Shown: positions 1 to 64,000 of the stretch, piece after piece | Position numbering within the stretch: position 1 is the first letter of the stretch | Layout of the letters: the number at the start of each line of letters is the position of its first letter | Source: Undibacterium piscinae | GTDB lineage: Bacteria > Pseudomonadota > Gammaproteobacteria > Burkholderiales > Burkholderiaceae_D | Direction: 5' to 3' | Length of the DNA stretch: 64,000 bases | Assembly (NCBI GenBank): GCA_003970805.2 | Contig: CP051152.1 | Coordinates: forward strand, 1,674,001-1,738,000 | Position numbers and translations under genes: made by a program | The notes under the pieces: model-generated | What the model was told of the DNA's origin: nothing | Database searches by the model: none | What the model saw: the letters and a program-made list of their open reading frames with translations, nothing else

Positions 1-798
1 TTCGTCGGCATGCAGCACTCGTCCTTGCTTGAGTATTTCTGCCAACCGGTCACTGAGCGGTTGCAGGGCGACGCCAATACGTCCTACCCACTCGGCCAGT
101 GTGGAGCGGGCAATGCCAACACCGTGTCGACTGCTGATTTGCTCAATCCGATACAGTGGTAAGTGATCGAGATATTTTTGAATTACCACCCATGCCAATA
201 ATCCTGGTGCCGCCAGACTACGATCGATCACTGCCGGGGGAATGGCTGCTGCGGTGACTGTCTCACAAGCGCGACAGGCGTATTGAGGGCGAATATGCCG
301 ATGCACAAAGAAGCGTGCTGGTTCGACGTCGAGTTGTTCACTGATGTCTTCACCGATCTTGATCAGGTCTTTGCCGCATTGAGCGCAGGTGCAGCTTTCT
401 GGCTCATGACGATGTTCAATGCGCGGCAGTTCCGCTGGCAGTGGCCTACGTCCGGTAGGGCTTGGCTTACGTGGTGTTGTCGCTGAAGATAATTGGGCAA
501 GCTCGGCCTGCATCGCAGCCAGGTCGCTTTGTTCGCACTCTAAAAACAGGTCGCGTTGTTGTACCGTAAACGCTTCGGCTTTTGCGCTGAATTTGAGACG
601 TTTGTGATACGCCAGTTCTAAAGTCAAGGCTTGAATTTTGCATTCTTTGACGTGAAGATCGTGCTCCTTGCGACGTAATTGATCCTGCAAAGCAGCCTTC
701 TCCGCCTGTGCCAGTCCGGCCCCATTCAACTGCGCCATCACCCATTGAGTCAGTGCGGGGTCAGCGTTGAATTGGGCGAGTTTGGTGGCGATATCCAT
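1..798 (-). CDS. tnpC: IS66 transposase TnpC (partial, N-terminal 266 residues)
   Basis: DDE transposase of the IS66 family, cut by the window start. The start at 798 is placed by correspondence with the complete tnpC at 16866. The visible part includes the N-terminal coiled-coil-like region, the zinc-binding CTCAQCG motif, and ends exactly at the VLHADE motif, where the first catalytic Asp is expected. It follows tnpB with a short gap, as in the complete copy. TnpC carries out strand cleavage and transfer together with the TnpA and TnpB accessory proteins. Whether this copy is intact cannot be judged. Confidence 0.92.
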   Translation of the reverse strand, partial: MDIATKLAQFNADPALTQWVMAQLNGAGLAQAEKAALQDQLRRKEHDLHVKECKIQALTLELAYHKRLKFSAKAEAFTVQQRDLFLECEQSDLAAMQAELAQLSSATTPRKPSPTGRRPLPAELPRIEHRHEPESCTCAQCGKDLIKIGEDISEQLDVEPARFFVHRHIRPQYACRACETVTAAAIPPAVIDRSLAAPGLLAWVVIQKYLDHLPLYRIEQISSRHGVGIARSTLAEWVGRIGVALQPLSDRLAEILKQGRVLHADE

Positions 799-851
799 GC
801 ACGAAAGTATACCTCGCCCGACCGAAAGTTAACAGGGGGAGGCATCCCTTT

Positions 852-1199
852 TTATACGCGCCAATTCGATTGTGGCGGCGCGTTAAGTCGGGGCCAGTCA
901 ACGCCCGTGGTGAGCCATTGCCATTCTTCGTTCGACAAGACACACGCCGCATCATGGCTCTGCGGCCAGACGAAGCGACCTTTGTGCAAGCGTCGCATAC
1001 ATAACCAAACACCGGTGCCATCCCAGATCAATAGCTTGATGCGGGTGCTATTCTTGTTACGAAATGCATAGGCACTGCCATCGCAAGGTGGCTTACCCAA
1101 ACTTTCTTGTACATGCAGGGAAAGTCCGTCAACACCGCTGCGCATATCGATCGGTTCGACAGCGAGATACACCTGTGCCGGAGTCAGTGGCAGGCTCAT
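852..1199 (-). CDS. tnpB: IS66 family accessory protein TnpB (Orf2), 115 aa
   Basis: IS66 Orf2-like protein of usual length, with the typical VEPIDMRSGVDGL and IKLLIWDGTGVWL segments. Its start overlaps the end of tnpA by four bases (ATGA), which suggests translational coupling. TnpB is needed for full transposition of IS66 elements, but its biochemical role is not settled. The protein is identical to that of the second copy at 16465-16812. Confidence 0.93.
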   Translation of the reverse strand: MSLPLTPAQVYLAVEPIDMRSGVDGLSLHVQESLGKPPCDGSAYAFRNKNSTRIKLLIWDGTGVWLCMRRLHKGRFVWPQSHDAACVLSNEEWQWLTTGVDWPRLNAPPQSNWRV

Positions 1200-1597
1200 G
1201 GTAGTTGCCGCAGCAATTGCGCCAACACGGGTAAGTCAACATGGTTAGAAATAGTCACCTGCCAACCGGCCGGGCTGCACAAGACAATCTCGGGAAGTGA
1301 TGCCCTGATCGACACCGGCACCAACTTGCAAGGCTTCATGGCTGGCCGCGGCGATGTCGATGCGATTGTCGTGAGGGAGGTGTGCTTAGCTTGAGAAACT
1401 ACTGGCGATTTTACAGCGGGTGTGGCAAGTGTGACACTCTGATCAATAACGATGGAAGCGAGGCGTTTGCGCCAGGTATAAAACGTTGAATAGCCGATGG
1501 CTTCACGTCGACAATACGCGCTCAGTGATAAGCCGCTCTCAGCCCAGTGCTGCTGATGCTTAGTCCAAAACGCCACTTTGAGAGGATTGAAATTCAT
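1196..1597 (-). CDS. tnpA: IS66 family accessory protein TnpA, 133 aa
   Basis: First gene of the IS66 element. The N-terminal half is a helix-turn-helix of the IS3/IS66 Orf1 type (SGLSLSAYCRREAIGYSTFY), expected to bind the element ends. The C-terminal half is the usual poorly conserved tail. The start lies 78 bases inside the IS terminus at 1675. The predicted protein is identical to that of the second copy at 16067-16468. Confidence 0.92.
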   Translation of the reverse strand: MNFNPLKVAFWTKHQQHWAESGLSLSAYCRREAIGYSTFYTWRKRLASIVIDQSVTLATPAVKSPVVSQAKHTSLTTIASTSPRPAMKPCKLVPVSIRASLPEIVLCSPAGWQVTISNHVDLPVLAQLLRQLP

Positions 1598-1675
1598 GCT
1601 AACTCCAGATCATTGAAAGAGTCGAGTGTCACTTATATCGTTATCGATTTCCAGATGGTTGCGTTGGACGCTTAC

Positions 1676-2076
1676 ACTCTGATTTAATATTACTTTTCAT
1701 GAACTTTACCTTTTTTAGACCTGCAACAAAGTAAAAGACGAACGAGCAGAAAACGACCCACATAGATTGTGCCGTCAGTACGTTTGCCATGACCAAGTAA
1801 GCAGTGGGAGTAGAGGAGAGTCAGCGTTTGGAAGGAGTCTCCGCAGCAAAAAAATTAAGCTAAAAACCTTAACTTTATATTGTTGCGAAGTGCCTTTTGG
1901 CGCTGAACATTGCAGCGCATTGCACGCCACAACAACAGTTTACGCTTGTAATTAAATTAGATCGAGTACTAAATAACTTCGTGTATAGCTGGCTTTTCAC
2001 CCGCTGATTGCCCAGCATCATTGCACATTTCCAAACAAAACTCGCGTTTAAAAACTCTGAAAAATTCGACCTAATT
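1676..2076. other. Gene-free AT-rich spacer between IS66 and the RT-nitrilase gene
   Basis: About 400 bases with no convincing coding sequence on either strand. It lies downstream of the RT-nitrilase stop codon and next to the IS66 terminus at 1675. I see no clear terminator hairpin, tRNA or attachment repeat. It could hold the remains of whatever gene the insertion sequence disrupted, but nothing recognisable is left. Confidence 0.6.
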
Positions 2077-5000
2077 TCAAAATCCAGCGGGTTTTGTTTT
2101 GACCGGCTTGAAGCTCTTGTGTTCTCGCCTAAATGCAACCAGATCAAGGTCAGCGACATTGATAGAAATCTGATCTACTCCATGCGCATGTGACACTAAT
2201 CGGTCAAAATGTTCTTTGTAAGGTGCTTGAATTGTAGATCCACCAAACTCCCCCTTGTTGACTACAACCACATGTTGAAACATATGATAATTAAGAGCAG
2301 CAGCCATGGTATCGAACGTGCTTACATCTTTATTGTGTGCGCAAACCACAAACAGATCTGTCTTCTTCTTTAAATCAACCGCTAAATTTAAATCGGTCGC
2401 GTCATAACAGATCGCACCGCTGATGCGTATTGGTCCTTCTTCAGCACCAATTACTTCGATTATGTGTTGACATGGTCTATAGCCTGAAATCCCAAGTAAA
2501 ACCTCATCCTTTGTCATGTTTGCTTTACCTTGATCCCTGATAATCCATTGTCGTCCAGAATCGCGATAATCAGGAATAAACCACCTTGCGACGTTTACCA
2601 GCTTTCCGTTATGGTCAAAAAATACCATACCTGCTAACACTATAGACTTAGTCTTATCAGCCAACCGTTTAATGATATCTTGATCATCGGGATGTACCGC
2701 GACTTCGGGAAAAACGATTAAGTCAGCACTAACTTTTGACAAATCGTTATCAGCTTCCAGTTTAGCAGTGAGCGTTTTATATGTTAGCTGGCAGATTCTT
2801 GCAATGTGCGCTCTGTTTTCTGCTCTTGCTTTTGGCAAGTTAAGCTCTCGATCACTAAGAGAAAAATCTTTACTTCGTGGAAGCAATTGCTGAACAGTGA
2901 CCAGCCGAAATGAAGGTCGTTTTGTCAGCGTGCTTATTGATGTAACTAACGTCGGCATTCTGGAAGCCTTGCAGTAAAGCTCATCGAGCAATCGCAGCCT
3001 TTTACTTAATACCTTCCTCAGCGATTCGAGGCCATCAATCCCTAAAATTTCTTCGCTCTTGAGATATGTTGACTCTCGCCCAGGCCACTGAAGACACTTC
3101 ATCAACAATTCAGAGAACCAAGTTGACACCGTTGCATAGTTCCCCACCAGCACTTCAGAAGAATGCATCATACCCATTCGTCGCTTATACCAGCCAGTTC
3201 TCAAGCCCTTATAGCTGATCACCGTTCCCAGCTTCCAGCGACTGCCAGTGAAATCACTACCCCCAACAACCGCCGCACGAAGAATTGAACCAATCCAATA
3301 AATTATTGTGTGTTCATTATTACTGGCATCAATCCAAGGTGGAGCTGAAAACCGAGGATCATTCGTCGTCGATTTTGAGGTTGTAGTGCAATCAATTGAG
3401 GTCACATCTGGAAGCCAAAGCTCTTCCCAATCTGCATGGTGCCCAACCTGAGCAACTTGTATATCACGTGGGGACAAAGGGAGCAGTGCTGAATTTTTTT
3501 CAGCAAATGAAATTAAACCCAAGGCAAGCTTGACCAGGGCAACTTCGTGTTCGAATCCATTTTTATTTGAAGCGATAACTTTGGAAAGTTTTTGTTTTTT
3601 CGATTTCAAGTCACTTGATGCAACTGGCGCAGCCCAATCTAATTGCTTTATCAGTTCCTTATTCGCACTATCTTGCCCGAGCCGTTTCCACACACTCAAC
3701 CAAAATTCACCTCCACGTTTAGCAATTTCCTCTAGCGAGCTAAGCTTCAAGTCCGGAGTCAAAGGGGAGATATTTTCAATCAACAATAATGCAAATGCAT
3801 CTGGTCGCCCAGTAATCTGCGACGCCACTTCAAATAGTGCTAATCGCTGAATCTGAAATTCCGGTGGCCGTCCAGCCAAAATAGCATGAAGACTGTGTTG
3901 AATAGTCTTAGTCGCATTGTCGACCAGTACTGGTTTTTTCAATGTAGCCAACAACAGTAAAGCTTGCCTCTCAATAAATCTTGGTACGTTCGGACTGCCA
4001 ACTGAACGCTGTGCATACATAGCTGCAATATCAAGGAGGTCTTCTGGCGCGGCCGATTTCGGATAATCAACACGTTGAAAAAAACCATTAAAATCGACAC
4101 AGCATCTAAAAATATCTGCCAATAAATAATCCATCATCGCGGCAGTCGACCGATCAGCCCCTCCTCCGCCTATACTACTTCTTTTAAAAATAGCATCTAA
4201 CACAGGTTCGATAATGATTGGCGATGGAAAAATCTCAATTGCCTTTCGCAATACAAGGCCGAGAGAAGGGTCTTGCATCCATGCTTTCACGAGTTTCTTG
4301 GCCAGTAATTCGCTCTCGTTGTCAGCTAGATTTCCCGCTTGTCCATCAAGCTTATCAATTACCGTCAGTTTGCGTTTGTTCCGCATGACTGATTCCAATC
4401 TATTTGCGGCAAATCGTTTAAGCGTATCAAGCCTAATATCATGATCAAATTTGACCAATCGAAAGAGGCCTTTATCACCCTTCACAGAAGTCGTTTCAGG
4501 TACATCATCTGGTTGAGACGTTAACAATCCTTCGAGTACAGCAGTTGCACTTTCAAGAATATCTCGATCTGCGGGGCCACTCAATTCATTTTGAAGGAGC
4601 ATAATGCGGCCAGATAAGCTACCACTATTGTCCAAGTCAGAAAGGGACGTGAGCTTTGTCTTCTTAATATTAAGCTTTAGTGTAGTCCCAGCATGCAATT
4701 TCAACTGGTTGCCGACCCACGTATTGATCGCTTTAGCTATCTTATCAATATCAATGTTTCCTGCACTAATCACCAAGCGGATATCATCAACATATCGACA
4801 GTAGTCATGCAAAATTACATCCGCCATATTTGGCACACTTTCACCGATGTATTTTGCGACACTTCTATCAAACGGAATCATATATGCATTGGCGAAAAAT
4901 CCAGATGCAACTAATCCTTGAGGCAATCCAGATCCAAGCTCTAGGCCTATCTTTTTTGCAGCGTCTACCGCTTCAACATCCCAGCGCCAATCAGTAATCT

Positions 5001-5766
5001 TCTTCGCTCTCTTCCAAAACTCTTTACAAACATCAGCATCGCCATATTCAACAGCTATATTCTGAAGTCGCTTTAATAAGGTTGGGCGATCAATGTAATC
5101 ATAAAATTTTGACAAATCCAGATTAACAATGAAAACATGATCGGTATCGCTCAGACTGTTCGCGACGAGTCTACCAATTTCAATTGGCCTCTTGAGAAAG
5201 TTTTGATAGTCAGTAAAAAATTTCCTATACGTCTCGCCATTTCCCCAGCGGAACCAAGCCCCTTGCTCGGTCCAATCACATAGCAGTCTATTACCATAGC
5301 TATATACCCCTTGATTTTGGGCTAAGCTAGCGTTGAGAATACTACAATCCCCTTGTGCACTTTCTACCGCGTCAGCAAGGCACATCATCAGCGCTGTTGC
5401 CCACGTCTGATCGCGAACTGTCATATGTGCTAGTGGTCGGACAGGAGGCTTACTTTCTCTGATTTTTGGTTCTTCAAGCGGAACCCATCCCTTTTTCGAA
5501 TCCAATCCCCACGGTTCGCTTTTGGCTGCGGGGACAAGTTCTAGATCTCTTAACTCTATGTCGTTCTTCGTCAGCGCATTCGCCCATTTTTCGGCATTGC
5601 TTTCTAAACCCAGCGCAGATATGTCAAGGGCAAGCGTATCGGCATACCAGTTGTGTGCACGCATATAACCATGGGTCTTTTTCCAAGCTTGGCTAATAAC
5701 TACTTCATCAGTTAAAAGATCAATCTCAGGTTTAAGTTTGCGATACTTTTCTGCAACGAGTTTCAT
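2077..5766 (-). CDS. Reverse transcriptase-nitrilase fusion, DRT type 1-like antiphage protein (1229 aa)
   Basis: A very large protein joining an N-terminal reverse transcriptase to a C-terminal nitrilase-fold amidohydrolase, the architecture described for defence-associated RT class UG1/DRT1. RT motif A (VNLDLSKFYDYID, Asp217), motif B (GLPQGLVASGFFANAYM, about 280-296) and the catalytic YVDD (325-328) are intact. About 640 residues follow without a recognised motif. The nitrilase domain spans roughly 980-1200, with likely triad Glu1021 (FPEVAV), Lys1081 (QGKANM) and Cys1120 (AICYDATD). The gene is the last of the minus-strand defence cluster, 202 bases after ygjP, so it may use its own promoter. 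Family members protect against some phages; the nitrilase substrate and any DNA product are unknown. The family call rests on motifs and architecture, not on a database search. Confidence 0.88.
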   Translation of the reverse strand: MKLVAEKYRKLKPEIDLLTDEVVISQAWKKTHGYMRAHNWYADTLALDISALGLESNAEKWANALTKNDIELRDLELVPAAKSEPWGLDSKKGWVPLEEPKIRESKPPVRPLAHMTVRDQTWATALMMCLADAVESAQGDCSILNASLAQNQGVYSYGNRLLCDWTEQGAWFRWGNGETYRKFFTDYQNFLKRPIEIGRLVANSLSDTDHVFIVNLDLSKFYDYIDRPTLLKRLQNIAVEYGDADVCKEFWKRAKKITDWRWDVEAVDAAKKIGLELGSGLPQGLVASGFFANAYMIPFDRSVAKYIGESVPNMADVILHDYCRYVDDIRLVISAGNIDIDKIAKAINTWVGNQLKLHAGTTLKLNIKKTKLTSLSDLDNSGSLSGRIMLLQNELSGPADRDILESATAVLEGLLTSQPDDVPETTSVKGDKGLFRLVKFDHDIRLDTLKRFAANRLESVMRNKRKLTVIDKLDGQAGNLADNESELLAKKLVKAWMQDPSLGLVLRKAIEIFPSPIIIEPVLDAIFKRSSIGGGGADRSTAAMMDYLLADIFRCCVDFNGFFQRVDYPKSAAPEDLLDIAAMYAQRSVGSPNVPRFIERQALLLLATLKKPVLVDNATKTIQHSLHAILAGRPPEFQIQRLALFEVASQITGRPDAFALLLIENISPLTPDLKLSSLEEIAKRGGEFWLSVWKRLGQDSANKELIKQLDWAAPVASSDLKSKKQKLSKVIASNKNGFEHEVALVKLALGLISFAEKNSALLPLSPRDIQVAQVGHHADWEELWLPDVTSIDCTTTSKSTTNDPRFSAPPWIDASNNEHTIIYWIGSILRAAVVGGSDFTGSRWKLGTVISYKGLRTGWYKRRMGMMHSSEVLVGNYATVSTWFSELLMKCLQWPGRESTYLKSEEILGIDGLESLRKVLSKRLRLLDELYCKASRMPTLVTSISTLTKRPSFRLVTVQQLLPRSKDFSLSDRELNLPKARAENRAHIARICQLTYKTLTAKLEADNDLSKVSADLIVFPEVAVHPDDQDIIKRLADKTKSIVLAGMVFFDHNGKLVNVARWFIPDYRDSGRQWIIRDQGKANMTKDEVLLGISGYRPCQHIIEVIGAEEGPIRISGAICYDATDLNLAVDLKKKTDLFVVCAHNKDVSTFDTMAAALNYHMFQHVVVVNKGEFGGSTIQAPYKEHFDRLVSHAHGVDQISINVADLDLVAFRREHKSFKPVKTKPAGF

Positions 5767-5817
5767 AAATTTTTCCGATAACGACTTGCACGAACTTGTA
5801 AAGATACGCTCAGCATT

Positions 5818-5865
5818 GAGCCAAAATATAATCTAAATATTGAAATATCACGTGTACTTTGGCTC
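5818..5865 (-). repeat. Inverted repeat upstream of the RT-nitrilase gene
   Basis: Perfect 8-base arms GAGCCAAA (5818-5825) and TTTGGCTC (5858-5865) enclose a 32-base AT-rich centre, 52-99 bases upstream of the RT-nitrilase start. It could be an operator, or a structured leader if transcription starts above it. Function is inferred only from position. Confidence 0.4.
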
Positions 5866-5968
5866 TCCAAACTTGATATCTTTCTCGCAATTCACAACTC
5901 GCGTCAATTATTCAATCACTAAAAAATAGTCTCAGGAGGATGAAAATGCCGATTCCTACGACCATATC

Positions 5969-6685
5969 TTAATAATCCCAGTCCTCATGACGCACAGGCA
6001 AACGATTTAACTCCTCCCGTAGGTGTCGCCACTTAGGCATAAAAAGCTCCATAAGTGCGGTAAATCGTGCGTTATGAGTAGGCTCGATTAAGTGTGCCAA
6101 TTCATGCACGACGATATATTCAAGGCATTCAGGAGGTTTTTTTGCAAGGTCAGTATTTAATCGTATGTTTTTCAGACTTGGGTTACAACTGCCCCATTTA
6201 GTCTTCATACGCTGCACGAAAATGCGGCTTGCGCTCACACCCAAAAGCGGCTCCCATTTTGCAATCAAATCAGGCATCGCGATCTTAATTTGCTCTCGAT
6301 ACCAAGAGTCTAAAATTTCCTGTCTACGTCCGTCATCAGTGCCAGGCCTCAGTTGCAAGATAAGCTTGCCATGCGTCAGCTCAACGTTTGGAGTAGCGTC
6401 TTTTTCAACGATTTGTAAAAGGTAGCGCTTGCCCCACAAGTAATGACTTTCGCGATCCAAATATTCACGCGGAGTCTCTCGTTCCTGTGCCAATATTTTG
6501 CGCTGTTGGCTTTTGATCCATGCGAGCTTAGAGATGGCGAATACACGAATCGTATCTAATTCCATATATAGCGGCGCTGATATACGCACCTTGCCGGAAG
6601 GCGGATAGACACTAAGATGAACGTTCTTAATGTTCTTCTTTACTACATCAATACAAAGGCCGCCAAGATCAAGCTGCACAGTCAT
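5969..6685 (-). CDS. YgjP-like metallopeptidase (DUF45/WLM type), 238 aa
   Basis: Zinc metallopeptidase-like protein with the HELAH motif at residues 194-198 followed by EPTHN (His204), and the family signature MKTKWGSCNP before it. Length and layout fit the YgjP/DUF45 family, formerly called a predicted metal-dependent hydrolase. It has no signal peptide, so it is cytoplasmic. Its ATG overlaps the hsdR stop codon by one base (TAATG), so it is probably translated together with hsdR. Homologues are often found next to type I restriction genes, but the role there is not established; processing of a restriction subunit or of the neighbouring zeta-like protein is only a guess. Confidence 0.85.
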   Translation of the reverse strand: MTVQLDLGGLCIDVVKKNIKNVHLSVYPPSGKVRISAPLYMELDTIRVFAISKLAWIKSQQRKILAQERETPREYLDRESHYLWGKRYLLQIVEKDATPNVELTHGKLILQLRPGTDDGRRQEILDSWYREQIKIAMPDLIAKWEPLLGVSASRIFVQRMKTKWGSCNPSLKNIRLNTDLAKKPPECLEYIVVHELAHLIEPTHNARFTALMELFMPKWRHLREELNRLPVRHEDWDY

Positions 6686-9600
6686 TAATACTCTCGCTGT
6701 GCAAAAATGATCAAGAAAATGCGCTCAACTTCAGTGATATCTTTAAGAATTTCGTAAAGTGCCTGCTTGATTACCAATTCCTTTGGTACTACACCGCGCC
6801 ATCCGTCAGGCTTTACCGTTTTAACGACTTCGTCGATTTTTAACGCCAACAAAGTCAATCTCTGCACTTCATCCCCGTACGGTACGGCATCGTCTGCCAC
6901 CATATGGGCAGTTGCCATGTTTAATGGTTTCTTAAGATTATTAAAAAGAGCTCGTTTAGCAGGCGTATCCAAAAGCGCAGGCGTGTCATTAGCTACACCT
7001 GCTTGTACTTTCGCTACAAGGTCGGCGACACGCTGCAAATACACTTCGTATTCAATGGCCTTATTCTTCCGCAAAATAATAATTTCATCGAGCAAGGCAG
7101 ACATCGTTTCAAAAAAAGCGGGATCAGTTAAACGCTCTTTCAAGATCTTGCTACGCACGTTATTCTCAATCGTCTCTGCAATCGACGCACGGCTACCCTT
7201 TAAACTGCCTAATTTCTTGGCAATTGCATCGGCTATACCTGTTTTAACAATCAGATCTAACAAGCCAATATTGTCGAAAGGGGAAATTTTTCGAGGCTCA
7301 TCTGCTTCAATATAAGTATCGATAAGATGTCTCATATCGGCCTCATAGGTTTTCAAATCGAGGCTCTCACCACTGGCATTTCGAATCACTTCGCGCAAGT
7401 CCAAGTAATGCTTCTGTAGCTTTTTGATGCTATCGAATTCAAGCGCGCTGTAACCAGCCGAATCAAATTCATCAGCAATATTGGCATAGGAACGCACTAA
7501 TGCCACCACCGCTTTGTAGAGCGCTACTCTGCGAGGTTCACGTTCTATTACGTCCGCTGGAATTTCGGTATTGCCGCAAAAATAGTGAATGTGCGCCAAT
7601 TCACGATCTGGCTGTACCGTCGGTGGCTCTACTGGCTCACAAAGTAACGCGAGTGCCTCAAGCGCAGCATCCAAGCGCTCCTTCCCTTTAGTCAATCGGT
7701 CTTGAAGCATGACTTCAGAATCTGTACCGCCAGCGCTAAGGTCTAGTTCTGATGTATAAACAGCTAAGGCTTTCTCTACTTTCTTGAACAAATCCTTGTA
7801 ATCAACAACATAACCAAAATCTTTATCATCACCATCTAACCTATTGGTGCGGCATATCGCCTGAAATAAGCCATGATCTTGCATCGACTTGTCTATGTAG
7901 AGATAAGAGCATGGCGGCGCATCAAAACCCGTCAACAGCTTGTCCACGACAATAAGCAATTTCATGTTTGCGGGTTCCTTGATGAAGCGCTTTTTAGCGC
8001 TATCCTCATAAGTTTCCGTTTTACTTAAACCGGGCTTAGCGTCAATATCCTTCAGCAATTCGGTATATACACTGTAGAGGAATTGCTTATCCGTTTCGGT
8101 GTTTGCGCCAGTCTCCTCCAAGGTGACATTACCCGCCATTGGGTTATAAGAAGTGATGACAGCACAGCGCCCCTTAAATACCGTTTTTTGGAATAATGTG
8201 AAATATTTGCTAGCTTCATAAATACTTGAAGCAACAAGAATCGCGTTCCCGCGCTCACTCGAAAGACGTGGTTTTACACTAAAATCGAAGATAATATCGG
8301 CGACGACTCTATCCATACGCGATTTTGAACTAAGCACACGCTGCATCGTGCCCCACTGATTCTTCAGTTCATTTTTTTGCCAATTATTCAGATTCTTGGT
8401 TTTCGCCTCAAACCACTGATCTATCTTGTCTTCGGAACCAAGACGCTGATCTATATCACGCGCCTCGTACACCAGATCGAGCACCACACCATCTTCGACA
8501 GCCTCACTAAATTTATAGGTGTGGATATAACCGCCAAATACTTCATTACTGGTGGCCTTATCTGCTTTTAACAATGGTGTTCCAGTAAAACCCATGAAGA
8601 CAGCGTTCGGCATCAAGGCCTTCATCACGCGATTTAACCTACCATTTTGAGTGCGATGGCATTCATCTACAAACACAAAGACATCGCCCACAGTTTTACT
8701 AGAAGAACTCTGCAATTCTTTAATGAAGCTCTCAAATTCGACTTCATTTTTCCCCTTGGACTCGAGACCAAATTTGAAAATAAGGGAACAAAGCAAACGT
8801 GGCGTGGGCTGCCCAAGTTGGCTCATTAAATCGCGACCGTTATTCGTGCGATAAATGGTTTCACCTGCATCGGCAAAAACACGTTCAATCTGCTTATCTA
8901 ATTCATCGCGATCAGTGACGATGACGACACGCGCATTTGGATTGTTTTCTAAAATCCATTTGGCAAGCAGTACCATCAAAATACTCTTTCCAGCGCCCTG
9001 CGTATGCCAAATGATGCCGCCGTTACGCTGCTTTGCATGCTCCTGCGCCGCCTTTATACCAAAATATTGGTGTACTCTGGGCAGCTTCTTTATACCACCA
9101 TCAAAGAGAACGAAGTCATGCATCAGTTCAATAATTCTGTGCTTGTCACAGAGCTTAAGTAAATACTTATCTAACTTAAATCGGCTATTGTCAGCTTCGT
9201 CTTCTTTCCAGTTTAAAAAGTATTTTTCTTCGGTTTTGATGGTTCCGTAGCGTAGCCCTTCTGAATCATTGCCGGCGAAAACGAATTGCACCGTGCTAAA
9301 AAACCACTCATTGAATTCCGGCAGCTGATTGGACAGGTTTTGACGTATGCCATCGCCAATGCTTACGCGGCTATTCTTTAGCTCTAAAACACCAATCGCA
9401 ATACCATTCACGTATAGAACAATGTCAGGGCGCCGCTCATTACCACCTCGTAGCGTTACCTCCTCCGCAATCGCAAAATCGTTCTTATCCGCCTCATGCC
9501 AATTAATTAGATGTACCGTTTCATTTGTCTTTCCGGCCTCGATCTTTACCGGCACACCGTAGCGCAGCAAGCTATAAACAGCCTGATTATTATTGTATAG

Positions 9601-9828
9601 AGAACGATTGTGATTATCGGCCTCCAATCGAAGCTTGAATATTGCGGCGCTAATCTGTGCAGATGTGTATCCATTCTTACTCAAATATTTTTCTAGTAAA
9701 CCCGCATCTATATTGCTATTGCCAACTCGGTCTGTCCAATCACCGAGGTAGGTATAAGCTAGTTCGTTGCGAAACAGGGCGACAACACGGTTTTGTGTCG
9801 CACGTTCGGGTTTACCTATATCTGTCAT
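6685..9828 (-). CDS. hsdR: Type I restriction enzyme endonuclease/translocase subunit HsdR (1047 aa)
   Basis: Motor and nuclease subunit of a type I restriction-modification enzyme. The N-terminal PD-(D/E)xK nuclease shows Asp135 (RRPDIVLYV) and ELK at 149-151. The helicase core begins with Walker A TQGAGKS (276-282) and a DECH box (388-391), followed by a FTGTPL motif and a C-terminal helicase lobe containing CRTNR. The C-terminal part would bind HsdM/HsdS. Length is normal and the reading frame intact. The start overlaps the stop of the zeta-like gene by four bases (ATGA), so expression of nuclease and kinase is coupled. The enzyme is expected to cut unmethylated foreign DNA away from its recognition site. 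Confidence 0.96.
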   Translation of the reverse strand: MTDIGKPERATQNRVVALFRNELAYTYLGDWTDRVGNSNIDAGLLEKYLSKNGYTSAQISAAIFKLRLEADNHNRSLYNNNQAVYSLLRYGVPVKIEAGKTNETVHLINWHEADKNDFAIAEEVTLRGGNERRPDIVLYVNGIAIGVLELKNSRVSIGDGIRQNLSNQLPEFNEWFFSTVQFVFAGNDSEGLRYGTIKTEEKYFLNWKEDEADNSRFKLDKYLLKLCDKHRIIELMHDFVLFDGGIKKLPRVHQYFGIKAAQEHAKQRNGGIIWHTQGAGKSILMVLLAKWILENNPNARVVIVTDRDELDKQIERVFADAGETIYRTNNGRDLMSQLGQPTPRLLCSLIFKFGLESKGKNEVEFESFIKELQSSSSKTVGDVFVFVDECHRTQNGRLNRVMKALMPNAVFMGFTGTPLLKADKATSNEVFGGYIHTYKFSEAVEDGVVLDLVYEARDIDQRLGSEDKIDQWFEAKTKNLNNWQKNELKNQWGTMQRVLSSKSRMDRVVADIIFDFSVKPRLSSERGNAILVASSIYEASKYFTLFQKTVFKGRCAVITSYNPMAGNVTLEETGANTETDKQFLYSVYTELLKDIDAKPGLSKTETYEDSAKKRFIKEPANMKLLIVVDKLLTGFDAPPCSYLYIDKSMQDHGLFQAICRTNRLDGDDKDFGYVVDYKDLFKKVEKALAVYTSELDLSAGGTDSEVMLQDRLTKGKERLDAALEALALLCEPVEPPTVQPDRELAHIHYFCGNTEIPADVIEREPRRVALYKAVVALVRSYANIADEFDSAGYSALEFDSIKKLQKHYLDLREVIRNASGESLDLKTYEADMRHLIDTYIEADEPRKISPFDNIGLLDLIVKTGIADAIAKKLGSLKGSRASIAETIENNVRSKILKERLTDPAFFETMSALLDEIIILRKNKAIEYEVYLQRVADLVAKVQAGVANDTPALLDTPAKRALFNNLKKPLNMATAHMVADDAVPYGDEVQRLTLLALKIDEVVKTVKPDGWRGVVPKELVIKQALYEILKDITEVERIFLIIFAQREY

Positions 9829-10577
9829 GCGTTCAATTCCCCATCTTCAAATTTATCCCACAAAGCAGTCTTAAACCAAATCGGCATTTGATCGGTTTTA
9901 ATTTCTATTTCATTGCCGTTAGTTACTTCCGCAATCCAGACTTTTTCATGACCTGAGTTATCAAAAATATAGGCGCGATCAGCAAATGCAACCGCGTCAT
10001 ATAACAAATCAAGTGAGCGCGTATAGCGGCTGATAATTTTATCTTCTGGCACTGGGTGCCCACCCGTTTCCACTCTGTGAAGAACGCGTGAAATATTAAT
10101 TTCAGGGTCTTCGGTAGCGACGTAATAAAGGTAAGTACGAAAGCCCGCCTGCTGTGCTTTTTCTAAGAAGTCCACTTTATCAGGAGAGGACATCACTGTC
10201 TCAAACGTGAACGCCATCTTGGCCTTCAGTAATTTATGCCGAATATAGTCTGCCAGTACCGATGCCCAATAGGAGTTAACATCAAGCGCTTCAAACAGTA
10301 TTACGCCATCCAGCACTTTCACGCTATCAATTTGATTCAGCAGGCCTGCACTGGCCAACAAGGTAGAGGCGCGTAAAAACTGTTGTAACTCTTCATTACT
10401 AGCATCGATTTCAAAGGGCGATAATTCCAAGCAGTGGTGCGTGCGGATTTCCTTTTCGATTTCATCTGCGTTGATATACACGCCCAACCATTCAGCTGGC
10501 AACATGTCTTTAATCGTGCTCTTACCAGAACCATTCGGCCCCGCAAATACGCGCAAACGCGGAAGTTGCGCACTCAT
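9825..10577 (-). CDS. Zeta-toxin-like P-loop kinase (250 aa)
   Basis: P-loop protein with Walker A GPNGSGKST (13-21), then YINADEIEKEIR, FTFETVMSS (about 123-131) and RVETGGHPVPEDKI with a following SRY, the pattern seen in zeta-toxin/UDP-GlcNAc-kinase-like proteins. Classical zeta toxins phosphorylate UDP-N-acetylglucosamine and block cell-wall synthesis; whether this one does is unknown. It sits inside the restriction operon, overlapping both the 82-aa gene upstream and hsdR downstream by four bases. The arrangement resembles other type I loci that carry an embedded suicide effector, such as prrC next to hsd genes. A plain nucleotide kinase without toxic activity is the main alternative. 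Confidence 0.8.
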   Translation of the reverse strand: MSAQLPRLRVFAGPNGSGKSTIKDMLPAEWLGVYINADEIEKEIRTHHCLELSPFEIDASNEELQQFLRASTLLASAGLLNQIDSVKVLDGVILFEALDVNSYWASVLADYIRHKLLKAKMAFTFETVMSSPDKVDFLEKAQQAGFRTYLYYVATEDPEINISRVLHRVETGGHPVPEDKIISRYTRSLDLLYDAVAFADRAYIFDNSGHEKVWIAEVTNGNEIEIKTDQMPIWFKTALWDKFEDGELNA

Positions 10578-10822
10578 CGAGCACGCACCCGTACACGCTT
10601 ACTGCCAGGAACGACAGCCACGGGCACACGCAAAGTGCGAATCAATCGTTGGCTTCCGTCCGCTGAAGTTTCGACCAAGCGCCCATTCACGGCTTCCTTC
10701 ACCTTACCGCTGGTTGTTAATGCTTGATAATAGGCGCGTCTAACCGCATTACCGGCGAGTTCAGGAATTCGTGCCTCCATTGCCTGCATGGATTGCTCGT
10801 TCATTTTTATGCTTCGCTTCAT
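10574..10822 (-). CDS. Small basic protein upstream of zeta-like kinase, possible antitoxin (82 aa)
   Basis: I do not recognise a named family. An ATG at 10822 preceded by GAGGGAG at good spacing is preferred over the in-frame ATG 27 bases upstream, which lacks a ribosome site. The N-terminal half looks helical (EQSMQAMEARIPELAGNAV) and the C-terminus is strongly basic (SKRVRVRAR). The stop overlaps the start of the zeta-like kinase by four bases, the usual layout of a toxin-antitoxin or chaperone-client pair, and the gene starts 65 bases after hsdS. Antitoxin function is inferred from size, position and coupling only. Confidence 0.65.
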   Translation of the reverse strand: MKRSIKMNEQSMQAMEARIPELAGNAVRRAYYQALTTSGKVKEAVNGRLVETSADGSQRLIRTLRVPVAVVPGSKRVRVRAR

Positions 10823-10887
10823 GATTGCTCCCTCATCGTGTATCTTCAATACATCATTATTACAATAGCATTTTTTCTTGCGTCACA

Positions 10888-11955
10888 TCAGATTTGATCT
10901 ATTAATCGAATTCTGCCAGTTAGCAAAACTTGCATCATTCCTTGCTTGATCAAACGTGCTTTCTTGAGTTTGGTTTCTAACGAGACGATTTCAACATCGA
11001 TATCATGAAGGATGTTGGCAATTGCTGTTTGCTCATCGTACGGTGGAAAATTACACTCAAGTATCAACAACTTCGAAATAGAAAGTCCTGGCTGTGCTGA
11101 TGACTCTGAATATTGATTCAAATTCATCCGTTTCAAGACTTGCGATAGCCAACGAATGTCAGTACCTTTTTTGGGCGTTACGACGATCGCATGCTCTGAC
11201 GCAAAAAATTGTCCATCTACAATTGAGATATTGCCGCATAAAGCACCTTGCCGTCCGATGAGCGCGTAACTTCCATCGTGAGTGAAACGCTTTGTAAAAC
11301 CACGCAGTCCGTTTCCACCATAACATGGGAAGCGAGAATGCTCATCAATATCAATACTGGTTATTCCTTCTCCGCTTTTCATCGTGCAAATGGCACTCAA
11401 TCGTCTAGTTTTCCAATCTGCATTAAAACCAGGCAATCGTCGTCGCCCCGTGAATAGCTCCTGAACCACACCTTGCTTGATCTGACTTTTCTTTGCCAGA
11501 TATTGCTCAATCGACTCAATTAGAGTATCGGCATCGCTTAATGCATCTGCAATAGTAAGTTGCTCAACCTTCGATGGAGGCATCGAAATAACAATTTCAT
11601 GTAAATCATTGCGATTAACGCCAGGGACTCCACTCTTACCACTATAAGTATGAAAATTAATAGTTCTAAGCATATAGGAAACGAACAAAGGATCGTTTCC
11701 ATGAAAATCACGTACATATAGTGTCGTGTTTAACGGCCAGAAGTCTTCACTAACATAAAAGACCTGTCCAATAGTTCCATATCGACCAGTCACTACACCT
11801 GGCGCTCTTACCTTAAACTCATTGTGTGTTACTTCAATCCCCGAAGATGTAACAATTGGCACGTTGCCCATTTTTCGAAGACGCTGTGGGAGATCGAAAC
11901 CACGCTGAAGAGTAGCGACGTTCCCCAAAAAATCTTTCTTCCAAGGTTCACTCAC
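10888..11955 (-). CDS. hsdS: Type I restriction enzyme specificity subunit HsdS (355 aa)
   Basis: DNA-recognition subunit with two target recognition domains. The first spans about 1-130 with the conserved helix KVEQLTIADALSDADTLIES after it. The second begins around LPGFNADWKTRRL and ends with a matching helix, DEQTAIANILHDIDVEIVSL. Each half ends with KKSQIKQG/KKARLIKQG followed by ELFTGR or VLLTGR, the repeated spacer typical of HsdS. At 355 residues it is slightly shorter than many HsdS proteins but has both halves. The start overlaps the hsdM stop by four bases. It sets the sequence specificity of both methylation and restriction. Confidence 0.95.
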   Translation of the reverse strand: MSEPWKKDFLGNVATLQRGFDLPQRLRKMGNVPIVTSSGIEVTHNEFKVRAPGVVTGRYGTIGQVFYVSEDFWPLNTTLYVRDFHGNDPLFVSYMLRTINFHTYSGKSGVPGVNRNDLHEIVISMPPSKVEQLTIADALSDADTLIESIEQYLAKKSQIKQGVVQELFTGRRRLPGFNADWKTRRLSAICTMKSGEGITSIDIDEHSRFPCYGGNGLRGFTKRFTHDGSYALIGRQGALCGNISIVDGQFFASEHAIVVTPKKGTDIRWLSQVLKRMNLNQYSESSAQPGLSISKLLILECNFPPYDEQTAIANILHDIDVEIVSLETKLKKARLIKQGMMQVLLTGRIRLIDQI

Positions 11956-14672
11956 AATACAAACCCCATTTTTCTAAGATGTATCGCCACCTTAAATTCT
12001 GAAGAAATTACGTTCTTTGTGATTGTTGATTGTGTAGTTTCATAACGCTCAACCAATTCTTTCACTCGATGGGTCAATGCGTGACTGATACTATTCATTT
12101 CACCATGAATTGCTGCATCCAGAACAGCTATCCATTTATCTTCCACGGTTAAAGTCTTAATGTCATCAACCGTTAGCTCTGGGTATTTTTCAAACGCAAG
12201 TATGTCGAGCGCATCCTCCGCAACTCTCACTGCACTTTTCAGGGTACTCACTTCGTCCACAAGATCAAGATAGCGACTCAGCACACGCAATTCATTTAGG
12301 TCGTCATTTTCTGGTTCTAACGGAAGCCTAGCTAATGCATCTTTTTCCGCTTCATCAAACAAATTCGACACAATTTCGTCGAAAGACTTTACTGTTGCAA
12401 CAGCCGTTTTATATAACTCAAGAAATACACGTTCTTCGTCGGCTATGTTTGTTTTTAAGCGCGCATTTATCACTGCTACGGTGACTTTTCCCTTGGCATT
12501 GGCAATATTATGCATGCGAGTATCATCAATCATATCTGAGACACGTTGCCACGCAGCTTTTCGCTTTTTGACCGCTGCGGAATATTTGGCATGACTTGTT
12601 GGGCTGGCCAACTGCCAAACTAGAAGAATCGCTTCACGCAATGCATCGAGAGCATCATTTCTATTTTCGACCTGACCAAGTATGCCCTCTTCACCACTAT
12701 TCTCTTCCTGCAGCTCAGTCAATAGCGTGTTCGCATTTTCCAGATCGGCGACAAGTTGATTGATACAGTCTTGCTCTTTCGAAAAATAACGTGCCACGAT
12801 CAATTGCTTCGGAACGAGATCACATGTCCATCCTTTGTCCAATTGTTTATCTGGCTTGCCGTCTTTACCTTTCTTAATTTCAATGACGCGATAGGTTTCG
12901 GCCTTCCATCCGTCTGCTGCAATTAAGTAGCAATCGTCTTGCATCGTCGCTTCCCAATAATTCATCAAATGCTGATAAACATCATAAGCATCAATCAACG
13001 CACGTCCTTGATAATGCGTTAATAGCCCTTCGGCGACTTCAGCAATCAATTCTTTAGGGTGAAAGCCTACTTGTAGTGCTTTAAGAGTAGTGATGACGGG
13101 CTTACGCCATTGATCAAAATACGTATTCATGTCGACTATAAAAGTGGAGAACTGTGGGTGCGCATAAATACTTGTTTTGATATCAGGCTTCGCAATCGCG
13201 AGATCAAAATATCCGGGGCGATTGGATTTAAACAATGCGTCTTTCAATTCAGGACATACCGCCCAATAGTTTTGCAATGCATCTATATCGGCGACTGGAA
13301 TACCACCGTTAAGATGGCCGTCAATGTCTTGCAAATCTTCTGCCATGGACGAATCAACGTACCGAGGTAGATGGAGATTAAACTCATTTTTTTCGATTTC
13401 CTCATACGACACCATGCGGCCAAACTTAGGGTCACGACTATCTTGACGCATAAAAACATCGACTATTTTGTGCACATCTTGCTCACGCAAACGATTTTTA
13501 GGACCATCCTTCATAAAACCACGGCTTGCATCAACCATAAAAATGCCTTTGCGTGATTGCGCGTCCTCCTTGTCAATCACGATGATACAAGCTGGTATAC
13601 CCGTTCCAAAAAACAGATTGGCAGGCAGACCGATAACCCCCTTAATGTAACCGCGTCGTATCAAATTACGCCGAATGTTTGCCTCTGCGTTCCCTCTAAA
13701 TAATATCCCGTGCGGCAAAATACACGCACCTTTCCCGGTATTCTTAAGCGAACGGATGATGTGTAGTAAGTAGGCGAAATCGCCTTGCTTTGCAGGAGGC
13801 ACACCGAAAGTATCGAAACGATCAAATGGATCATTTAATGGCGATAAACCCGTACTCCAGCGCTTATCTGAAAAAGGTGGATTGGCGACGACGTAATCAA
13901 AGGTTTTAAGCGATTCGCCCTCCTTGAATTTGGGGTCAGCCAATGTATTACCTTGCGCGATCAATGCAGTAGGGTTGTTATGCAAAATCATGTTCATGTG
14001 CGCTAGACCGCTTGTCGCCTCATCTTTTTCTTGGCCGTAGAGAGTAACGGGTGTGGCTGCTTCGTCGCCTACTTTCAACAACAACGAGCCTGAACCACAG
14101 GTCGGATCATAAACCGTCGTTTCACTCGTGGTACGTGCACCACCAATACCGATAATCTTTGCCATGATGCGGCTAACTTCAGCGGGTGTGTAAAACTGCC
14201 CCTTACTTTTGCCGCTTTCACTAGCAAAATGGCGCATGAGGTATTCATAAGCATCGCCGAGAATATCATCACCGTCTGCGCGATTCTTACTAAAATCTAA
14301 TTCAGGCTTTTCAAAGATCGCAATCAAATTGGTGAGGCGATCGACCATTTCTTTACCTGTACCAAGAAGTGCAGTTTCATTGAAATCTGCTTTGATACGA
14401 AGCCTGTTTGCTTTGGCCAACGGATCAATAATTTTCTTGTTAATCTGATCGCCAATGTCACTCGTACCCTTGAGCGCAACCATATCTTTAAAACTGGAAC
14501 CTTTTGGAATAATGATGGATGCATAAGGAATATCGGCAAATTTATCACTGACGTACTTAATAAAAAGCATGACCAAAACATAGTCTTTGTATTGACTGGC
14601 ATCCATGCCGCCGCGAAGTTCGTCGCATGATGCCCAGAGCGATGAATAGAGTTCTGATTTTTTAATTGCCAT
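11952..14672 (-). CDS. hsdM: Type I restriction enzyme methyltransferase subunit HsdM (906 aa, long form)
   Basis: N6-adenine methyltransferase of the type I enzyme. The N-terminal HsdM_N region is followed by the AdoMet motif DPTCGSGS (189-196) and the catalytic NPPF (264-267). After the catalytic domain it continues for about 400 residues, rich in predicted helix and ending with KELVERYETTQSTI. That makes it much longer than the classical 500-residue HsdM, as in a known long subfamily. With HsdS it would modify the host recognition sites. It is the first gene of the hsdM-hsdS-82aa-kinase-hsdR-ygjP transcription unit. Confidence 0.95.
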   Translation of the reverse strand: MAIKKSELYSSLWASCDELRGGMDASQYKDYVLVMLFIKYVSDKFADIPYASIIIPKGSSFKDMVALKGTSDIGDQINKKIIDPLAKANRLRIKADFNETALLGTGKEMVDRLTNLIAIFEKPELDFSKNRADGDDILGDAYEYLMRHFASESGKSKGQFYTPAEVSRIMAKIIGIGGARTTSETTVYDPTCGSGSLLLKVGDEAATPVTLYGQEKDEATSGLAHMNMILHNNPTALIAQGNTLADPKFKEGESLKTFDYVVANPPFSDKRWSTGLSPLNDPFDRFDTFGVPPAKQGDFAYLLHIIRSLKNTGKGACILPHGILFRGNAEANIRRNLIRRGYIKGVIGLPANLFFGTGIPACIIVIDKEDAQSRKGIFMVDASRGFMKDGPKNRLREQDVHKIVDVFMRQDSRDPKFGRMVSYEEIEKNEFNLHLPRYVDSSMAEDLQDIDGHLNGGIPVADIDALQNYWAVCPELKDALFKSNRPGYFDLAIAKPDIKTSIYAHPQFSTFIVDMNTYFDQWRKPVITTLKALQVGFHPKELIAEVAEGLLTHYQGRALIDAYDVYQHLMNYWEATMQDDCYLIAADGWKAETYRVIEIKKGKDGKPDKQLDKGWTCDLVPKQLIVARYFSKEQDCINQLVADLENANTLLTELQEENSGEEGILGQVENRNDALDALREAILLVWQLASPTSHAKYSAAVKKRKAAWQRVSDMIDDTRMHNIANAKGKVTVAVINARLKTNIADEERVFLELYKTAVATVKSFDEIVSNLFDEAEKDALARLPLEPENDDLNELRVLSRYLDLVDEVSTLKSAVRVAEDALDILAFEKYPELTVDDIKTLTVEDKWIAVLDAAIHGEMNSISHALTHRVKELVERYETTQSTITKNVISSEFKVAIHLRKMGFVL

Positions 14673-14801
14673 TTAATTCGATCTTCATTGTTATGTCTAT
14701 CTCGCGGCTAAAACCACATCCGCAATAATTCAATATTTGAGCTACGACTTCTTATCAATACATCGTCATAAGAAAACGCCACATTTAGGAAAGTAATAAA
14801 A

Positions 14802-14999
14802 TCAATCCGCTATCGCAATTTGATTCTCATCTGAGCCACCGGATTTAACCCAGGCATCGACATCAGCTCGCTGAAATTTCCAGAAACGCCCAACCCGATG
14901 AGCCGGCATATTTTTCTTGGCGATCCACGCATAGATGGAGTCCTTACTGACGCCAAGGTAGTCAGCAATCTCTTCCACCGATAACCAGCGGTCTAACAT
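14802..14999 (-). CDS. Excisionase-family helix-turn-helix protein (about 65 aa)
   Basis: Small DNA-binding protein of the MerR/excisionase HTH_17 type: RWLSVEEIADYLGVSKDSIY is the helix-turn-helix and HRVGRFWKFQRADVDAW the adjoining wing. I place the start at 14999, where GGAAGA lies seven bases upstream; in-frame ATGs at 15014 and 15053 would add 5 or 18 residues. It precedes hsdM by 129 bases on the same strand. It could regulate the restriction operon, or be a recombination directionality factor left from the mobile island whose integrase remnant is at 18741-19236. Confidence 0.82.
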   Translation of the reverse strand: MLDRWLSVEEIADYLGVSKDSIYAWIAKKNMPAHRVGRFWKFQRADVDAWVKSGGSDENQIAIAD

Positions 15000-15249
15000 A
15001 ACGGGATCTTCCATATCAAAATAAACCTTCCAAAGGCGCAAAAAACTATACATGATTCAAGCGTAGTATAGCCGTTTAGACCCGATTAAGCATGAATAAG
15101 AGAGATTTAGATGGCCATGTCGCTATTTATTTAAGTTACCAATAGATAATATCGTAATTTACTGCACCGTCTATACGACAGGCTTAATGTCGCCGTGATT
15201 TGTATTTTCCAAAAATGCAAGAAATAGCACATCACCGCGACACTTAGCT

Positions 15250-15750
15250 TTAACTCTTCGCTGATATCCTATTCATTGGCGTGACGCCGATAAACCATGC
15301 AGGGATAAGCGTCTGAAAATCCGTACGGACATATTGAGCTGGAGTGATCCAATATGCAGGATCAATCATGTACTCAATAGGCTGCTTAGCATTGGTTTTG
15401 TCCCTAACGAATATGGCGTGTCTACCGATTTCCGTTTCTGGATCATAGTCCACCATCACTATCGCGACATTGTGAATATCGACGAGACCAGTTTCGACCT
15501 CTTTGTAGATGGTTGAAACAAAACCGTAGTGAGCGAGAATCTTGTTGATCATTTCCTCCGTCACATAATATGGGCCGTTGGCGGGATGGCCGAATTTATC
15601 GATGGCCACCTGCATGACATCATCTAAAGATTTGCTGACGATCATTGCGATACAGGCGAAGGCACAGTCGTGATCAACAGCCTGCTGTACCCGCTTGAAG
15701 GCGGGTTGAATTGCCTGCGTTTGATTAACTGCTGATGGAATAGTAGCCAT
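15250..15750 (-). CDS. C39-like papain-fold cysteine peptidase (166 aa)
   Basis: The start at 15750 is supported by AAGGAG seven bases upstream; a GTG 54 bases further up is less likely. Residues AVDHDCAFACIAMIV (Cys29), GRHAIFV (His111) and MIDPAYW (Asp130) match the Cys-His-Asp spacing of peptidase C39-type papain folds. There is no signal peptide, ATP-binding cassette or membrane segment, so it is a free-standing soluble domain. It lies between the IS66 copy and the defence cluster on the same strand. Function is unknown: processing of a small peptide, de-conjugation, or an effector role are all possible. Confidence 0.62.
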   Translation of the reverse strand: MATIPSAVNQTQAIQPAFKRVQQAVDHDCAFACIAMIVSKSLDDVMQVAIDKFGHPANGPYYVTEEMINKILAHYGFVSTIYKEVETGLVDIHNVAIVMVDYDPETEIGRHAIFVRDKTNAKQPIEYMIDPAYWITPAQYVRTDFQTLIPAWFIGVTPMNRISAKS

Positions 15751-15980
15751 AGCTTTGCTCCTTAAGAATAGGATGGCATTTAAAATGCGCGCAGCAAAAC
15801 CCACTTGAAAAGTGATGAGTTTAGAAAAAGTAGGGAATGGTCGAAATCTTATTGAACCCCTTGATTACATCAGGACGAAATCTGAAGAATCTGATTCAAG
15901 CGGACGCTGCTGCGCGGGGATGTCAAACTCTAGCGATTAAACAAGCGAATAGCCGATTCAATATTAGTTTTAACAAGCAT

Positions 15981-15988
15981 ATTTTACT
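15981..15988. repeat. Target-site duplication, left side of complete IS66
   Basis: The octamer ATTTTACT directly precedes the IS terminus GTAAGCG at 15989 and is repeated exactly after the other terminus at 18476-18483. Eight bases is the usual duplication length for IS66 elements, so this copy inserted here by transposition. Confidence 0.93.
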
Positions 15989-16066
15989 GTAAGCGTCCAA
16001 CGCAACCATCTGGAAATCGATAACGATATAAGTGACACTCGACTCTTTCAATGATCTGGAGTTAGC

Positions 16067-16468
16067 ATGAATTTCAATCCTCTCAAAGTGGCGTTTTGGA
16101 CTAAGCATCAGCAGCACTGGGCTGAGAGCGGCTTATCACTGAGCGCGTATTGTCGACGTGAAGCCATCGGCTATTCAACGTTTTATACCTGGCGCAAACG
16201 CCTCGCTTCCATCGTTATTGATCAGAGTGTCACACTTGCCACACCCGCTGTAAAATCGCCAGTAGTTTCTCAAGCTAAGCACACCTCCCTCACGACAATC
16301 GCATCGACATCGCCGCGGCCAGCCATGAAGCCTTGCAAGTTGGTGCCGGTGTCGATCAGGGCATCACTTCCCGAGATTGTCTTGTGCAGCCCGGCCGGTT
16401 GGCAGGTGACTATTTCTAACCATGTTGACTTACCCGTGTTGGCGCAATTGCTGCGGCAACTACCATGA
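16067..16468 (+). CDS. tnpA: IS66 family accessory protein TnpA, 133 aa
   Basis: Helix-turn-helix protein at the 5' end of the complete IS66 element; the segment SLSAYCRREAIGYSTFY is the DNA-binding motif. Its stop overlaps the tnpB start by four bases. The protein is identical to that of the partial left copy. Confidence 0.93.
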   Translation: MNFNPLKVAFWTKHQQHWAESGLSLSAYCRREAIGYSTFYTWRKRLASIVIDQSVTLATPAVKSPVVSQAKHTSLTTIASTSPRPAMKPCKLVPVSIRASLPEIVLCSPAGWQVTISNHVDLPVLAQLLRQLP

Positions 16469-16812
16469 GCCTGCCACTGACTCCGGCACAGGTGTATCTC
16501 GCTGTCGAACCGATCGATATGCGCAGCGGTGTTGACGGACTTTCCCTGCATGTACAAGAAAGTTTGGGTAAGCCACCTTGCGATGGCAGTGCCTATGCAT
16601 TTCGTAACAAGAATAGCACCCGCATCAAGCTATTGATCTGGGATGGCACCGGTGTTTGGTTATGTATGCGACGCTTGCACAAAGGTCGCTTCGTCTGGCC
16701 GCAGAGCCATGATGCGGCGTGTGTCTTGTCGAACGAAGAATGGCAATGGCTCACCACGGGCGTTGACTGGCCCCGACTTAACGCGCCGCCACAATCGAAT
16801 TGGCGCGTATAA
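16465..16812 (+). CDS. tnpB: IS66 family accessory protein TnpB (Orf2), 115 aa
   Basis: Complete IS66 Orf2 protein with VEPIDMRSGVDGL and KLLIWDGTGVWL. Coupled to tnpA by an ATGA overlap and followed by tnpC after a 53-base gap. The protein is identical to that of the left copy. Confidence 0.94.
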   Translation: MSLPLTPAQVYLAVEPIDMRSGVDGLSLHVQESLGKPPCDGSAYAFRNKNSTRIKLLIWDGTGVWLCMRRLHKGRFVWPQSHDAACVLSNEEWQWLTTGVDWPRLNAPPQSNWRV

Positions 16813-16865
16813 AAAGGGATGCCTCCCCCTGTTAACTTTCGGTCGGGCGAGGTATACTTTCGTGC

Positions 16866-18431
16866 ATGGATATCGCCACCAAACTCGCCCAATTCAACGC
16901 TGACCCCGCACTGACTCAATGGGTGATGGCGCAGTTGAATGGGGCCGGACTGGCACAGGCGGAGAAGGCTGCTTTGCAGGATCAATTACGTCGCAAGGAG
17001 CACGATCTTCACGTCAAAGAATGCAAAATTCAAGCCTTGACTTTAGAACTGGCGTATCACAAACGTCTCAAATTCAGCGCAAAAGCCGAAGCGTTTACGG
17101 TACAACAACGCGACCTGTTTTTAGAGTGCGAACAAAGCGACCTGGCTGCGATGCAGGCCGAGCTTGCCCAATTATCTTCAGCGACAACACCACGTAAGCC
17201 AAGCCCTACCGGACGTAGGCCACTGCCAGCGGAACTGCCGCGCATTGAACATCGTCATGAGCCAGAAAGCTGCACCTGCGCTCAATGCGGCAAAGACCTG
17301 ATCAAGATCGGTGAAGACATCAGTGAACAACTCGACGTCGAACCAGCACGCTTCTTTGTGCATCGGCATATTCGCCCTCAATACGCCTGTCGCGCTTGTG
17401 AGACAGTCACCGCAGCAGCCATTCCCCCGGCAGTGATCGATCGTAGTCTGGCGGCACCAGGATTATTGGCATGGGTGGTAATTCAAAAATATCTCGATCA
17501 CTTACCACTGTATCGGATTGAGCAAATCAGCAGTCGACACGGTGTTGGCATTGCCCGCTCCACACTGGCCGAGTGGGTAGGACGTATTGGCGTCGCCCTG
17601 CAACCGCTCAGTGACCGGTTGGCAGAAATACTCAAGCAAGGACGAGTGCTGCATGCCGACGAAACCCCGGTGCCGCTGCTCGACCCCGGCAATGGTAAGA
17701 CCAAGCGTGCCTATCTATGGGCATATCGCAGCAATGCCTTAGAAGACCAGCCTGCCATCATCGTGTTCGATTTCCAAACCGGACGCAGTGGCAGTCATGC
17801 GCGCGCGTTTCTGCGGCATTGGCAAGGCCATCTTATGGTGGATGATTATGCCGGCTACAAAGCCCTGTTCGCGCTGGGCATCACCGAACTGGCCTGCCTG
17901 GCGCACGCCCGTCGCAAATTCTTCGACCTGCACGCCGCCAATGGGCATCCGATTGCCAATGAGGCACTTACACGCATTGCAAAGCTGTATCACATTGAGG
18001 CCGAGGGTAAAGGCGACAGTATCGAACAACGACAACAACGACGTGCTACACAGGCGCTGCCAGAACTCAAAGCGATGCATGCCTGGCTGATTCACACACG
18101 CCAACAGAGCGCCGATGGCAGCAGTCTCGCCAAAGCCATCGACTACAGCCTCAAACGCTGGAGCGCGATTGAACGCTACGCCAATAGCGGTCATCTGCCA
18201 ATCGACAATAATCCGATTGAAAACGCCATTCGCCCTATTGCCATTGGCAAAAAGAACTGGCTCTTCGCCGGTTCTGAACGAGCAGGCCGACAAGCTGCCG
18301 CCATTCAAAGCCTGCTCGCCACCGCGAAAGCCAATGGCATAGAACCTTTGGCATGGCTTAAAGGCACACTCGAAAAATTACCGACGCATCCAAACAGCCG
18401 GATTGATGAACTGCTACCGCTGCCTTGTTAA
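16866..18431 (+). CDS. tnpC: IS66 family transposase TnpC, 521 aa
   Basis: Full-length DDE transposase. In order: an N-terminal helical region; a zinc-finger segment with CTCAQCG (about 137-143) and a second pair in CRACE; the catalytic core with HADETPVPLL, then MVDDYAGYKALF; and the C-terminal NPIENAIRPIAIGKKNWLF, which includes the catalytic Glu region of IS66 transposases. Length is standard and the frame is open. This copy is probably active and could have supplied the second copy. Confidence 0.96.
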   Translation: MDIATKLAQFNADPALTQWVMAQLNGAGLAQAEKAALQDQLRRKEHDLHVKECKIQALTLELAYHKRLKFSAKAEAFTVQQRDLFLECEQSDLAAMQAELAQLSSATTPRKPSPTGRRPLPAELPRIEHRHEPESCTCAQCGKDLIKIGEDISEQLDVEPARFFVHRHIRPQYACRACETVTAAAIPPAVIDRSLAAPGLLAWVVIQKYLDHLPLYRIEQISSRHGVGIARSTLAEWVGRIGVALQPLSDRLAEILKQGRVLHADETPVPLLDPGNGKTKRAYLWAYRSNALEDQPAIIVFDFQTGRSGSHARAFLRHWQGHLMVDDYAGYKALFALGITELACLAHARRKFFDLHAANGHPIANEALTRIAKLYHIEAEGKGDSIEQRQQRRATQALPELKAMHAWLIHTRQQSADGSSLAKAIDYSLKRWSAIERYANSGHLPIDNNPIENAIRPIAIGKKNWLFAGSERAGRQAAAIQSLLATAKANGIEPLAWLKGTLEKLPTHPNSRIDELLPLPC

Positions 18432-18475
18432 TGCGCTTTAGGAATAAATGCTAGACGGATCTGTTGGACGCTTAC

Positions 18476-18483
18476 ATTTTACT
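18476..18483. repeat. Target-site duplication, right side of complete IS66
   Basis: ATTTTACT directly follows the IS right terminus (CGCTTAC) and matches the octamer at 15981-15988. Confidence 0.93.
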
Positions 18484-18740
18484 GGGGTTTTGACACCGAA
18501 AATCATGAAAATAACTTCGTGCAAAACTCACTTATGCTCTATGGAAATCGATGAATTTGGCATATTTCAAACACCAATCAGTTATTGCGACAAACGAACG
18601 ATTTTAAAATGCCAGGGAAGCGTTTTAAACCGCCACACAAGCCGCCGAACTCACTTAACCGGCCAATATGCAATCATTGTGACTTAACGCCGTAAAACGC
18701 CGAATACGAATACTATTGAGCGGTCAATGATTATCAATGA

Positions 18741-19236
18741 TCAACTCAATACCAAACTATTTTCAATTTGCGTCAAATACTCAACCCACAACGTTAAAGC
18801 GTCGCGTCTTTCTTCGAAATAGGTATGGACGTCATATATGCCCTCCACCCCTGCTAATTTATGATTCAGGCACATTTCCGTAATATCGCGCGGCACACCT
18901 AATCTACGCATATGGCTCTTTGCAGTTGACCTGAGGTCATGTGGAGTAAAGCGCCGCACAGCAGGATTATGCTCCGTGTACCAACTCAATAGCAGCGCCT
19001 ATCGTATTTGGATTGATTGGGGCATCACCTCCAAATTTAACTTTCCTACTCTGCGCTCTCGACGGCAAAATAAATACAGAATCAAAACCTAATAATTTCA
19101 ACTCTTGCAGCCACCCAATAACAGGTAAAGTAAGTGGGATTTGAATCCCAGGACCAGTCTTGCTCGTCGGCACACTCCACACCTGATTTTCAAAATCGAA
19201 CTGATCCCATTTTGCATTTCTAAGTTCATCTGAGCG
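18741..19236 (-). pseudogene. Tyrosine recombinase (phage-type integrase) remnant, 5'-truncated and frameshifted
   Basis: Two overlapping minus-strand reading frames together give the C-terminal catalytic half of a P4-like integrase. The upstream piece starts without a start codon at LVRSDELRNAKWDQFDF (first catalytic Arg) and runs to NPNTIGAAIELV. The downstream piece, in another frame, contains FTPHDLRSTAKSHM (second Arg), CLNHKL and the terminal YDVHTYFEERRDAL with the Tyr nucleophile. The frame changes near 18980. The sequence is cut off at about 19236, directly beside the stop of the MaoC-Pta gene, and the N-terminal half is missing. It is most simply the relic of the enzyme that inserted this island. 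Confidence 0.88.
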
Positions 19237-19238
19237 AA

Positions 19239-20675
19239 CTAAGGTGCCAGCTTACGGTAGTGATGTGCCAGTAGCTTGACCAGGGCGGCCGATGCCACGC
19301 GGGAAGCTGCGCCATCGGCGCGGCTAGTCAGGGCAATCGGCACCTTAGCGCCAAGCACCACTCCACAACTCGATGCACCCGCCAGATAATCGAGTTGCTT
19401 AGCCAGCATATTGCCCGATTCCAGATCCGGCACCATCAGGATATCGGCTTGTCCGGCAACCGGAGAATCGATGCCCTTGATACGGGCTGCCTCGGCAGAG
19501 ATGGCATTATCAAACGCTAACGGACCATCAACAATGGCGCCGGTAATTTGCTTACGCTGTGCCATTTTGCACAATGCCGCAGCGTCTATCGTCGAGGCAA
19601 TTTGCGGGGTAATGGTTTCTACCGCCGACAATATCGCCACCTTAGGCTCCTTGATATCAAGAGCATGCGCCAGGTCGATCACATTTTGCAAAATATCGGC
19701 TTTCTCCAACAAAGTCGGCGCAATATTCAGCGCTGCATCGGTCAGCAGCAAGACCTTGTGATACATAGGCACATCCAGATGAAACACATGGGATAACCTG
19801 CGCTTGGTGCGCAAGGCGGCACAATTGACCACGGCGCGCATCAGTTCATCGGTATGCAAACTACCCTTCATCAGCGCTTCAACCTTACCCTCGGCAGCCA
19901 TGGCAGCCGCCATTTCAGCGGCGGCATGACTATGCGCTACATCGACCTGCTCAATGCCGCTGATATCGAGTTGCGCCGCCTGTGCCACCGCCGCCAGTTT
20001 CGCCAATGGTGCCACCAGCACCGGAATGATCAAGCCCTGTTTCGCCGCATCCAGCGCGCCTTGCAGCGAAGCTGGATCACATGGGTGAACCACCGCGCAA
20101 CGTACCGCTTCCAGCCCGCGTACGCTGTTCAGTAAAGCGGCTTGGCGTGCGCCCAGGTCAAACATTGTCATGGTCGGCAAATGGGTGCGCACGCGGCTGA
20201 CGCGCTCGGTCGGCGCAATTACCAGCGCCTTCCCGAACACCACCTGATCACCGCGTTGATTGACGATCTGGCAGTCCAGCGTGACGCTCTTGCGGGTATC
20301 GTCTTTGGCCGTAACGGTAGCCGATATCGTCAGGGTGTCGCCAATCCTGACTGGCTTGACGAAGTGCAGGTTTTGTTCGAGATAAATGGTCCCTGGGCCC
20401 GGCAACTGGGTACCGAGCACCGTCGAGATCAGTGCCCCACCCCACATGCCATGCGCAATCACGCCATGAAACAGGGTCTGGTCGGCGTACTCGGCATCAA
20501 GATGGGCCGGATTAACGTCGCCGGAAACGGTAGCAAATGCCTGGATGTCGGCTTCGCTCAGGGTGCGGCTTTGGCTTGCGCTCTGCCCTATATAAATATC
20601 GTCATAAATGACGTTGACGATCAGATCCTGTTGTCCATCCGAGATATTGCCATCAGCTTTTTTGACATCGTTCAT
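19239..20675 (-). CDS. Bifunctional MaoC-like enoyl-CoA hydratase / phosphate acetyl-(butyryl)transferase (478 aa)
   Basis: Two-domain enzyme. Residues about 20-150 are a MaoC/PhaJ hot-dog domain (QSRTLSEADIQAFATVSGD, then HGMWGGALISTVLG), which hydrates enoyl-CoA. Residues about 175-478 form a phosphotransacetylase/phosphotransbutyrylase domain, which moves acyl groups between CoA and phosphate. The start at 20675 has AAGGA at suitable spacing. The fusion is known in several betaproteobacteria and may link fatty-acid or hydroxyacyl-CoA pools to acyl phosphate. phaC lies 7 kb away on the other strand, so a supply of (R)-3-hydroxyacyl-CoA to polyester synthesis is possible. The gene borders the accessory island. 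Confidence 0.9.
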   Translation of the reverse strand: MNDVKKADGNISDGQQDLIVNVIYDDIYIGQSASQSRTLSEADIQAFATVSGDVNPAHLDAEYADQTLFHGVIAHGMWGGALISTVLGTQLPGPGTIYLEQNLHFVKPVRIGDTLTISATVTAKDDTRKSVTLDCQIVNQRGDQVVFGKALVIAPTERVSRVRTHLPTMTMFDLGARQAALLNSVRGLEAVRCAVVHPCDPASLQGALDAAKQGLIIPVLVAPLAKLAAVAQAAQLDISGIEQVDVAHSHAAAEMAAAMAAEGKVEALMKGSLHTDELMRAVVNCAALRTKRRLSHVFHLDVPMYHKVLLLTDAALNIAPTLLEKADILQNVIDLAHALDIKEPKVAILSAVETITPQIASTIDAAALCKMAQRKQITGAIVDGPLAFDNAISAEAARIKGIDSPVAGQADILMVPDLESGNMLAKQLDYLAGASSCGVVLGAKVPIALTSRADGAASRVASAALVKLLAHHYRKLAP

Positions 20676-20785
20676 GGCGTAATTCCTTCTGCAATTATTT
20701 AAGTTCCGGGTATTCTAAGGCACACCAGATGTAATAGAGACGATGATAGCCCGCATCATTTACCAGCTTCAACACTAGCGGTAAA

Positions 20786-21946
20786 TTAGCCAAACTGTTT
20801 TTTAAACCGCATCACCGTGGCGCTGCTGACCAATACGGCAATTACCATTATCCCGCTCATCATAGGCCATAGCACAGCCAAGCCGGCGCCCTTCATCAGG
20901 ATGCCATAACTGGCGTTGATATAGTAGTACAGCGGCGAGACATACATGCCCCAGCGCATCACGGTTGGCATGGCTTCGGGCGGCGTCCAGGCACCGGACA
21001 AAAACATCATCGGTGCCAGAATCAGGATCACCATCATACCGGCCTGCGCCATATTCCGGGTCATGGTCGCAATCAGGATACCTATGCCAGCGAGCGTGCA
21101 GGTGTACAGGGTGGTCAGCGCAAAGAACAGCAATAGACTGCCCTGTATCGGAATCGCAAACAGCGGCACCAGGATACCAAACAGGCCCAGTGCGGTTCCG
21201 CCTAAAATTACCGCCACCATCGCGATGATCTTAGGCACCATAATCTGCAAGGGCGACAGCGGTGATACCAGCAATTGCTCTATGGTGCCGCGCTCTTTTT
21301 CCCTGACCATGGCGGCAGCCGGCAGCAACATCGCAAACAGCGTGATCACATTGAGCAATTCCGAAATACCCATAAACCAGGCATCGTTCTGATTCGGGTT
21401 AAACCATACGCGTGATTGATTATTGATGACGGGCGCATCGACAGTTCCGGCACCGCCAAGATTGAGCCCCAGCCTTTGGGCGGCCTGTTCCAGACCGAAT
21501 CTGGTAACGATCTGGGTCGCATCCACCGAAGTTAAAAAACCCTGCACGGAATTGGAGGCGTCTATCTGCAACTGCACGGCCGTGCCCTCACCGCGTGCCA
21601 AGGCAGCACCAAAACCAGGCGGAATATCGAGTACCGCCATGGCCTTGCCGTCGTCGAGTAATTTCTGACCTTGGGAAGCGTGTTGTATCGCACCGGCCCA
21701 ATGAAATTCCGGCGGCATAAAACGCCCCGCCAACTCACGCGAGGCGGCACTTCTATCCATGTCCAGCAACACCAGCGCCGCGTTATTGAGCTGAAACGAG
21801 ACGCCCGATGCGGCATTATAAATATCGGCAGAAAACGCATACATCACAAACACCAGCAAGATAGGATCGCGCAGCAGCTGCAACAATTCTTTCCAGATCA
21901 TGGCCTGCAGGCGGCTCCACCAGATCCGGTCAACGATAAATCCCAT
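20786..21946 (-). CDS. ABC-2 type exporter permease, YbhR/YhhJ-like
   Basis: Inner-membrane permease with an N-terminal membrane segment after LLRDPILLVFVMYAFSADI, a large periplasmic loop, and four to five C-terminal hydrophobic segments including the conserved REKERGTIEQLLVSPL ahead of them. The start at 21946 is chosen because AGGAAAGGA lies just upstream; a TTG 21 bases earlier has no such support. It is the last gene of the exporter cluster, downstream of a second permease, a double ATPase and an HlyD-type adaptor. Such half-permeases pair as heterodimers. The exported substrate is unknown; homologues export drugs or lipophilic compounds. Confidence 0.9.
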   Translation of the reverse strand: MGFIVDRIWWSRLQAMIWKELLQLLRDPILLVFVMYAFSADIYNAASGVSFQLNNAALVLLDMDRSAASRELAGRFMPPEFHWAGAIQHASQGQKLLDDGKAMAVLDIPPGFGAALARGEGTAVQLQIDASNSVQGFLTSVDATQIVTRFGLEQAAQRLGLNLGGAGTVDAPVINNQSRVWFNPNQNDAWFMGISELLNVITLFAMLLPAAAMVREKERGTIEQLLVSPLSPLQIMVPKIIAMVAVILGGTALGLFGILVPLFAIPIQGSLLLFFALTTLYTCTLAGIGILIATMTRNMAQAGMMVILILAPMMFLSGAWTPPEAMPTVMRWGMYVSPLYYYINASYGILMKGAGLAVLWPMMSGIMVIAVLVSSATVMRFKKQFG

Positions 21947-21960
21947 ATGGTCCTTTCCTA

Positions 21961-21990
21961 GCTTCAAGCAGATTCAAGCAGATTCAAGCA
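21961..21990. repeat. Three tandem copies of a 10-bp unit between two permease genes
   Basis: The unit G(A/C)TTCAAGCA is repeated three times and followed by a weaker fourth (AGTTCAATTG) in the short gap between the two ABC permease genes. It is probably slippage-prone spacer DNA; no function is visible. Confidence 0.6.
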
Positions 21991-21993
21991 AGT

Positions 21994-23149
21994 TCAATTG
22001 TTGGGACGTTTATGAAACGCCAGAAAGCCTGCCGTAAACAAAGCGGTGGCATACAGCGCCAGTATCAGCATATCCAGCCATAGCGAGGCGAAACCCACAC
22101 CTTTGAGGAAACTGCCCATGGCGATCTCCGCGTAATACATACCGGGTAACAGATGAGCGATCACGCTAGCGACAGCGGACAAGGACGGAATCGGAATGAT
22201 CATGCCCGAATACAGCACCGCCGGTACCACTGTGACAATCGCGGTTCCCACCATCGCGGCCACCTGGGTATTGACCATCACAGACACCAGCAAACCTATG
22301 CCTGTGGTGCACACCACATACAGGATGGTCGACAACAAAAAGAACAGCGGATCACCCTTGAACGGCGCGCCAAACAGCAGCAGCGCAAACGCTGTCAGGG
22401 CACAGGCGTTGACTACCGAAATTGCGACGTACGGTAGCAGCTTGCCGATCAGGTATTCACCGCGCGACAAGGTCGACGAATACACGTTGTAGATCGCACC
22501 GGATTCTTTTTCGCGCACCACTCCCAGCGCGGTCAGAAACGGCGGCGACAGCATCAGGATCACCATGATCAGCTTGGGTGCGATCGACCAGATACTCTTC
22601 ACTTCCTGGTTATACAGGTAGCGGGTTTCTATCCGCACCGGTTGCAAAGCGGCGCGTATGCTATCGCGGCTCGCTCCCGTCAATGCCGAAAAATGTGCGG
22701 ATAAGGCATCGAGGTTGATCGCTGCATTGATCGCCGTGACGTAGCCTTTGGCAGTCAGGGCGCGAAACGGAAAGGTGCCGTCTATCCAGGTTTGCACCGA
22801 GGTAGCACGTCCGGCCCGCAGCTCTTCACCAAAGCGCGGCGGAATGATGATCACCGCCCGCAGGCTATTGTCGATCACCAATTTTTCGACTTCCTGCTCA
22901 CGTTGCGCGTAACCCTGAAAAGAGAAATAACGCGAGTCGGTAAATTTGTGGGCGTAGTCACGCGACATCACCGACTGATCGTAGTCAACAATGGCCAAGG
23001 GAATATTTTCCACATCCAGCGACAAGCCATAGCCGAACAACAGCATCAGCAAGGAAGGCACGACAAACGCCAGCGCGAAAAAATAAGCGGTCACGGACAA
23101 TCTCGCGCCACTCCTTGTAGGCAACTACCCGAATCCGCCTTAGGTTCAT
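21994..23149 (-). CDS. ABC-2 type exporter permease, YbhS-like, with a frameshift near its 5' end
   Basis: Partner permease of the exporter. From an ATG at 23149, which overlaps the ATPase stop as ATGA, the frame reads MNLRRIRVVAYKEWREIVRD and then breaks at a run of six T on the coding strand (plus-strand A run 23078-23083). With one base fewer it continues into FALAFVVPSLLMLLFGYGL and the intact remaining 370 residues, including VVREKESGAIYNVYSS and several membrane segments. As written, only a TTG at 23124 in the second frame gives a long product, lacking the cytoplasmic N-terminus. Sequencing error, mutation or slippage could each explain this. Confidence 0.85.
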
Positions 23150-25167
23150 GCTTGCTCTCCTCTGGCCTTGGCATCCGCCGCTTCCAGCTTGGTGACGATG
23201 TGGACGAAAACGTCTTCCATCGACAGCCGTTTAGGCAAAATTTTCTGTATGGCCAAATCCTGCAAAGCTGCATGAACCCGTGGCAACTCTTGCTCAGGAT
23301 AGGGCAGCAATACATGCACGCGCGCGCCGAACAAGGCGGCAGAACCAAAGCCCGACTCCTGCAGTCTCTCGACCACCTGCGGTGCCTGCGAGGCCTGTGC
23401 CACATGCAACTCATACAAATTGCCAGCCTCTTGCGCGACATTGAGCTTGAGCTGATCGGGCGAAGCGTCGGCCACTACGCGGCCGGCATACATCAGGGCG
23501 ATATGATCGCAATGCTCGGCCTCCGACATGTAATGGGTGGTCACCAGAATAGTCACGTTTTCCTCGCGCGACAAACGAAACAAGACTTCCCAGAAAGCGC
23601 GCCGGCCCAGAGGGTCAACCCCGGAAGTGGGCTCATCAAGAAACAATACCTGGGGCCGGTGTATCAGGGCGCAACCCAGCGCCAGCCGCTGTCGCAAGCC
23701 CATGGGCAAACTCGCCGCCAGTGCCTTACCGAAAGGGCGCAAGCCTGCCATGTCGAGTATCCAGTCGATACGCTCGGTAGTTTGCTTGCGCGTCAGGCCG
23801 TAAATACCTGCATACAGGCGGATGTTTTCCAGCACTGTCAAATCGAGGTAAAGCGAAAATGCCTGCGACATATAACCGATACGCTCGCGTATCTGGCGAC
23901 CGGCGGTACGCATATCGGCACCGGCAACCCGGCCTTTGCCGTCGGTCTGACTGAGGATGCCGGTCAGCATTTTAATCACGGTACTCTTGCCAGCACCATT
24001 GGCACCGAGCAAGCCAAAAATTTCGCCCTGTGGCACGCTAAAGCTAACCTGATCGACCGCCTTAAACTCGCCAAAAGTACGACTCAGGTTTTCCGCCTCG
24101 ATCGCCGGACCGTTATCGGCGTGACGGTGCAAAGCGCTGTCATTGCTCACCGCTGGCGTGTTATCAGGGTTAGCGCCACTCAACTTACGTTGTCGCAGCA
24201 AGGCGATGAACACGTCTTCCAGCTCCGGCTCCAGCACTTCGGTCGCGCTTAGTGCCAGACCCTGAAGGCATTGCTGCACCTGCGCCGTCGCCTTGATGCC
24301 ATCGCTGGTATCGACGAAAATTCTCAGCTCTTGCCCCAGCACTTCCATCTGAGTAAACTGTGCCGACAAGCGCCTGACCGCCTCCACCTGCTGTACCGCA
24401 TCCTGGCATACGGTGCTGACTATGCAGCCACTGGCCATGGTCTTGATCTGTTCAGGGTCACCCGAGGCAAGTATCTTCCCGGCATGCATCAGCGATACTC
24501 TATGAAAGCGGCTGGCCTCGTCCATATACGCCGTAGAGACCAAGGCGGTGATACCTTTTTCCTTGAGCAGGCGCGCCAGAATGCTCCAGAATTCCCGCCG
24601 CGAGACCGGATCGACACCGGTAGTGGGTTCATCAAGGATCACCAGTTTGGGCTCGTGTATCAGGGTGCAGACCAGTCCGAGTTTTTGTTTCATGCCGCCC
24701 GACAGATTCTTCATGGGGCGATCGCGAAAACGTTCCAGCCTGGTGCTGCGCAACAAGGCTTCCTTACGGCTACTCAGTTGTTCATCGGTCAGCAAGCGTA
24801 AACCGCCGAAGTAATCGATATTTTCCTCTACCGACAAATCGCCATACAGATTTTGCCCCAATCCTTGCGGCATCAACCCTATCCTGTCCTTGACCTGTTC
24901 GCAGGCGCGCTCGGAATCGAGCAGGCAGCCAAACACCCTTAAGTCGCCGGCATCATGCGCCAGCACCCCGGCCACCGATTTGAGCAAACTACTTTTACCG
25001 GCACCATCGGGGCCGATCAGGCCATAAATTTCACCGGGATGCACTTGCAGATCGATGCCATCCATCGCCAGGCTAGTGCCGTAGCGTTTGAACAGGGATC
25101 TTGCCTCAACCACCAGGCCGGGCGCACTGCCCTGGCTCACTACCGGCATATCAGAAACCGCGCTCAT
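23146..25167 (-). CDS. Double ATP-binding cassette protein of exporter, YbhF/YhiH-like (673 aa)
   Basis: Two fused ABC ATPase domains. The first has Walker A GPDGAGKSS (52-60), LSGGMKQKLGL and LDEPTTGVDP. The second has GANGAGKST, a degenerate signature (ASLPMGLRQRLALG) and LDEPTSGVDP. The altered second signature is usual in this subfamily. A linker of about 50 residues separates the halves. The gene overlaps the HlyD-like gene upstream and the permease downstream by four bases each, so all are translated as one operon. It would power the two-permease ABC-2 channel and, with the adaptor and TolC-type protein, expel a substrate across both membranes. Confidence 0.94.
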   Translation of the reverse strand: MSAVSDMPVVSQGSAPGLVVEARSLFKRYGTSLAMDGIDLQVHPGEIYGLIGPDGAGKSSLLKSVAGVLAHDAGDLRVFGCLLDSERACEQVKDRIGLMPQGLGQNLYGDLSVEENIDYFGGLRLLTDEQLSSRKEALLRSTRLERFRDRPMKNLSGGMKQKLGLVCTLIHEPKLVILDEPTTGVDPVSRREFWSILARLLKEKGITALVSTAYMDEASRFHRVSLMHAGKILASGDPEQIKTMASGCIVSTVCQDAVQQVEAVRRLSAQFTQMEVLGQELRIFVDTSDGIKATAQVQQCLQGLALSATEVLEPELEDVFIALLRQRKLSGANPDNTPAVSNDSALHRHADNGPAIEAENLSRTFGEFKAVDQVSFSVPQGEIFGLLGANGAGKSTVIKMLTGILSQTDGKGRVAGADMRTAGRQIRERIGYMSQAFSLYLDLTVLENIRLYAGIYGLTRKQTTERIDWILDMAGLRPFGKALAASLPMGLRQRLALGCALIHRPQVLFLDEPTSGVDPLGRRAFWEVLFRLSREENVTILVTTHYMSEAEHCDHIALMYAGRVVADASPDQLKLNVAQEAGNLYELHVAQASQAPQVVERLQESGFGSAALFGARVHVLLPYPEQELPRVHAALQDLAIQKILPKRLSMEDVFVHIVTKLEAADAKARGEQA

Positions 25168-26289
25168 TTCCAGCTAGGCTTTTGCCAGACTGCATTCTCT
25201 TTCCAACGGATGACGGCATCGGCCGGCAAACCCGGTGTCAACTTGTGATCCGGATTTTTATCTATCGCCAGTTTCACGGCATACACCAGTTTGACCCTTT
25301 CATCGGTAGTCTGCACTTCCTTAGGGGTAAATTCGGCACGCGAGGCAATGAAACTAACCTTGGCGGTATAGAACTGATCCGGTTGCGCATCAATGTAAAT
25401 ACGTACCGGCAAACCCAGGCGCAGTTGGCCGATTTTCGATTCCGGCACATACACTTTCAGGTGCAGGGCGTCGAGATCGACCATATCGAGAATCGCGCTG
25501 CCGGGCATGACGACCTCACCGGGTTCGCGCAAACGCGCCAGCACCACACCGGTAGCGGGTGCCTTGATTACCAGATCGCCCAGGATCGCATTGGCCTCCG
25601 CTACGGCAGCAACCGCGCGCTCGCGCTGCGCCTGCAAGGCGCCGATTTCCTGTTGTTTGGCTTTGACTTTGTCACCGCCGAGACCGGCCTGCAAAGCTCC
25701 TTGCTGTGCCCTGCTGACGCTTTCCTGGGCCGCTTTCACATCAGCTTGCGCCACTTGCCAGGCCAGATCAGCCTGCTCGTAACGATGGCGCTCTATCACG
25801 CCGCGTTCAAATAAATCCTTATGCCTTTGCGCATCGCGGCGTGCCTGCAACTCTACCGCACTGGCCTTGCCTGACATGGCTTGCGCCTGACTCACGGCAG
25901 CATCCGCGCCATTAATGGCCATCGGCACTTCTTTTTGGGTGACATCCAGTGCCGCCTGTGCCCCGCGCAATTGCGCTTCGCTGCCATTAAGCGCTTGCCT
26001 GGCCTGCTCTACCCTCGATTGGAAAGTCGTATCTTCCAGTTGCGCCACCACGGTACCAACACTAACAGTCTCGCCTTCCCTGGCCATGATCTTGACTACC
26101 CGCCCCGGATATTTGGCGGCAGCCACGATGCGTTCGCCCTCTATGCGTCCGCTGGCGGCAATTAAGCCTTCAGGCAATTTCTTGCTCTGCGCCAGATAAT
26201 AAAAAAAAACCGGCTACGATGACCACTGCAGCCACGAGCAACAGGCCAGGACCTATCAATTTACGTTTGTCTTGTATGTTTGTTTGCAT
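25164..26289 (-). CDS. HlyD-family membrane fusion protein of ABC exporter, with a frameshift after the membrane anchor
   Basis: Periplasmic adaptor (YbhG/MacA-like). An ATG at 26289 opens MQTNIQDKRKLIGPGLLLV, a clear N-terminal anchor, but the frame stops after a run of nine T on the coding strand (plus-strand A run 26201-26209). With eight T it would read on as GFFYYLAQSKKLPEGLIAA into the intact 337-residue body. The body has a biotinyl-lipoyl half (PGRVVKIMAREGETVSVGT), a coiled-coil hairpin, the second lipoyl half and a beta-barrel. As written, an internal start would leave the adaptor without its anchor. It ends in a four-base overlap with the ATPase gene. Confidence 0.87.
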
Positions 26290-26311
26290 TATTTTTCTCG
26301 AAAAAATTAGC

Positions 26312-26415
26312 TAGGACTTACGCAAAATTGTTCCAGCCAGGCGTACCGTCGGAGACAGTACTTTAGTACGACAAGACGGATACAACGACGCTGGGGCGGT
26401 TTTGCGTAAGCCCTA
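26312..26415. repeat. MITE-like inverted-repeat element between tolC-type and hlyD-type genes (104 bp)
   Basis: Terminal inverted repeats TAGGACTTACGCAAAA and TTTTGCGTAAGCCCTA (one mismatch) enclose an imperfect hairpin with CCAGCC and GCTGGGG arms. One end abuts the TolC-type stop codon directly, and the other is 22 bases before the adaptor ATG. No coding capacity. The structure suggests a non-autonomous element; in the transcript it would fold into a long hairpin that may affect readthrough between the two genes. Confidence 0.75.
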
Positions 26416-27879
26416 TTAAAGTTGACCGCTGGCGTATTGCAACTGCAAACGCGCCAACTCCCTGTCATAAATGGCATTGTCACGATTCGAATACGCTTGC
26501 AAGCGGCGCGTTTCCGCATCAAGCACATCGCTGTTGGGTGCCAGGCCGGAGCGATAACGCTCACGTGCCAGCAGCAAAGTTTCATCAGCTTGCTCGCTGG
26601 CCTTGCCAACCAGCGCCATACGCGCATTGGCCTCCTGTTGCGATAGCCATGACTGACGCACTTGCAAGGCAATCCGCTCGCGGGTGTCTTCCTGAATTTC
26701 CTGTATCGCCTGCGCAGTGGCGCTTAATTGCGCCGCCTGATGACGGATCAGGCCACCGTCGAACAATTCCCACTTCATCACAACACCGACCCACCAACCC
26801 TTGTCTTCGACCAGGTAACGGTTTTCCAGTTTGCTCCAGCCGGCACTGACGCCAATCTGCGGCAAATGTCCGGCCGCTACACTGGACGCTTGCTTTTTAT
26901 ACGCCAGACTTTGCTGATCAAGTTCCTGCAACTCTTTGCGCCGGGCATTGGCTGAGCTGAGTAAATAAGTCAGATCGCCAGTCACGTCAGAAGTCTGGTC
27001 GTTACTGAGCGATGCCTGACTGCCCGCACCGATATCAAGAATATCGACGATGCCGTCTTGCGGCCGCCCGAGCCAGCGGTTATAGGCGGCACGCGCCATT
27101 GCCAGCGCATTCCCAGCCTGCAGACCAAGTTGCTCCGCATTGGCCAGCGCCACTTGCGATGCCAGCAAATCATGGCGGGCGACGTAGCCCTGATCGAACA
27201 AGGCTAGGACGTCGCTGACATGTTTGCCAACGGCCGTGATATGACTTTTAGCGACCTCTTGCGCATGGCTGGCGCGTAGCACGGCAATATATGATTGCGC
27301 CACTGCCAGCTTCAGCTCACTTTTGCTTTGGCCGGTACGCGCCTGAGCGGCATCGGCCTGCGCTTGCGCCGCCGCCACCCCGGCAGAAATTTTGCCACCG
27401 GTGTACACCGGCGCTGACAATGCCACACCACCAAAGTAGGTTCCGTCTTGCGCAAACGGCAAACTGGCACCTTTCAGAAAAGGCAGGGCGGGGATATTTA
27501 CTTTGGCGGAAGGTTCAGATTCGGTGCGCATGTAGCCGGCATCGAGACTGACTTTAGGTAAATGATTGGCTTGTACAGAGGCCAGTTGATGGTTGGCGGC
27601 AAGTTCTTTTTGTTGCGACGCGGCAAAATAATGGTCGCGTTGCAGTGCGATATCCCATGCCTGCTGCATAGTCTCGGCCGCATGCGTCTGCGCGGCGCCA
27701 AGAGCAACATTGAGAAAAATCAAATTTAATGCAATTGATTTAATCTTTAAATATTTAAACGTGTTTTTGCGAAAATTAAGAGCACTCAATGAAAAATGCG
27801 AGCATGCTGCGGGCATCGCAAGAGTCGCCCCCAAAGGGATGGGCTGAGAGCGGAGTAGTCCTGAAAATTGAGTCATCAT
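26416..27879 (-). CDS. TolC-family outer membrane efflux protein (about 487 aa)
   Basis: Outer-membrane channel component of the exporter. After an N-terminal hydrophobic segment (SIALNLIFLNVALGAAQTHA, signal peptide ending at AAETMQQAW) the protein shows the duplicated long helices of TolC proteins, with Ala/Gln-rich coiled-coil segments and repeat motifs such as LPKVSLDAGYM and LPQIGVSAGW. The start is uncertain: ATGs at 27879 and 27927 are possible and neither has a strong ribosome site; I prefer 27879, since the longer form would place a perfect FNR-type box almost on the start. It is the first gene of the exporter operon and divergent from phaC. Confidence 0.88.
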   Translation of the reverse strand: MMTQFSGLLRSQPIPLGATLAMPAACSHFSLSALNFRKNTFKYLKIKSIALNLIFLNVALGAAQTHAAETMQQAWDIALQRDHYFAASQQKELAANHQLASVQANHLPKVSLDAGYMRTESEPSAKVNIPALPFLKGASLPFAQDGTYFGGVALSAPVYTGGKISAGVAAAQAQADAAQARTGQSKSELKLAVAQSYIAVLRASHAQEVAKSHITAVGKHVSDVLALFDQGYVARHDLLASQVALANAEQLGLQAGNALAMARAAYNRWLGRPQDGIVDILDIGAGSQASLSNDQTSDVTGDLTYLLSSANARRKELQELDQQSLAYKKQASSVAAGHLPQIGVSAGWSKLENRYLVEDKGWWVGVVMKWELFDGGLIRHQAAQLSATAQAIQEIQEDTRERIALQVRQSWLSQQEANARMALVGKASEQADETLLLARERYRSGLAPNSDVLDAETRRLQAYSNRDNAIYDRELARLQLQYASGQL

Positions 27880-27932
27880 GGCATCACTAAAGGATAGTGG
27901 ACTCAGTATATTGCTGCAATTGCACAATTGAA

Positions 27933-27946
27933 TTGATCCGGATCAA
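27933..27946. promoter_or_regulatory. FNR/Anr-type binding site upstream of phaC
   Basis: TTGATCCGGATCAA is an exact match to the FNR consensus TTGAT-N4-ATCAA. Its centre is about 86 bases before the phaC ATG, which would allow a class II position near -41 relative to a start site at about 27981. It also lies just upstream of the divergent tolC-type gene. Oxygen-responsive control of polyhydroxyalkanoate genes by FNR/Anr proteins is known in other proteobacteria. Binding here is inferred. Confidence 0.72.
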
Positions 27947-28025
27947 TTTCGATCGCTGGCTTGTTTGCCACAATGAGCCAGCAAGCTAAAGTAAAGAAAA
28001 GTAAAGCCCGCCTAAGGAGTAGCAA

Positions 28026-29909
28026 ATGAAGGAGTCCGAAATGAAGCAGTTGCCGATGAAGACGACGCAATCGAAGCTGGCAGCAATCGCAAGTGCGGAT
28101 CAGCCCCACCATATCTGCTATCTGACCGGCGACGAAATACCGGTGAACCCTATGGATATGGCACTGCACAGTCAGATTGCCAAATTTACCGCCGGTGTTT
28201 CTCCCATCAGCGTCATTCTCGCCTGCATGGATTGGGGTCTGCATCTGGCCGCCTCTCCTGGCAAGCAACTCGATTTACTCAAGATGAGGGAAAAGCAGGC
28301 CACAGAATGGCCAAAGTGGATCTCGGAAGCGATCGCGGCAAATGCGGGCGGACAAAAACCCATTACCGAAACCGGTGCGGAACTGCTTGCCGCCGGCAAA
28401 GACGGCCGTTTTGCGTATCCGGGATGGAACGCCTGGCCCTTCAATGCACTAAAGAATTCTTTCCTGCAAACCCAGGAATTCTGGCAAAGCGCCACTACCG
28501 GCGTGCGCGGAGTGTCGGCGCATCACGAGTACGTGGTCAATTTCGTGTCACGCCAGATGCTCGATATGCTGTCCCCGTCCAATTATCCGCTGCTCAACCC
28601 TGAAGTCCTCGCCACCACGGTCGAAACCAAAGGGAAGAATTTAGTCTCCGGCATGCTCCATTGGATGCAGGACAATGGACTGGAATTGGATGTCAATGGC
28701 AATGGCAAGCTGAACCATACTCCCAAACCACTGGCCTATACCCCAGGTCACGAAGTGGCGATTACGCCGGGCAAGGTGGTGTTCCGCAATGACTTGATTG
28801 AGCTGATTCAGTATTCACCGCAGACTGCCAAGGTATTTGCCGAACCAATACTGATCGTGCCGTCCTGGATCATGAAATATTACATTCTCGATCTGTCACA
28901 ACACAACTCACTGGTGCGCTTTCTGGTAGAGCAAGGACATACGGTATTCATGATCTCATGGAAAAATCCGACCAAGGAAGACCGTGACCTGGGCATGCAC
29001 GATTACATAGACAGCGGCCTGTTTGCGGCGCTGGAGGAAGTCGGCCGTATTACCCACAAAAAACCGGTACACGCAGTCGGCTATTGCCTCGGTGGCACAC
29101 TGCTATCGATAGGGGCGGCGGCATTGGCCAATGGCGCTGCGCGCAAAGCCCATCCAGCCCTGCCTCAGATAAAAAGTATCACGCTACTGGCAGCACAAAC
29201 CGATTTCAGCGAGCCAGGCGAACTTGGCTTGTTTATAGACGAGAGCCAGTTAGCTATCCTTGATGCGCAGATGTGGGAAAAAGGCTATCTCGACGGTGAC
29301 CAGATGGCGAGCTCGTTTCAGCTACTCAACTCACGCGATCTGATCTGGTCAAAAATCATGCGCGAATATCAGTTGGGCACGCGTAATTCTCCTAACGATC
29401 TGATGTCCTGGAACGCTGACAGCACACGTCTGCCTTACCGTATGCATAGCGAATACCTGAAACACCTGTTCCTGCATAATGATCTGGCCGAAGGTCGCTA
29501 TGAAGTCAATGGCCATAGCATTGCATTGACCGATCTGCACCTGCCGATGTTCGTGGTAGGTACCGCGCGTGACCACGTCTCTCCCTGGCGCTCGGTCTAC
29601 AAAATCCATCTGCTAAGCGATTCCCCGATCGAGTTCGTGCTGGCCTCGGGTGGTCATAATGCCGGCATCGTCTCAGAACCGGGTCACGCCCATCGCAGCT
29701 ACCAATACCTGCCGGTTGAGAAACGCAGCACCACCTATAGCGACCCGGAAGAATGGCTGGCCGCAGCCAGCACCGCGCCAGGCTCCTGGTGGATACACTG
29801 GCAGCAATGGCTGGAGCAACACTCCAGCCCGAATAAGATTACTGCACTGACACCAGAATCCGATCCGGATTTAGGTGATGCGCCAGGCCAGTATGTGATG
29901 GAGAAATAA
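28026..29909 (+). CDS. phaC: Class I polyhydroxyalkanoate synthase PhaC (627 aa)
   Basis: Polymerises (R)-3-hydroxyacyl-CoA into storage polyester on granules. The alpha/beta-hydrolase core has the lipase-like box GYCLGG with nucleophile Cys354, followed by the catalytic Asp in TARDHVSPW and His in ASGGHNAG. The N-terminal PhaC_N domain (SAHHEYVVNFVSRQMLDML) is present, and length fits class I enzymes. The start at 28026 follows AAGGAG at nine bases; the in-frame ATG 21 bases downstream is less well placed. It stands alone, without phaA/phaB next to it, under a promoter region carrying an FNR-type site. Confidence 0.95.
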   Translation: MKESEMKQLPMKTTQSKLAAIASADQPHHICYLTGDEIPVNPMDMALHSQIAKFTAGVSPISVILACMDWGLHLAASPGKQLDLLKMREKQATEWPKWISEAIAANAGGQKPITETGAELLAAGKDGRFAYPGWNAWPFNALKNSFLQTQEFWQSATTGVRGVSAHHEYVVNFVSRQMLDMLSPSNYPLLNPEVLATTVETKGKNLVSGMLHWMQDNGLELDVNGNGKLNHTPKPLAYTPGHEVAITPGKVVFRNDLIELIQYSPQTAKVFAEPILIVPSWIMKYYILDLSQHNSLVRFLVEQGHTVFMISWKNPTKEDRDLGMHDYIDSGLFAALEEVGRITHKKPVHAVGYCLGGTLLSIGAAALANGAARKAHPALPQIKSITLLAAQTDFSEPGELGLFIDESQLAILDAQMWEKGYLDGDQMASSFQLLNSRDLIWSKIMREYQLGTRNSPNDLMSWNADSTRLPYRMHSEYLKHLFLHNDLAEGRYEVNGHSIALTDLHLPMFVVGTARDHVSPWRSVYKIHLLSDSPIEFVLASGGHNAGIVSEPGHAHRSYQYLPVEKRSTTYSDPEEWLAAASTAPGSWWIHWQQWLEQHSSPNKITALTPESDPDLGDAPGQYVMEK

Positions 29910-30089
29910 GGCCGTATTCCTGCGGCAAATGCGGCTAGCGCCATGTTTGCCTGATCGCCGGACGCACTAAGCCGGATGCCTTGCGCCAGCCCGAACCTCG
30001 GATACTTTTTGACAAATCTGGCACTGCCGCACTCATTGCGGCAGCTTGGCGTAGAATGCAATTCATTACGGTCAAGCAATGGATCCCCT

Positions 30090-31484
30090 ATGTACCCCCA
30101 GGAACCATCAAAAGAGACTTTTCCCGCTGTCGCCGGCATCCGACTGTCGGAGCTGATTGGTGCGCTTAGTCACGCGCTAGACATCACCGAAGGCCAGCCA
30201 GAAGGCCATTGCCTACGCTGCTGCTGGATAGGTATGCATATAGGCCGTGAGATAGGCTTGCCGGAAGATCAGCTGTGGGACCTCTATTACACTCTATTAC
30301 TCAAAGACTTGGGTTGTAGCAGCAATGCCGCACGCATCTGTGAACTGTATCTGACCGATGACCTTCAATTCAAGCGCGACTTCAAAACTGTCGGTGACAG
30401 CTTGCCCAAGGTATTGCAGTTCGTACTCAAGCACACGGGGCTCAAAGCTGGCCTGGCAGAGCGTTTTCGCAGTGTCCTGACGATATTAAGGGATGGCAGT
30501 GAGATCGCGCATGAACTCATCGCCACGCGCTGCCAGCGCGGTGCCGAAATCGCCCGCCTGTTACGGTTCTCGGAAGATGTCGCCTGCGGCATCTATAGTC
30601 TGGACGAACATTTTAACGGCCAAGGCAAACCGCAAGGACTGAGCGGTGAAAGCATTCCCGTATTTGCCCGTATTGCCCTGCTGGCCCAAGTGATAGATGT
30701 ATTCCATACCACCGATGGCGCACAGGCCGCGATGGACGAAGTGCATCTGCGTGCCGGGCGCTGGTTTGACCCGCAACTGGTGCAATCCTTCGAGACCGTA
30801 GCGCAATACCCTGGTTTCTGGAGCACGCTAAACTCCGCCGGCATAGCCGATGCGGTACTCGAACTGGAACCGCACAGCCATGAGGTGCCGGTCGATGATG
30901 ACTATCTCGATGACATCGCTGCCGCCTTCGGTCAGGTAGTCGATTCGAAAAGTCCCTACACCAGCGGCCATAGCGCCCGGGTCGCTTTATATACCGACAT
31001 GATCGCCGAATCCTTAGGGCTTTCCGCTGAACGCCGCAGATGGCTAAAGCGCGGTGCCTTATTGCATGACGTAGGTAAATTAGGGGTCAGTAATAGCATA
31101 CTCGACAAGGCAGGCAAACTCGATGCGGAAGAATGGGATGCGGTGAAATTACATGCCAGCTATACCGAAACCATACTCGCGCGCATCAGCGCATTTTCGG
31201 AACTGGCCAAGGTGGCGGCGGCACACCATGAACGACTTGACGGCGCCGGTTATCCGCGCGGACTGAGCGCAGCCGACATCAGCCTCGACACACGCATCAT
31301 CACTACCGCCGATATTTTTGACGCAATAACCGCCGAGCGTCCGTATCGTGGCGCAATTCCTATTGCACGTACTCTGGAAATGATGGCGGAGACCGTGGGT
31401 AGCGCCATCGATGCCACGTGTTTCGAGGCACTCAAGGCAGCGCTGCTACGTCTGTCAGAAAAATCCCCGCCACAGCATGACTGA
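30090..31484 (+). CDS. HD-GYP domain phosphohydrolase, probable cyclic-di-GMP phosphodiesterase (464 aa)
   Basis: The C-terminal domain shows the HD-GYP pattern: SGHSARVALY, LLHDVGKLG with His326-Asp327, HHERLDGAGYP (379-389) and TRIITTADIFDAITAERPY, so the metal ligands and GYP motif are complete. The N-terminal half is a diverged HD-like sensor region (HCLRCCWIGMHIGREIGL) as in other two-HD proteins. No membrane segment is seen. I place the start at 30090; the frame stays open upstream to 29976 without good start support. It would degrade cyclic-di-GMP, opposing the diguanylate cyclase encoded convergently next to it. Confidence 0.9.
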   Translation: MYPQEPSKETFPAVAGIRLSELIGALSHALDITEGQPEGHCLRCCWIGMHIGREIGLPEDQLWDLYYTLLLKDLGCSSNAARICELYLTDDLQFKRDFKTVGDSLPKVLQFVLKHTGLKAGLAERFRSVLTILRDGSEIAHELIATRCQRGAEIARLLRFSEDVACGIYSLDEHFNGQGKPQGLSGESIPVFARIALLAQVIDVFHTTDGAQAAMDEVHLRAGRWFDPQLVQSFETVAQYPGFWSTLNSAGIADAVLELEPHSHEVPVDDDYLDDIAAAFGQVVDSKSPYTSGHSARVALYTDMIAESLGLSAERRRWLKRGALLHDVGKLGVSNSILDKAGKLDAEEWDAVKLHASYTETILARISAFSELAKVAAAHHERLDGAGYPRGLSAADISLDTRIITTADIFDAITAERPYRGAIPIARTLEMMAETVGSAIDATCFEALKAALLRLSEKSPPQHD

Positions 31485-31539
31485 CAATCACCGCGAACCA
31501 AGCGCGGCAAGCCGATCTCAAACAGGCTAGGCCGCACCA

Positions 31540-33519
31540 TCAGCTCGCCTGAAAAACCTGCACATTATCGCGTCCGCTGGTCTTGGCGTGATACATGGCA
31601 AAGTCCGCATGTTTAGCCAGCGAGATATCATCGTGACCATGCTCAGGGTAAATTGCTATACCTATGCTGGTAGATATCGACAAAATCTTGTTATCCACCA
31701 CAAAAACCTGATTGAGTGCAATGCGGATTTTTTCAGCGACCAATAACGCCGCCTCAGCGCCGGCCACATCGGGCAACAACACCACAAACTCATCGCCACC
31801 GATGCGGCCTACGGTATCCGAATCACGCAGGCAAGCGGACATGCGCCTGGCCGCTTCCTGTAGCAGCAGATCGCCGACTGCGTGGCCGTGCGCATCGTTG
31901 ATCGGTTTAAATTTATCAAGATCGATAAACATCAACGCCAGTTTGCCCTTATTTCTTTTAGCCAGTGCCAAAGCTTGTATGACGCGTTCAAAAAAAAGCG
32001 AACGGTTCGGCAAATTGGTCAGAAAATCATAATGCGCCAAATGCGCGAGCCTGTCGTGCGCTTGCTTGCGCTCGCTAATATCGAGTTTGACGGCAACAAA
32101 ATTAGTGATTTCTCCAGCGGCATTCTTGACTGGCGCGATATGCGTCTCTTCCCAATAAATTTCGCCATTCTTGCGGCGATTCACCAACTCGCCGCTCCAT
32201 AACTCACCGCGCTTGAGGCACCGCCACATATCACCGTAGGTGGCGCGCTCGGTAATACCTGACTGCAAAAAACTCGGTGTCCGCCCTATCGCCTCGGCAG
32301 CGGTGTAGCCGGTTTCACTGCTGAACTTGGGATTGACATACTGGATAATATTATCCGGGCCACTAATAATGACGGAGGTCGGACTTTGCTGTATCGCGGT
32401 CGAAAAAATCTTTAGTCTCTGCTCAGTCTGCGTAACAATGCTCAGGCTATGTTTGAGTTTTTTATTCACCCTATAGATATACACGGCGGCAGCACCGACC
32501 ACGGTGACAACCGCCAAAACCGCAGCCAGGATGCCATACAAAAATGCGTAATTAACGCTAGGATTGGCGTCGTACAAAAAGCCATCGAGCGAGAAATTTT
32601 CAGGCAACAGAGCAATCTCGGCATACACCTCAGCGATATGCCGCCACCGCCCCGGATGCATATAACCTATAGGCAACAAGTCGGTACGCATCAAATCCAC
32701 CATCGCCGCCGCTTCATAGTTGAGCACTTCACGTGGCGTTTTCTGCGAATATTTAGCCAATATCAGGTCTATGATTTCTTGCGGATGTGCCATCGCATAT
32801 TCCCAGCCGCGTAAGCTGGCGGCACGAAATGCCTTGACTCGCTCAGGGTGACGCTGAATTTCCCGCTCCGAGGTAAACAAGGTATCACCATAAAAGTCTA
32901 TCCCCGCAGAACGGGGCGTATAAACCTGATAGGCAAAACCTAGCTGATCATAATAATACGGCTCATTACTAAGGTAAGCAGACTGCGCATCGGTATTGCC
33001 CTCGATCAGATCATAGGAATGAAAACTATGCGTTTGTTGTTTGATACCGGCAGGCAGTACCCCCTCACGCTTCAGATAGGCCCGCAACTCGTCGGACTGC
33101 GGCCCCATCATGATACGTTTTCCCATCAGGTGATGAATATTCTGTCTGTGACTATGCCCTGCCGCAATCAGCACCAGCGGCGAATGCTGGAAAATCACCG
33201 CAAGGGCAACCACAGGCTTGCCGGCCTTACGATCCAGTAGAAGATTACTTGAGCCAACGCCAAAATCGGCCTTGCCGGACAAGATCTCTGCGGTGACATC
33301 AAGACCGGGCACGGCCTCCCTGAGGCTCACATCCAATCCGGCCTGGCGGTAATAACCAAGTTCTTGCGCCGCGTAGTAACCGGCAAACTGAAATGCATGC
33401 TGCCATTTCAGCTGCAACGTCACTGGCTCAAGCGCCCTGGCGGAAATCAACGCCACGGGAAGACATTGCAGTAGCAATGTCGCCATCAAGGTGAAAAAAA
33501 ATCGTAAACGTAAGCTCAT
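31540..33519 (-). CDS. NMT1/THI5-like periplasmic sensor fused to PAS and GGDEF domains (659 aa)
   Basis: Membrane diguanylate cyclase. An N-terminal signal sequence (FFFTLMATLLLQCLPVALIS) is followed by an NMT1-type substrate-binding domain (LQLKWQHAFQFAGYYAAQE) to about residue 320. Then come one transmembrane helix (FLYGILAAVLAVVTVVGAAA), a short coiled linker, a PAS domain with PAC (QSPTSVIISGPDNIIQYVNP to TNFVAVKLDISERKQA) and a catalytic GGDEF domain with the motif at 574-578. The RxxD inhibitory site appears as RDSD before it. The binding domain suggests that a pyrimidine- or thiamine-precursor-like ligand controls cyclic-di-GMP synthesis. It converges on the HD-GYP gene with 55 bases between. 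Confidence 0.9.
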   Translation of the reverse strand: MSLRLRFFFTLMATLLLQCLPVALISARALEPVTLQLKWQHAFQFAGYYAAQELGYYRQAGLDVSLREAVPGLDVTAEILSGKADFGVGSSNLLLDRKAGKPVVALAVIFQHSPLVLIAAGHSHRQNIHHLMGKRIMMGPQSDELRAYLKREGVLPAGIKQQTHSFHSYDLIEGNTDAQSAYLSNEPYYYDQLGFAYQVYTPRSAGIDFYGDTLFTSEREIQRHPERVKAFRAASLRGWEYAMAHPQEIIDLILAKYSQKTPREVLNYEAAAMVDLMRTDLLPIGYMHPGRWRHIAEVYAEIALLPENFSLDGFLYDANPSVNYAFLYGILAAVLAVVTVVGAAAVYIYRVNKKLKHSLSIVTQTEQRLKIFSTAIQQSPTSVIISGPDNIIQYVNPKFSSETGYTAAEAIGRTPSFLQSGITERATYGDMWRCLKRGELWSGELVNRRKNGEIYWEETHIAPVKNAAGEITNFVAVKLDISERKQAHDRLAHLAHYDFLTNLPNRSLFFERVIQALALAKRNKGKLALMFIDLDKFKPINDAHGHAVGDLLLQEAARRMSACLRDSDTVGRIGGDEFVVLLPDVAGAEAALLVAEKIRIALNQVFVVDNKILSISTSIGIAIYPEHGHDDISLAKHADFAMYHAKTSGRDNVQVFQAS

Positions 33520-33641
33520 TGTGAATAAAGTGTTTATACGCTCAGGCGGCGCTTGATCAGGCCTAGAAATCTTCTAGAACTTGGTGCGGAATCAAGACCC
33601 TGTAGCGTGCCGGCAAACCGGCAGATGTTGCAAATGTTGAT

Positions 33642-34241
33642 TTAGGCTCGCAAACGCTTGCGAATACGGCTCAGTGCTTCTGGGGTGACGCCCAGATAAT
33701 GCGCCACGTCGCGCAATTGTATACGCGGCGACAATAAGGGATAGGTTTTAAGAAACGACTGATAACGCTGTTCCGGTGCCATGGTCAGCAACTCGCGTTC
33801 GCGCTGGTCTTTGCGCACGATATGCCATTCCAGCAACTGGTGAGTGGCTTTCTGCCACTCCGGGTGGCGTGCCATCAATTGTTTTAATTGAGAAAAGTCG
33901 ACTTGCTCCACACTACACTCCTCCAGCGCGGTAGCGAAATAATCGGTTTTCAAGCCGGCAATGAGTACGTTGGGACAGGCAAAAAAATCACCTTCACCGA
34001 TAAAAGACTTGATCCACTCCTGCCCGTCTTCGCTCAGGTAGGTCAGCTTAACGATACCACTACGCACCACATACAGATAGGGCTGCCATTCACCGGCGGC
34101 AAAGATATCCTCGCCCTTGCCAAAGGATTGCAAATGAAATGAGGCTTCCAGTTTTTCCCAGTCGGGCAACGCTCCGCCAGCGGCTCTTTCCAGTAAAACT
34201 TTGGTATTTTGCATGCCCGAAAAATCAGTGATACTGGCCAT
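33642..34241 (-). CDS. Crp/Fnr-family transcriptional regulator (199 aa)
   Basis: N-terminal cyclic-nucleotide-binding-like beta-roll (FAAGEWQPYLYVVRSGIVKL) and C-terminal winged helix-turn-helix (IQLRDVAHYLGVTPEALSRI). The recognition helix carries the E-x-x-S-R pattern that in FNR contacts TTGAT half-sites. It lacks the N-terminal cysteines that hold the FNR iron-sulphur cluster, so it is not an oxygen sensor of the FNR kind. In-frame ATGs at 34241 and at residue 10 are both possible. The gene lies three bases after msbA on the same strand. Its ligand is unknown. Confidence 0.88.
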   Translation of the reverse strand: MASITDFSGMQNTKVLLERAAGGALPDWEKLEASFHLQSFGKGEDIFAAGEWQPYLYVVRSGIVKLTYLSEDGQEWIKSFIGEGDFFACPNVLIAGLKTDYFATALEECSVEQVDFSQLKQLMARHPEWQKATHQLLEWHIVRKDQRERELLTMAPEQRYQSFLKTYPLLSPRIQLRDVAHYLGVTPEALSRIRKRLRA

Positions 34242-34243
34242 GC

Positions 34244-35980
34244 TTATCCTGCAAACTGCAAGCGGTACAAATTGGCATACACACCTTCATGCGCCAGCAA
34301 TTCTGCGTGGCTACCGATTTCGACGATGCCACCGTCGACCAGCACCACGATACGGCTGGCGCGTTCTATCGTGGAAAGCCGATGGGCGATCACCAGCGTG
34401 GTACGGCCTAACATCAGCTCATCAAGCGCCTCTTGTACCGCGCGCTCGGATTCGCTGTCGAGTGCCGAGGTAGCCTCATCGAGTATCAGGATAGGCGCAT
34501 TCTTATAAATGGCCCTGGCAATGGCGAGACGCTGACGCTGACCGCCCGATAATCGCATGCCGTTATCACCTATCATGGTATGCAAGCCATCGGGCAAATC
34601 AGCGACCACTTCGCTCAGATGGGCAGCCTGCAGTGCGGCATTGATCCGCTCTTGATCGGGTTCGGCATCACCGTAAGCGACGTTAGCGGCAATACTGTCA
34701 TCAAACAAAATCACGTTCTGCCCGACCATGGCGATCTGTTCGCGCAAACTGGACAAGGAAATGTCTTGCAGTGATACACCGTCGAGCAAAACCGCGCCCG
34801 AATCAGGCGAATAAAAACGTGGCACCAGATTAACCAGGGAAGTCTTGCCGCCGCCTGACATGCCGACCAGCGCGATAGTTTCACCAGGCTGTATGCACAG
34901 ATTGATATCCGACAAGGCCACTTGCTCCTGCCCCGGATAACTAAAACGCGTATTGACAAATTCCAGCTTACCCCGCGCCCTGCCGCCCAGCTGCTTGCCA
35001 CTGTCCTGTTCGCCTTGCGCATCGATCATGCCAAACACCGATTCGGCGGCCGCCAAGCCGCGCTGCATAGGGCCATTCAAATCGGCCAGATGCTTCAGGG
35101 GTGTCAGCAACATCATCATGGCTGTAATGAATTCAACAAAATTACCCACCGTGGTCGTACCTGCTTTGGCTTGCACTACCGCCAGCATGATCACGATCGC
35201 CACCGCAACGGCGGCCAGCAATTGGGTGGCCGGGGTGGTGGAGGATACCGCCACCGTAGTTTTCATGGTGTAGCCACGCAACTTCTCGTTTTTTTGATCA
35301 AAGCGCTGTTGCTCGTAATGCTGGCCGCCAAAAATGCGTATCACCTGATGGGCGCGGGTCGCCTCTTCTATCACCTGGGTCAACTCACCATTGACATCAA
35401 GCTGATCCTTATTGAGTTTGCGCAAACGCTTACTGACGCTTCTGACCAGATACGCCATGGTCGGTATCAAGACTATCGTCACCAGCGTCAAACGCCAGTT
35501 ACGCCAGAGTAAAAAGCTCATCAAGGCAATCACCGTCAGGGAATCACGAATCAGGGTGGTCATCGAGACTTTCACCATATCGACGATTTGCTGCGCTTCG
35601 GTCATGATGGTGTTGATGATGCGCCCGCTCGATTCAGAATGGTAAAACTGCACGGGTACGCTGAGTATTTTGGCAAAAATCTGCGCGCGCAGATCATTCA
35701 ACAACCGTGTCGAAACCCAACTCATCATGTAACTGGTGGTAAAAGTACAGACCCCGCGCAACAGAAAAATACCTATGATGGCAGCCGGGATTTTCCATAA
35801 GGCCAGCGTGGTGTGCTCGCCCTTAAAACCGTGATCGAGCAAATAGCCCAATACGCGCGGGAACATCACCTCGGTCAAGGCGGTGCCTAGCATGGTCAGC
35901 AAAGTCAGAATCAGGCGTTGCTTATGCTTGCGCATGGAAAGCCATAGACGCTTGAAGATGGCGATAGTATGTGTATTCAT
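34244..35980 (-). CDS. msbA: Lipid A export ATP-binding/permease protein MsbA (578 aa)
   Basis: Half-transporter that flips lipid A-core across the inner membrane. It has six N-terminal membrane segments within residues 20-310 and a C-terminal ATPase with Walker A GMSGGGKT (373-380), LSGGQRQRLAIARAI and LILDEATSALDS. Length (578) and the SGRIINTIMTEAQQIVDMVK segment fit MsbA proteins. The Crp/Fnr gene follows closely, and the O-antigen ligase gene lies upstream on the same strand, separated by a palindromic repeat, so this is an envelope-assembly neighbourhood. Confidence 0.92.
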   Translation of the reverse strand: MNTHTIAIFKRLWLSMRKHKQRLILTLLTMLGTALTEVMFPRVLGYLLDHGFKGEHTTLALWKIPAAIIGIFLLRGVCTFTTSYMMSWVSTRLLNDLRAQIFAKILSVPVQFYHSESSGRIINTIMTEAQQIVDMVKVSMTTLIRDSLTVIALMSFLLWRNWRLTLVTIVLIPTMAYLVRSVSKRLRKLNKDQLDVNGELTQVIEEATRAHQVIRIFGGQHYEQQRFDQKNEKLRGYTMKTTVAVSSTTPATQLLAAVAVAIVIMLAVVQAKAGTTTVGNFVEFITAMMMLLTPLKHLADLNGPMQRGLAAAESVFGMIDAQGEQDSGKQLGGRARGKLEFVNTRFSYPGQEQVALSDINLCIQPGETIALVGMSGGGKTSLVNLVPRFYSPDSGAVLLDGVSLQDISLSSLREQIAMVGQNVILFDDSIAANVAYGDAEPDQERINAALQAAHLSEVVADLPDGLHTMIGDNGMRLSGGQRQRLAIARAIYKNAPILILDEATSALDSESERAVQEALDELMLGRTTLVIAHRLSTIERASRIVVLVDGGIVEIGSHAELLAHEGVYANLYRLQFAG

Positions 35981-36002
35981 TGTTTATTTCTCAGAGACAC
36001 AA

Positions 36003-36060
36003 CGCAGTATCCATGCGCCTTTTCAGGCATTTTGATGCCAGAAGGCGCATGGATACTGCG
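36003..36060. repeat. Long palindromic intergenic repeat, copy A
   Basis: Perfect 19-base arms CGCAGTATCCATGCGCCTT and AAGGCGCATGGATACTGCG enclose a 20-base centre that itself holds GGCAT/ATGCC. It shares the core CATGCGCCTT...AAGGCGCATGG and the inner CAGGC with copies at 53922-53980 and 54715-54772. It lies between the O-antigen ligase gene and msbA, upstream of the msbA start. Confidence 0.85.
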
Positions 36061-36148
36061 TTTTCATTTTTGGGTAATTCTAAAACTTATTTCCAGAGAG
36101 CATACCTTTGTGGCACATCCTGGTAATACTAATACCGGGATACCGGGA

Positions 36149-36206
36149 TATTGCTCCGGTGCGCTTCGCGCTCTGTGCCTCTAAAATGTGGTTTTTAGAA
36201 ACGCCC
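36149..36206. repeat. Degenerate partial copy of the 122-bp MITE-like repeat
   Basis: TATTGCTCCGGT followed after 30 bases by GGTTTTTAGAA-n3-CCC matches the reverse complement of one half of the element at 54584-54705 in both order and spacing. The other half is missing or unrecognisable. It sits just downstream of the O-antigen ligase stop codon. Confidence 0.6.
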
Positions 36207-36221
36207 TTTTTCAAAAGTACT

Positions 36222-37577
36222 TTATTTCTTTGTCACGCCTGCCAGTGGTATCGCCAGCAAGATCATGAACGCCATGCCAAACACACCGTCACGCAGGATA
36301 GCGTTAAACATGCCGCCGACCATCATAGTAAGCCCTAACATCGCCAATAACATGGCGCGCTCCTGATGTTCTCCCGCCAGCATTTTCCTGGCGAGCAGCA
36401 GTTGCCGGCACCAGATCCACAGCAAGGCAAAGACACCGAACGCCCCCAACTCGGTGGCGTACAGCAGATAGTCATTATGCGGGGTGGTCATGGCTTGGCT
36501 CATCATGCCTTGGGCGCGCTCGTGGTACAAAGACAGCCAGTTGCCGATACCGTGCCCGCTCCAGGGTTTCTCGGCAATGATCTGGCCGGTGATTTTGTAA
36601 ATCTCCAGCCGCATGCCATCTTCACCGATTTGCTTTCCCTGATTGAAATTACGAATCTGATGTACGGTACAAACGCCGCGTTGCAGCAGGATAGCTGCAG
36701 GATTGAGATGCTGCTCAGCTACCATCACCTTGGTCAGACAGGTAAGCGGCGGCGGCAAGTCAGCGACGTATTTCACGCCCCCGGCCAATAGCAGGCCCAG
36801 TACGCTCAAGGCCAGCATGCTGCGCCAGTTCAAAGTCACATTACGCAGCAGCATTAAACCACAGAGCAAAATAAATATCAGACTGGCGGTGCGGGTTTTG
36901 GCAAATAGCAGCAAGGCGATCACCACATAAGCCAGTGCCAGTGCGCGCAACAAAGTATGATTTTTATGCCAGCGCCAGGCATGCAACATCCAGCCAGCGG
37001 CGATCGCCAGCAATATCCCCAGTAAGATCGATTTATTTCCCTCGTACACCACATAGCTGCGGAACAAGGTGGTAGTTGGCAATAAGCCCGCCGCAGCCAG
37101 GTAAAACAAGCTGGAGGCGTAAATCGCTCCGCCAAAGAATACCAGTTGCGCACGCGCCTGCCACTGATTTGCTGCGGCCGCAGTGCCTGTGCCTGTGCCT
37201 AAGCCTAAGCCAGAGCCCACTGCCAGAAATGGCAACAGAAACAGGTAGGTCTGATAATGCCAAAAACTTGACCAGAATTCTCCGGCAGGCCTGGACTGGA
37301 ACAGCGCAACCACTATGCTCAGTACAGTCAAGGCCAGCACCGGCGGCAGCATAGGGTGCGATCTGACTCGCAGCCATTTGCGCGCATAGTCACCCGATAT
37401 CAGCAGGCTAAGGGCAAACAGCAAGACCCCCGCATACATCACGCCAACCGGGAAAAACAGGCTTAGCGGCAACCACGTCAAGACCTGCTGCGGCAAAGCA
37501 GAGCGCCAGGATGCCCCGGATAATTGACGAGCGGATTCCAGACCCCTGGTCTGGCTTTGAATAACAGGTTCACTCAT
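36222..37577 (-). CDS. O-antigen ligase/polymerase family membrane protein (451 aa)
   Basis: Polytopic protein with about ten to twelve hydrophobic segments and a large periplasmic loop. It contains GHGIGNWL and PHNDYLLYATELG (His367), typical of the Wzy_C/WaaL superfamily that transfers or polymerises undecaprenyl-linked glycans. The start at 37577 lies three bases after the dnaE stop codon; the frame is open further up inside dnaE but without reason to use it. A Gly/Thr run (GLGLGTGTGT) is encoded by short hexameric repeats around 37193. Whether it is the core-O-antigen ligase or another family member cannot be decided; msbA next door favours a lipopolysaccharide role. Confidence 0.8.
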   Translation of the reverse strand: MSEPVIQSQTRGLESARQLSGASWRSALPQQVLTWLPLSLFFPVGVMYAGVLLFALSLLISGDYARKWLRVRSHPMLPPVLALTVLSIVVALFQSRPAGEFWSSFWHYQTYLFLLPFLAVGSGLGLGTGTGTAAAANQWQARAQLVFFGGAIYASSLFYLAAAGLLPTTTLFRSYVVYEGNKSILLGILLAIAAGWMLHAWRWHKNHTLLRALALAYVVIALLLFAKTRTASLIFILLCGLMLLRNVTLNWRSMLALSVLGLLLAGGVKYVADLPPPLTCLTKVMVAEQHLNPAAILLQRGVCTVHQIRNFNQGKQIGEDGMRLEIYKITGQIIAEKPWSGHGIGNWLSLYHERAQGMMSQAMTTPHNDYLLYATELGAFGVFALLWIWCRQLLLARKMLAGEHQERAMLLAMLGLTMMVGGMFNAILRDGVFGMAFMILLAIPLAGVTKK

Positions 37578-37579
37578 GA

Positions 37580-40500
37580 TCAGGAATATTCTATCTGCAC
37601 GTTCTGACGCCCCAGCCATTGCCCCAGCTTGAGTCGCAATTCGTCATCGGGATTCACGCGCCACTGATCAGACAAATATAGCTCGGCACTGGCATCGAGA
37701 TTTTGATAGCGTATCAAGACCGGACAACCGTCCTGGTTCAGGTGTGCCTTGAGTACCTCGGCCAGTTTCACCGGATCGGCACTATCGCTCAAGGTGACGC
37801 GTAAGCCTTGGGAAAACTGCACCCTGGCGCGGCCTATATCCATGACTTTTTCCGCGGTTATCCGTAAGCCGCCGGAGAAGCGATCTTCCGACACCTTGCC
37901 CATCACCGCCAGAAATTCGTCTTCCTTGAAAATTTTCTTGAACTCATCGGCCAGTTCGCTATACACCGTCACATCTACCGTGGCGGTGCCATCATCAAGT
38001 GTCACGATGAGGATTTTGCCGCGCTGTGTCATCTGCGTACGCACGCCAGCGATTACGCCACCCAGCAAACGCAAATCTCGCGAAGGGTCTAGCTTGGCCA
38101 GCGTGGTCTTGACGAATTGCCGTACTTCCGGCGCATAGGCGTCAAACAAGTGACCGGAGAAATAAAACCCCAAGGCCAGTTTTTCTTCCAGCAGACGCTG
38201 GCGGTCTGACCAGACCTCGGCCTTGATGTATTCCGGCGGAGGGATCATGTCATCATCGTCACCGAACAGGCTAACCTGGTTCGCCGCCGCTTCAGCCTGA
38301 CCGGCCGCTTCCAGCGCGTAATTCACCGTCGCCAGCAAAATGGCTCTGTCCTGCTTCAGGCAATCCATCGCACCGGCGCGTATCAGCGACTCTATGGTGC
38401 GACGATTGACCTGGCGCTTATCGACCCGTTTGCAGAAATTAAACAGGTCGGTAAACGGACCGTCGGCTTTACGCGCAGCGACTATGCTTTCTATCGCATT
38501 TTGCCCCGAACCTTTAACCGCGCCTAGTCCGTAACGAATCTGCATCGCCTTCTTGCCGGGTTCACCGACAGGAATAAAGCGGTATTCAGATTGGTTGATA
38601 TCCGGTGCCAACATCTTTATCTTGCAGATGTCGATCGCATCTTCCACCAGAATCTTGACCTTTTCGGTATCGTCCATCGCCAGCGACATATTCGCCGCCA
38701 TAAACGCGGCCGGATGATGCGCCTTCAGATACGCAGTGTGATACGACAGCAAGGCATAGGCGGCGGCATGGGATTTATTAAATCCGTAGCCGGCGAACTT
38801 TTCCATCAAATCGAAAATTTCGTCAGCCTTTTGCTCGCTCAGGCCATCTTTGGCAGCACCGTCACGGAAAATCTGGCGATGCTCCGCCATCTCTTCGGCT
38901 TTTTTCTTACCCATGGCGCGGCGTAGCATATCGGCGCCGCCCAGTGAGTAACCACCCACCACCTGAGCCATCTGCATAACCTGTTCCTGATACACCATGA
39001 TGCCGTAGGTTTCAGACAAAATGCCTTCGGTACGCGGATCAGGGTAATCAAATTTTTCACCGTGCTTACGCTTACAGAAATCAGGAATCAAGTCCATAGG
39101 ACCCGGGCGGTACAAGGCCACCAGCGCAATAATGTCTTCGAAACGATCGGGGCGCGCATCTTTCAGCATGCCCTGCATGCCGCGGCTTTCCAGCTGGAAC
39201 ACGGCAACCGTTTTCGCCTTGGTCAGCAATTCATAGGATGGTCTGTCATCGAGCGGCAACTTGGCCAGATCAAAATCTGCCATACCCGGGTCTAGCATCT
39301 TGATGTAGCGTACTGCCCTATCAAGAATAGTCAGCGTGGTGAGACCCAAAAAGTCGAACTTCACCAGGCCAACGGCCTCCACGTCATCCTTATCGTATTG
39401 CGAGACCACACCGGAATCGCCGCCCTGCGTATATAGCGGGCAGAAATCGGTGAGTTTGCCCGGTGCGATCAATACGCCACCGGCATGCATACCAATATTC
39501 CGGGTGATGCCCTCTACCTGTTGCGCCAGATCGAGCAGGGTTTTGACTTCCTCTTCGTTTTCCTGGCGCTCGGCCAGCATAGGCTCTTCGATAATCGCCT
39601 CGGCAATCGTGACCTGTTTACCTGGTTTGAACGGGATCAGCTTGGAAACGCCATCACAAAACATATAACCAAAATCAAGCACGCGGCCGACGTCGCGAAT
39701 TGCGCCTTTTGCGGCCATGGTACCGAAGGTGGCGATCTGCGACACCGCTTCCTTACCGTATCTATCCTTGACATATTGAATAACGCGATCGCGCCCTTCC
39801 TGACAGAAATCGATATCGAAATCGGGCATGGATACCCGCTCAGGATTCAGGAAACGCTCAAACAGCAAATTGTATTGCAGCGGATCGAGATCGGTAATCA
39901 ACAAGGAATACGCCACCAGCGACCCCGCTCCTGAACCCCGCCCCGGGCCGACCGGCACACCGTTATTCTTGGCCCATTGGATAAAGTCAGCAACGATCAG
40001 AAAATAGCCGGGAAAACCCATCTTGATGATGGTATCGGTCTCAAACTTCAAGCGAGCTTCATAGCGAGCGCGCTCTTTTTCGCGCTTCTCTTCATTCAAA
40101 AATATTTGCGAGAGCCGGTATTCCAGACCTTTTTTCGATTCTGCCACCAGAAAGTCGTTAATGGTCATGCCGTCAGGAGTAGGAAAATCAGGTAGCTTAG
40201 GCTTACCCAATTCCAGCGTCAGATTACAGCGTTTGGCAATCTCAACCGCATTTTGCAAGGCTCCCGGCAAGTCGCTGAATAAGGCGGCCATTTCCTCCTG
40301 CGTCTTGAAGCATTGCTGATCATTGAAACGACGTACGCGACGGCCGTTAGCGAGCATTTCGCCTTCAGCGATACAGGTACGAGCCTCATGCGCGGTAAAG
40401 TCGTCTTTACTGATGAACTGTATAGGATGCGTCGCCACCACCGGCAGAGCTAGCTTGTGCGCCAGCAAAACGGCTTGCCGTATATGGTTCTCCATATTGG

Positions 40501-41152
40501 CCTGACCGGCACGCTGTATCTCGATATAAAAGTGGCCGGGGAAAATACTTGCCCAACGCTGGGCATTACGTTCAGCCATTTCCGGTAAACCATTGTCGAT
40601 GGCAACACCGACGTCACCAAAATGCGCACCCGACAGCGCGATCAAGCCAGGCTCAGCAGCTTTCTCAAAGATCGCCTGCAGCCATTCAAACTTCAACTCG
40701 GCACGTCCGCGATGTTGATTTTCCAGCCATGCCTGTGCCAATAACTCGCAAAGTTGCAAGTAGCCAGCACGATTTTTTACCAGTAACAATAAACGCGTGG
40801 GCTTATCACGATCGGTTTCATTGGTAATCCAGACATCACAGCCGGCAATCGCCTTGATGCCCTTGCCACGTGCGGCCTTATAAAATTTAACCAGACCAAA
40901 CAAGTTGGCCAAATCGGTCATCGCCATCGCCGGCTGCATGTCTTTCGCGGCAGCCTTGACCACGTCGTCAATCCGCACCAAACCATCAACGATAGAATAT
41001 TCGGAGTGCAGGCGGAGATGAACAAATTGTGGGCCAGGCAGCGCAACTGGAGTTACAGCGGTGACGGTTGCTAAAGTTTCAGTGTTGGCTTCGGCGCTAT
41101 TGGCAGCCAGATTACCGGGAATAATTGCTTGGGGTGCTAGTTCTGTATTCAT
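37580..41152 (-). CDS. dnaE: DNA polymerase III alpha subunit DnaE (1190 aa)
   Basis: Replicative polymerase catalytic subunit. The N-terminal PHP domain begins at HLRLHSEYSIVDG. The polymerase core includes the catalytic motif PDFDIDFCQEGRD with its two aspartates, and GRGSGAGSLVAY. It is followed by the helix-hairpin-helix region and the C-terminal OB-fold (LGGVIAGVRTQMTQRGKI). A 40-residue Ala/Thr-rich N-terminal extension precedes the PHP domain. Length fits proteobacterial DnaE1. The ligase-like gene follows with three bases between. Confidence 0.97.
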   Translation of the reverse strand: MNTELAPQAIIPGNLAANSAEANTETLATVTAVTPVALPGPQFVHLRLHSEYSIVDGLVRIDDVVKAAAKDMQPAMAMTDLANLFGLVKFYKAARGKGIKAIAGCDVWITNETDRDKPTRLLLLVKNRAGYLQLCELLAQAWLENQHRGRAELKFEWLQAIFEKAAEPGLIALSGAHFGDVGVAIDNGLPEMAERNAQRWASIFPGHFYIEIQRAGQANMENHIRQAVLLAHKLALPVVATHPIQFISKDDFTAHEARTCIAEGEMLANGRRVRRFNDQQCFKTQEEMAALFSDLPGALQNAVEIAKRCNLTLELGKPKLPDFPTPDGMTINDFLVAESKKGLEYRLSQIFLNEEKREKERARYEARLKFETDTIIKMGFPGYFLIVADFIQWAKNNGVPVGPGRGSGAGSLVAYSLLITDLDPLQYNLLFERFLNPERVSMPDFDIDFCQEGRDRVIQYVKDRYGKEAVSQIATFGTMAAKGAIRDVGRVLDFGYMFCDGVSKLIPFKPGKQVTIAEAIIEEPMLAERQENEEEVKTLLDLAQQVEGITRNIGMHAGGVLIAPGKLTDFCPLYTQGGDSGVVSQYDKDDVEAVGLVKFDFLGLTTLTILDRAVRYIKMLDPGMADFDLAKLPLDDRPSYELLTKAKTVAVFQLESRGMQGMLKDARPDRFEDIIALVALYRPGPMDLIPDFCKRKHGEKFDYPDPRTEGILSETYGIMVYQEQVMQMAQVVGGYSLGGADMLRRAMGKKKAEEMAEHRQIFRDGAAKDGLSEQKADEIFDLMEKFAGYGFNKSHAAAYALLSYHTAYLKAHHPAAFMAANMSLAMDDTEKVKILVEDAIDICKIKMLAPDINQSEYRFIPVGEPGKKAMQIRYGLGAVKGSGQNAIESIVAARKADGPFTDLFNFCKRVDKRQVNRRTIESLIRAGAMDCLKQDRAILLATVNYALEAAGQAEAAANQVSLFGDDDDMIPPPEYIKAEVWSDRQRLLEEKLALGFYFSGHLFDAYAPEVRQFVKTTLAKLDPSRDLRLLGGVIAGVRTQMTQRGKILIVTLDDGTATVDVTVYSELADEFKKIFKEDEFLAVMGKVSEDRFSGGLRITAEKVMDIGRARVQFSQGLRVTLSDSADPVKLAEVLKAHLNQDGCPVLIRYQNLDASAELYLSDQWRVNPDDELRLKLGQWLGRQNVQIEYS

Positions 41153-41431
41153 CCCGCTATTTTACCGTGTTGAGACGGAAATTTAGATTTAGTCTTTTGT
41201 CTTAATCTATACAAAAGCGGATTTAAATCCTCCATGCATACGCGCTTAGCTTGCCAGCCATACTGGCGTTAGCAAGCGACAAAGTAGATTGCCCCAGATA
41301 CTGCGGCTATTTCATCCTGCGACTGATACCGATTGAGGCTATCGGAAAGGTCGAAACAGGATCAACGCAAGCTATTCTTTTGGATTATAATGCTGTCGAA
41401 TCAAAGACTTATCTACTTTACAGAATCTCAC

Positions 41432-42060
41432 ATGCCATCATCTGCCCTGATCTCCGACGCCACCTCTATCGCAACGGCTAGCACGACTGCCGCCAGTGCG
41501 CGCCTCAACAACTACATCAACATCTCTGCGTATAAATTCATCACGTTTAATGACACTGCGGAAAAACGTCCAGAGTTTATCGCCAAATGTGAAGAGCTGA
41601 ATCTGAAAGGGACAGTATTACTGACGCCTGAAGGGATCAACATGTTTCTGGCAGGTTTGCGTCACGAAATAGATGCGTATATGGCATGGCTGCATACCGA
41701 CCCGCGCTTCGCAGATATAGTCGCCAAAGAAAGCTTATCGAATCACCAACCCTTCACTAAATTGCTGGTCAAGATCAAGGCTGAAATCATCACCATGCGT
41801 ATGCCCTTGATCAAACCGGAAGATGGTCGCGCACCATCGGTTGATGCGCATACGCTATGCCCTTGATCAAACCGGAAGATGGTCGCGCACCATCTGAACG
41901 ATAAGACAGTAGATGCGGCATACGCTGCGAAAAAGCGGCTAACATGCAAAACGTCGGCTATGACAGCGTGTATCAGCTTGAAGCGGCATCCTGAAGTATT
42001 TTGAAGAAGTCGGCGGTGACCATTATCAGCGAACCGGTTGATGCGATACCGCTCAAACGC
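41432..42060 (+). pseudogene. trhO: tRNA uridine hydroxylase TrhO (YceA/rhodanese family) remnant
   Basis: The first 120 or so residues are well preserved (INISAYKFITFNDTAEKRPE, LKGTVLLTPEGINMFLAGL, KIKAEIITMRMPLIKPEDGR) and match the N-terminal domain of TrhO, which oxidises U34 of tRNA. The frame then stops at 41866. A 39-base block (41800-41838) is repeated at 41856-41894, and the rhodanese domain that should carry the catalytic Cys is mostly gone. Only a scrap equivalent to MQNVGYDSVYQL, with a broken KYFEEVGGDHYQ, survives near 41944-42030. The gene has lost its active site and is not functional as shown. Confidence 0.85.
41800..41894. repeat. 39-bp direct duplication inside the trhO remnant
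   Basis: The block from 41800 to 41838 (TATGCCCTTGATCAAACC and onward) recurs exactly at 41856-41894, a 56-base offset. It coincides with the point where the trhO coding similarity breaks. Confidence 0.9.
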
Positions 42061-42076
42061 TGGTTTCAGGATTGCT

Positions 42077-43500
42077 CTATGCGGCACTAGGTTCATAAGG
42101 CTTCAGGAACCAAGGATCGACTTTTTCTCGCGGTGGATTATAACTACGGGTCGGACGTTCATATGGCTTAGCGGCAGCTTTTTCCGTATCAGCCATACGA
42201 GGTTTGCGTACAGGCGGCAACAAAGAGGCCGCGACAAATCCAGCCAACTGCAAACGAGTAATCTTCTGCTTGATCAATTTCTCGATATCCAGCAATAAGC
42301 GCTCATCTTTATCCGTATGCAAAGAGATCGCATCCCCTTGGCTCCGGCACGACCGGTACGGCCGATACGGTGGACGTAATCTTCAGCGTTATACGGCAAA
42401 TCAAAGTTGATGACACAAGGCATTTCAGAGATATCCAAACCCCGCGCCGCTACGTCAGTAGCAACCAGAACTTCAACTTCGCCGCGCTTGAATGCATCCA
42501 GCGCACCCATACGCTCAGCCTGCGATTTGTCACCGTGAATGGCCGAGGCCTTTACACCCTGCTTAACCAGATGCACGGCAAGACGAGATGCACCTATCTT
42601 GGTATTAGAGAAAACGATGACTTGCTTTAGGCCACGCTCACGAATGATGAAGGAAACGGCATCGCGCTTTTCCTCTTCAGCCACTTTATACAAAATTTGC
42701 GTGACATTTTCTGCCGTCGCATTGCTGCGCGCCACTTCGATCGTGACAGGATTAGTTAAGAAGCTGGCAGCGAGTTTTTTAATTTCTTGCGAAAACGTTG
42801 CCGAAAACATTAAATTTTGGCGCTGTTTAGGAAGCAAATTAATGATGCGCTGCAAATCCGGCAAGAACCCCATATCCAGCATACGATCAGCTTCATCCAT
42901 CACGAAGATCTGCGTCTGCGACAAATTAATAGTTTTCTGCTGTACGTGATCAAGTAAGCGACCAGGTGTAGCAATAACGATTTCTATGCCGGAACGTAAG
43001 GCCGCAGTCTGGGGTGCCATATCAATGCCACCAAACACCACCGTCGCACGCAAAGGCGTATGACGTGAATACGCCTTCACGTTTTCGGCGACCTGATCGG
43101 CCAGTTCACGGGTAGGCGTCAAAATCAAGGCGCGCACAGGATGACGTGCCGGCGAAGCGCTAGTATTGGCATGAGCCAGCAATAACTGAATAATAGGCAA
43201 AGAGAAACCGGCAGTTTTACCAGTACCTGTTTGCGCCGCACCCATAACGTCGCGGCCTTGCAATACGATAGGAATAGCTTGTGCTTGAATCGGCGTCGGG
43301 TGCACATAACCCTGGTCATTCAGCGCACGCAAGATGTCCGGTGACAGCCCGAAAGAATCAAAACGGACAGTATCAGGAGTTTGTTCGGCAAGTTGCTCAG
43401 CAATTTGCCCGGGATTCGGCGTGGTATCGGTCATGGTCTGCAGGTGAGCCTTTCGTGGGGCGAACACGGCATCAAAGGGAGTAGAAATGCTTTCCTTCAT
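42077..43500 (-). CDS. rhlE: DEAD-box RNA helicase RhlE, frameshifted near the C-terminus
   Basis: ATP-dependent RNA helicase with the Q motif (FGLSPDILRALNDQGY), AQTGTGKT, PTRELADQV, DEAD (VMDEADRML), SAT and HRIGRTGRAG, so both RecA lobes are complete. Right after GRTGRAGAKG the frame breaks at a run of four G on the coding strand (plus-strand C run 42334-42337). With a fifth G the reading continues as DAISLHTDKDERLLLDIEKL and through a basic tail to a stop at 42077. As written, the protein stops at 42274 with 13 foreign residues. In-frame ATGs at 43500 and 43434 are both possible starts. Confidence 0.9.
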
Positions 43501-43654
43501 TTTGCGTCGCGAGAGGTAAGGCGTAGGTGTAATACAATAGCCTTATATTATACCACCCCTGCACACAGCCCCAGAAAAAGCCAGTAATTCAGTAAATTTA
43601 TTCTTGGCAATTAAAGATACAAGCCAGAGAATCAATCGACAAATAGGAAGACAA

Positions 43655-43686
43655 TAAAAAAAGGGTTAGCGTAAACGCTAACCCTT
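43655..43686 (-). terminator. Rho-independent terminator after the tRNA gene
   Basis: Perfect 11-bp stem AAGGGTTAGCG / CGCTAACCCTT with a four-base loop (43661-43686), followed on the minus strand by a run of T. It lies 8 bases downstream of the tRNA CCA end. Confidence 0.92.
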
Positions 43687-43694
43687 GAATTTTT

Positions 43695-43772
<78 letters not shown>

Positions 43773-43832
43773 ATTTTTACTAGCCTTGCTGTTACGGTGC
43801 CTCACCGAAATCGACGATGCTACGTAATAACT

Positions 43833-43866
43833 ACAATTAGCGCTATAAAAAATCAGCGCTAATTGT
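43833..43866. other. Perfect 12-bp inverted repeat between rpoD and the tRNA gene
   Basis: ACAATTAGCGCT and AGCGCTAATTGT enclose a ten-base AT loop. It lies 120 bases past the rpoD stop and 60 bases before the tRNA 5' end. There is no T-run after the stem, so it may be an RNA processing or stability structure rather than a terminator; a smaller AGCCCC/GGGGCT hairpin sits at 43891-43905. Confidence 0.55.
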
Positions 43867-43986
43867 ATTACATTAGAGAGCTTAAGCACAAGCCCCGAGG
43901 GGGCTATCTTGATGGATATATATCAGTTATTAGGCAAGAAGAAGTCAAAAAGTAACTTCATGCGGAATTGCCGCTCATATCATCAC

Positions 43987-46695
43987 TTAATTTCCTTCGA
44001 GGAAACTCTTGAGCTTATCTGAGCGTGACGGGTGACGCAACTTACGCAAAGCCTTTGCCTCTATTTGGCGAATACGCTCACGTGTCACGTCAAATTGCTT
44101 ACCAACCTCTTCCAACGTATGGTCAGTAGACATTTCAACACCAAAGCGCATGCGTAATACTTTTGCCTCGCGCGGCGTCAATGAATCCAAAACATCCTTC
44201 ACTACATTACGCATAGACGCATGTAGCGCAGCATCTGCGGGAGCCAAGGTGTGATTATCTTCAATAAAATCCCCTAGATGAGAATCATCATCATCACCAA
44301 TAGGCGTTTCCATGGAGATAGGCTCTTTGGCAATCTTCATGATCTTACGAATCTTATCCTCGGGCATCTCCATCTTGATCGCCAATGTAGCCGGATCGGG
44401 CTCAGCACCGGTTTCCTGCAAAATCTGACGAGAAATACGATTCATCTTGTTGATGGTCTCAATCATATGCACAGGGATACGGATAGTACGCGCCTGATCC
44501 GCGATTGAGCGAGTGATCGCCTGGCGTATCCACCATGTGGCATAAGTAGAAAACTTATAACCACGGCGATACTCAAACTTATCGACAGCTTTCATCAAGC
44601 CGATATTGCCTTCCTGAATCAAATCCAGAAATTGCAAACCACGGTTAGTGTATTTTTTTGCGATGGAGATAACCAGGCGCAAGTTAGCCTCGGTCATTTC
44701 ACGCTTGGCTCGGCGCGCCTTCATTTCACCGGCAGACATTTTCTTGTTAATGCTGCGCAAATCTGGCAAAGGCAAGACCACGCGTACTTGCAAATCGATC
44801 AGCTTTTGCTGCAATTGCTGAACGGTCGGAACATTCCGCCCCAATATTGCACTGTAAGAGTGACCGGCATTAACTTCACCGACAACCCAGTTCAGATTAG
44901 TCTCATTGCCTGGAAACACCTTAATAAAATGCGCGCGCGGCATGTTGCAACGATTTACGGCCACATCAAGAATTTGCTTCTCAACGTGACGCACTTCATC
45001 TACCTGACCACGCAAGGTATCACATAATTTCTCAACGACTTTAGCGGTAAAACGGATTCCCAACAACTCATTGGAAATCGCTTCTTGCGCCTTAACATAC
45101 ACTTTTGAGTTGTAACCCTCTTTTTCGAAGGCTTTACGCATTTTGTCAAAGTTAGTGGAAATGACTTCAAACTTAGCCAGAGCGTCGCGGCGCATCTGAG
45201 CTAATTGTTCAGCGGAGACGCCTGCGGCATCCTCAACACCCTCATCATCCTCCTCGTCCTCTTCCTCTTCCTCTTCCTCATCCTCTTCTGTCGCCTCAAC
45301 CACCACCACGACAGGCTTTACTATCACTTCTTCAACCGCATTTGGATCAACCAAGCCATCCACGATGTCATCAATTTTTATTTCTTCGTTGGCAATTCGT
45401 TCGGCAGCAGCCAGAATTTCAGAAATGGTTGTCGGACAAGCGGAGATCGCTTGTATCATGTCCTTCAGACCTTCTTCGATTTTTTTCGCGATAACAATCT
45501 CACCTTCGCGTGTCAGCAACTCAACCGTTCCCATTTCGCGCATATACATACGCACAGGGTCGGTGGTGCGACCAAAATCCGAATCTACCGTAGACAAGGC
45601 TGCCTCTGCCGCCGCCTCAACTTCGTCATCATCACTGGCAACAGTAACGACATTATCCGACAACAGCAAGGCTTCAGCGTCAGGTGCGCGCTCGTAGACC
45701 GCCACACCCATATCATTGAAAGTGCCGATAATTCCTTCTATCGCTTCAGGATCAAAGACGTTCTCAGGCAAATGATCGTTAATTTCAGCAAAAGTCAGAT
45801 AGCCACGATCTTTACCCAGTTTAATCAGGGTTTTTAGCTTTTGGCGACGACGCTCTAATTCTTCCTCTGTCGTCTCAGGATCGGTAGTGAAAGCATCTTT
45901 GAGCAGCGCTTTTTCTTTAGCCTTACGATCTTTAGCCTTCGCTTTATCAATCGCTTTCATTTCAGCGCGCTCTACCGCATTGAGCGCAGCCATTTCCTCA
46001 TTCTCAGGCTGGTATTCCTTGGGCTTACGCCCACGACGGCCCGGCACTTTAACGCCTGGCAAAATATAGCCTGAAGTATCAATGGCAGCCAATACGGCCG
46101 CATCTGTAGTCTGACTCACGGTCGGCGCAGAACCAGTCTTAATTTCTTGCACTTCCGGCGTTTTATCAGCCTTTGCTGAATTCTTGGTTGACTTAATCAC
46201 GGTCTTTGAGTCGGTTTTATTAATTGTCACAGAAGCTTTCAGTGGTGCAGTTTTTGGCTTGTCCGCTTTTTTACCCGCTTGCTTGCCCGACGGAGTTGCA
46301 ATAAGGTCTTCGGCGTGTTCCGCCGCCCGCGTCGCATTCTTGCCTTTTATTTCCTTGCCAGTTGGTTTCACTTCCCCGACTGCTGGCGCTGGTTCCTGTT
46401 TGATCCGGTTTCCCGCTTTTGCTACATCATTTTTTACTGCTTTACTTGCCGCCTGCGCATCTGTCGCCTTTATCACTTTAGGCGCTCTAACATCTTTCGC
46501 AAGTTCTTTTTTAGCAGATGTCTTCACGACCAACGGCTGCACTTCACCCTCGTTTTGTATTTCTTTTTTGAGCACAGATCCTGCCGCAGTCTTGGCAGCA
46601 GGTTTAGATATAGGTTGGGCAGCAGGCTTGATCGCAGCCGTATTAGCGGCAATCGTTGCTGTTGAGGATGTCACTTTTTTCGCGGGTTTCTTCAT
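43987..46695 (-). CDS. rpoD: Primary sigma factor RpoD (sigma-70), about 902 aa
   Basis: Housekeeping sigma factor. Conserved regions lie in the C-terminal half: region 1.2/2 with [32 protein letters not shown] and [20 protein letters not shown], region 3 with [14 protein letters not shown], and region 4.2 with [20 protein letters not shown]. The first 230 residues are a low-complexity Ala/Lys-rich extension, and the non-conserved region holds a Glu/Asp run near [15 protein letters not shown] place the start at 46695 ([11 protein letters not shown]); a GTG 12 bases earlier (VANAMKK) and an open frame to 46761 are alternatives. Last protein gene of the rpsU-yqeY-dnaG-rpoD cluster. Confidence 0.96.
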
Positions 46696-46947
46696 TGCGT
46701 TAGCCACTGAATCAAACCAACAGGTACCAAGAAATAGTCCCGGCACTAAAAAACAATGCACCGCCTTCAGATCTCATGACCTGCAGTGCAGCGCAATAAA
46801 TTTCTTAATACAGACTACTAAAGTCTCAGCGCCAGTGTTTTGGGTTACTCGGAGGAGCACATGCTCACCTAAACAACACACCCCAGACTTCGATCAGAAC
46901 GACCGCGCCCAGAGTGAAAACAACCTAAGACCTTGAATCGAAAGCCT

Positions 46948-46962
46948 TTAATTATAACATGC
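46948..46962 (-). promoter_or_regulatory. Candidate extended -10 promoter for rpoD
   Basis: On the minus strand TGTTATAAT contains a perfect -10 hexamer with the extended TGn element, about 255 bases upstream of the rpoD start and inside the dnaG-rpoD gap. No good -35 is seen at 17 bases, as is usual for extended -10 promoters. This would let rpoD be transcribed apart from the upstream genes. The rest of the 46762-47110 gap contains no gene that I can see. Confidence 0.5.
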
Positions 46963-47110
46963 AGCAGAAATTTTCTCTAGCCCCGATTGACAACTAGCAT
47001 TCTCTACTAAACAAATCTCAAGAAAATCGACAATTTTGGTAGCATTTATATCTCACCAACAAACCACACCCGCCGTGGCATCTGCTACCAGCTAAAATTA
47101 TCAAAACACA

Positions 47111-48901
47111 TCAACGGGCAGCCTCCGCATCCGCCTCGCGACGAATCGCACTCTGCAACTGCACTATCTCCCTATAGCGGGCTATATGAAGCGGATCCTT
47201 CAAACCGGTCGCAGCCAACTGATCACTTTCAATTTTCAACACCTGAGTGGTAATTTGACGCAAAGCACCAGCCAACTCCAGCTTAACAACATCAAATTCG
47301 GTTTCCGTCTGCTCCGCAATTTCAGCTATTAAGACATCATAATCAGAACTGATCGCCCGCAAACTTTCTGCCAGAGCGGCAAAATTAGCCTGCTCACCCA
47401 ACCGCTGCGCAACCTCAACCAACTGCGTCAGCATTTCCGCGCCATCAGGAGCTAATTTGGCTACATCAGCCAAAATTGCAAGCCCTAACATGGACGACAA
47501 AGACGGATGAGCAACCAAAATCCGCATTACCTGACGTTCCAAGCCCACCGGCGCACTGCGCTTGCTTTTAGGCGGAGCCAATTTGACGTGCGCCACCGGC
47601 TGCACCAACTCAAACAAAGACTCCACCTCCGAAGGTGTGGTTTGCGTCATTTTTGCCAGACTTCTGACCATCTGCAGGCGCAGGCTAGATGCGGCCATCT
47701 GCTGCAAAAGCGGCTTGGCGTCAAATTGCGCCCTAGCCCGCCCCTCGGCAGTTTCCATATCACCATCACCCGCGACCTCTTTCAAGAAAAATTCGGATAG
47801 CGGCATCGCATCCTGAATCGCTCCGGCAAAAGCATCCGCACCAAATTCACGAACATAACTATCCGGATCGTGCTCACTGGGCAAAAATAAAAACTTGATG
47901 ACTTTATTGTCATTCACATGAGGCAAACAAGCATCCAAAGCGCGGCGCGCAGCGCGCCTACCAGCCTTATCACCATCAAAACTAAAGATGACATGATCGG
48001 TCTGGCGCAATAACTTCTGCACATGAGTAGACGTACATGCCGTACCGAGCGTCGCTACCACTTGTGGAAAACCCATCTGCGCCAGAGCGACCACATCCAT
48101 GTAACCCTCGGTAACCAGCACATAACCAGCATCCCGGATGGCCTGACGCGCCTCAAACAAACCATATAACTCATAGCCCTTTTGAAACAAGGGTGTTTCC
48201 GGCGAATTTAGATATTTAGGCTCCCCCTGATCCAAAATTCGACCGCCAAAACCTATCACCTGCCCTTTTGTATTTCGAATCGGAAACATGATGCGCTCCC
48301 GAAAACGGTCATAGCGCTTACGATTCGACGCATCTTCGTCACTCCGGTCTATCACAAGACCCGCCTCCACCAGCGCAGGGGAAGCGTAATCAGGAAAGAC
48401 GCCACGCAAATTATCCCAGCCCTCAGGAGAATAGCCCAAGGCAAACCGGGCCGCAATCTCGCCGGTCAAACCGCGTCGCTTCAGATAAGCAACCGCCGGT
48501 TCCGCACCTCGCAAAGCCTGCCGGTAATATTCACATGCCTTGGTCATAACCTCACTAAGCGCCAGACTCTTGGCACTCACCTCGGCACGTTGGGCAGGCA
48601 GCATCCTATCGTCGTCCGGCACGATCATGCCATTGTTCTGAGCAAGATCTTTGACGGCATCAACAAAATTCATGCCGGAATATTCCATTAAAAATCCAAT
48701 GGAAGTGCCATGCGCACCACAACCGAAGCAATGGTAAAACTGCTTGGTCGGACTAACCGTAAAACTAGGGGATTTTTCGTTATGGAAGGGGCACAAACCC
48801 ATAAAGTTTGCGCCGCCTTTTTTAAGCTGGACATACTTACCCACCACATCGACAACATCAACGCGGGCCAGCAAGTCCTGAATAAAAGTTTGAGGTATCA
48901 A
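47111..48901 (-). CDS. dnaG: DNA primase DnaG (596 aa), TTG start
   Basis: Primase that makes RNA primers at the fork. The N-terminal CHC2 zinc finger has Cys37, His40, Cys58 and Cys61; the RNA-polymerase/TOPRIM core contains GRILDQGEPKYLNSPETPLF, VLVTEGYMDVVALAQ and FSFDGDKAGRRAA. The C-terminal DnaB-interaction domain is present. The codon at 48901 is TTG, yet the product begins IPQTFIQDLLARVDVVDVVG exactly as family members do, so a TTG start is accepted. yqeY lies 40 bases upstream. Confidence 0.96.
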   Translation of the reverse strand: MIPQTFIQDLLARVDVVDVVGKYVQLKKGGANFMGLCPFHNEKSPSFTVSPTKQFYHCFGCGAHGTSIGFLMEYSGMNFVDAVKDLAQNNGMIVPDDDRMLPAQRAEVSAKSLALSEVMTKACEYYRQALRGAEPAVAYLKRRGLTGEIAARFALGYSPEGWDNLRGVFPDYASPALVEAGLVIDRSDEDASNRKRYDRFRERIMFPIRNTKGQVIGFGGRILDQGEPKYLNSPETPLFQKGYELYGLFEARQAIRDAGYVLVTEGYMDVVALAQMGFPQVVATLGTACTSTHVQKLLRQTDHVIFSFDGDKAGRRAARRALDACLPHVNDNKVIKFLFLPSEHDPDSYVREFGADAFAGAIQDAMPLSEFFLKEVAGDGDMETAEGRARAQFDAKPLLQQMAASSLRLQMVRSLAKMTQTTPSEVESLFELVQPVAHVKLAPPKSKRSAPVGLERQVMRILVAHPSLSSMLGLAILADVAKLAPDGAEMLTQLVEVAQRLGEQANFAALAESLRAISSDYDVLIAEIAEQTETEFDVVKLELAGALRQITTQVLKIESDQLAATGLKDPLHIARYREIVQLQSAIRREADAEAAR

Positions 48902-48941
48902 CTAAAGCGCCCCATCAAAGAGCAAACACGCACCAATAAAA

Positions 48942-49391
48942 TTAACGCGGCGCAAGCGCAGCCTTAACCAATACAGAAACAACCGCCATATCAGCACGCC
49001 CCGCCAACTTAGGCTTCAGCGCCGCCATCAACTTACCCATATCCTGAGGCCCTGCAGCACCAGTTTCCACCACCGCAGAAGCAACCGCTGCTTGTATTTC
49101 CGCATCGGATAAGCCTGCAGGCATATAAGCAGACAAAATCAGCAGTTCCGCTTTTTCAATATCAGCCAAATCCTGACGGCCGCCAGCCTCAAACTGAGCA
49201 ATGGAGTCCTTACGCTGCTTGATCATTTTTTCAATAATCGCCAACACCATTGCATCAGTCAGATCAACGCGCTCATCCACCTCTTTTTGCTTCATTGCTG
49301 CAGTGATCAGACGTATCGTGCCTAGCTTTGCAGCCTCTTTGGCACGCATAGCAGATTTCATGTCTTCAGTGATTTGATCTTTTAAGCTCAT
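48942..49391 (-). CDS. GatB/YqeY domain-containing protein (149 aa)
   Basis: YqeY-like protein (SLKDQITEDMKSAMRAKE at the start, then IEKMIKQRKDSIAQFEAGG and the C-terminal helical domain similar to the tail of GatB). It is thought to bind tRNA because of that similarity, but its activity is not established. The position between rpsU and dnaG is highly conserved in betaproteobacteria and supports the call. Confidence 0.93.
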   Translation of the reverse strand: MSLKDQITEDMKSAMRAKEAAKLGTIRLITAAMKQKEVDERVDLTDAMVLAIIEKMIKQRKDSIAQFEAGGRQDLADIEKAELLILSAYMPAGLSDAEIQAAVASAVVETGAAGPQDMGKLMAALKPKLAGRADMAVVSVLVKAALAPR

Positions 49392-49472
49392 ATTTGCCTC
49401 TAAAAATATATCCGCGCCAAGAACAACTACCGATCAGCAACGGAAGCCATTTCTAAACGCGAAAAACAAAAT

Positions 49473-49513
49473 TAAAAAAAGCAATGCCCGCTGCGGTACA
49501 CCGGAGCGGGCAT
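49473..49513 (-). terminator. Rho-independent terminator or attenuator between rpsU and yqeY
   Basis: ATGCCCGCT (49484-49492) pairs with AGCGGGCAT (49505-49513), and the loop adds an inner CGG/CCG pair. On the minus strand the stem is followed by a short spacer and seven T. It would end most rpsU transcripts and so lower expression of yqeY-dnaG-rpoD relative to the ribosomal protein. Confidence 0.88.
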
Positions 49514-49575
49514 GCAAGTCTAACGAAGACTAAAACATGAATAACACCAAGGAGAACCTTGGCATAAATCCAGAA

Positions 49576-49788
49576 TTAATACATCTTCTTAGGCAATTGC
49601 TGACTACGAATACGTTTGTAGTGACGCTTGACTGCGGCAGCCAGCTTGCGCTTGCGCTCTGCAGTTGGCTTTTCGTAGAACTCGCGCGCGCGCAATTCGG
49701 TCAACAGACCGGTCTTTTCGATGGTACGCTTGAAGCGACGCATTGCGACTTCGAACGGCTCGTTTTCTTTAAGGCGAATTGTGGTCAT
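49576..49788 (-). CDS. rpsU: 30S ribosomal protein S21 (70 aa)
   Basis: Small, very basic ribosomal protein: [20 protein letters not shown], then [17 protein letters not shown] and a C-terminal [12 protein letters not shown]. The start at 49788 gives the normal 70-residue length; the open frame continues five codons upstream (VRTY) but this is not conserved. First gene of the macromolecular synthesis cluster. A further small hairpin (CCAAGG/CCTTGG, 49544-49559) lies just downstream of the stop. Confidence 0.97.
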
Positions 49789-50073
49789 GTAAGTTCGAAC
49801 CAATGAAAAATTATAGGAAGAAAGAGATAATAGCAGTAAATTCTAAAATATGGAAGCTGATTGATTAATTCTTACTCAAAATAAGTCATCTAACAGAGTC
49901 CTTACGTCTTATCGGAACCAATAAAAAACCCTGATTCCATCCTGAATAAGATCTATCTTCATAGGAAAAACATTAAAATTGAGCGATTGATCCAAATGTG
50001 ATGTTCCGGCAAAAAGATAAACAAAGATCAGGAAAACAAATTATTTATTAGGATAAAAAAATACAACGGCAAT

Positions 50074-51297
50074 CTAGACAGCCTGTCCAGCGGCAACACC
50101 CGACGCCCAAGCCCATTGGAAGTTATAACCCCCAAGCCAACCCGTCACATCAACCGCCTCGCCAACAAAATACAACCCGGGAACCTTCGTGACCATCATG
50201 CTTTGCTGTGACAACTCCCTGGTATCGACCCCGCCTCGGGTTACTTCCGCCTTGCGATAGCCTTCCGAACCATTTGGCAGCAACTCCCATCGATTAATCT
50301 TGTCGCCCAGCAAGCGCAGGCGCTTATCCTGCATATCGGCGATCTTTGCGTCACCGGCAAAACCATGAGCTGCCAACAAACCATCCACCAGACGCGCCGG
50401 CAAATAGGCAGATAAATAATTGGCCAGATTTTTCTTACTGGTAGTTTTGGCGTCAACCAATTCCTGGGCCAGATCCACTTCCGGCAACAGATTCACGCGA
50501 ATCACCTGCCCGGCCTGCCAAAAACTCGATATTTGCAATACCCCCGGACCCGACAAACCCCTGTGAGTAAACAACAAATCTTCACGAAATACGACCTTGT
50601 TCTTTTTTTCACCGGTTTCTATATCCACTTCCAGCGAAATGCCAGACAGGGGCACGAACGCTTCCCAACTAGCAGCATCAAAAGTAAGCGGCACCAAGGC
50701 CGGCCTGGGCTCAACGATCTTGAGCGTGAAGTGCTGTGCGACCTTATACGAAAAATCAGTCGCCCCAATTTTGGGGATCGACAAGCCACCGGTCGCGATC
50801 ACTACACTATCAGCATAAATATCTCCCTGCCCGGTGTGAATGACGAAACCCGTCTCGTCACTTATCACATCAAGTACCTTACAGGGCATACGCCAACTCA
50901 CCTTACCAAGATCACATTCAGCCTTGAGCATGCGAATAATATCTTCGGCACTATCGTCACAAAACAATTGCCCCTTATGCTTTTCATGAAAGGCGATCTT
51001 ATACTTCTTCACCAAGGCCAAAAAATCATGCGGCGTGTAGCGGGACAAGGCACTTTTACAAAAATGGGGGTTTTCCGATAGAAAATTCGCCGGGCCTGCT
51101 GTCAAATTGGTGAAGTTGCAACGACCGCCGCCAGAAATACGAATTTTCTCTGCCAGTTTTGTCGCGTGATCAATCACTACGACCCGCTTACCACGCTGAC
51201 CAGCCACGGAAGCGCACATCATCCCTGCGGCACCCGCGCCAATTACGGCGACATCGTAGTGATGTTTATTTTCTACTTTATTGTCCAGCTTAGTCAT
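50074..51297 (-). CDS. HI0933/YhiN-family FAD-dependent oxidoreductase (407 aa)
   Basis: Flavoprotein with an N-terminal Rossmann motif VAVIGAGAAGMM (GAGAAG at about 20-25), the family signature ISGGGRCNFTN, and a C-terminal FAD-contact segment YFVGEAVDVTGWLGGYNFQW that includes a GWLGGYN motif. Length fits the aminoacetone-oxidase-like HI0933 group. The physiological substrate is unknown. It stands alone, divergent from the TonB receptor gene. Confidence 0.92.
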   Translation of the reverse strand: MTKLDNKVENKHHYDVAVIGAGAAGMMCASVAGQRGKRVVVIDHATKLAEKIRISGGGRCNFTNLTAGPANFLSENPHFCKSALSRYTPHDFLALVKKYKIAFHEKHKGQLFCDDSAEDIIRMLKAECDLGKVSWRMPCKVLDVISDETGFVIHTGQGDIYADSVVIATGGLSIPKIGATDFSYKVAQHFTLKIVEPRPALVPLTFDAASWEAFVPLSGISLEVDIETGEKKNKVVFREDLLFTHRGLSGPGVLQISSFWQAGQVIRVNLLPEVDLAQELVDAKTTSKKNLANYLSAYLPARLVDGLLAAHGFAGDAKIADMQDKRLRLLGDKINRWELLPNGSEGYRKAEVTRGGVDTRELSQQSMMVTKVPGLYFVGEAVDVTGWLGGYNFQWAWASGVAAGQAV

Positions 51298-51469
51298 TGC
51301 ACACTTTTCTTCAATTGGAAATCAGGCGTGATCAGCGTGTAGCTTGACTCACCAAGAGTTCGGCGGCACGCGACCAACGGGTTTGCGTTTAGAACAGCGT
51401 TGCTGGTTAATAAATCACCAAATAAGCCTTAGTCAACGCCCCAAAAAGGCGCAGTCCAGCTATACGTCT

Positions 51470-53737
51470 GCTCAAAGAAGCATGCGCTTACTTTACTCAC
51501 GATCGCGCTCGTCTCGCCTTCCCAGTTTCAGCGGCTTTTGCGCAAAGCGCGAAATCAGATTCAGACCAGGCGACCCAACTCGAGACAGTGATCGTTACCG
51601 GCCAACGTCGCTCAGAAAATCTGAAAGACGTGAGATAAACGATATCCGCGACGCAAAGTTTGCGCAAAGCCGCTTTGTCGATTTCCGCGATCAAAGGCCA
51701 GCGCTGGATACCTATAACGCCAGCGGCCAAGACATCCGTTTTTTGGCGAGCCGCGTCCCTAGTCTGAACGTCGAATCCGATTTCGGCCGCTCCTTCCCGC
51801 GTTTCTATATACGCGGTTTGGGCAATACCGATTTCGATCTGAACGCTTCGCAACCAGTAGGCCTAATCTACGATGACGTGGTACAGGAAAGCCCTATGCT
51901 TAAAGGTTTCCCTATCTTTGACGTGGACCAGATCGAAGTCTTGCGCGGCCCACAGGGCACGCTGTTTGGGCGCAACTCGCCCGCTGGTGTCATTAAATTT
52001 GACTCGGCTAAACCGACCAATCGCTTTGAAGGCTATGCCAACATCGGTTACGGCAATGACAAGGCGGTGAATCTGGAAGGCGCGATCAACGTCCCATTGA
52101 ACAAAGAATGGGCCATGCGCTTTTCTGGTCAGGCACAAAGCCGCAATGACCGCGTAACCAATCCGCTCAGCACTGGCACCAAAAATCTTGAGGGCTACCA
52201 CGATAATGCGGCCCGCCTGCAATTCTTGTACAAAACAAGTAATTTCAGTGCGCTTTTCAATGCCCATGGCCGCGACATGGACGGCAGCGCCACGCTGTTC
52301 CGCGCCAATATCATTAAAAAAGGCACGAATGATTTGGTGCCAGGTTTTGATTACGCCAGTTACCCGACTGACGGTATCAATACCCAGACCCTGACCTCTA
52401 GCGGCGTCAGCATGCGTCTGCGCTGGGATCTCGATGGCATGTCGTTGCATTCGATTACCGCTTACGACAAGGCCAAGTTTTATAGCCGCGCCGACGTCGA
52501 TGGTGGTTATGGCGCATCGTTTGCACCGACTATGGGCCCTGGTTTCATCCCCTTTCCAGCCGAAACCGCCGATGGTTTACCCGACCTGAAACAAATGACT
52601 CAAGAGTTCCGCTTAGAGTCAAATACCAAAGATGCCTTGCAATGGATCGCGGGTCTGTATTATTTCAACGAGAAAATTCAAGTCGACAGTTTTGACTTCA
52701 ATTCCTTAGGCGGCAATGTACAAGACGGTTATGCTTTTCAGCATCAAAATGCTAAATCTTGGGCCACTTTCGGCTCTTTAAACTACGCATTGACAGACAG
52801 CCTTAAACTGCGCGGCGGCGTTCGTTACACCAGCGACAAAAAAGACTTTGACGCGCAACGTACCATGACACCTTTCGGTGGCAAGAACACGCCATTATTG
52901 ACGGCCAATCCAGAATCCACCAACGTCAGCTGGGATCTGGGCGCCAACTACACGGTCAACAAAGCCACCAGTGTGTATGGTCGCGTAGCGACCGGTTATC
53001 GGGCTCCTAGTATCCAGGGTCGGGTACTGTTCGGCGATAATATTTCGGTTGCCAATTCCGAGAAAAATATGTCGTTTGAGGCAGGTATCAAACAAGACTT
53101 ATTCGACAATACCGCCCGTATCAGCGCCACCGTATTTCACTACGATGTCAAGGATCTGCAATTAACCGCAGGTAGCGGCGCAGTGAATCAAAACAAATTG
53201 GTGAATGCCGAAAAAGCCAGCGGCCAGGGCTTTGAATTAGAATTGCAAGCCAACCTGAACCGCTACTTCAAGACTACCGTTGGCCTGAGTTATAACGATA
53301 CTGAGATCAAGGATGGCAAGTTGTTTGTCTCTCCTTGCGGGAATAAATGTACAGTGACTGACCCTAACGGACCGGTTGCAGGTACCGTACTGATCGGTGG
53401 CAACCCGCTACCGCGCGCACCAAAATGGGTGGGTAACTTCACGCTGCGTTACAACGCACCTTTGGGCGATGGCGAGATCTATGCCTACACCGACTGGTCC
53501 TACAAGGATAGCTACAATATGTTCTTGTATGAAGCCAAGGAATACACTGCCAAATCCTTATTGGAAGGCGGCTTACGCGTTGGTTACAAATGGGCTGATG
53601 GCAAATACGAAGTGGCAGCTTATGGCCGTAACATCACCAATCAACAGCAAGTCATCGCCGCAATTGATTTCAATAATCTGACCGGTATTTTGAACGAGCC
53701 ACGCAGCTACGGCATGCAATTTAAGGTGGCTTTCTAA
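51470..53737 (+). CDS. TonB-dependent outer membrane receptor with disrupted N-terminus
   Basis: From about 51710 to the stop, the frame encodes a complete plug and 22-strand-type barrel (SGQDIRFLASRVPSLN, FYIRGLGNTDFDLN, VEVLRGPQGTLFGRN-like IEVLRGPQGTLFG, and a C-terminal Phe). The expected signal peptide and TonB box are present only in pieces: SKKHALTLLTIALVS in one frame, FPVSAAFAQSAKSD through TVIVTGQRRSENLKDV in another with an in-frame TAA at 51636-51638, and the body in a third. The frame changes near 51515 and 51700. As written the product would not be exported. The ligand is unknown; such receptors import siderophores, vitamins or glycans. Confidence 0.83.
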   Translation, partial: AQRSMRLLYSRSRSSRLPSFSGFCAKREIRFRPGDPTRDSDRYRPTSLRKSERREINDIRDAKFAQSRFVDFRDQRPALDTYNASGQDIRFLASRVPSLNVESDFGRSFPRFYIRGLGNTDFDLNASQPVGLIYDDVVQESPMLKGFPIFDVDQIEVLRGPQGTLFGRNSPAGVIKFDSAKPTNRFEGYANIGYGNDKAVNLEGAINVPLNKEWAMRFSGQAQSRNDRVTNPLSTGTKNLEGYHDNAARLQFLYKTSNFSALFNAHGRDMDGSATLFRANIIKKGTNDLVPGFDYASYPTDGINTQTLTSSGVSMRLRWDLDGMSLHSITAYDKAKFYSRADVDGGYGASFAPTMGPGFIPFPAETADGLPDLKQMTQEFRLESNTKDALQWIAGLYYFNEKIQVDSFDFNSLGGNVQDGYAFQHQNAKSWATFGSLNYALTDSLKLRGGVRYTSDKKDFDAQRTMTPFGGKNTPLLTANPESTNVSWDLGANYTVNKATSVYGRVATGYRAPSIQGRVLFGDNISVANSEKNMSFEAGIKQDLFDNTARISATVFHYDVKDLQLTAGSGAVNQNKLVNAEKASGQGFELELQANLNRYFKTTVGLSYNDTEIKDGKLFVSPCGNKCTVTDPNGPVAGTVLIGGNPLPRAPKWVGNFTLRYNAPLGDGEIYAYTDWSYKDSYNMFLYEAKEYTAKSLLEGGLRVGYKWADGKYEVAAYGRNITNQQQVIAAIDFNNLTGILNEPRSYGMQFKVAF

Positions 53738-53775
53738 GCTTTTTACTCTTACATAATGTAGTAATTGCCAGTTGC

Positions 53776-53812
53776 AATGCCGTTCAGTTCAAGCTGAACG
53801 GCATTTTTTTTA
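53776..53812 (+). terminator. Rho-independent terminator after the TonB receptor gene
   Basis: ATGCCGTTCAG and CTGAACGGCAT form an 11-bp stem with a six-base loop, followed by eight T, 38 bases after the receptor stop codon. Confidence 0.94.
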
Positions 53813-53921
53813 ATTGCAGAGTTAAGCCCAGTCTATTTCGAACACTCGCTAAGCAAGGTCACAAGCTTGCCCCGTTCGGTTTAGGAACGGAGACGCAAAC
53901 TGAACAGCATACCCCGCCACG

Positions 53922-53980
53922 GCGCATATTCCATGCGCTTCTTCAGGCACGCCGGGCTGAAAGGCGCATGGTATATGCGC
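53922..53980. repeat. Long palindromic intergenic repeat, copy B
   Basis: GCGCATATTCCATGCGC-TT and AAGGCGCATGGTATATGCGC form an imperfect stem around CTTCAGGCACGCCGGGCTG. It shares the CATGCGC...GCGCATGG core and outer GCATAT/ATATGC arms with the copy at 54715-54772, and the core with 36003-36060. It lies between the TonB receptor terminator and the small secreted-protein gene. Confidence 0.8.
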
Positions 53981-54020
53981 GCTGGCATAGGTGCTAGGCG
54001 GGATTTTTTTGGCTTTACGC

Positions 54021-54440
54021 TTATTTATTATCCGGCACCACCAACTCTCTCAGTAAACCACCGTCACGCACGCTACCACTGACCGAACCTTCGCCCGATA
54101 TACGGCGGCGGCACGCACTGGCCTCCTCGACTGGCAGCGCATTGCAGCGTATCAGGGCATTTTGCTGATACGCATTCTGACCGTCGCTGAGCCGCCCCAT
54201 TTTGGCCTCATGCAGCGCGGCACCGGCCTCTTTCAGACAGGTCGCACGATCCTGGTTCGACTCGCCACGCTGGCACACTGCGCGCTCGGTCTGGTAACGC
54301 GCGTTGGCATCGGATAATTCGCTGGCACTGGCGATCAAGGCCGTGCTCACCACAAATAACGCCAACGCCAAGCGCTGCGCGACTTTGCCTATGAATTTAT
54401 TCCGGCCGCAAACTGTAAGCCGCGTCGTGTAAATTGACAT
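54021..54440 (-). CDS. Small secreted or periplasmic protein of unknown function (139 aa)
   Basis: I do not recognise a family. An AGGAGATC ribosome site sits seven bases before the ATG at 54440. The N-terminus has a basic stretch then LALALFVVSTALIASASEL, a likely signal peptide cut after Ala-Ser-Ala. The mature part is short and helical with four cysteines (ERAVCQRGESNQDRATC and LIRCNALPVEEASAC), suggesting two disulphides. The pattern QRGESNQDRATCLKEAGAA resembles small exported proteins found widely in Burkholderiales, of unknown role. No clear operon partner. Confidence 0.7.
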   Translation of the reverse strand: MSIYTTRLTVCGRNKFIGKVAQRLALALFVVSTALIASASELSDANARYQTERAVCQRGESNQDRATCLKEAGAALHEAKMGRLSDGQNAYQQNALIRCNALPVEEASACRRRISGEGSVSGSVRDGGLLRELVVPDNK

Positions 54441-54583
54441 GATGATCTCCTGGATAAAACCCCAATCTAACGAAGAACAATGCCCGCTGTATGTGCGCTA
54501 ACAGACCTTGCCAGAGCAGTTTCAGAATAAATTTTTGCGACTAGCGCCTAGGCACGGACATAGGTAATCAAAACAAGGCAGAC

Positions 54584-54705
54584 GGGAACTTCTAAAAACC
54601 CGTTAATCGGGATGCAGCGCAAGGCGCAAACCGGAGCAATACGTCGGTATTGCGAGGATTTGCAACGCTGTGATGCGCCCGAGTATAGGGTTTTTAGAAG
54701 TTCCC
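54584..54705. repeat. MITE-like element with 18-bp perfect terminal inverted repeats (122 bp)
   Basis: GGGAACTTCTAAAAACCC (54584-54601) and GGGTTTTTAGAAGTTCCC (54688-54705) are exact inverted copies. The interior has its own partly paired segments (GCGCAAGGCGCAAACC, and CAATACGTCGGTATTG as a hairpin) and no coding capacity. A degraded partial relative lies at 36149-36206. It looks like a non-autonomous mobile or structured repeat. Confidence 0.85.
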
Positions 54706-54714
54706 CAAGCCGCT

Positions 54715-54772
54715 CACGCATATCCCATGCGCCTTGCAGGCCAATATGCCTTAGGCGCATGGAATATGCGTG
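54715..54772. repeat. Long palindromic intergenic repeat, copy C
   Basis: Arms CACGCATATCCCATGCGCCT and AGGCGCATGGAATATGCGTG (one mismatch) around GCAGGCCAATATGCCT. Third member of the family at 36003-36060 and 53922-53980. It is nine bases from the MITE-like element and 33 bases from the GGDEF gene stop. Confidence 0.85.
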
Positions 54773-54804
54773 TTGTGCTGGGCAATCAACAATTCAGAAC
54801 CCGC

Positions 54805-55557
54805 TCAACTAAACCAGACCACCTTGTTACGGCCGCTGTGTTTGGCGGTGTACAAAGCTTTATCGGCGCGTTCTAGTAACTTGGCCAGCCTCTCATCGCC
54901 TTCGAAATTGGTGGTCACGCCTATGCTGACGGTGAGTTTAAACAATGCGCCGTCAGGATCTTCAAAGTCCAGCTCTTGCACGCGGGTGCGGATGCGTTCG
55001 GCTACCGTCATGGCTTCTTCTTGACTAGCGTGTTGCAGCAAGACGCAAAATTCTTCGCCGCCGAGACGGCCAAAGACATCTGAGTCGCGCAGCTCCAGAG
55101 CCACGGTTTGGGCAAAGCGTGTCAACACTTTATCGCCGCCCAGATGGCCATACTTGTCGTTGATGGCTTTAAATAAATCCAGGTCTAGCATCAGTAAGGT
55201 GATGCTGTCGTGATACCTTTGCGTGCTCTTGAAAATATGTTCGGCTTGCTCCAGAAAAGAGCGCCGGTTTGCGATATTGGTTAAGGGATCGGTAGTGGCC
55301 AGCCTTTGTAATTCACGCTCCATCATCTTGCGCTGCGTGACGTCGCGGTAGATCCCTTCTATACCTGCAAACACCCCTGCATCGTCGTAGATCGCGCGGC
55401 TAGTGATGGAGATATCGATGACGCGGCCGTCTTTTCTGACCATTTGACCGGGAAAATCGGCCACTTTGCCGTCTTCCATGATGGCTTTTTTCATGGCATC
55501 GCGGTCCGCCGCTTGCGGATAATACGACTCTGCGGTTTTACCCGCGATTTCAGTCAA
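54805..55557 (-). CDS. PAS-GGDEF diguanylate cyclase, N-terminally truncated (250 aa)
   Basis: The C-terminal GGDEF domain is complete: TDPLTNIANRRSFLEQ, LMLDLDLFKAINDKYGH and RLGGEEFCVLL (GGEEF active site), with an RDSD inhibitory-site motif before it, so it should make cyclic-di-GMP. Ahead of it is the end of a PAS domain plus PAC (GQMVRKDGRVIDISITSRAI). The frame begins only at a TTG at 55557 without a ribosome site, in the middle of a PAS fold (LTEIAGKTAESYY), and a stop lies a few codons upstream. Sensor and start are missing; the gene faces another 5'-damaged gene 98 bases away. Confidence 0.85.
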   Translation of the reverse strand: MTEIAGKTAESYYPQAADRDAMKKAIMEDGKVADFPGQMVRKDGRVIDISITSRAIYDDAGVFAGIEGIYRDVTQRKMMERELQRLATTDPLTNIANRRSFLEQAEHIFKSTQRYHDSITLLMLDLDLFKAINDKYGHLGGDKVLTRFAQTVALELRDSDVFGRLGGEEFCVLLQHASQEEAMTVAERIRTRVQELDFEDPDGALFKLTVSIGVTTNFEGDERLAKLLERADKALYTAKHSGRNKVVWFS

Positions 55558-55654
55558 ACAGGCGACGAAAATTCATTTCACTGAGGCACGCTCATAGCAG
55601 TACATTGCGGCTGCCGATAAGTCAGCCAGCAGCACCCCGGCACAACCAAAACTG

Positions 55655-57214
55655 GTGGTAGTGCTGGTGGTCGATGGCCTGCCGCAAGAGCAGATACAAC
55701 GTTACCGCGAGCAGTTCGGCCAGGGTGGCTTCCGTCGCCTGCTTGATCAGGGTGCCTGGTTTGGCAATGCCCATCAGGCCCACGGGATTACCGTAACAGC
55801 GGTCGGCCATGCGGCGGTACTGACCGGCGCCTACCCTTACCAGCACGGCATCATCAGCAACAACTGGATAGATCCAAACAATCTGGCCCCGGTGTACTGC
55901 ACCCAGGATACTGCCCATACCTATCTGGGTGAAGATACCAGGAACGAAGACGGCACCTCGCCCGCCAATCTGCGCGTGAGCACGGTCGGCGATGAATTGC
56001 GTTATGCCAGCGGCAACCGCTCCAAGGTCATCACGGTTTCCGGCAAGGACCGCGGTGCGATTCTGCTAGCGGGCAAGACCGGCAGCGCCTACATTTTCAT
56101 GAAAAAATCAGGTAATTTCGCCAGCAGCAGCTACTACATGCAAAGCCATCCGGAATGGCAAAAGGCCTATCACGCCAACAAGCCGCAAGACCGTTTCTAC
56201 GGCAAGCAATGGACGCCTTTACTGGCCGATGCAGCCTATGCCAGCGACGCCGATGACAATCTGGTGGCACCTGCACTAGCCGACGGCGGCAACCGCTTCC
56301 CTTACACCTACAGCAGCAAATCGGGGAAACCCGATGCCGAATATTATGGCAAGCTATTCACCGGTCCGTATCTCGATGAGATGACGCTCGATTTCGCACG
56401 CGCCGCGGTCGCCGGTGAGCAACTAGGCCGCAATCCTGCCGGCGTGACTGATGTGCTGGGTGTTAGCTTATCCAGTCACGACTATGTCAATCATAGCTAC
56501 GGCCCGGAAAGCCGTATGTCGCATGACCACCTGCAACGCCTCGATCGCATGCTGGCAAATTTTTTCGACTACCTCGACAAGACCGTGGGGATGGACAATA
56601 CGCTGGTGGTGCTAACCGCCGACCATGGTTTTCCTAACGTGCCGGAATTTGCGCAAAGCAGGAAATTCGACGCCCAACGGCTAGACAGCTCCAAGCTGAT
56701 GAGCGCGCTGAACCAGCATCTGTCAGAAAAATTTGGAGCAGACAAACTTGCCTACAAATGGTCCGTACCTAGCGTGCTGCTGGACTATAAGCAAATCGAA
56801 CAAAAGGGCTTAAAACGTGAAGAGGTAGAGAACAGCGCCGCCCGCTTCCTGATGACTTACAACGGTGTCGCCACGGTCTACACCCGCAGCCAACTGGAAA
56901 ACGGTGCCATGCCTGATACCCGCACCGCCAAACTGATGCAACGCGCCTGGCACCGCCAGATCTCGGGCGACCTCGTGATCGTCACCAAACCGTTCTGGCA
57001 ATTTGGCAGCGGCAACCGCGGCACTACGCATGGCTCGCCTTACACCTATGACAGCAACGTCCCTTTGATGATCATGGGTAAGCCGTGGATCAAGGCTGGC
57101 GCCTATGGCCAATATGCCGAAGTCGTGGACATCGCGCCTACGCTATCGCACATACTCAGGATACGCCCGCCGGCAGCGTCAGAAGGCCGGGTACTGACCG
57201 AGAGTTTGCGTTAA
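55655..57214 (+). CDS. Alkaline phosphatase family protein, PafA-like, 5' end damaged (519 aa)
   Basis: Metal-dependent phosphomonoesterase/phosphodiesterase-fold enzyme. It shows VLVVDGLPQEQIQRY (first metal Asp), the nucleophile segment ITVTAVGHAAVLTG (probable catalytic Thr), SSHDYVNHSYGP, TADHGFPNVPE and a final GTTHGSPYTYDSNVPL, the complete set of zinc ligands. The open frame extends upstream to 55598 (AADKSASSTPAQPKL, like a mature N-terminus) but then meets a stop without a start or signal peptide. The GTG at 55655 would yield a protein lacking export information. Secreted homologues release phosphate from organic esters. Confidence 0.85.
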   Translation: MVVLVVDGLPQEQIQRYREQFGQGGFRRLLDQGAWFGNAHQAHGITVTAVGHAAVLTGAYPYQHGIISNNWIDPNNLAPVYCTQDTAHTYLGEDTRNEDGTSPANLRVSTVGDELRYASGNRSKVITVSGKDRGAILLAGKTGSAYIFMKKSGNFASSSYYMQSHPEWQKAYHANKPQDRFYGKQWTPLLADAAYASDADDNLVAPALADGGNRFPYTYSSKSGKPDAEYYGKLFTGPYLDEMTLDFARAAVAGEQLGRNPAGVTDVLGVSLSSHDYVNHSYGPESRMSHDHLQRLDRMLANFFDYLDKTVGMDNTLVVLTADHGFPNVPEFAQSRKFDAQRLDSSKLMSALNQHLSEKFGADKLAYKWSVPSVLLDYKQIEQKGLKREEVENSAARFLMTYNGVATVYTRSQLENGAMPDTRTAKLMQRAWHRQISGDLVIVTKPFWQFGSGNRGTTHGSPYTYDSNVPLMIMGKPWIKAGAYGQYAEVVDIAPTLSHILRIRPPAASEGRVLTESLR

Positions 57215-57240
57215 GCGGAAATATCTCCCTCAGTAAACAA

Positions 57241-57276
57241 AAAAAAGCCGCATGATGTATTTCATGCGGCTTTTTT
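57241..57276. terminator. Bidirectional terminator between phosphatase and POT transporter genes
   Basis: AAAAAAGCCGCATGA and TCATGCGGCTTTTTT form a 15-bp stem including the A and T runs, with a six-base loop. It sits between two convergent genes and can serve both. Confidence 0.94.
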
Positions 57277-57339
57277 ACGTTCAGAGAAACAATCGCTTCA
57301 GCCCTATTGTTTCATGCCAGCTCAATTAGCTAAGCCTGA

Positions 57340-58902
57340 CTAAGCCTGACGATAATTATTCAGGACACGATAAGTTCTGGCATACATGGCAAACGCCAGC
57401 GCGGCCAGCAGGGCAAATCCGGCAAAGAAGAACATCTGGAACGCCGTGACGCTCATCCCGGTATTCTTGATTTGCTCCGTCACCGCTGCGCTCTTGACGC
57501 TGGAATTGGCCAGCAATACCCACAAGTTACCGATAGTCACCGACAAACTCCAGAAGCTCATGATCACGCCCTTCATCGCCAATGGTGCCTGGCTATAGGC
57601 AAACTCCAGACCGGTGGCCGATACCAGCACCTCGCCAAACGTCAGCAAGGCATACGGCAGGATCTGCCAGGTAATCGACAGCGCATCACCACCATCTATC
57701 GCCAACTGCATGAAGCCGACCACGATCCACGCAATACCGGAGAAAGCGATGCCCAGACCCATGCGACGCAAGGCCGTCAATTCAATACCTATGCGCTTGA
57801 GCATAGGATACAGAACCAGGTTATTGAAAGGGATCAGCAACATCACCAGCAGAGGATTCAAGGCCTGCATTTGCGAAGACTGGAACCAGGATGGCTTGGT
57901 CATCTGATCGGCCTGCAACACCCAGGTAGAGGCTTTTTGGTCAAACAATGACCAGAATGGCGTCACCAGGGCAAACACCACCAACAGACGTAATACCGCA
58001 CGCACACCATCAACCGCTACATCCGGATGGGTACCACGGGCGCGTTCAAGTTGCAGCCATGCACCCATACCGCCAAAGCCCAGGATCAGCACCAGCGCCA
58101 GACACAATTTGGCGACCACGCTGATATTCGGAATGAAGAAACCGCCGACTGCCAGCACCACGCCGACTATCGCCAGAAACAGACCGCCACGGCCTTGACC
58201 TGCCGCCTCAGCCATCAGGGAGGTACGCACTACATTGAGGAAAGAATGCGGATTTTTTGCCGAAGGTGGCACATTGACATAGCGCTTACGGCCCATCCAA
58301 AAAATGATGGTAGCGATAAACATCAGGATGCCGGGAATACCAAACGCGATACTGGCGCCAAATTGCTTGAGGAAAAACGGCATCAGCAAGGATGCAAAGA
58401 AGGAGCCGAAATTGATGATCCAGTAGAAACCATCAAATACCTTTTGCGCCAGTGAGCGATTACTCTGGTCAAACTGGTCGCCGATAAATGAGCTGACCAG
58501 CGGCTTGATACCACCCGAACCCAGCGCGATCAGAAATAATCCGGTAAAGAAACCATTCCGGTTATCTTCAAACATGGCAAGAAAAGCATGTCCCACACAG
58601 TAAACCAGACTTAACCACAACACCGTGTTGTACTTGCCGAAATAACGGTCAGCCAGCCAACCGCCGAGCAGAGGGAAGAAATACACGCCGATGACAAAAG
58701 TATGGAAAACTTCTTTTGCCATACCAGCGCGCAAATTTTCCGGCATGGACAACAGCAGGCTGGTAATCAGGAATGAGGTCAGGATGTTGCGCATGCCATA
58801 AAAGCTGAAGCGTTCGCAACCTTCGCTGGCAATAATATAGGGTATCTGACCCGGCATTTTTGCCTGGTCTGGCTTGTCAGTGGTCTGAGTGGTATGACTC
58901 AT
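57340..58902 (-). CDS. POT/PTR-family proton-dependent oligopeptide transporter (520 aa)
   Basis: Major-facilitator peptide symporter. The first helix carries the ExxERFxxYG motif as EGCERFSFYG (27-36), and GSGGIKPLVSSFIGDQF and FYWIINFGSF are further family signatures. About fourteen hydrophobic segments are present, including two extra ones near residues 235-290 as in bacterial members. It lacks neighbours with a related job and is probably transcribed alone, ending at the shared terminator. Likely substrates are di- and tripeptides; close paralogues with other specificities exist. Confidence 0.93.
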   Translation of the reverse strand: MSHTTQTTDKPDQAKMPGQIPYIIASEGCERFSFYGMRNILTSFLITSLLLSMPENLRAGMAKEVFHTFVIGVYFFPLLGGWLADRYFGKYNTVLWLSLVYCVGHAFLAMFEDNRNGFFTGLFLIALGSGGIKPLVSSFIGDQFDQSNRSLAQKVFDGFYWIINFGSFFASLLMPFFLKQFGASIAFGIPGILMFIATIIFWMGRKRYVNVPPSAKNPHSFLNVVRTSLMAEAAGQGRGGLFLAIVGVVLAVGGFFIPNISVVAKLCLALVLILGFGGMGAWLQLERARGTHPDVAVDGVRAVLRLLVVFALVTPFWSLFDQKASTWVLQADQMTKPSWFQSSQMQALNPLLVMLLIPFNNLVLYPMLKRIGIELTALRRMGLGIAFSGIAWIVVGFMQLAIDGGDALSITWQILPYALLTFGEVLVSATGLEFAYSQAPLAMKGVIMSFWSLSVTIGNLWVLLANSSVKSAAVTEQIKNTGMSVTAFQMFFFAGFALLAALAFAMYARTYRVLNNYRQA

Positions 58903-58991
58903 CTATCTCTCCGGATTAATTGTTCTGATCGCACAATAAGCGACGCGGCCTTCGGTGAGACCGTCGCATAATTTTTGAGGGGGGATTAAAA

Positions 58992-59024
58992 CGATAAAGC
59001 TAGCTGGATAAGCTAGCTTTATCG
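58992..59024 (-). terminator. Probable terminator after the RND efflux operon
   Basis: CGATAAAGCTAGCT and AGCTAGCTTTATCG form a perfect 14-bp stem with a five-base loop. On the minus strand it is followed by TTTTAAT. It lies about 150 bases downstream of the RND permease stop and upstream of the POT gene. Confidence 0.72.
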
Positions 59025-59172
59025 GTGACCGAAGTATCCGGATTTGCCGCAGGGCAGTCAAGCGCAGGATGAGCCATTAAGAACAAAATTTAATGTTTTT
59101 GATCTTGTCATATCAAAACATAAATCACATCCATAATCATCAGATTAAGCGGCTCATTAAGCCGCTCATCAA

Positions 59173-62100
59173 TCAGGCACCAGCGACCTTGTTTGTGCCT
59201 TTCAGCATCAGTACCAATTTTTTCAGCGAACGATAAATCAGGCGCACAAAAGTCAGTGCCAGCAAGGCCTCGACCAAGGTGACGAAAAACGCCGCTAAGC
59301 TATTCCAGCGAATTTCACGGGCACGGTATTTGGCAATCGCACTGTCACGCGTAATCTCTATGCTGTCATAAAAAGTCGGCACTACCAGCAAAGTGAGCAA
59401 AGTGGACGTGATGGTGCCGCCGATAATCGCCACCGCCAGCGGCCGGTAAAACTCGCCGCCCTCGCCCATGCCGATTGCCACCGGCAACATACCGGCGATC
59501 AGGGCAAAAGTGGTCATCAGAATAGGGCGCAGACGCATGCGTCCGGCATACATCAGTGACTCTTCCCGGTCATAGCCTTCAGCCTCACGCTTGCGTGCGC
59601 AATCGAGCAAAAGGATGGCATTTTTTGCCACCAAGCCCATCAGCATGATGACGCCGATGAAGCTCATCAGGTTCAGTGTACCCTTGGTCAGCAGCAGCGC
59701 CAGCACTACCCCGATCAGGCTCAAAGGCAAGGACAGCATCACCGCCACCGGCGCGGTAAAGGAGCCGAACTGCATCACCAGAATCAGGTACATCAGGCCT
59801 ATACCCGACACCAGCGCGATCGTCATTTCGGTAAATAATTCGTTCTGGTCTTTCGACGCTCCACCGAGTTCTATCCCGTAGCCCACCGGAAAATCAATTG
59901 CCTTGGCTAGCTTCATGGCATCGGTAGTGACTTCACCGGCCGACCTGCCCTGCACGTTGGCAGACACGGCGATCATGCGCTTACCATCGGAGTGATTAAT
60001 TTTAGCTGGTCCCTTACCCATGGTGATCTTGGCGATCTGATCAAGCGGGACCATCTTGTCGCTACCGCTGACGGCGATCGGCAGATGCTCGATATTCTCG
60101 GCACTGACTCTATCATCCGGATGCAGGCGTACCGCCACATCGCGCGCTTCGCCGGTAGGGTCGACCCAATCTCCGACCTCGACCCCGGCAAATGCCACCC
60201 GCAAGGACTGCGCTGCATCATTGACGGAAATCCCCAGCGAGTTGGCCAGGCCGCGATTAAGCTCTATCTGCAATTCATCTTTAGGATCTTGCTCGGATAA
60301 GCCGACATCGACCGCACCCTCGACCTTGCGCAATTGTTCTACGTAGGCACCGGTGATTTCCATGAGCTTACGTGAATCCGGCCCGGAGAAGCGGATCTGC
60401 ACTGGCTTACCACCACCGTTTTGCAAATCATCCTGCACCACGTATTCGGCACCTATGATGAAAGCGACCAGGGTCCGCAATTCAATCGCGATCTCAGCGG
60501 CAGAGCGTTTGCGCTCGGTGCTCTTACCCAGATCGACATAAATGCGGCCACCGGTAATATTCACATTACTGTTGGTTGCCTTGGTTTCCGGCAGAGTACG
60601 CGCCAACTCCGCCGCCTTTTCCACTTTCAGTCGCGCATATTCGAGACTGCCGCTGGAAGGGGTACGCACGTCTACCATGATCATGCCGTTGTCTGCCGCC
60701 GGCATAAAACTGGTGCCGCCGAATTTCGCATGCAGGCCGATTGCGCCGACCAGGCTCATGCCGGCGATGATCGCCATCCAGCGTCTGTGGTGCAAGGCCC
60801 AGGCAATCACGTTACCGTAACGGTCAGCCTGATGATCAAACCAATGATTGAATTTTTCCAGCTTTAAACTTAAGCCGGTTTTCGGTTTCAGATGTGCGCC
60901 AACCGGATCACCCCAGTAAGCCGACAACATAGGATCGAGCGTAAACGAGATAAACAGGCTGACGATCACCGAACTGGTGACAGTCAACGCAAACGGCCGG
61001 AACCACTCGCCCGAAATGCCGGGCATAAAGGCCACCGGAATAAATACCGCAATAATGGAAAACGTAGTGGACGCCACCGCCATGCCGATTTCGGCAGTGC
61101 CGTTGAGCGCCGCTGTGCGGCGATCCGACCCCATTTCCATGTGACGCACGATGTTTTCGCGCACCACAATCGCATCATCAATCAATACCCCGATCGCCAG
61201 CGACAAACCCAGCAAGGTCATGAAATTCAAAGTAAAACCACACAGCCATACCGCAATGAAGGCGGCAATCACCGATGTCGGCAAACTGAGCGCCGTAATC
61301 AGGGTAGAACGCCAGGAATTGAGAAACACGTACACCACAAAAATCGTCAGGACTGCACCAAATATCAATGATTCAATGACGTTATTGAGATTGCTTTCCG
61401 CATTCTTGCCGCCATCCTGGGTCACTTCCAGCTTGGTCCCCGCTGGCAAACCTTTATTAATTTCGTCAACCAACTTACGTATCTTATTGGCGACCGACAC
61501 CGTACTGGCCTCACGCGAGCGGGTTACCGAGATACCGACGTTCGGATTGCCGCTGCGGATACTCATGCCGTTAATTTCAGCAAAGCCATCGGCTACCGTC
61601 GCCACCTGCGCCAATCTAACCACTTCATCCCCGCGCCGCTTGATCACGATTTGCTCAAATTCGGCTGGCGATTCTATACGGCCAATCAGACGTATGCTTT
61701 GTTCATCCAATTTGCCGCGCACCTTGCCTACCGGTGCCGTGGTATTTTGATTGCGCAAGGCATTGACCACATCGGTGACCGAGACATTGTATTCACGCAG
61801 TTTTTGCGCACGCAACAAGACGCTCAATTCGCGTTTCAGGGCACCGTTAACGCTGACCACGGCAACCCCGTCGATGGCGCGAAATTTATCCGACAACTCA
61901 TCTTCCGCCATACGCGAGATTTCGGCATGCGTCAGCCCATTCGACGATAAGGCCATCTGCATGATAGGTTCGGCAGAAGGATCTTCACGTTCCAGCACCG
62001 GTTCGCGCATCTCGGTAGGTAGCTTATAGCGCACCGTAGAAATCGAATTACGCACCTCATCGGAGGCTTCTATCATATTTTTATTGAAGTTAAATATGAT

Positions 62101-62376
62101 GACGATCTGGGCGCTGCCTTCGCGTGCGGTCGAGCGGATTTGTGTCACACCCGAAATGCTCTGCAAGGATTTTTCTATCCGGTTGATGATCTCGCGCTCT
62201 ACGGTTTCCGGTGACGCGCCCGGATATGGTATCGACACCACCAAGACCGGTTCCTGCACGTTAGGGATTTCGTTTACCTTGAGTTTTTTCAGCGCCAGTA
62301 AACCCACGCACATGAGCGAGATGATGATGACTATCGTCGCGATCGGCCGCTTGATACTAAAGTCAGATAAGAACAT
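59173..62376 (-). CDS. RND multidrug efflux permease (HAE1/AcrB-like, 1067 aa)
   Basis: Inner-membrane proton-driven pump subunit. The N-terminal helix (SIKRPIATIVIIISLMCVG), two large periplasmic loops and twelve membrane segments in the usual arrangement are visible. The proton-relay aspartates lie in GVLIDDAIVVRENI, and FMPGISGEWFRPFALT plus the PVAIGMGEGGEFYRPLAVAI repeat mark the family. It is somewhat longer than AcrB, with a hydrophobic C-terminal tail (ALLALTFVRLIYRSL). The adaptor gene precedes it by three bases; no outer-membrane partner is in the visible part. Confidence 0.95.
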   Translation of the reverse strand: MFLSDFSIKRPIATIVIIISLMCVGLLALKKLKVNEIPNVQEPVLVVSIPYPGASPETVEREIINRIEKSLQSISGVTQIRSTAREGSAQIVIIFNFNKNMIEASDEVRNSISTVRYKLPTEMREPVLEREDPSAEPIMQMALSSNGLTHAEISRMAEDELSDKFRAIDGVAVVSVNGALKRELSVLLRAQKLREYNVSVTDVVNALRNQNTTAPVGKVRGKLDEQSIRLIGRIESPAEFEQIVIKRRGDEVVRLAQVATVADGFAEINGMSIRSGNPNVGISVTRSREASTVSVANKIRKLVDEINKGLPAGTKLEVTQDGGKNAESNLNNVIESLIFGAVLTIFVVYVFLNSWRSTLITALSLPTSVIAAFIAVWLCGFTLNFMTLLGLSLAIGVLIDDAIVVRENIVRHMEMGSDRRTAALNGTAEIGMAVASTTFSIIAVFIPVAFMPGISGEWFRPFALTVTSSVIVSLFISFTLDPMLSAYWGDPVGAHLKPKTGLSLKLEKFNHWFDHQADRYGNVIAWALHHRRWMAIIAGMSLVGAIGLHAKFGGTSFMPAADNGMIMVDVRTPSSGSLEYARLKVEKAAELARTLPETKATNSNVNITGGRIYVDLGKSTERKRSAAEIAIELRTLVAFIIGAEYVVQDDLQNGGGKPVQIRFSGPDSRKLMEITGAYVEQLRKVEGAVDVGLSEQDPKDELQIELNRGLANSLGISVNDAAQSLRVAFAGVEVGDWVDPTGEARDVAVRLHPDDRVSAENIEHLPIAVSGSDKMVPLDQIAKITMGKGPAKINHSDGKRMIAVSANVQGRSAGEVTTDAMKLAKAIDFPVGYGIELGGASKDQNELFTEMTIALVSGIGLMYLILVMQFGSFTAPVAVMLSLPLSLIGVVLALLLTKGTLNLMSFIGVIMLMGLVAKNAILLLDCARKREAEGYDREESLMYAGRMRLRPILMTTFALIAGMLPVAIGMGEGGEFYRPLAVAIIGGTITSTLLTLLVVPTFYDSIEITRDSAIAKYRAREIRWNSLAAFFVTLVEALLALTFVRLIYRSLKKLVLMLKGTNKVAGA

Positions 62377-62379
62377 GGC

Positions 62380-63579
62380 TTATTTCCCCGCTGCTGGTTC
62401 AGTAGCGACGATGGCCTTGATCGCAGGCTGAGCCGGCGCGGCGGCAGTAGTGCCGGCAGAAGCAACCAGTTGAACTTTCTGGCCGTCTTTCAGGGTAGAC
62501 ATAGGATTGGCGATAATTTTATCGCCATCAAGCAGACCAGAACGCAGTGCATAATCGCCGCGGCGCGGATCACGTTCACCGATGACTACGCTGACTTTTT
62601 TCAGCTCGCCATCCTTGACGCGCCAGGCCGAAGCCTTGTCGCCATCTCGGATCAGCGCAGCATTGGCGATCGTTAAGCTTTGTGTACTACCCGCCTCTAT
62701 CCTACCCTCGGCATACAGACCGGAAACGCGTGGCTGATTGGCGCTATCGGCAAATTCCACCATTACCTCGACCTGACGCGTGGTCACGTTGGCGGCCGGA
62801 TCAACCCGTTTAACTTTTCCGGTAAATTCTTGTTCGTAGCCATTGATGCGAAAGCCCACGGTCTGTCCGGGTTTCACTTTATTGATTTTGTCAGCCGATA
62901 CCAAGCCCTGAAAACGCATACTGGTCGGGTCTATCACTTTCACCAGTTCTTTCCCTATCTGTGCCGTGTCGCCATTCGATACCTTGCGCTCACTGACTAT
63001 GCCGTCAAATGGCGCACGCACCAGAGTGCGCTCAAGTTGCTGACGCGCCTGTACCGTTCTGGCCTTGGCCGCGACCAGGTCGCTTTGTGCATTATTGCGG
63101 CGGATTTCCGCATCTTCCAGCTGTTGAGTCGAGGTCATACCAGAAGTGCGCAGGGTCTTGAGACGCTGAAACTGTCGTTCTGCCTGATCGAAGTTTTGCA
63201 AGGCGGCGCGACTAGCCGCTTCTGCCGAAGTCATCAAATCACGGATAGAGGTGTCATCAAGACGTACCAGCAAATCCCCTTTTTTTACGGTCTCTCCATT
63301 TTCCTTCAGCACCTGCAGGACGATGGCTGAAACCTCGGCGCGTAAATCGGCACGGCGCTCAGGCTGTATCGAACCGGTAATCACCGGGCCGGATGCCAAG
63401 GCATTACTGCGTATGGTCAGCAAATCTTCTGCCGTCACCTGCAAAGGGCGCTCTGCCGCGGCCTTGGATTTTTTATCCGCTTCAGACATGCCAGCGCTTT
63501 TACCGCCCTTATCGCAGGCGCTAAGGCCCATAGTCAGAACACAGATGAGAGAGACGATCAGCAAACTAGGTCGCAACAT
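62380..63579 (-). CDS. RND efflux periplasmic adaptor, lipoprotein (399 aa)
   Basis: Membrane fusion protein of the pump. The N-terminus LLIVSLICVLTMGLSAC is a lipoprotein signal with the lipobox Cys after LSA, so it is anchored in the inner membrane. Then follow the lipoyl half (ALASGPVITGSIQPERRADL), a coiled-coil hairpin (about 125-195, TLRTSGMTSTQQLEDAEI), the second lipoyl half with GIVSERKVSNGDT and a beta-barrel. It precedes the pump gene by three bases and is the first gene of the operon. Confidence 0.94.
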   Translation of the reverse strand: MLRPSLLIVSLICVLTMGLSACDKGGKSAGMSEADKKSKAAAERPLQVTAEDLLTIRSNALASGPVITGSIQPERRADLRAEVSAIVLQVLKENGETVKKGDLLVRLDDTSIRDLMTSAEAASRAALQNFDQAERQFQRLKTLRTSGMTSTQQLEDAEIRRNNAQSDLVAAKARTVQARQQLERTLVRAPFDGIVSERKVSNGDTAQIGKELVKVIDPTSMRFQGLVSADKINKVKPGQTVGFRINGYEQEFTGKVKRVDPAANVTTRQVEVMVEFADSANQPRVSGLYAEGRIEAGSTQSLTIANAALIRDGDKASAWRVKDGELKKVSVVIGERDPRRGDYALRSGLLDGDKIIANPMSTLKDGQKVQLVASAGTTAAAPAQPAIKAIVATEPAAGK

Positions 63580-63662
63580 GGGGAGATCTCCGAAATTAAA
63601 ATTTTCTATTTGAGCAGTTGACTGTTTAAAAGTTCAACCAAACGACAATTATCTTTTTCAAA

Positions 63663-63678
63663 TGATAATATATTATCA
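63663..63678. promoter_or_regulatory. Perfect 16-bp palindrome upstream of the RND operon
   Basis: TGATAATATATTATCA is fully self-complementary and lies 84-99 bases before the adaptor start, in an AT-rich segment that could include the promoter. It is a candidate operator for an efflux repressor, but no regulator gene is adjacent within the window. The remainder of 63580-63856 shows no gene. Confidence 0.45.
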
Positions 63679-63856
63679 AACATATAGCTGCGTCATATTT
63701 TCCAGGTAAAACGACCGGAGAGCTGCGCTTTGAACTAATTCCATAACCCGGCAAAGGCACGCCTGCGCTTGAGTTTGGCGCTAAACTCCTGTACCCTCCG
63801 CCCCCTTCCCTATCAGACTTTTCCGTCGCCCCGCAATTGGCGGCCTCGCTTTATCT

Positions 63857-64000
63857 ATGACAGTATTGATTGCCACCGATGTGTTTGGCATTACCCCCGC
63901 AGTAGCTAGTCTGGTTCGCAGTTTAGGATGTGAGTGCATAGTGGTTTCACCGTTTGATGATCCGGCACTGTGGTTTCAATCCGAGCAAAAAGCCTATCAT
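63857..64000 (+). CDS. Probable alpha/beta hydrolase, dienelactone-hydrolase-like (partial, first 48 residues)
   Basis: The reading frame opens at ATG 63857 with TVLIATDVFGITPAVASLVR, then CECIVVSPFDDPALWF, and runs off the window. The opening strand-turn-helix with FG and the VSPFDD segment resemble dienelactone-hydrolase-like proteins. The nucleophile and the other catalytic residues lie outside the window, so the family call is tentative. It is divergent from the RND operon. Confidence 0.5.
   Translation, partial: MTVLIATDVFGITPAVASLVRSLGCECIVVSPFDDPALWFQSEQKAYH

Follow-up and report, generated by a model that had tools for sequence, protein, structure and literature searches.

Why a reverse transcriptase–nitrilase gene should stand directly behind a type I restriction operon is the question raised by a stretch of the genome of Undibacterium piscinae (assembly GCA_003970805.2, contig CP051152.1, positions 1,674,001 to 1,738,000; 64,000 nucleotides, hereafter the window). 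An earlier sequence-only reading noted the order hsdM, hsdS, hsdR, ygjP and a 1229-aa reverse transcriptase (RT) inside a mobile island and proposed that the two defences may be co-inherited or co-regulated. We consider it probable, with good confidence, that a transferred defence island here carries two known antiphage systems as neighbours, that these are probably independent, and that their adjacency reflects the shuffling of genes in a slot rather than a joint machine.

The RT gene, drt1 (2077..5766, minus strand; 1229 aa), encodes a DRT1 (UG1) reverse transcriptase–nitrilase, that is, a class 3 defence-associated reverse transcriptase (PMC13275509). The PADLOC model Drt1a (PDLC03745) matches residues 2–1229 with 1417.7 bits (E 0), and the solved DRT1 (PDB 9YFD, PMC13275509) aligns with the protein from end to end (998 bits), in agreement with the DRT1-like identity first proposed. 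The nitrilase part, also anticipated in that reading, is assigned because of the PADLOC model RTasNitrilase (297.7 bits, residues 728–1229) and the alignment to 9YFD; in Pfam at E ≤ 0.01, RVT_1 alone matched the protein, and no nitrilase model did. In profile scores, an origin among group II introns or retrons is rejected, the corresponding NCBIfam models giving 35.9 bits against a curated cut-off of 300 and 41.2 bits against one of 235, respectively.

The residues on which function would depend are in place. The predicted YVDD motif is intact at 325–328, with catalytic D327 and D328 corresponding to D324 and D325 of 9YFD, and the Glu-Lys-Cys triad that had been called likely was located at E1021, K1081 and C1120, the cysteine aligning to C1116 of 9YFD. 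The lid residues at the C-terminus, K1223 and A1227, equal K1219 and A1223 of the solved protein. The priming serine S396 aligns to S402 across a two-residue gap: the window protein has two residues fewer before it and reads SGP. Among the 120 proteins listed, query included, YVDD, S396, E1021, C1120, K1223 and A1227 are kept in all and K1081 in 119; in a wider set S396 is kept in 24 of 25, and the remaining protein, L023, carries two inserted residues as 9YFD does. A drt1b partner was sought and rejected: the ORF behind drt1 (1875-2159), which overlaps the end of the gene, reaches a best 19-residue hydropathy of 1.43, as against 2.01–2.48 in five drt1b-like proteins, and no small drt1b-like membrane protein was found behind drt1 in the window. 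By homology to the solved protein (PMC13275509), DRT1 is predicted to be active here as well. Template-free DNA would be primed on S396, the protein would form dormant tetramer filaments in which the C-terminus closes the nitrilase, and during phage replication it would release a nitrilase-driven abortive infection.

The type I operon lies 5′ of drt1. Pfam, PADLOC and NCBIfam models identify hsdM (11952..14672, minus; 906 aa; PF02384 E 1.9e-97; PDLC03027 1194 bits) as an N6-adenine methyltransferase subunit with an NPPF motif at 264, hsdS (10888..11955, minus; 355 aa; PF01420 E 1.4e-30 in two stretches; PDLC03116 262.6 bits), hsdR (6685..9828, minus; 1047 aa; PDLC03044 1365 bits; TIGR00348 499.7 bits) as a type I restriction-translocation subunit carrying PD..ELK, GAGKS and DECH motifs, and ygjP (5969..6685, minus; 238 aa; PF01863 E 1e-59) as a YgjP/SprT-like zinc metallopeptidase with HELAH at 194. 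All four, like drt1, are uninterrupted full-length genes of the minus strand. The naming of the genes from hsd to ygjP and the RT thus stands; the earlier gene list had missed two genes between hsdS and hsdR, and a further gene is added at the head of the operon. The operon is headed by an HTH_17 excisionase/MAD1-like DNA-binding protein (14802..15053, minus; 83 aa; PF12728 E 5.3e-17), 129 bp from hsdM, and between hsdS and hsdR lie a zeta-toxin-family P-loop kinase (9825..10577, minus; 250 aa; PF06414 E 9.5e-12) and, overlapping it by 4 bp, a 91-aa ORF with a TTG start (10574..10849, minus), its putative antitoxin partner. Homologues of this ORF directly adjoin stand-alone zeta genes upstream at three of four plasmid loci (46, 35 and 33% identity); the kinase itself matches 540 plasmid records. 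From hsdM through ygjP, neighbouring genes overlap or are at most 38 bp apart. A scan of the window against Rfam at gathering scores returned one tRNA and nothing else. The Hsd subunits, YgjP and the zeta kinase are presumed to be active: HsdM and HsdS would methylate host sites, HsdR would cut unmodified DNA, and the embedded toxin–antitoxin-like pair would probably cause cell death or arrest upon loss or blockage of the operon.

In its gene order, HTH-hsdM-hsdS-TA-hsdR-metallopeptidase, the operon resembles RRDM of enteropathogenic E. coli (RptR-hsdM-hsdS-DarTG2-hsdR-M48), as described in PMC12255303; the likeness lies in the order of the genes. IS66 elements are also found near both. The two systems differ in that the window has the zeta-type kinase (PF06414) and its 91-aa partner where RRDM has DarTG2, in that its HTH protein is of the excisionase/MAD1 type and is accompanied by one RptR-like site (TATCTA), where control by RptR would go with two or more TAGCTA-type sites, and in that DRT1 follows the operon. 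The HTH protein passes the MAD1 model NF047737 at the borderline (80.5 bits, cut-off 80). Of the other components of MADS (methylation-associated defence), the MAD2 methyltransferase model gave 39 bits against a cut-off of 720 and the MAD3 ATPase model 16.7 against 420, and this assignment was rejected.

Whether drt1 is expressed together with the operon turns on the spacer between ygjP and drt1 (5767..5968; 202 bp, GC 36.1%), which sets drt1 apart from an otherwise tightly packed operon and supports independence of the two systems. According to one alternative, the proteins do not interact and transcripts from either the hsd promoter, under control of the HTH protein, or a promoter inside ygjP simply continue into drt1; we hold this co-regulation to be, on balance, unlikely, and the same doubt attaches to its corollary that infection would raise both systems together. 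Read-through as such is possible, the terminator-like match in the spacer (5821-5808, minus) being weak, and the RRDM operon is under an upstream repressor, with its hsdM transcript up on infection (PMC12255303). Against co-regulation, the HTH protein matched no entry named RptR at E ≤ 1 in a copy of the PDB that may lack RptR, and its single upstream RptR-type site compares with at least two in 33 of the 38 RMS-linked rptR promoters reported in PMC12255303. The AT-rich spacer could also hold a promoter of drt1's own. One promoter-like match in it (5935-5907, minus) is weak, and such matches show no excess across the region (19 observed, 29.9 expected). Two observations count against our preferred explanation: no scar was found in the spacer of the window, and drt1 is not set apart in GC (43.4%, as against 42.1–44.0% for hsdM, hsdS and hsdR).

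A dedicated unit should recur, and a survey of DRT1 loci gave no recurrence. The set comprises 14 loci including the window. It leaves out the copy of the same island in a second genome (G015), a second Sphingopyxis plasmid whose match is placed as in the first, three fragments (L021, equal to L009; L063; and one from Pseudomonas syringae) and weak matches that cover no more than C-terminal sequence (L005, L010-L015). Among the members, L068 consists of the RT part, with about 45% of the query covered. Several groups to which many of the close homologues are assigned, among them Shewanella, Vibrio and Aeromonas, lie outside this sample. No YgjP match was found in the DNA around the 13 other loci, some of these stretches being short on one side. 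Conversely, hsdR is followed by a metalloprotease gene at all ten plasmid ygjP loci examined, and an RT gene is annotated behind ygjP at none. The order hsd-ygjP-DRT1 was therefore absent beyond the window within the sampled loci, an outcome that the earlier reading had itself named as refuting, here confined to this sample; with the 202-bp gap, the notion of a dedicated unit is not supported. Wider searches added little. No match to DRT1 was obtained in phage records at E ≤ 1e-5; three further viral scans gave contigs already in the set and nothing additional; when plasmids were searched with another two DRT1 proteins, the same 7 records came back; a class-wide search at E ≤ 1e-20 gave 1 of 369, the window's own genome; a scan of 109 genomes, chosen through a 153-aa marker aimed at gamma-proteobacteria, gave 0 and carries no weight; and a search of genome contigs gave two distant loci. 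In the literature covered (passages of PMC8934634 and PMC11206119 included), no account of an hsd–DRT1 link was found. In its passages covered here, PMC11206119 records DRT genes together with type I systems for the same Aeromonas strains, with no statement of adjacency.

Four of the 14 loci (the window, L020, L022 and L060) do have type I genes or remnants no further than 2 kb from DRT1, as found with a panel of few families that could miss others and with unannotated loci scanned for part of their ORFs. In a control with viperin, which leaves out the island's own viperin gene and 4 of 14 plasmid records (H77, H80, H82, H85), they occur at 3 of 14, all from one Pseudoalteromonas hotspot; if the hotspot is counted once, this falls to 1 of 12 (Fisher p 0.33). 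Given this single origin and the small samples, an excess of type I genes at DRT1 loci is neither shown nor excluded; a modest one is possible. Other neighbours of DRT1 include Qat/Hhe, viperin, a CRISPR-transposon gene set and DpdE/DrmMI-like genes.

This frequency, and the position of drt1 on the same strand at the tail of the operon, could be taken to mean that the type I enzyme and DRT1 act as layered immunity, in which DRT1 kills the cell if restriction fails. We find that very unlikely, and no less so the route by which it might work, namely that translocation and cutting by HsdR, followed by exonuclease or helicase processing, yield phage ssDNA or displaced DRT1 DNA adducts that trigger the nitrilase. 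The published DRT1 does require Dda, a phage ssDNA helicase, for its activity against T4 (PMC13275509). The linked type I genes, however, are of different families and do not keep to one side. Those of the window lie 5′ of drt1, as do the broken remnants in L020 and L022, whereas L060 has an EcoAI-like hsdR-M-S 3′ of it. Nor does the gene order of the window recur in the loci examined. E. coli MG1655 carries a type I enzyme of its own, EcoKI. The protection of this strain by cloned DRT1 without added hsd genes (PMC13275509) speaks against coupling but for that reason is no proof of independence. Functional coupling is thus unsupported, and a cassette of three layers, restriction, zeta and DRT1 in sequence, with DRT1 woken by an HsdR-made ssDNA or helicase state and with selection for the pairing behind the repeated encounters of type I genes and DRT1 in islands, we hold to be highly improbable.

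Slot sharing, on which the explanation that we prefer draws, is seen in a Pseudoalteromonas megaplasmid (L022, L099, L101), where one hotspot place is taken by DRT1, by a DUF262 pair or by a type I operon. Two strains of P. shioyasakiensis, SDCH90 with DRT1 and A316 with the DUF262 pair, agree at 97.4% ahead of the slot and at 95.4% behind it; the entrance is shared by Pseudoalteromonas sp. HL-AS2, which carries hsdR-M-S there; and 5′ remnants of hsdR precede both DRT1 and the DUF262 pair. As in the window, DRT1 and type I genes are tied to one place; there they replace each other, whereas in the window both are intact and side by side.

The window's own pair travels on a mobile island, as had been supposed, of a larger extent than was noted: it spans about 40.7 kb, beginning 21.5 kb outside the left edge of the window and ending at window position 19240. 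In G015, a second species of the same genus, the island aligns over 40,700 bp without a single substitution, the only differences being 2 gaps (8 bp), while matching pieces of the two genomes outside it are 74–89% alike. A possible tyrosine-recombinase remnant (18741..18989, minus; 82-aa ORF; PF00589 at 21 bits and E 3.2e-4, where the cut-off is 27.1 bits) lies near the right end, where identity with G015 stops. An IS66-family element is found to the left of the hsd-drt1 block (inner part 1..1675, minus; the copy continues to 811 bp beyond the left edge of the window and is flanked by the 8-bp target duplication ACTCTGAT), and a second, of 2487 bp (15989..18475, plus), inverted relative to it, has its own duplication ATTTTACT at 15981-15988 and 18476-18483. 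That these identical, oppositely oriented copies moved the 14.3-kb block as a composite transposon is largely refuted and extremely improbable, as the bracketed block does not have duplications at its far ends alone, all four IS66 copies of the island having an 8-bp duplication of their own as in separate insertions, and as the block common to G015 is the whole 40.7 kb with all four copies inside.

By analogy with the Pseudoalteromonas slot, the hsd-drt1 junction would have arisen because defence genes displace each other, or accumulate as neighbours, in recombination slots that they share within such islands, not because they form a joint machine. DRT1 and the RRDM-like operon, both apparently intact, are found together on one 40.7-kb island, and its lack of substitutions between species with such divergent flanks indicates that whole defence sets move at once. 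The zeta pair adds a further example to the published view that defence modules settle between hsdS and hsdR. That DRT1, the DUF262 (GmrSD-like) pair and type I genes share one place, where hsdR is broken in its 5′ part, offers a testable reason for the adjacency of reverse transcriptases and restriction systems.

On the minus strand of the window, taken from a genome that consists of a single contig of 4,186,344 bases, eight consecutive genes run from 15053 to 2077 in the order HTH-hsdM-hsdS-91-aa ORF-zeta kinase-hsdR-ygjP-drt1. The HTH gene (83 aa) lies 129 bp from hsdM (906 aa), which overlaps hsdS (355 aa) by 4 bp; 38 bp further on follows the 91-aa ORF, which shares 4 bp with the gene of a zeta-toxin-family kinase (250 aa), and the latter shares another 4 bp with hsdR (1047 aa). 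A 1-bp overlap joins hsdR to ygjP (238 aa), and drt1 (2077-5766; 1229 aa) stands last, beyond a gap of 202 bp. NPPF is present in HsdM, PD..ELK, GAGKS and DECH in HsdR, HELAH in YgjP and GPNGSGKS in the zeta kinase, which we take to be the motif patterns of these proteins.

The restriction part resembles RRDM, a published E. coli island whose operon RptR-hsdM-hsdS-DarTG2-hsdR-M48 is described as antiphage-active and whose hsdS-hsdR gap is termed a potential recombination hotspot (PMC12255303). The gene order is alike, with the zeta kinase and its small partner in place of DarTG2 in the window. Plasmid relatives of the zeta gene lie outside hsd operons at all four loci compared, and since sequence homologous to the 91-aa ORF is found directly upstream of zeta at three of them (Azotobacter, Pseudomonas paraeruginosa and Comamonas), the two genes resemble a toxin-antitoxin module that the operon has captured. 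An HsdR match was found in 647 plasmid records, 43 of which cover at least 80% of the query; 30 were listed and 10 loci examined, a non-random draw in which some were picked for an inserted gene or a metalloprotease. At all 10, hsdR is followed by a gene for a metalloprotease, identified at four by homology to the window's YgjP (46-58%) and at the remainder by annotation. Five of the 10 carry an hsdS-hsdR insert (an unknown ORF, GIY-YIG, two DUF262, unknown plus SLATT, and Fic), and the genes behind the metalloprotease are varied and often defensive (e.g., KwaB-like, McrC, SIR2, RelE toxin). In another genome compared (G227; L092 3505-7322), an hsdR-ygjP pair of the same type as in the window (49 and 50% identity) has a viperin gene about 2.4 kb away, and a gap of about 2.2 kb separates the hsdS match from the hsdR match.

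The assignment of the reverse transcriptase (RT) to the DRT1 type in the sequence-only reading was borne out by a score of 1417.7 bits against PADLOC Drt1a. The NCBIfam models for retron and group II RTs scored far under their cut-offs, as did those for Drt3a and Drt2. Pfam recognized only the RT domain, the nitrilase part being recognized by PADLOC, and the solved DRT1 structure 9YFD aligned over the whole length, nitrilase part included (998 bits). In the published DRT1 study, mutation of D324/D325, S402, C1116, K1219 or A1223 abolished or strongly lowered defense (PMC13275509). The counterparts of these 9YFD residues in the window's protein are D327/D328, S396, C1120, K1223 and A1227; they are invariant in the best 120 (query included) of 1901 matching proteins found among 8000 candidates scored, a lenient test because these 120 are the closest relatives. 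In a wider set, 24 of 25 proteins keep the priming-serine position, the exception being a Photobacterium protein with two extra residues at the serine, as in 9YFD. Conservation points to a putative nitrilase tetrad of E1021, K1081, E1088 and C1120, of which the introduction-to-discussion text of the DRT1 study names only the cysteine (PMC13275509).

Among 399 genomes searched in the order, 11 have some DRT1 match and four, counting that of the window, have DRT1 at full length. DRT1 was also found in seven plasmid records (four with at least 80% coverage), four viral contigs (one a weak part) and two contigs of other genomes. The proposal of a linked defense cluster, with hsdM-hsdS-hsdR-ygjP followed by a DRT1-like RT, found no second example: the DNA fetched at the 13 other DRT1 loci surveyed (0.4 to 14 kb per side) holds no YgjP match at E ≤ 1e-6, and no annotated RT gene lies behind the metalloprotease at any of the 10 plasmid hsd loci. 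Type I genes or their remnants occur within 2 kb of DRT1 at four of the 14 loci, namely the window; L060, where DRT1 is followed after about 45 bp by an EcoAI-like hsdR-hsdM-hsdS; L020, with a 109-aa ORF (9906-10235) that ends 3 bp before DRT1 and in which an N-terminal stretch of HsdR is fused to part of HsdS, likely a scar left by deletion within a type I operon; and L022, where the broken 5' piece of an hsdR gene stops 80 bp short of DRT1. Within 10 kb the count is six of 14, with L018 and, by annotation only, L025 added. Around the island's viperin gene, used as a control at 14 loci (10 plasmid, four genome), type I genes or remnants were found at three within 2 kb and at four within 10 kb (Fisher's p 1.0 and 0.69). 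The near hits L022, L099 and L101 all belong to one Pseudoalteromonas hotspot; counted once, it leaves one of 12 and two of 12 (p 0.33 and 0.22). This control is weak, because its near hits share that hotspot, L022 belongs to both sets and contig ends cut several loci, and it neither shows nor rules out a type I excess at DRT1 over viperin.

That DRT1 and type I genes can occupy the same place is directly supported by three Pseudoalteromonas megaplasmids, on which viperin and DUF4145 genes common to all three mark the entrance of a single slot. The slot holds DRT1 and a small membrane protein in P. shioyasakiensis SDCH90 (L022 13747-17678), a DUF262 (GmrSD-like) pair in P. shioyasakiensis A316 (L101 12467-16565) and hsdR-hsdM-hsdS in Pseudoalteromonas sp. 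HL-AS2 (L099 12484-18362). SDCH90 and A316 match at 97.4% across the 6,022 bp that lead up to the slot and at 95.4% across the 2,696 bp beyond it; each retains an hsdR 5'-end piece, before DRT1 and before the DUF262 pair, respectively. For 2,808 bp, as far as the start of hsdR, the entrance of HL-AS2 is 84.2% like that of SDCH90, and the far side of HL-AS2 is unmatched. The L020 scar, from the window's own order, is similar to these remnants. Because no scar was found at the window's own hsd-drt1 junction, a slot origin of its adjacency is something we infer.

Other DRT1 neighborhoods differ in content. At five of the 14 loci, DRT1 is directly followed by a small protein with a single hydrophobic stretch; the five are homologous to one another and probably represent drt1b (L022 17675-18127; L023 15725-16147; L024 15831-16337; L061 5530-5964; L062 12034-12498). 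DRT1 and the drt1b-like gene of L062 (8075-12498) lie on a contig classed as viral by its collection and are possibly phage cargo. On a Photobacterium plasmid (L023 1-16147), a CRISPR-associated transposon set (TniQ, Csy2, Csy3, Cas6f) precedes DRT1, which may be its cargo. At L019 (4029-19831), DRT1 follows 230 bp behind a DpdE/DrmMI/DruE/LmuB-like operon, a mixed set assigned to no single known system.

The co-inheritance of drt1 and hsd suggested earlier holds in part. The island, which reaches 21.5 kb beyond the left edge of the window and, on the right, position 19240 within it, is shared with a second species of the genus (G015), 40,700 bp aligning to 40,708 bp with no mismatches and two gaps totalling 8 bp, and matching chromosome pieces outside it are 74-89% alike. 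The two systems therefore travel together, but within a much larger set: the island also carries AbiE, viperin, an ankyrin-type candidate and a TmtA-type gene. A DRT1 search in 60 relatives gave three matches, in these two genomes and one weak, and DRT1 was absent from the other genus members searched. In both genomes the island is inserted between rng and the maoC-pta gene, which lie 2.3, 4.0 and 5.6 kb apart in relatives (three of five fetched pieces showing both). The GC content of drt1 (43.4%) and hsdM/S/R (42.1-44.0%), against 54.6-56.6% in flanking genes, marks the block as foreign without separating drt1 from hsd. Four identical IS66 copies lie in the island, each with a separate 8-bp target duplication. 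A tyrosine-recombinase gene (L026 14784-18262) is apparently split by one copy into pieces 14784-15104 and 17576-18262, so that the island may have lost its mobility through this recombinase. A 184-aa ORF (15250-15804), located in the island upstream of the HTH gene, gave no match in Pfam (E ≤ 0.01) or PADLOC.

Little beyond nearness suggests that hsd and DRT1 work together. Type I enzymes cut unmodified DNA on entry. DRT1 is thought to act mid-infection (PMC13275509). To judge from intact sequence and the cited homologues, both systems may well be functional at this locus. In our view, the neighborhood quite likely unites two known, probably independent systems, which would be a type I restriction system that includes an addiction-like zeta pair and abortive infection by DRT1, brought side by side through slot replacement or stacking of defense genes.
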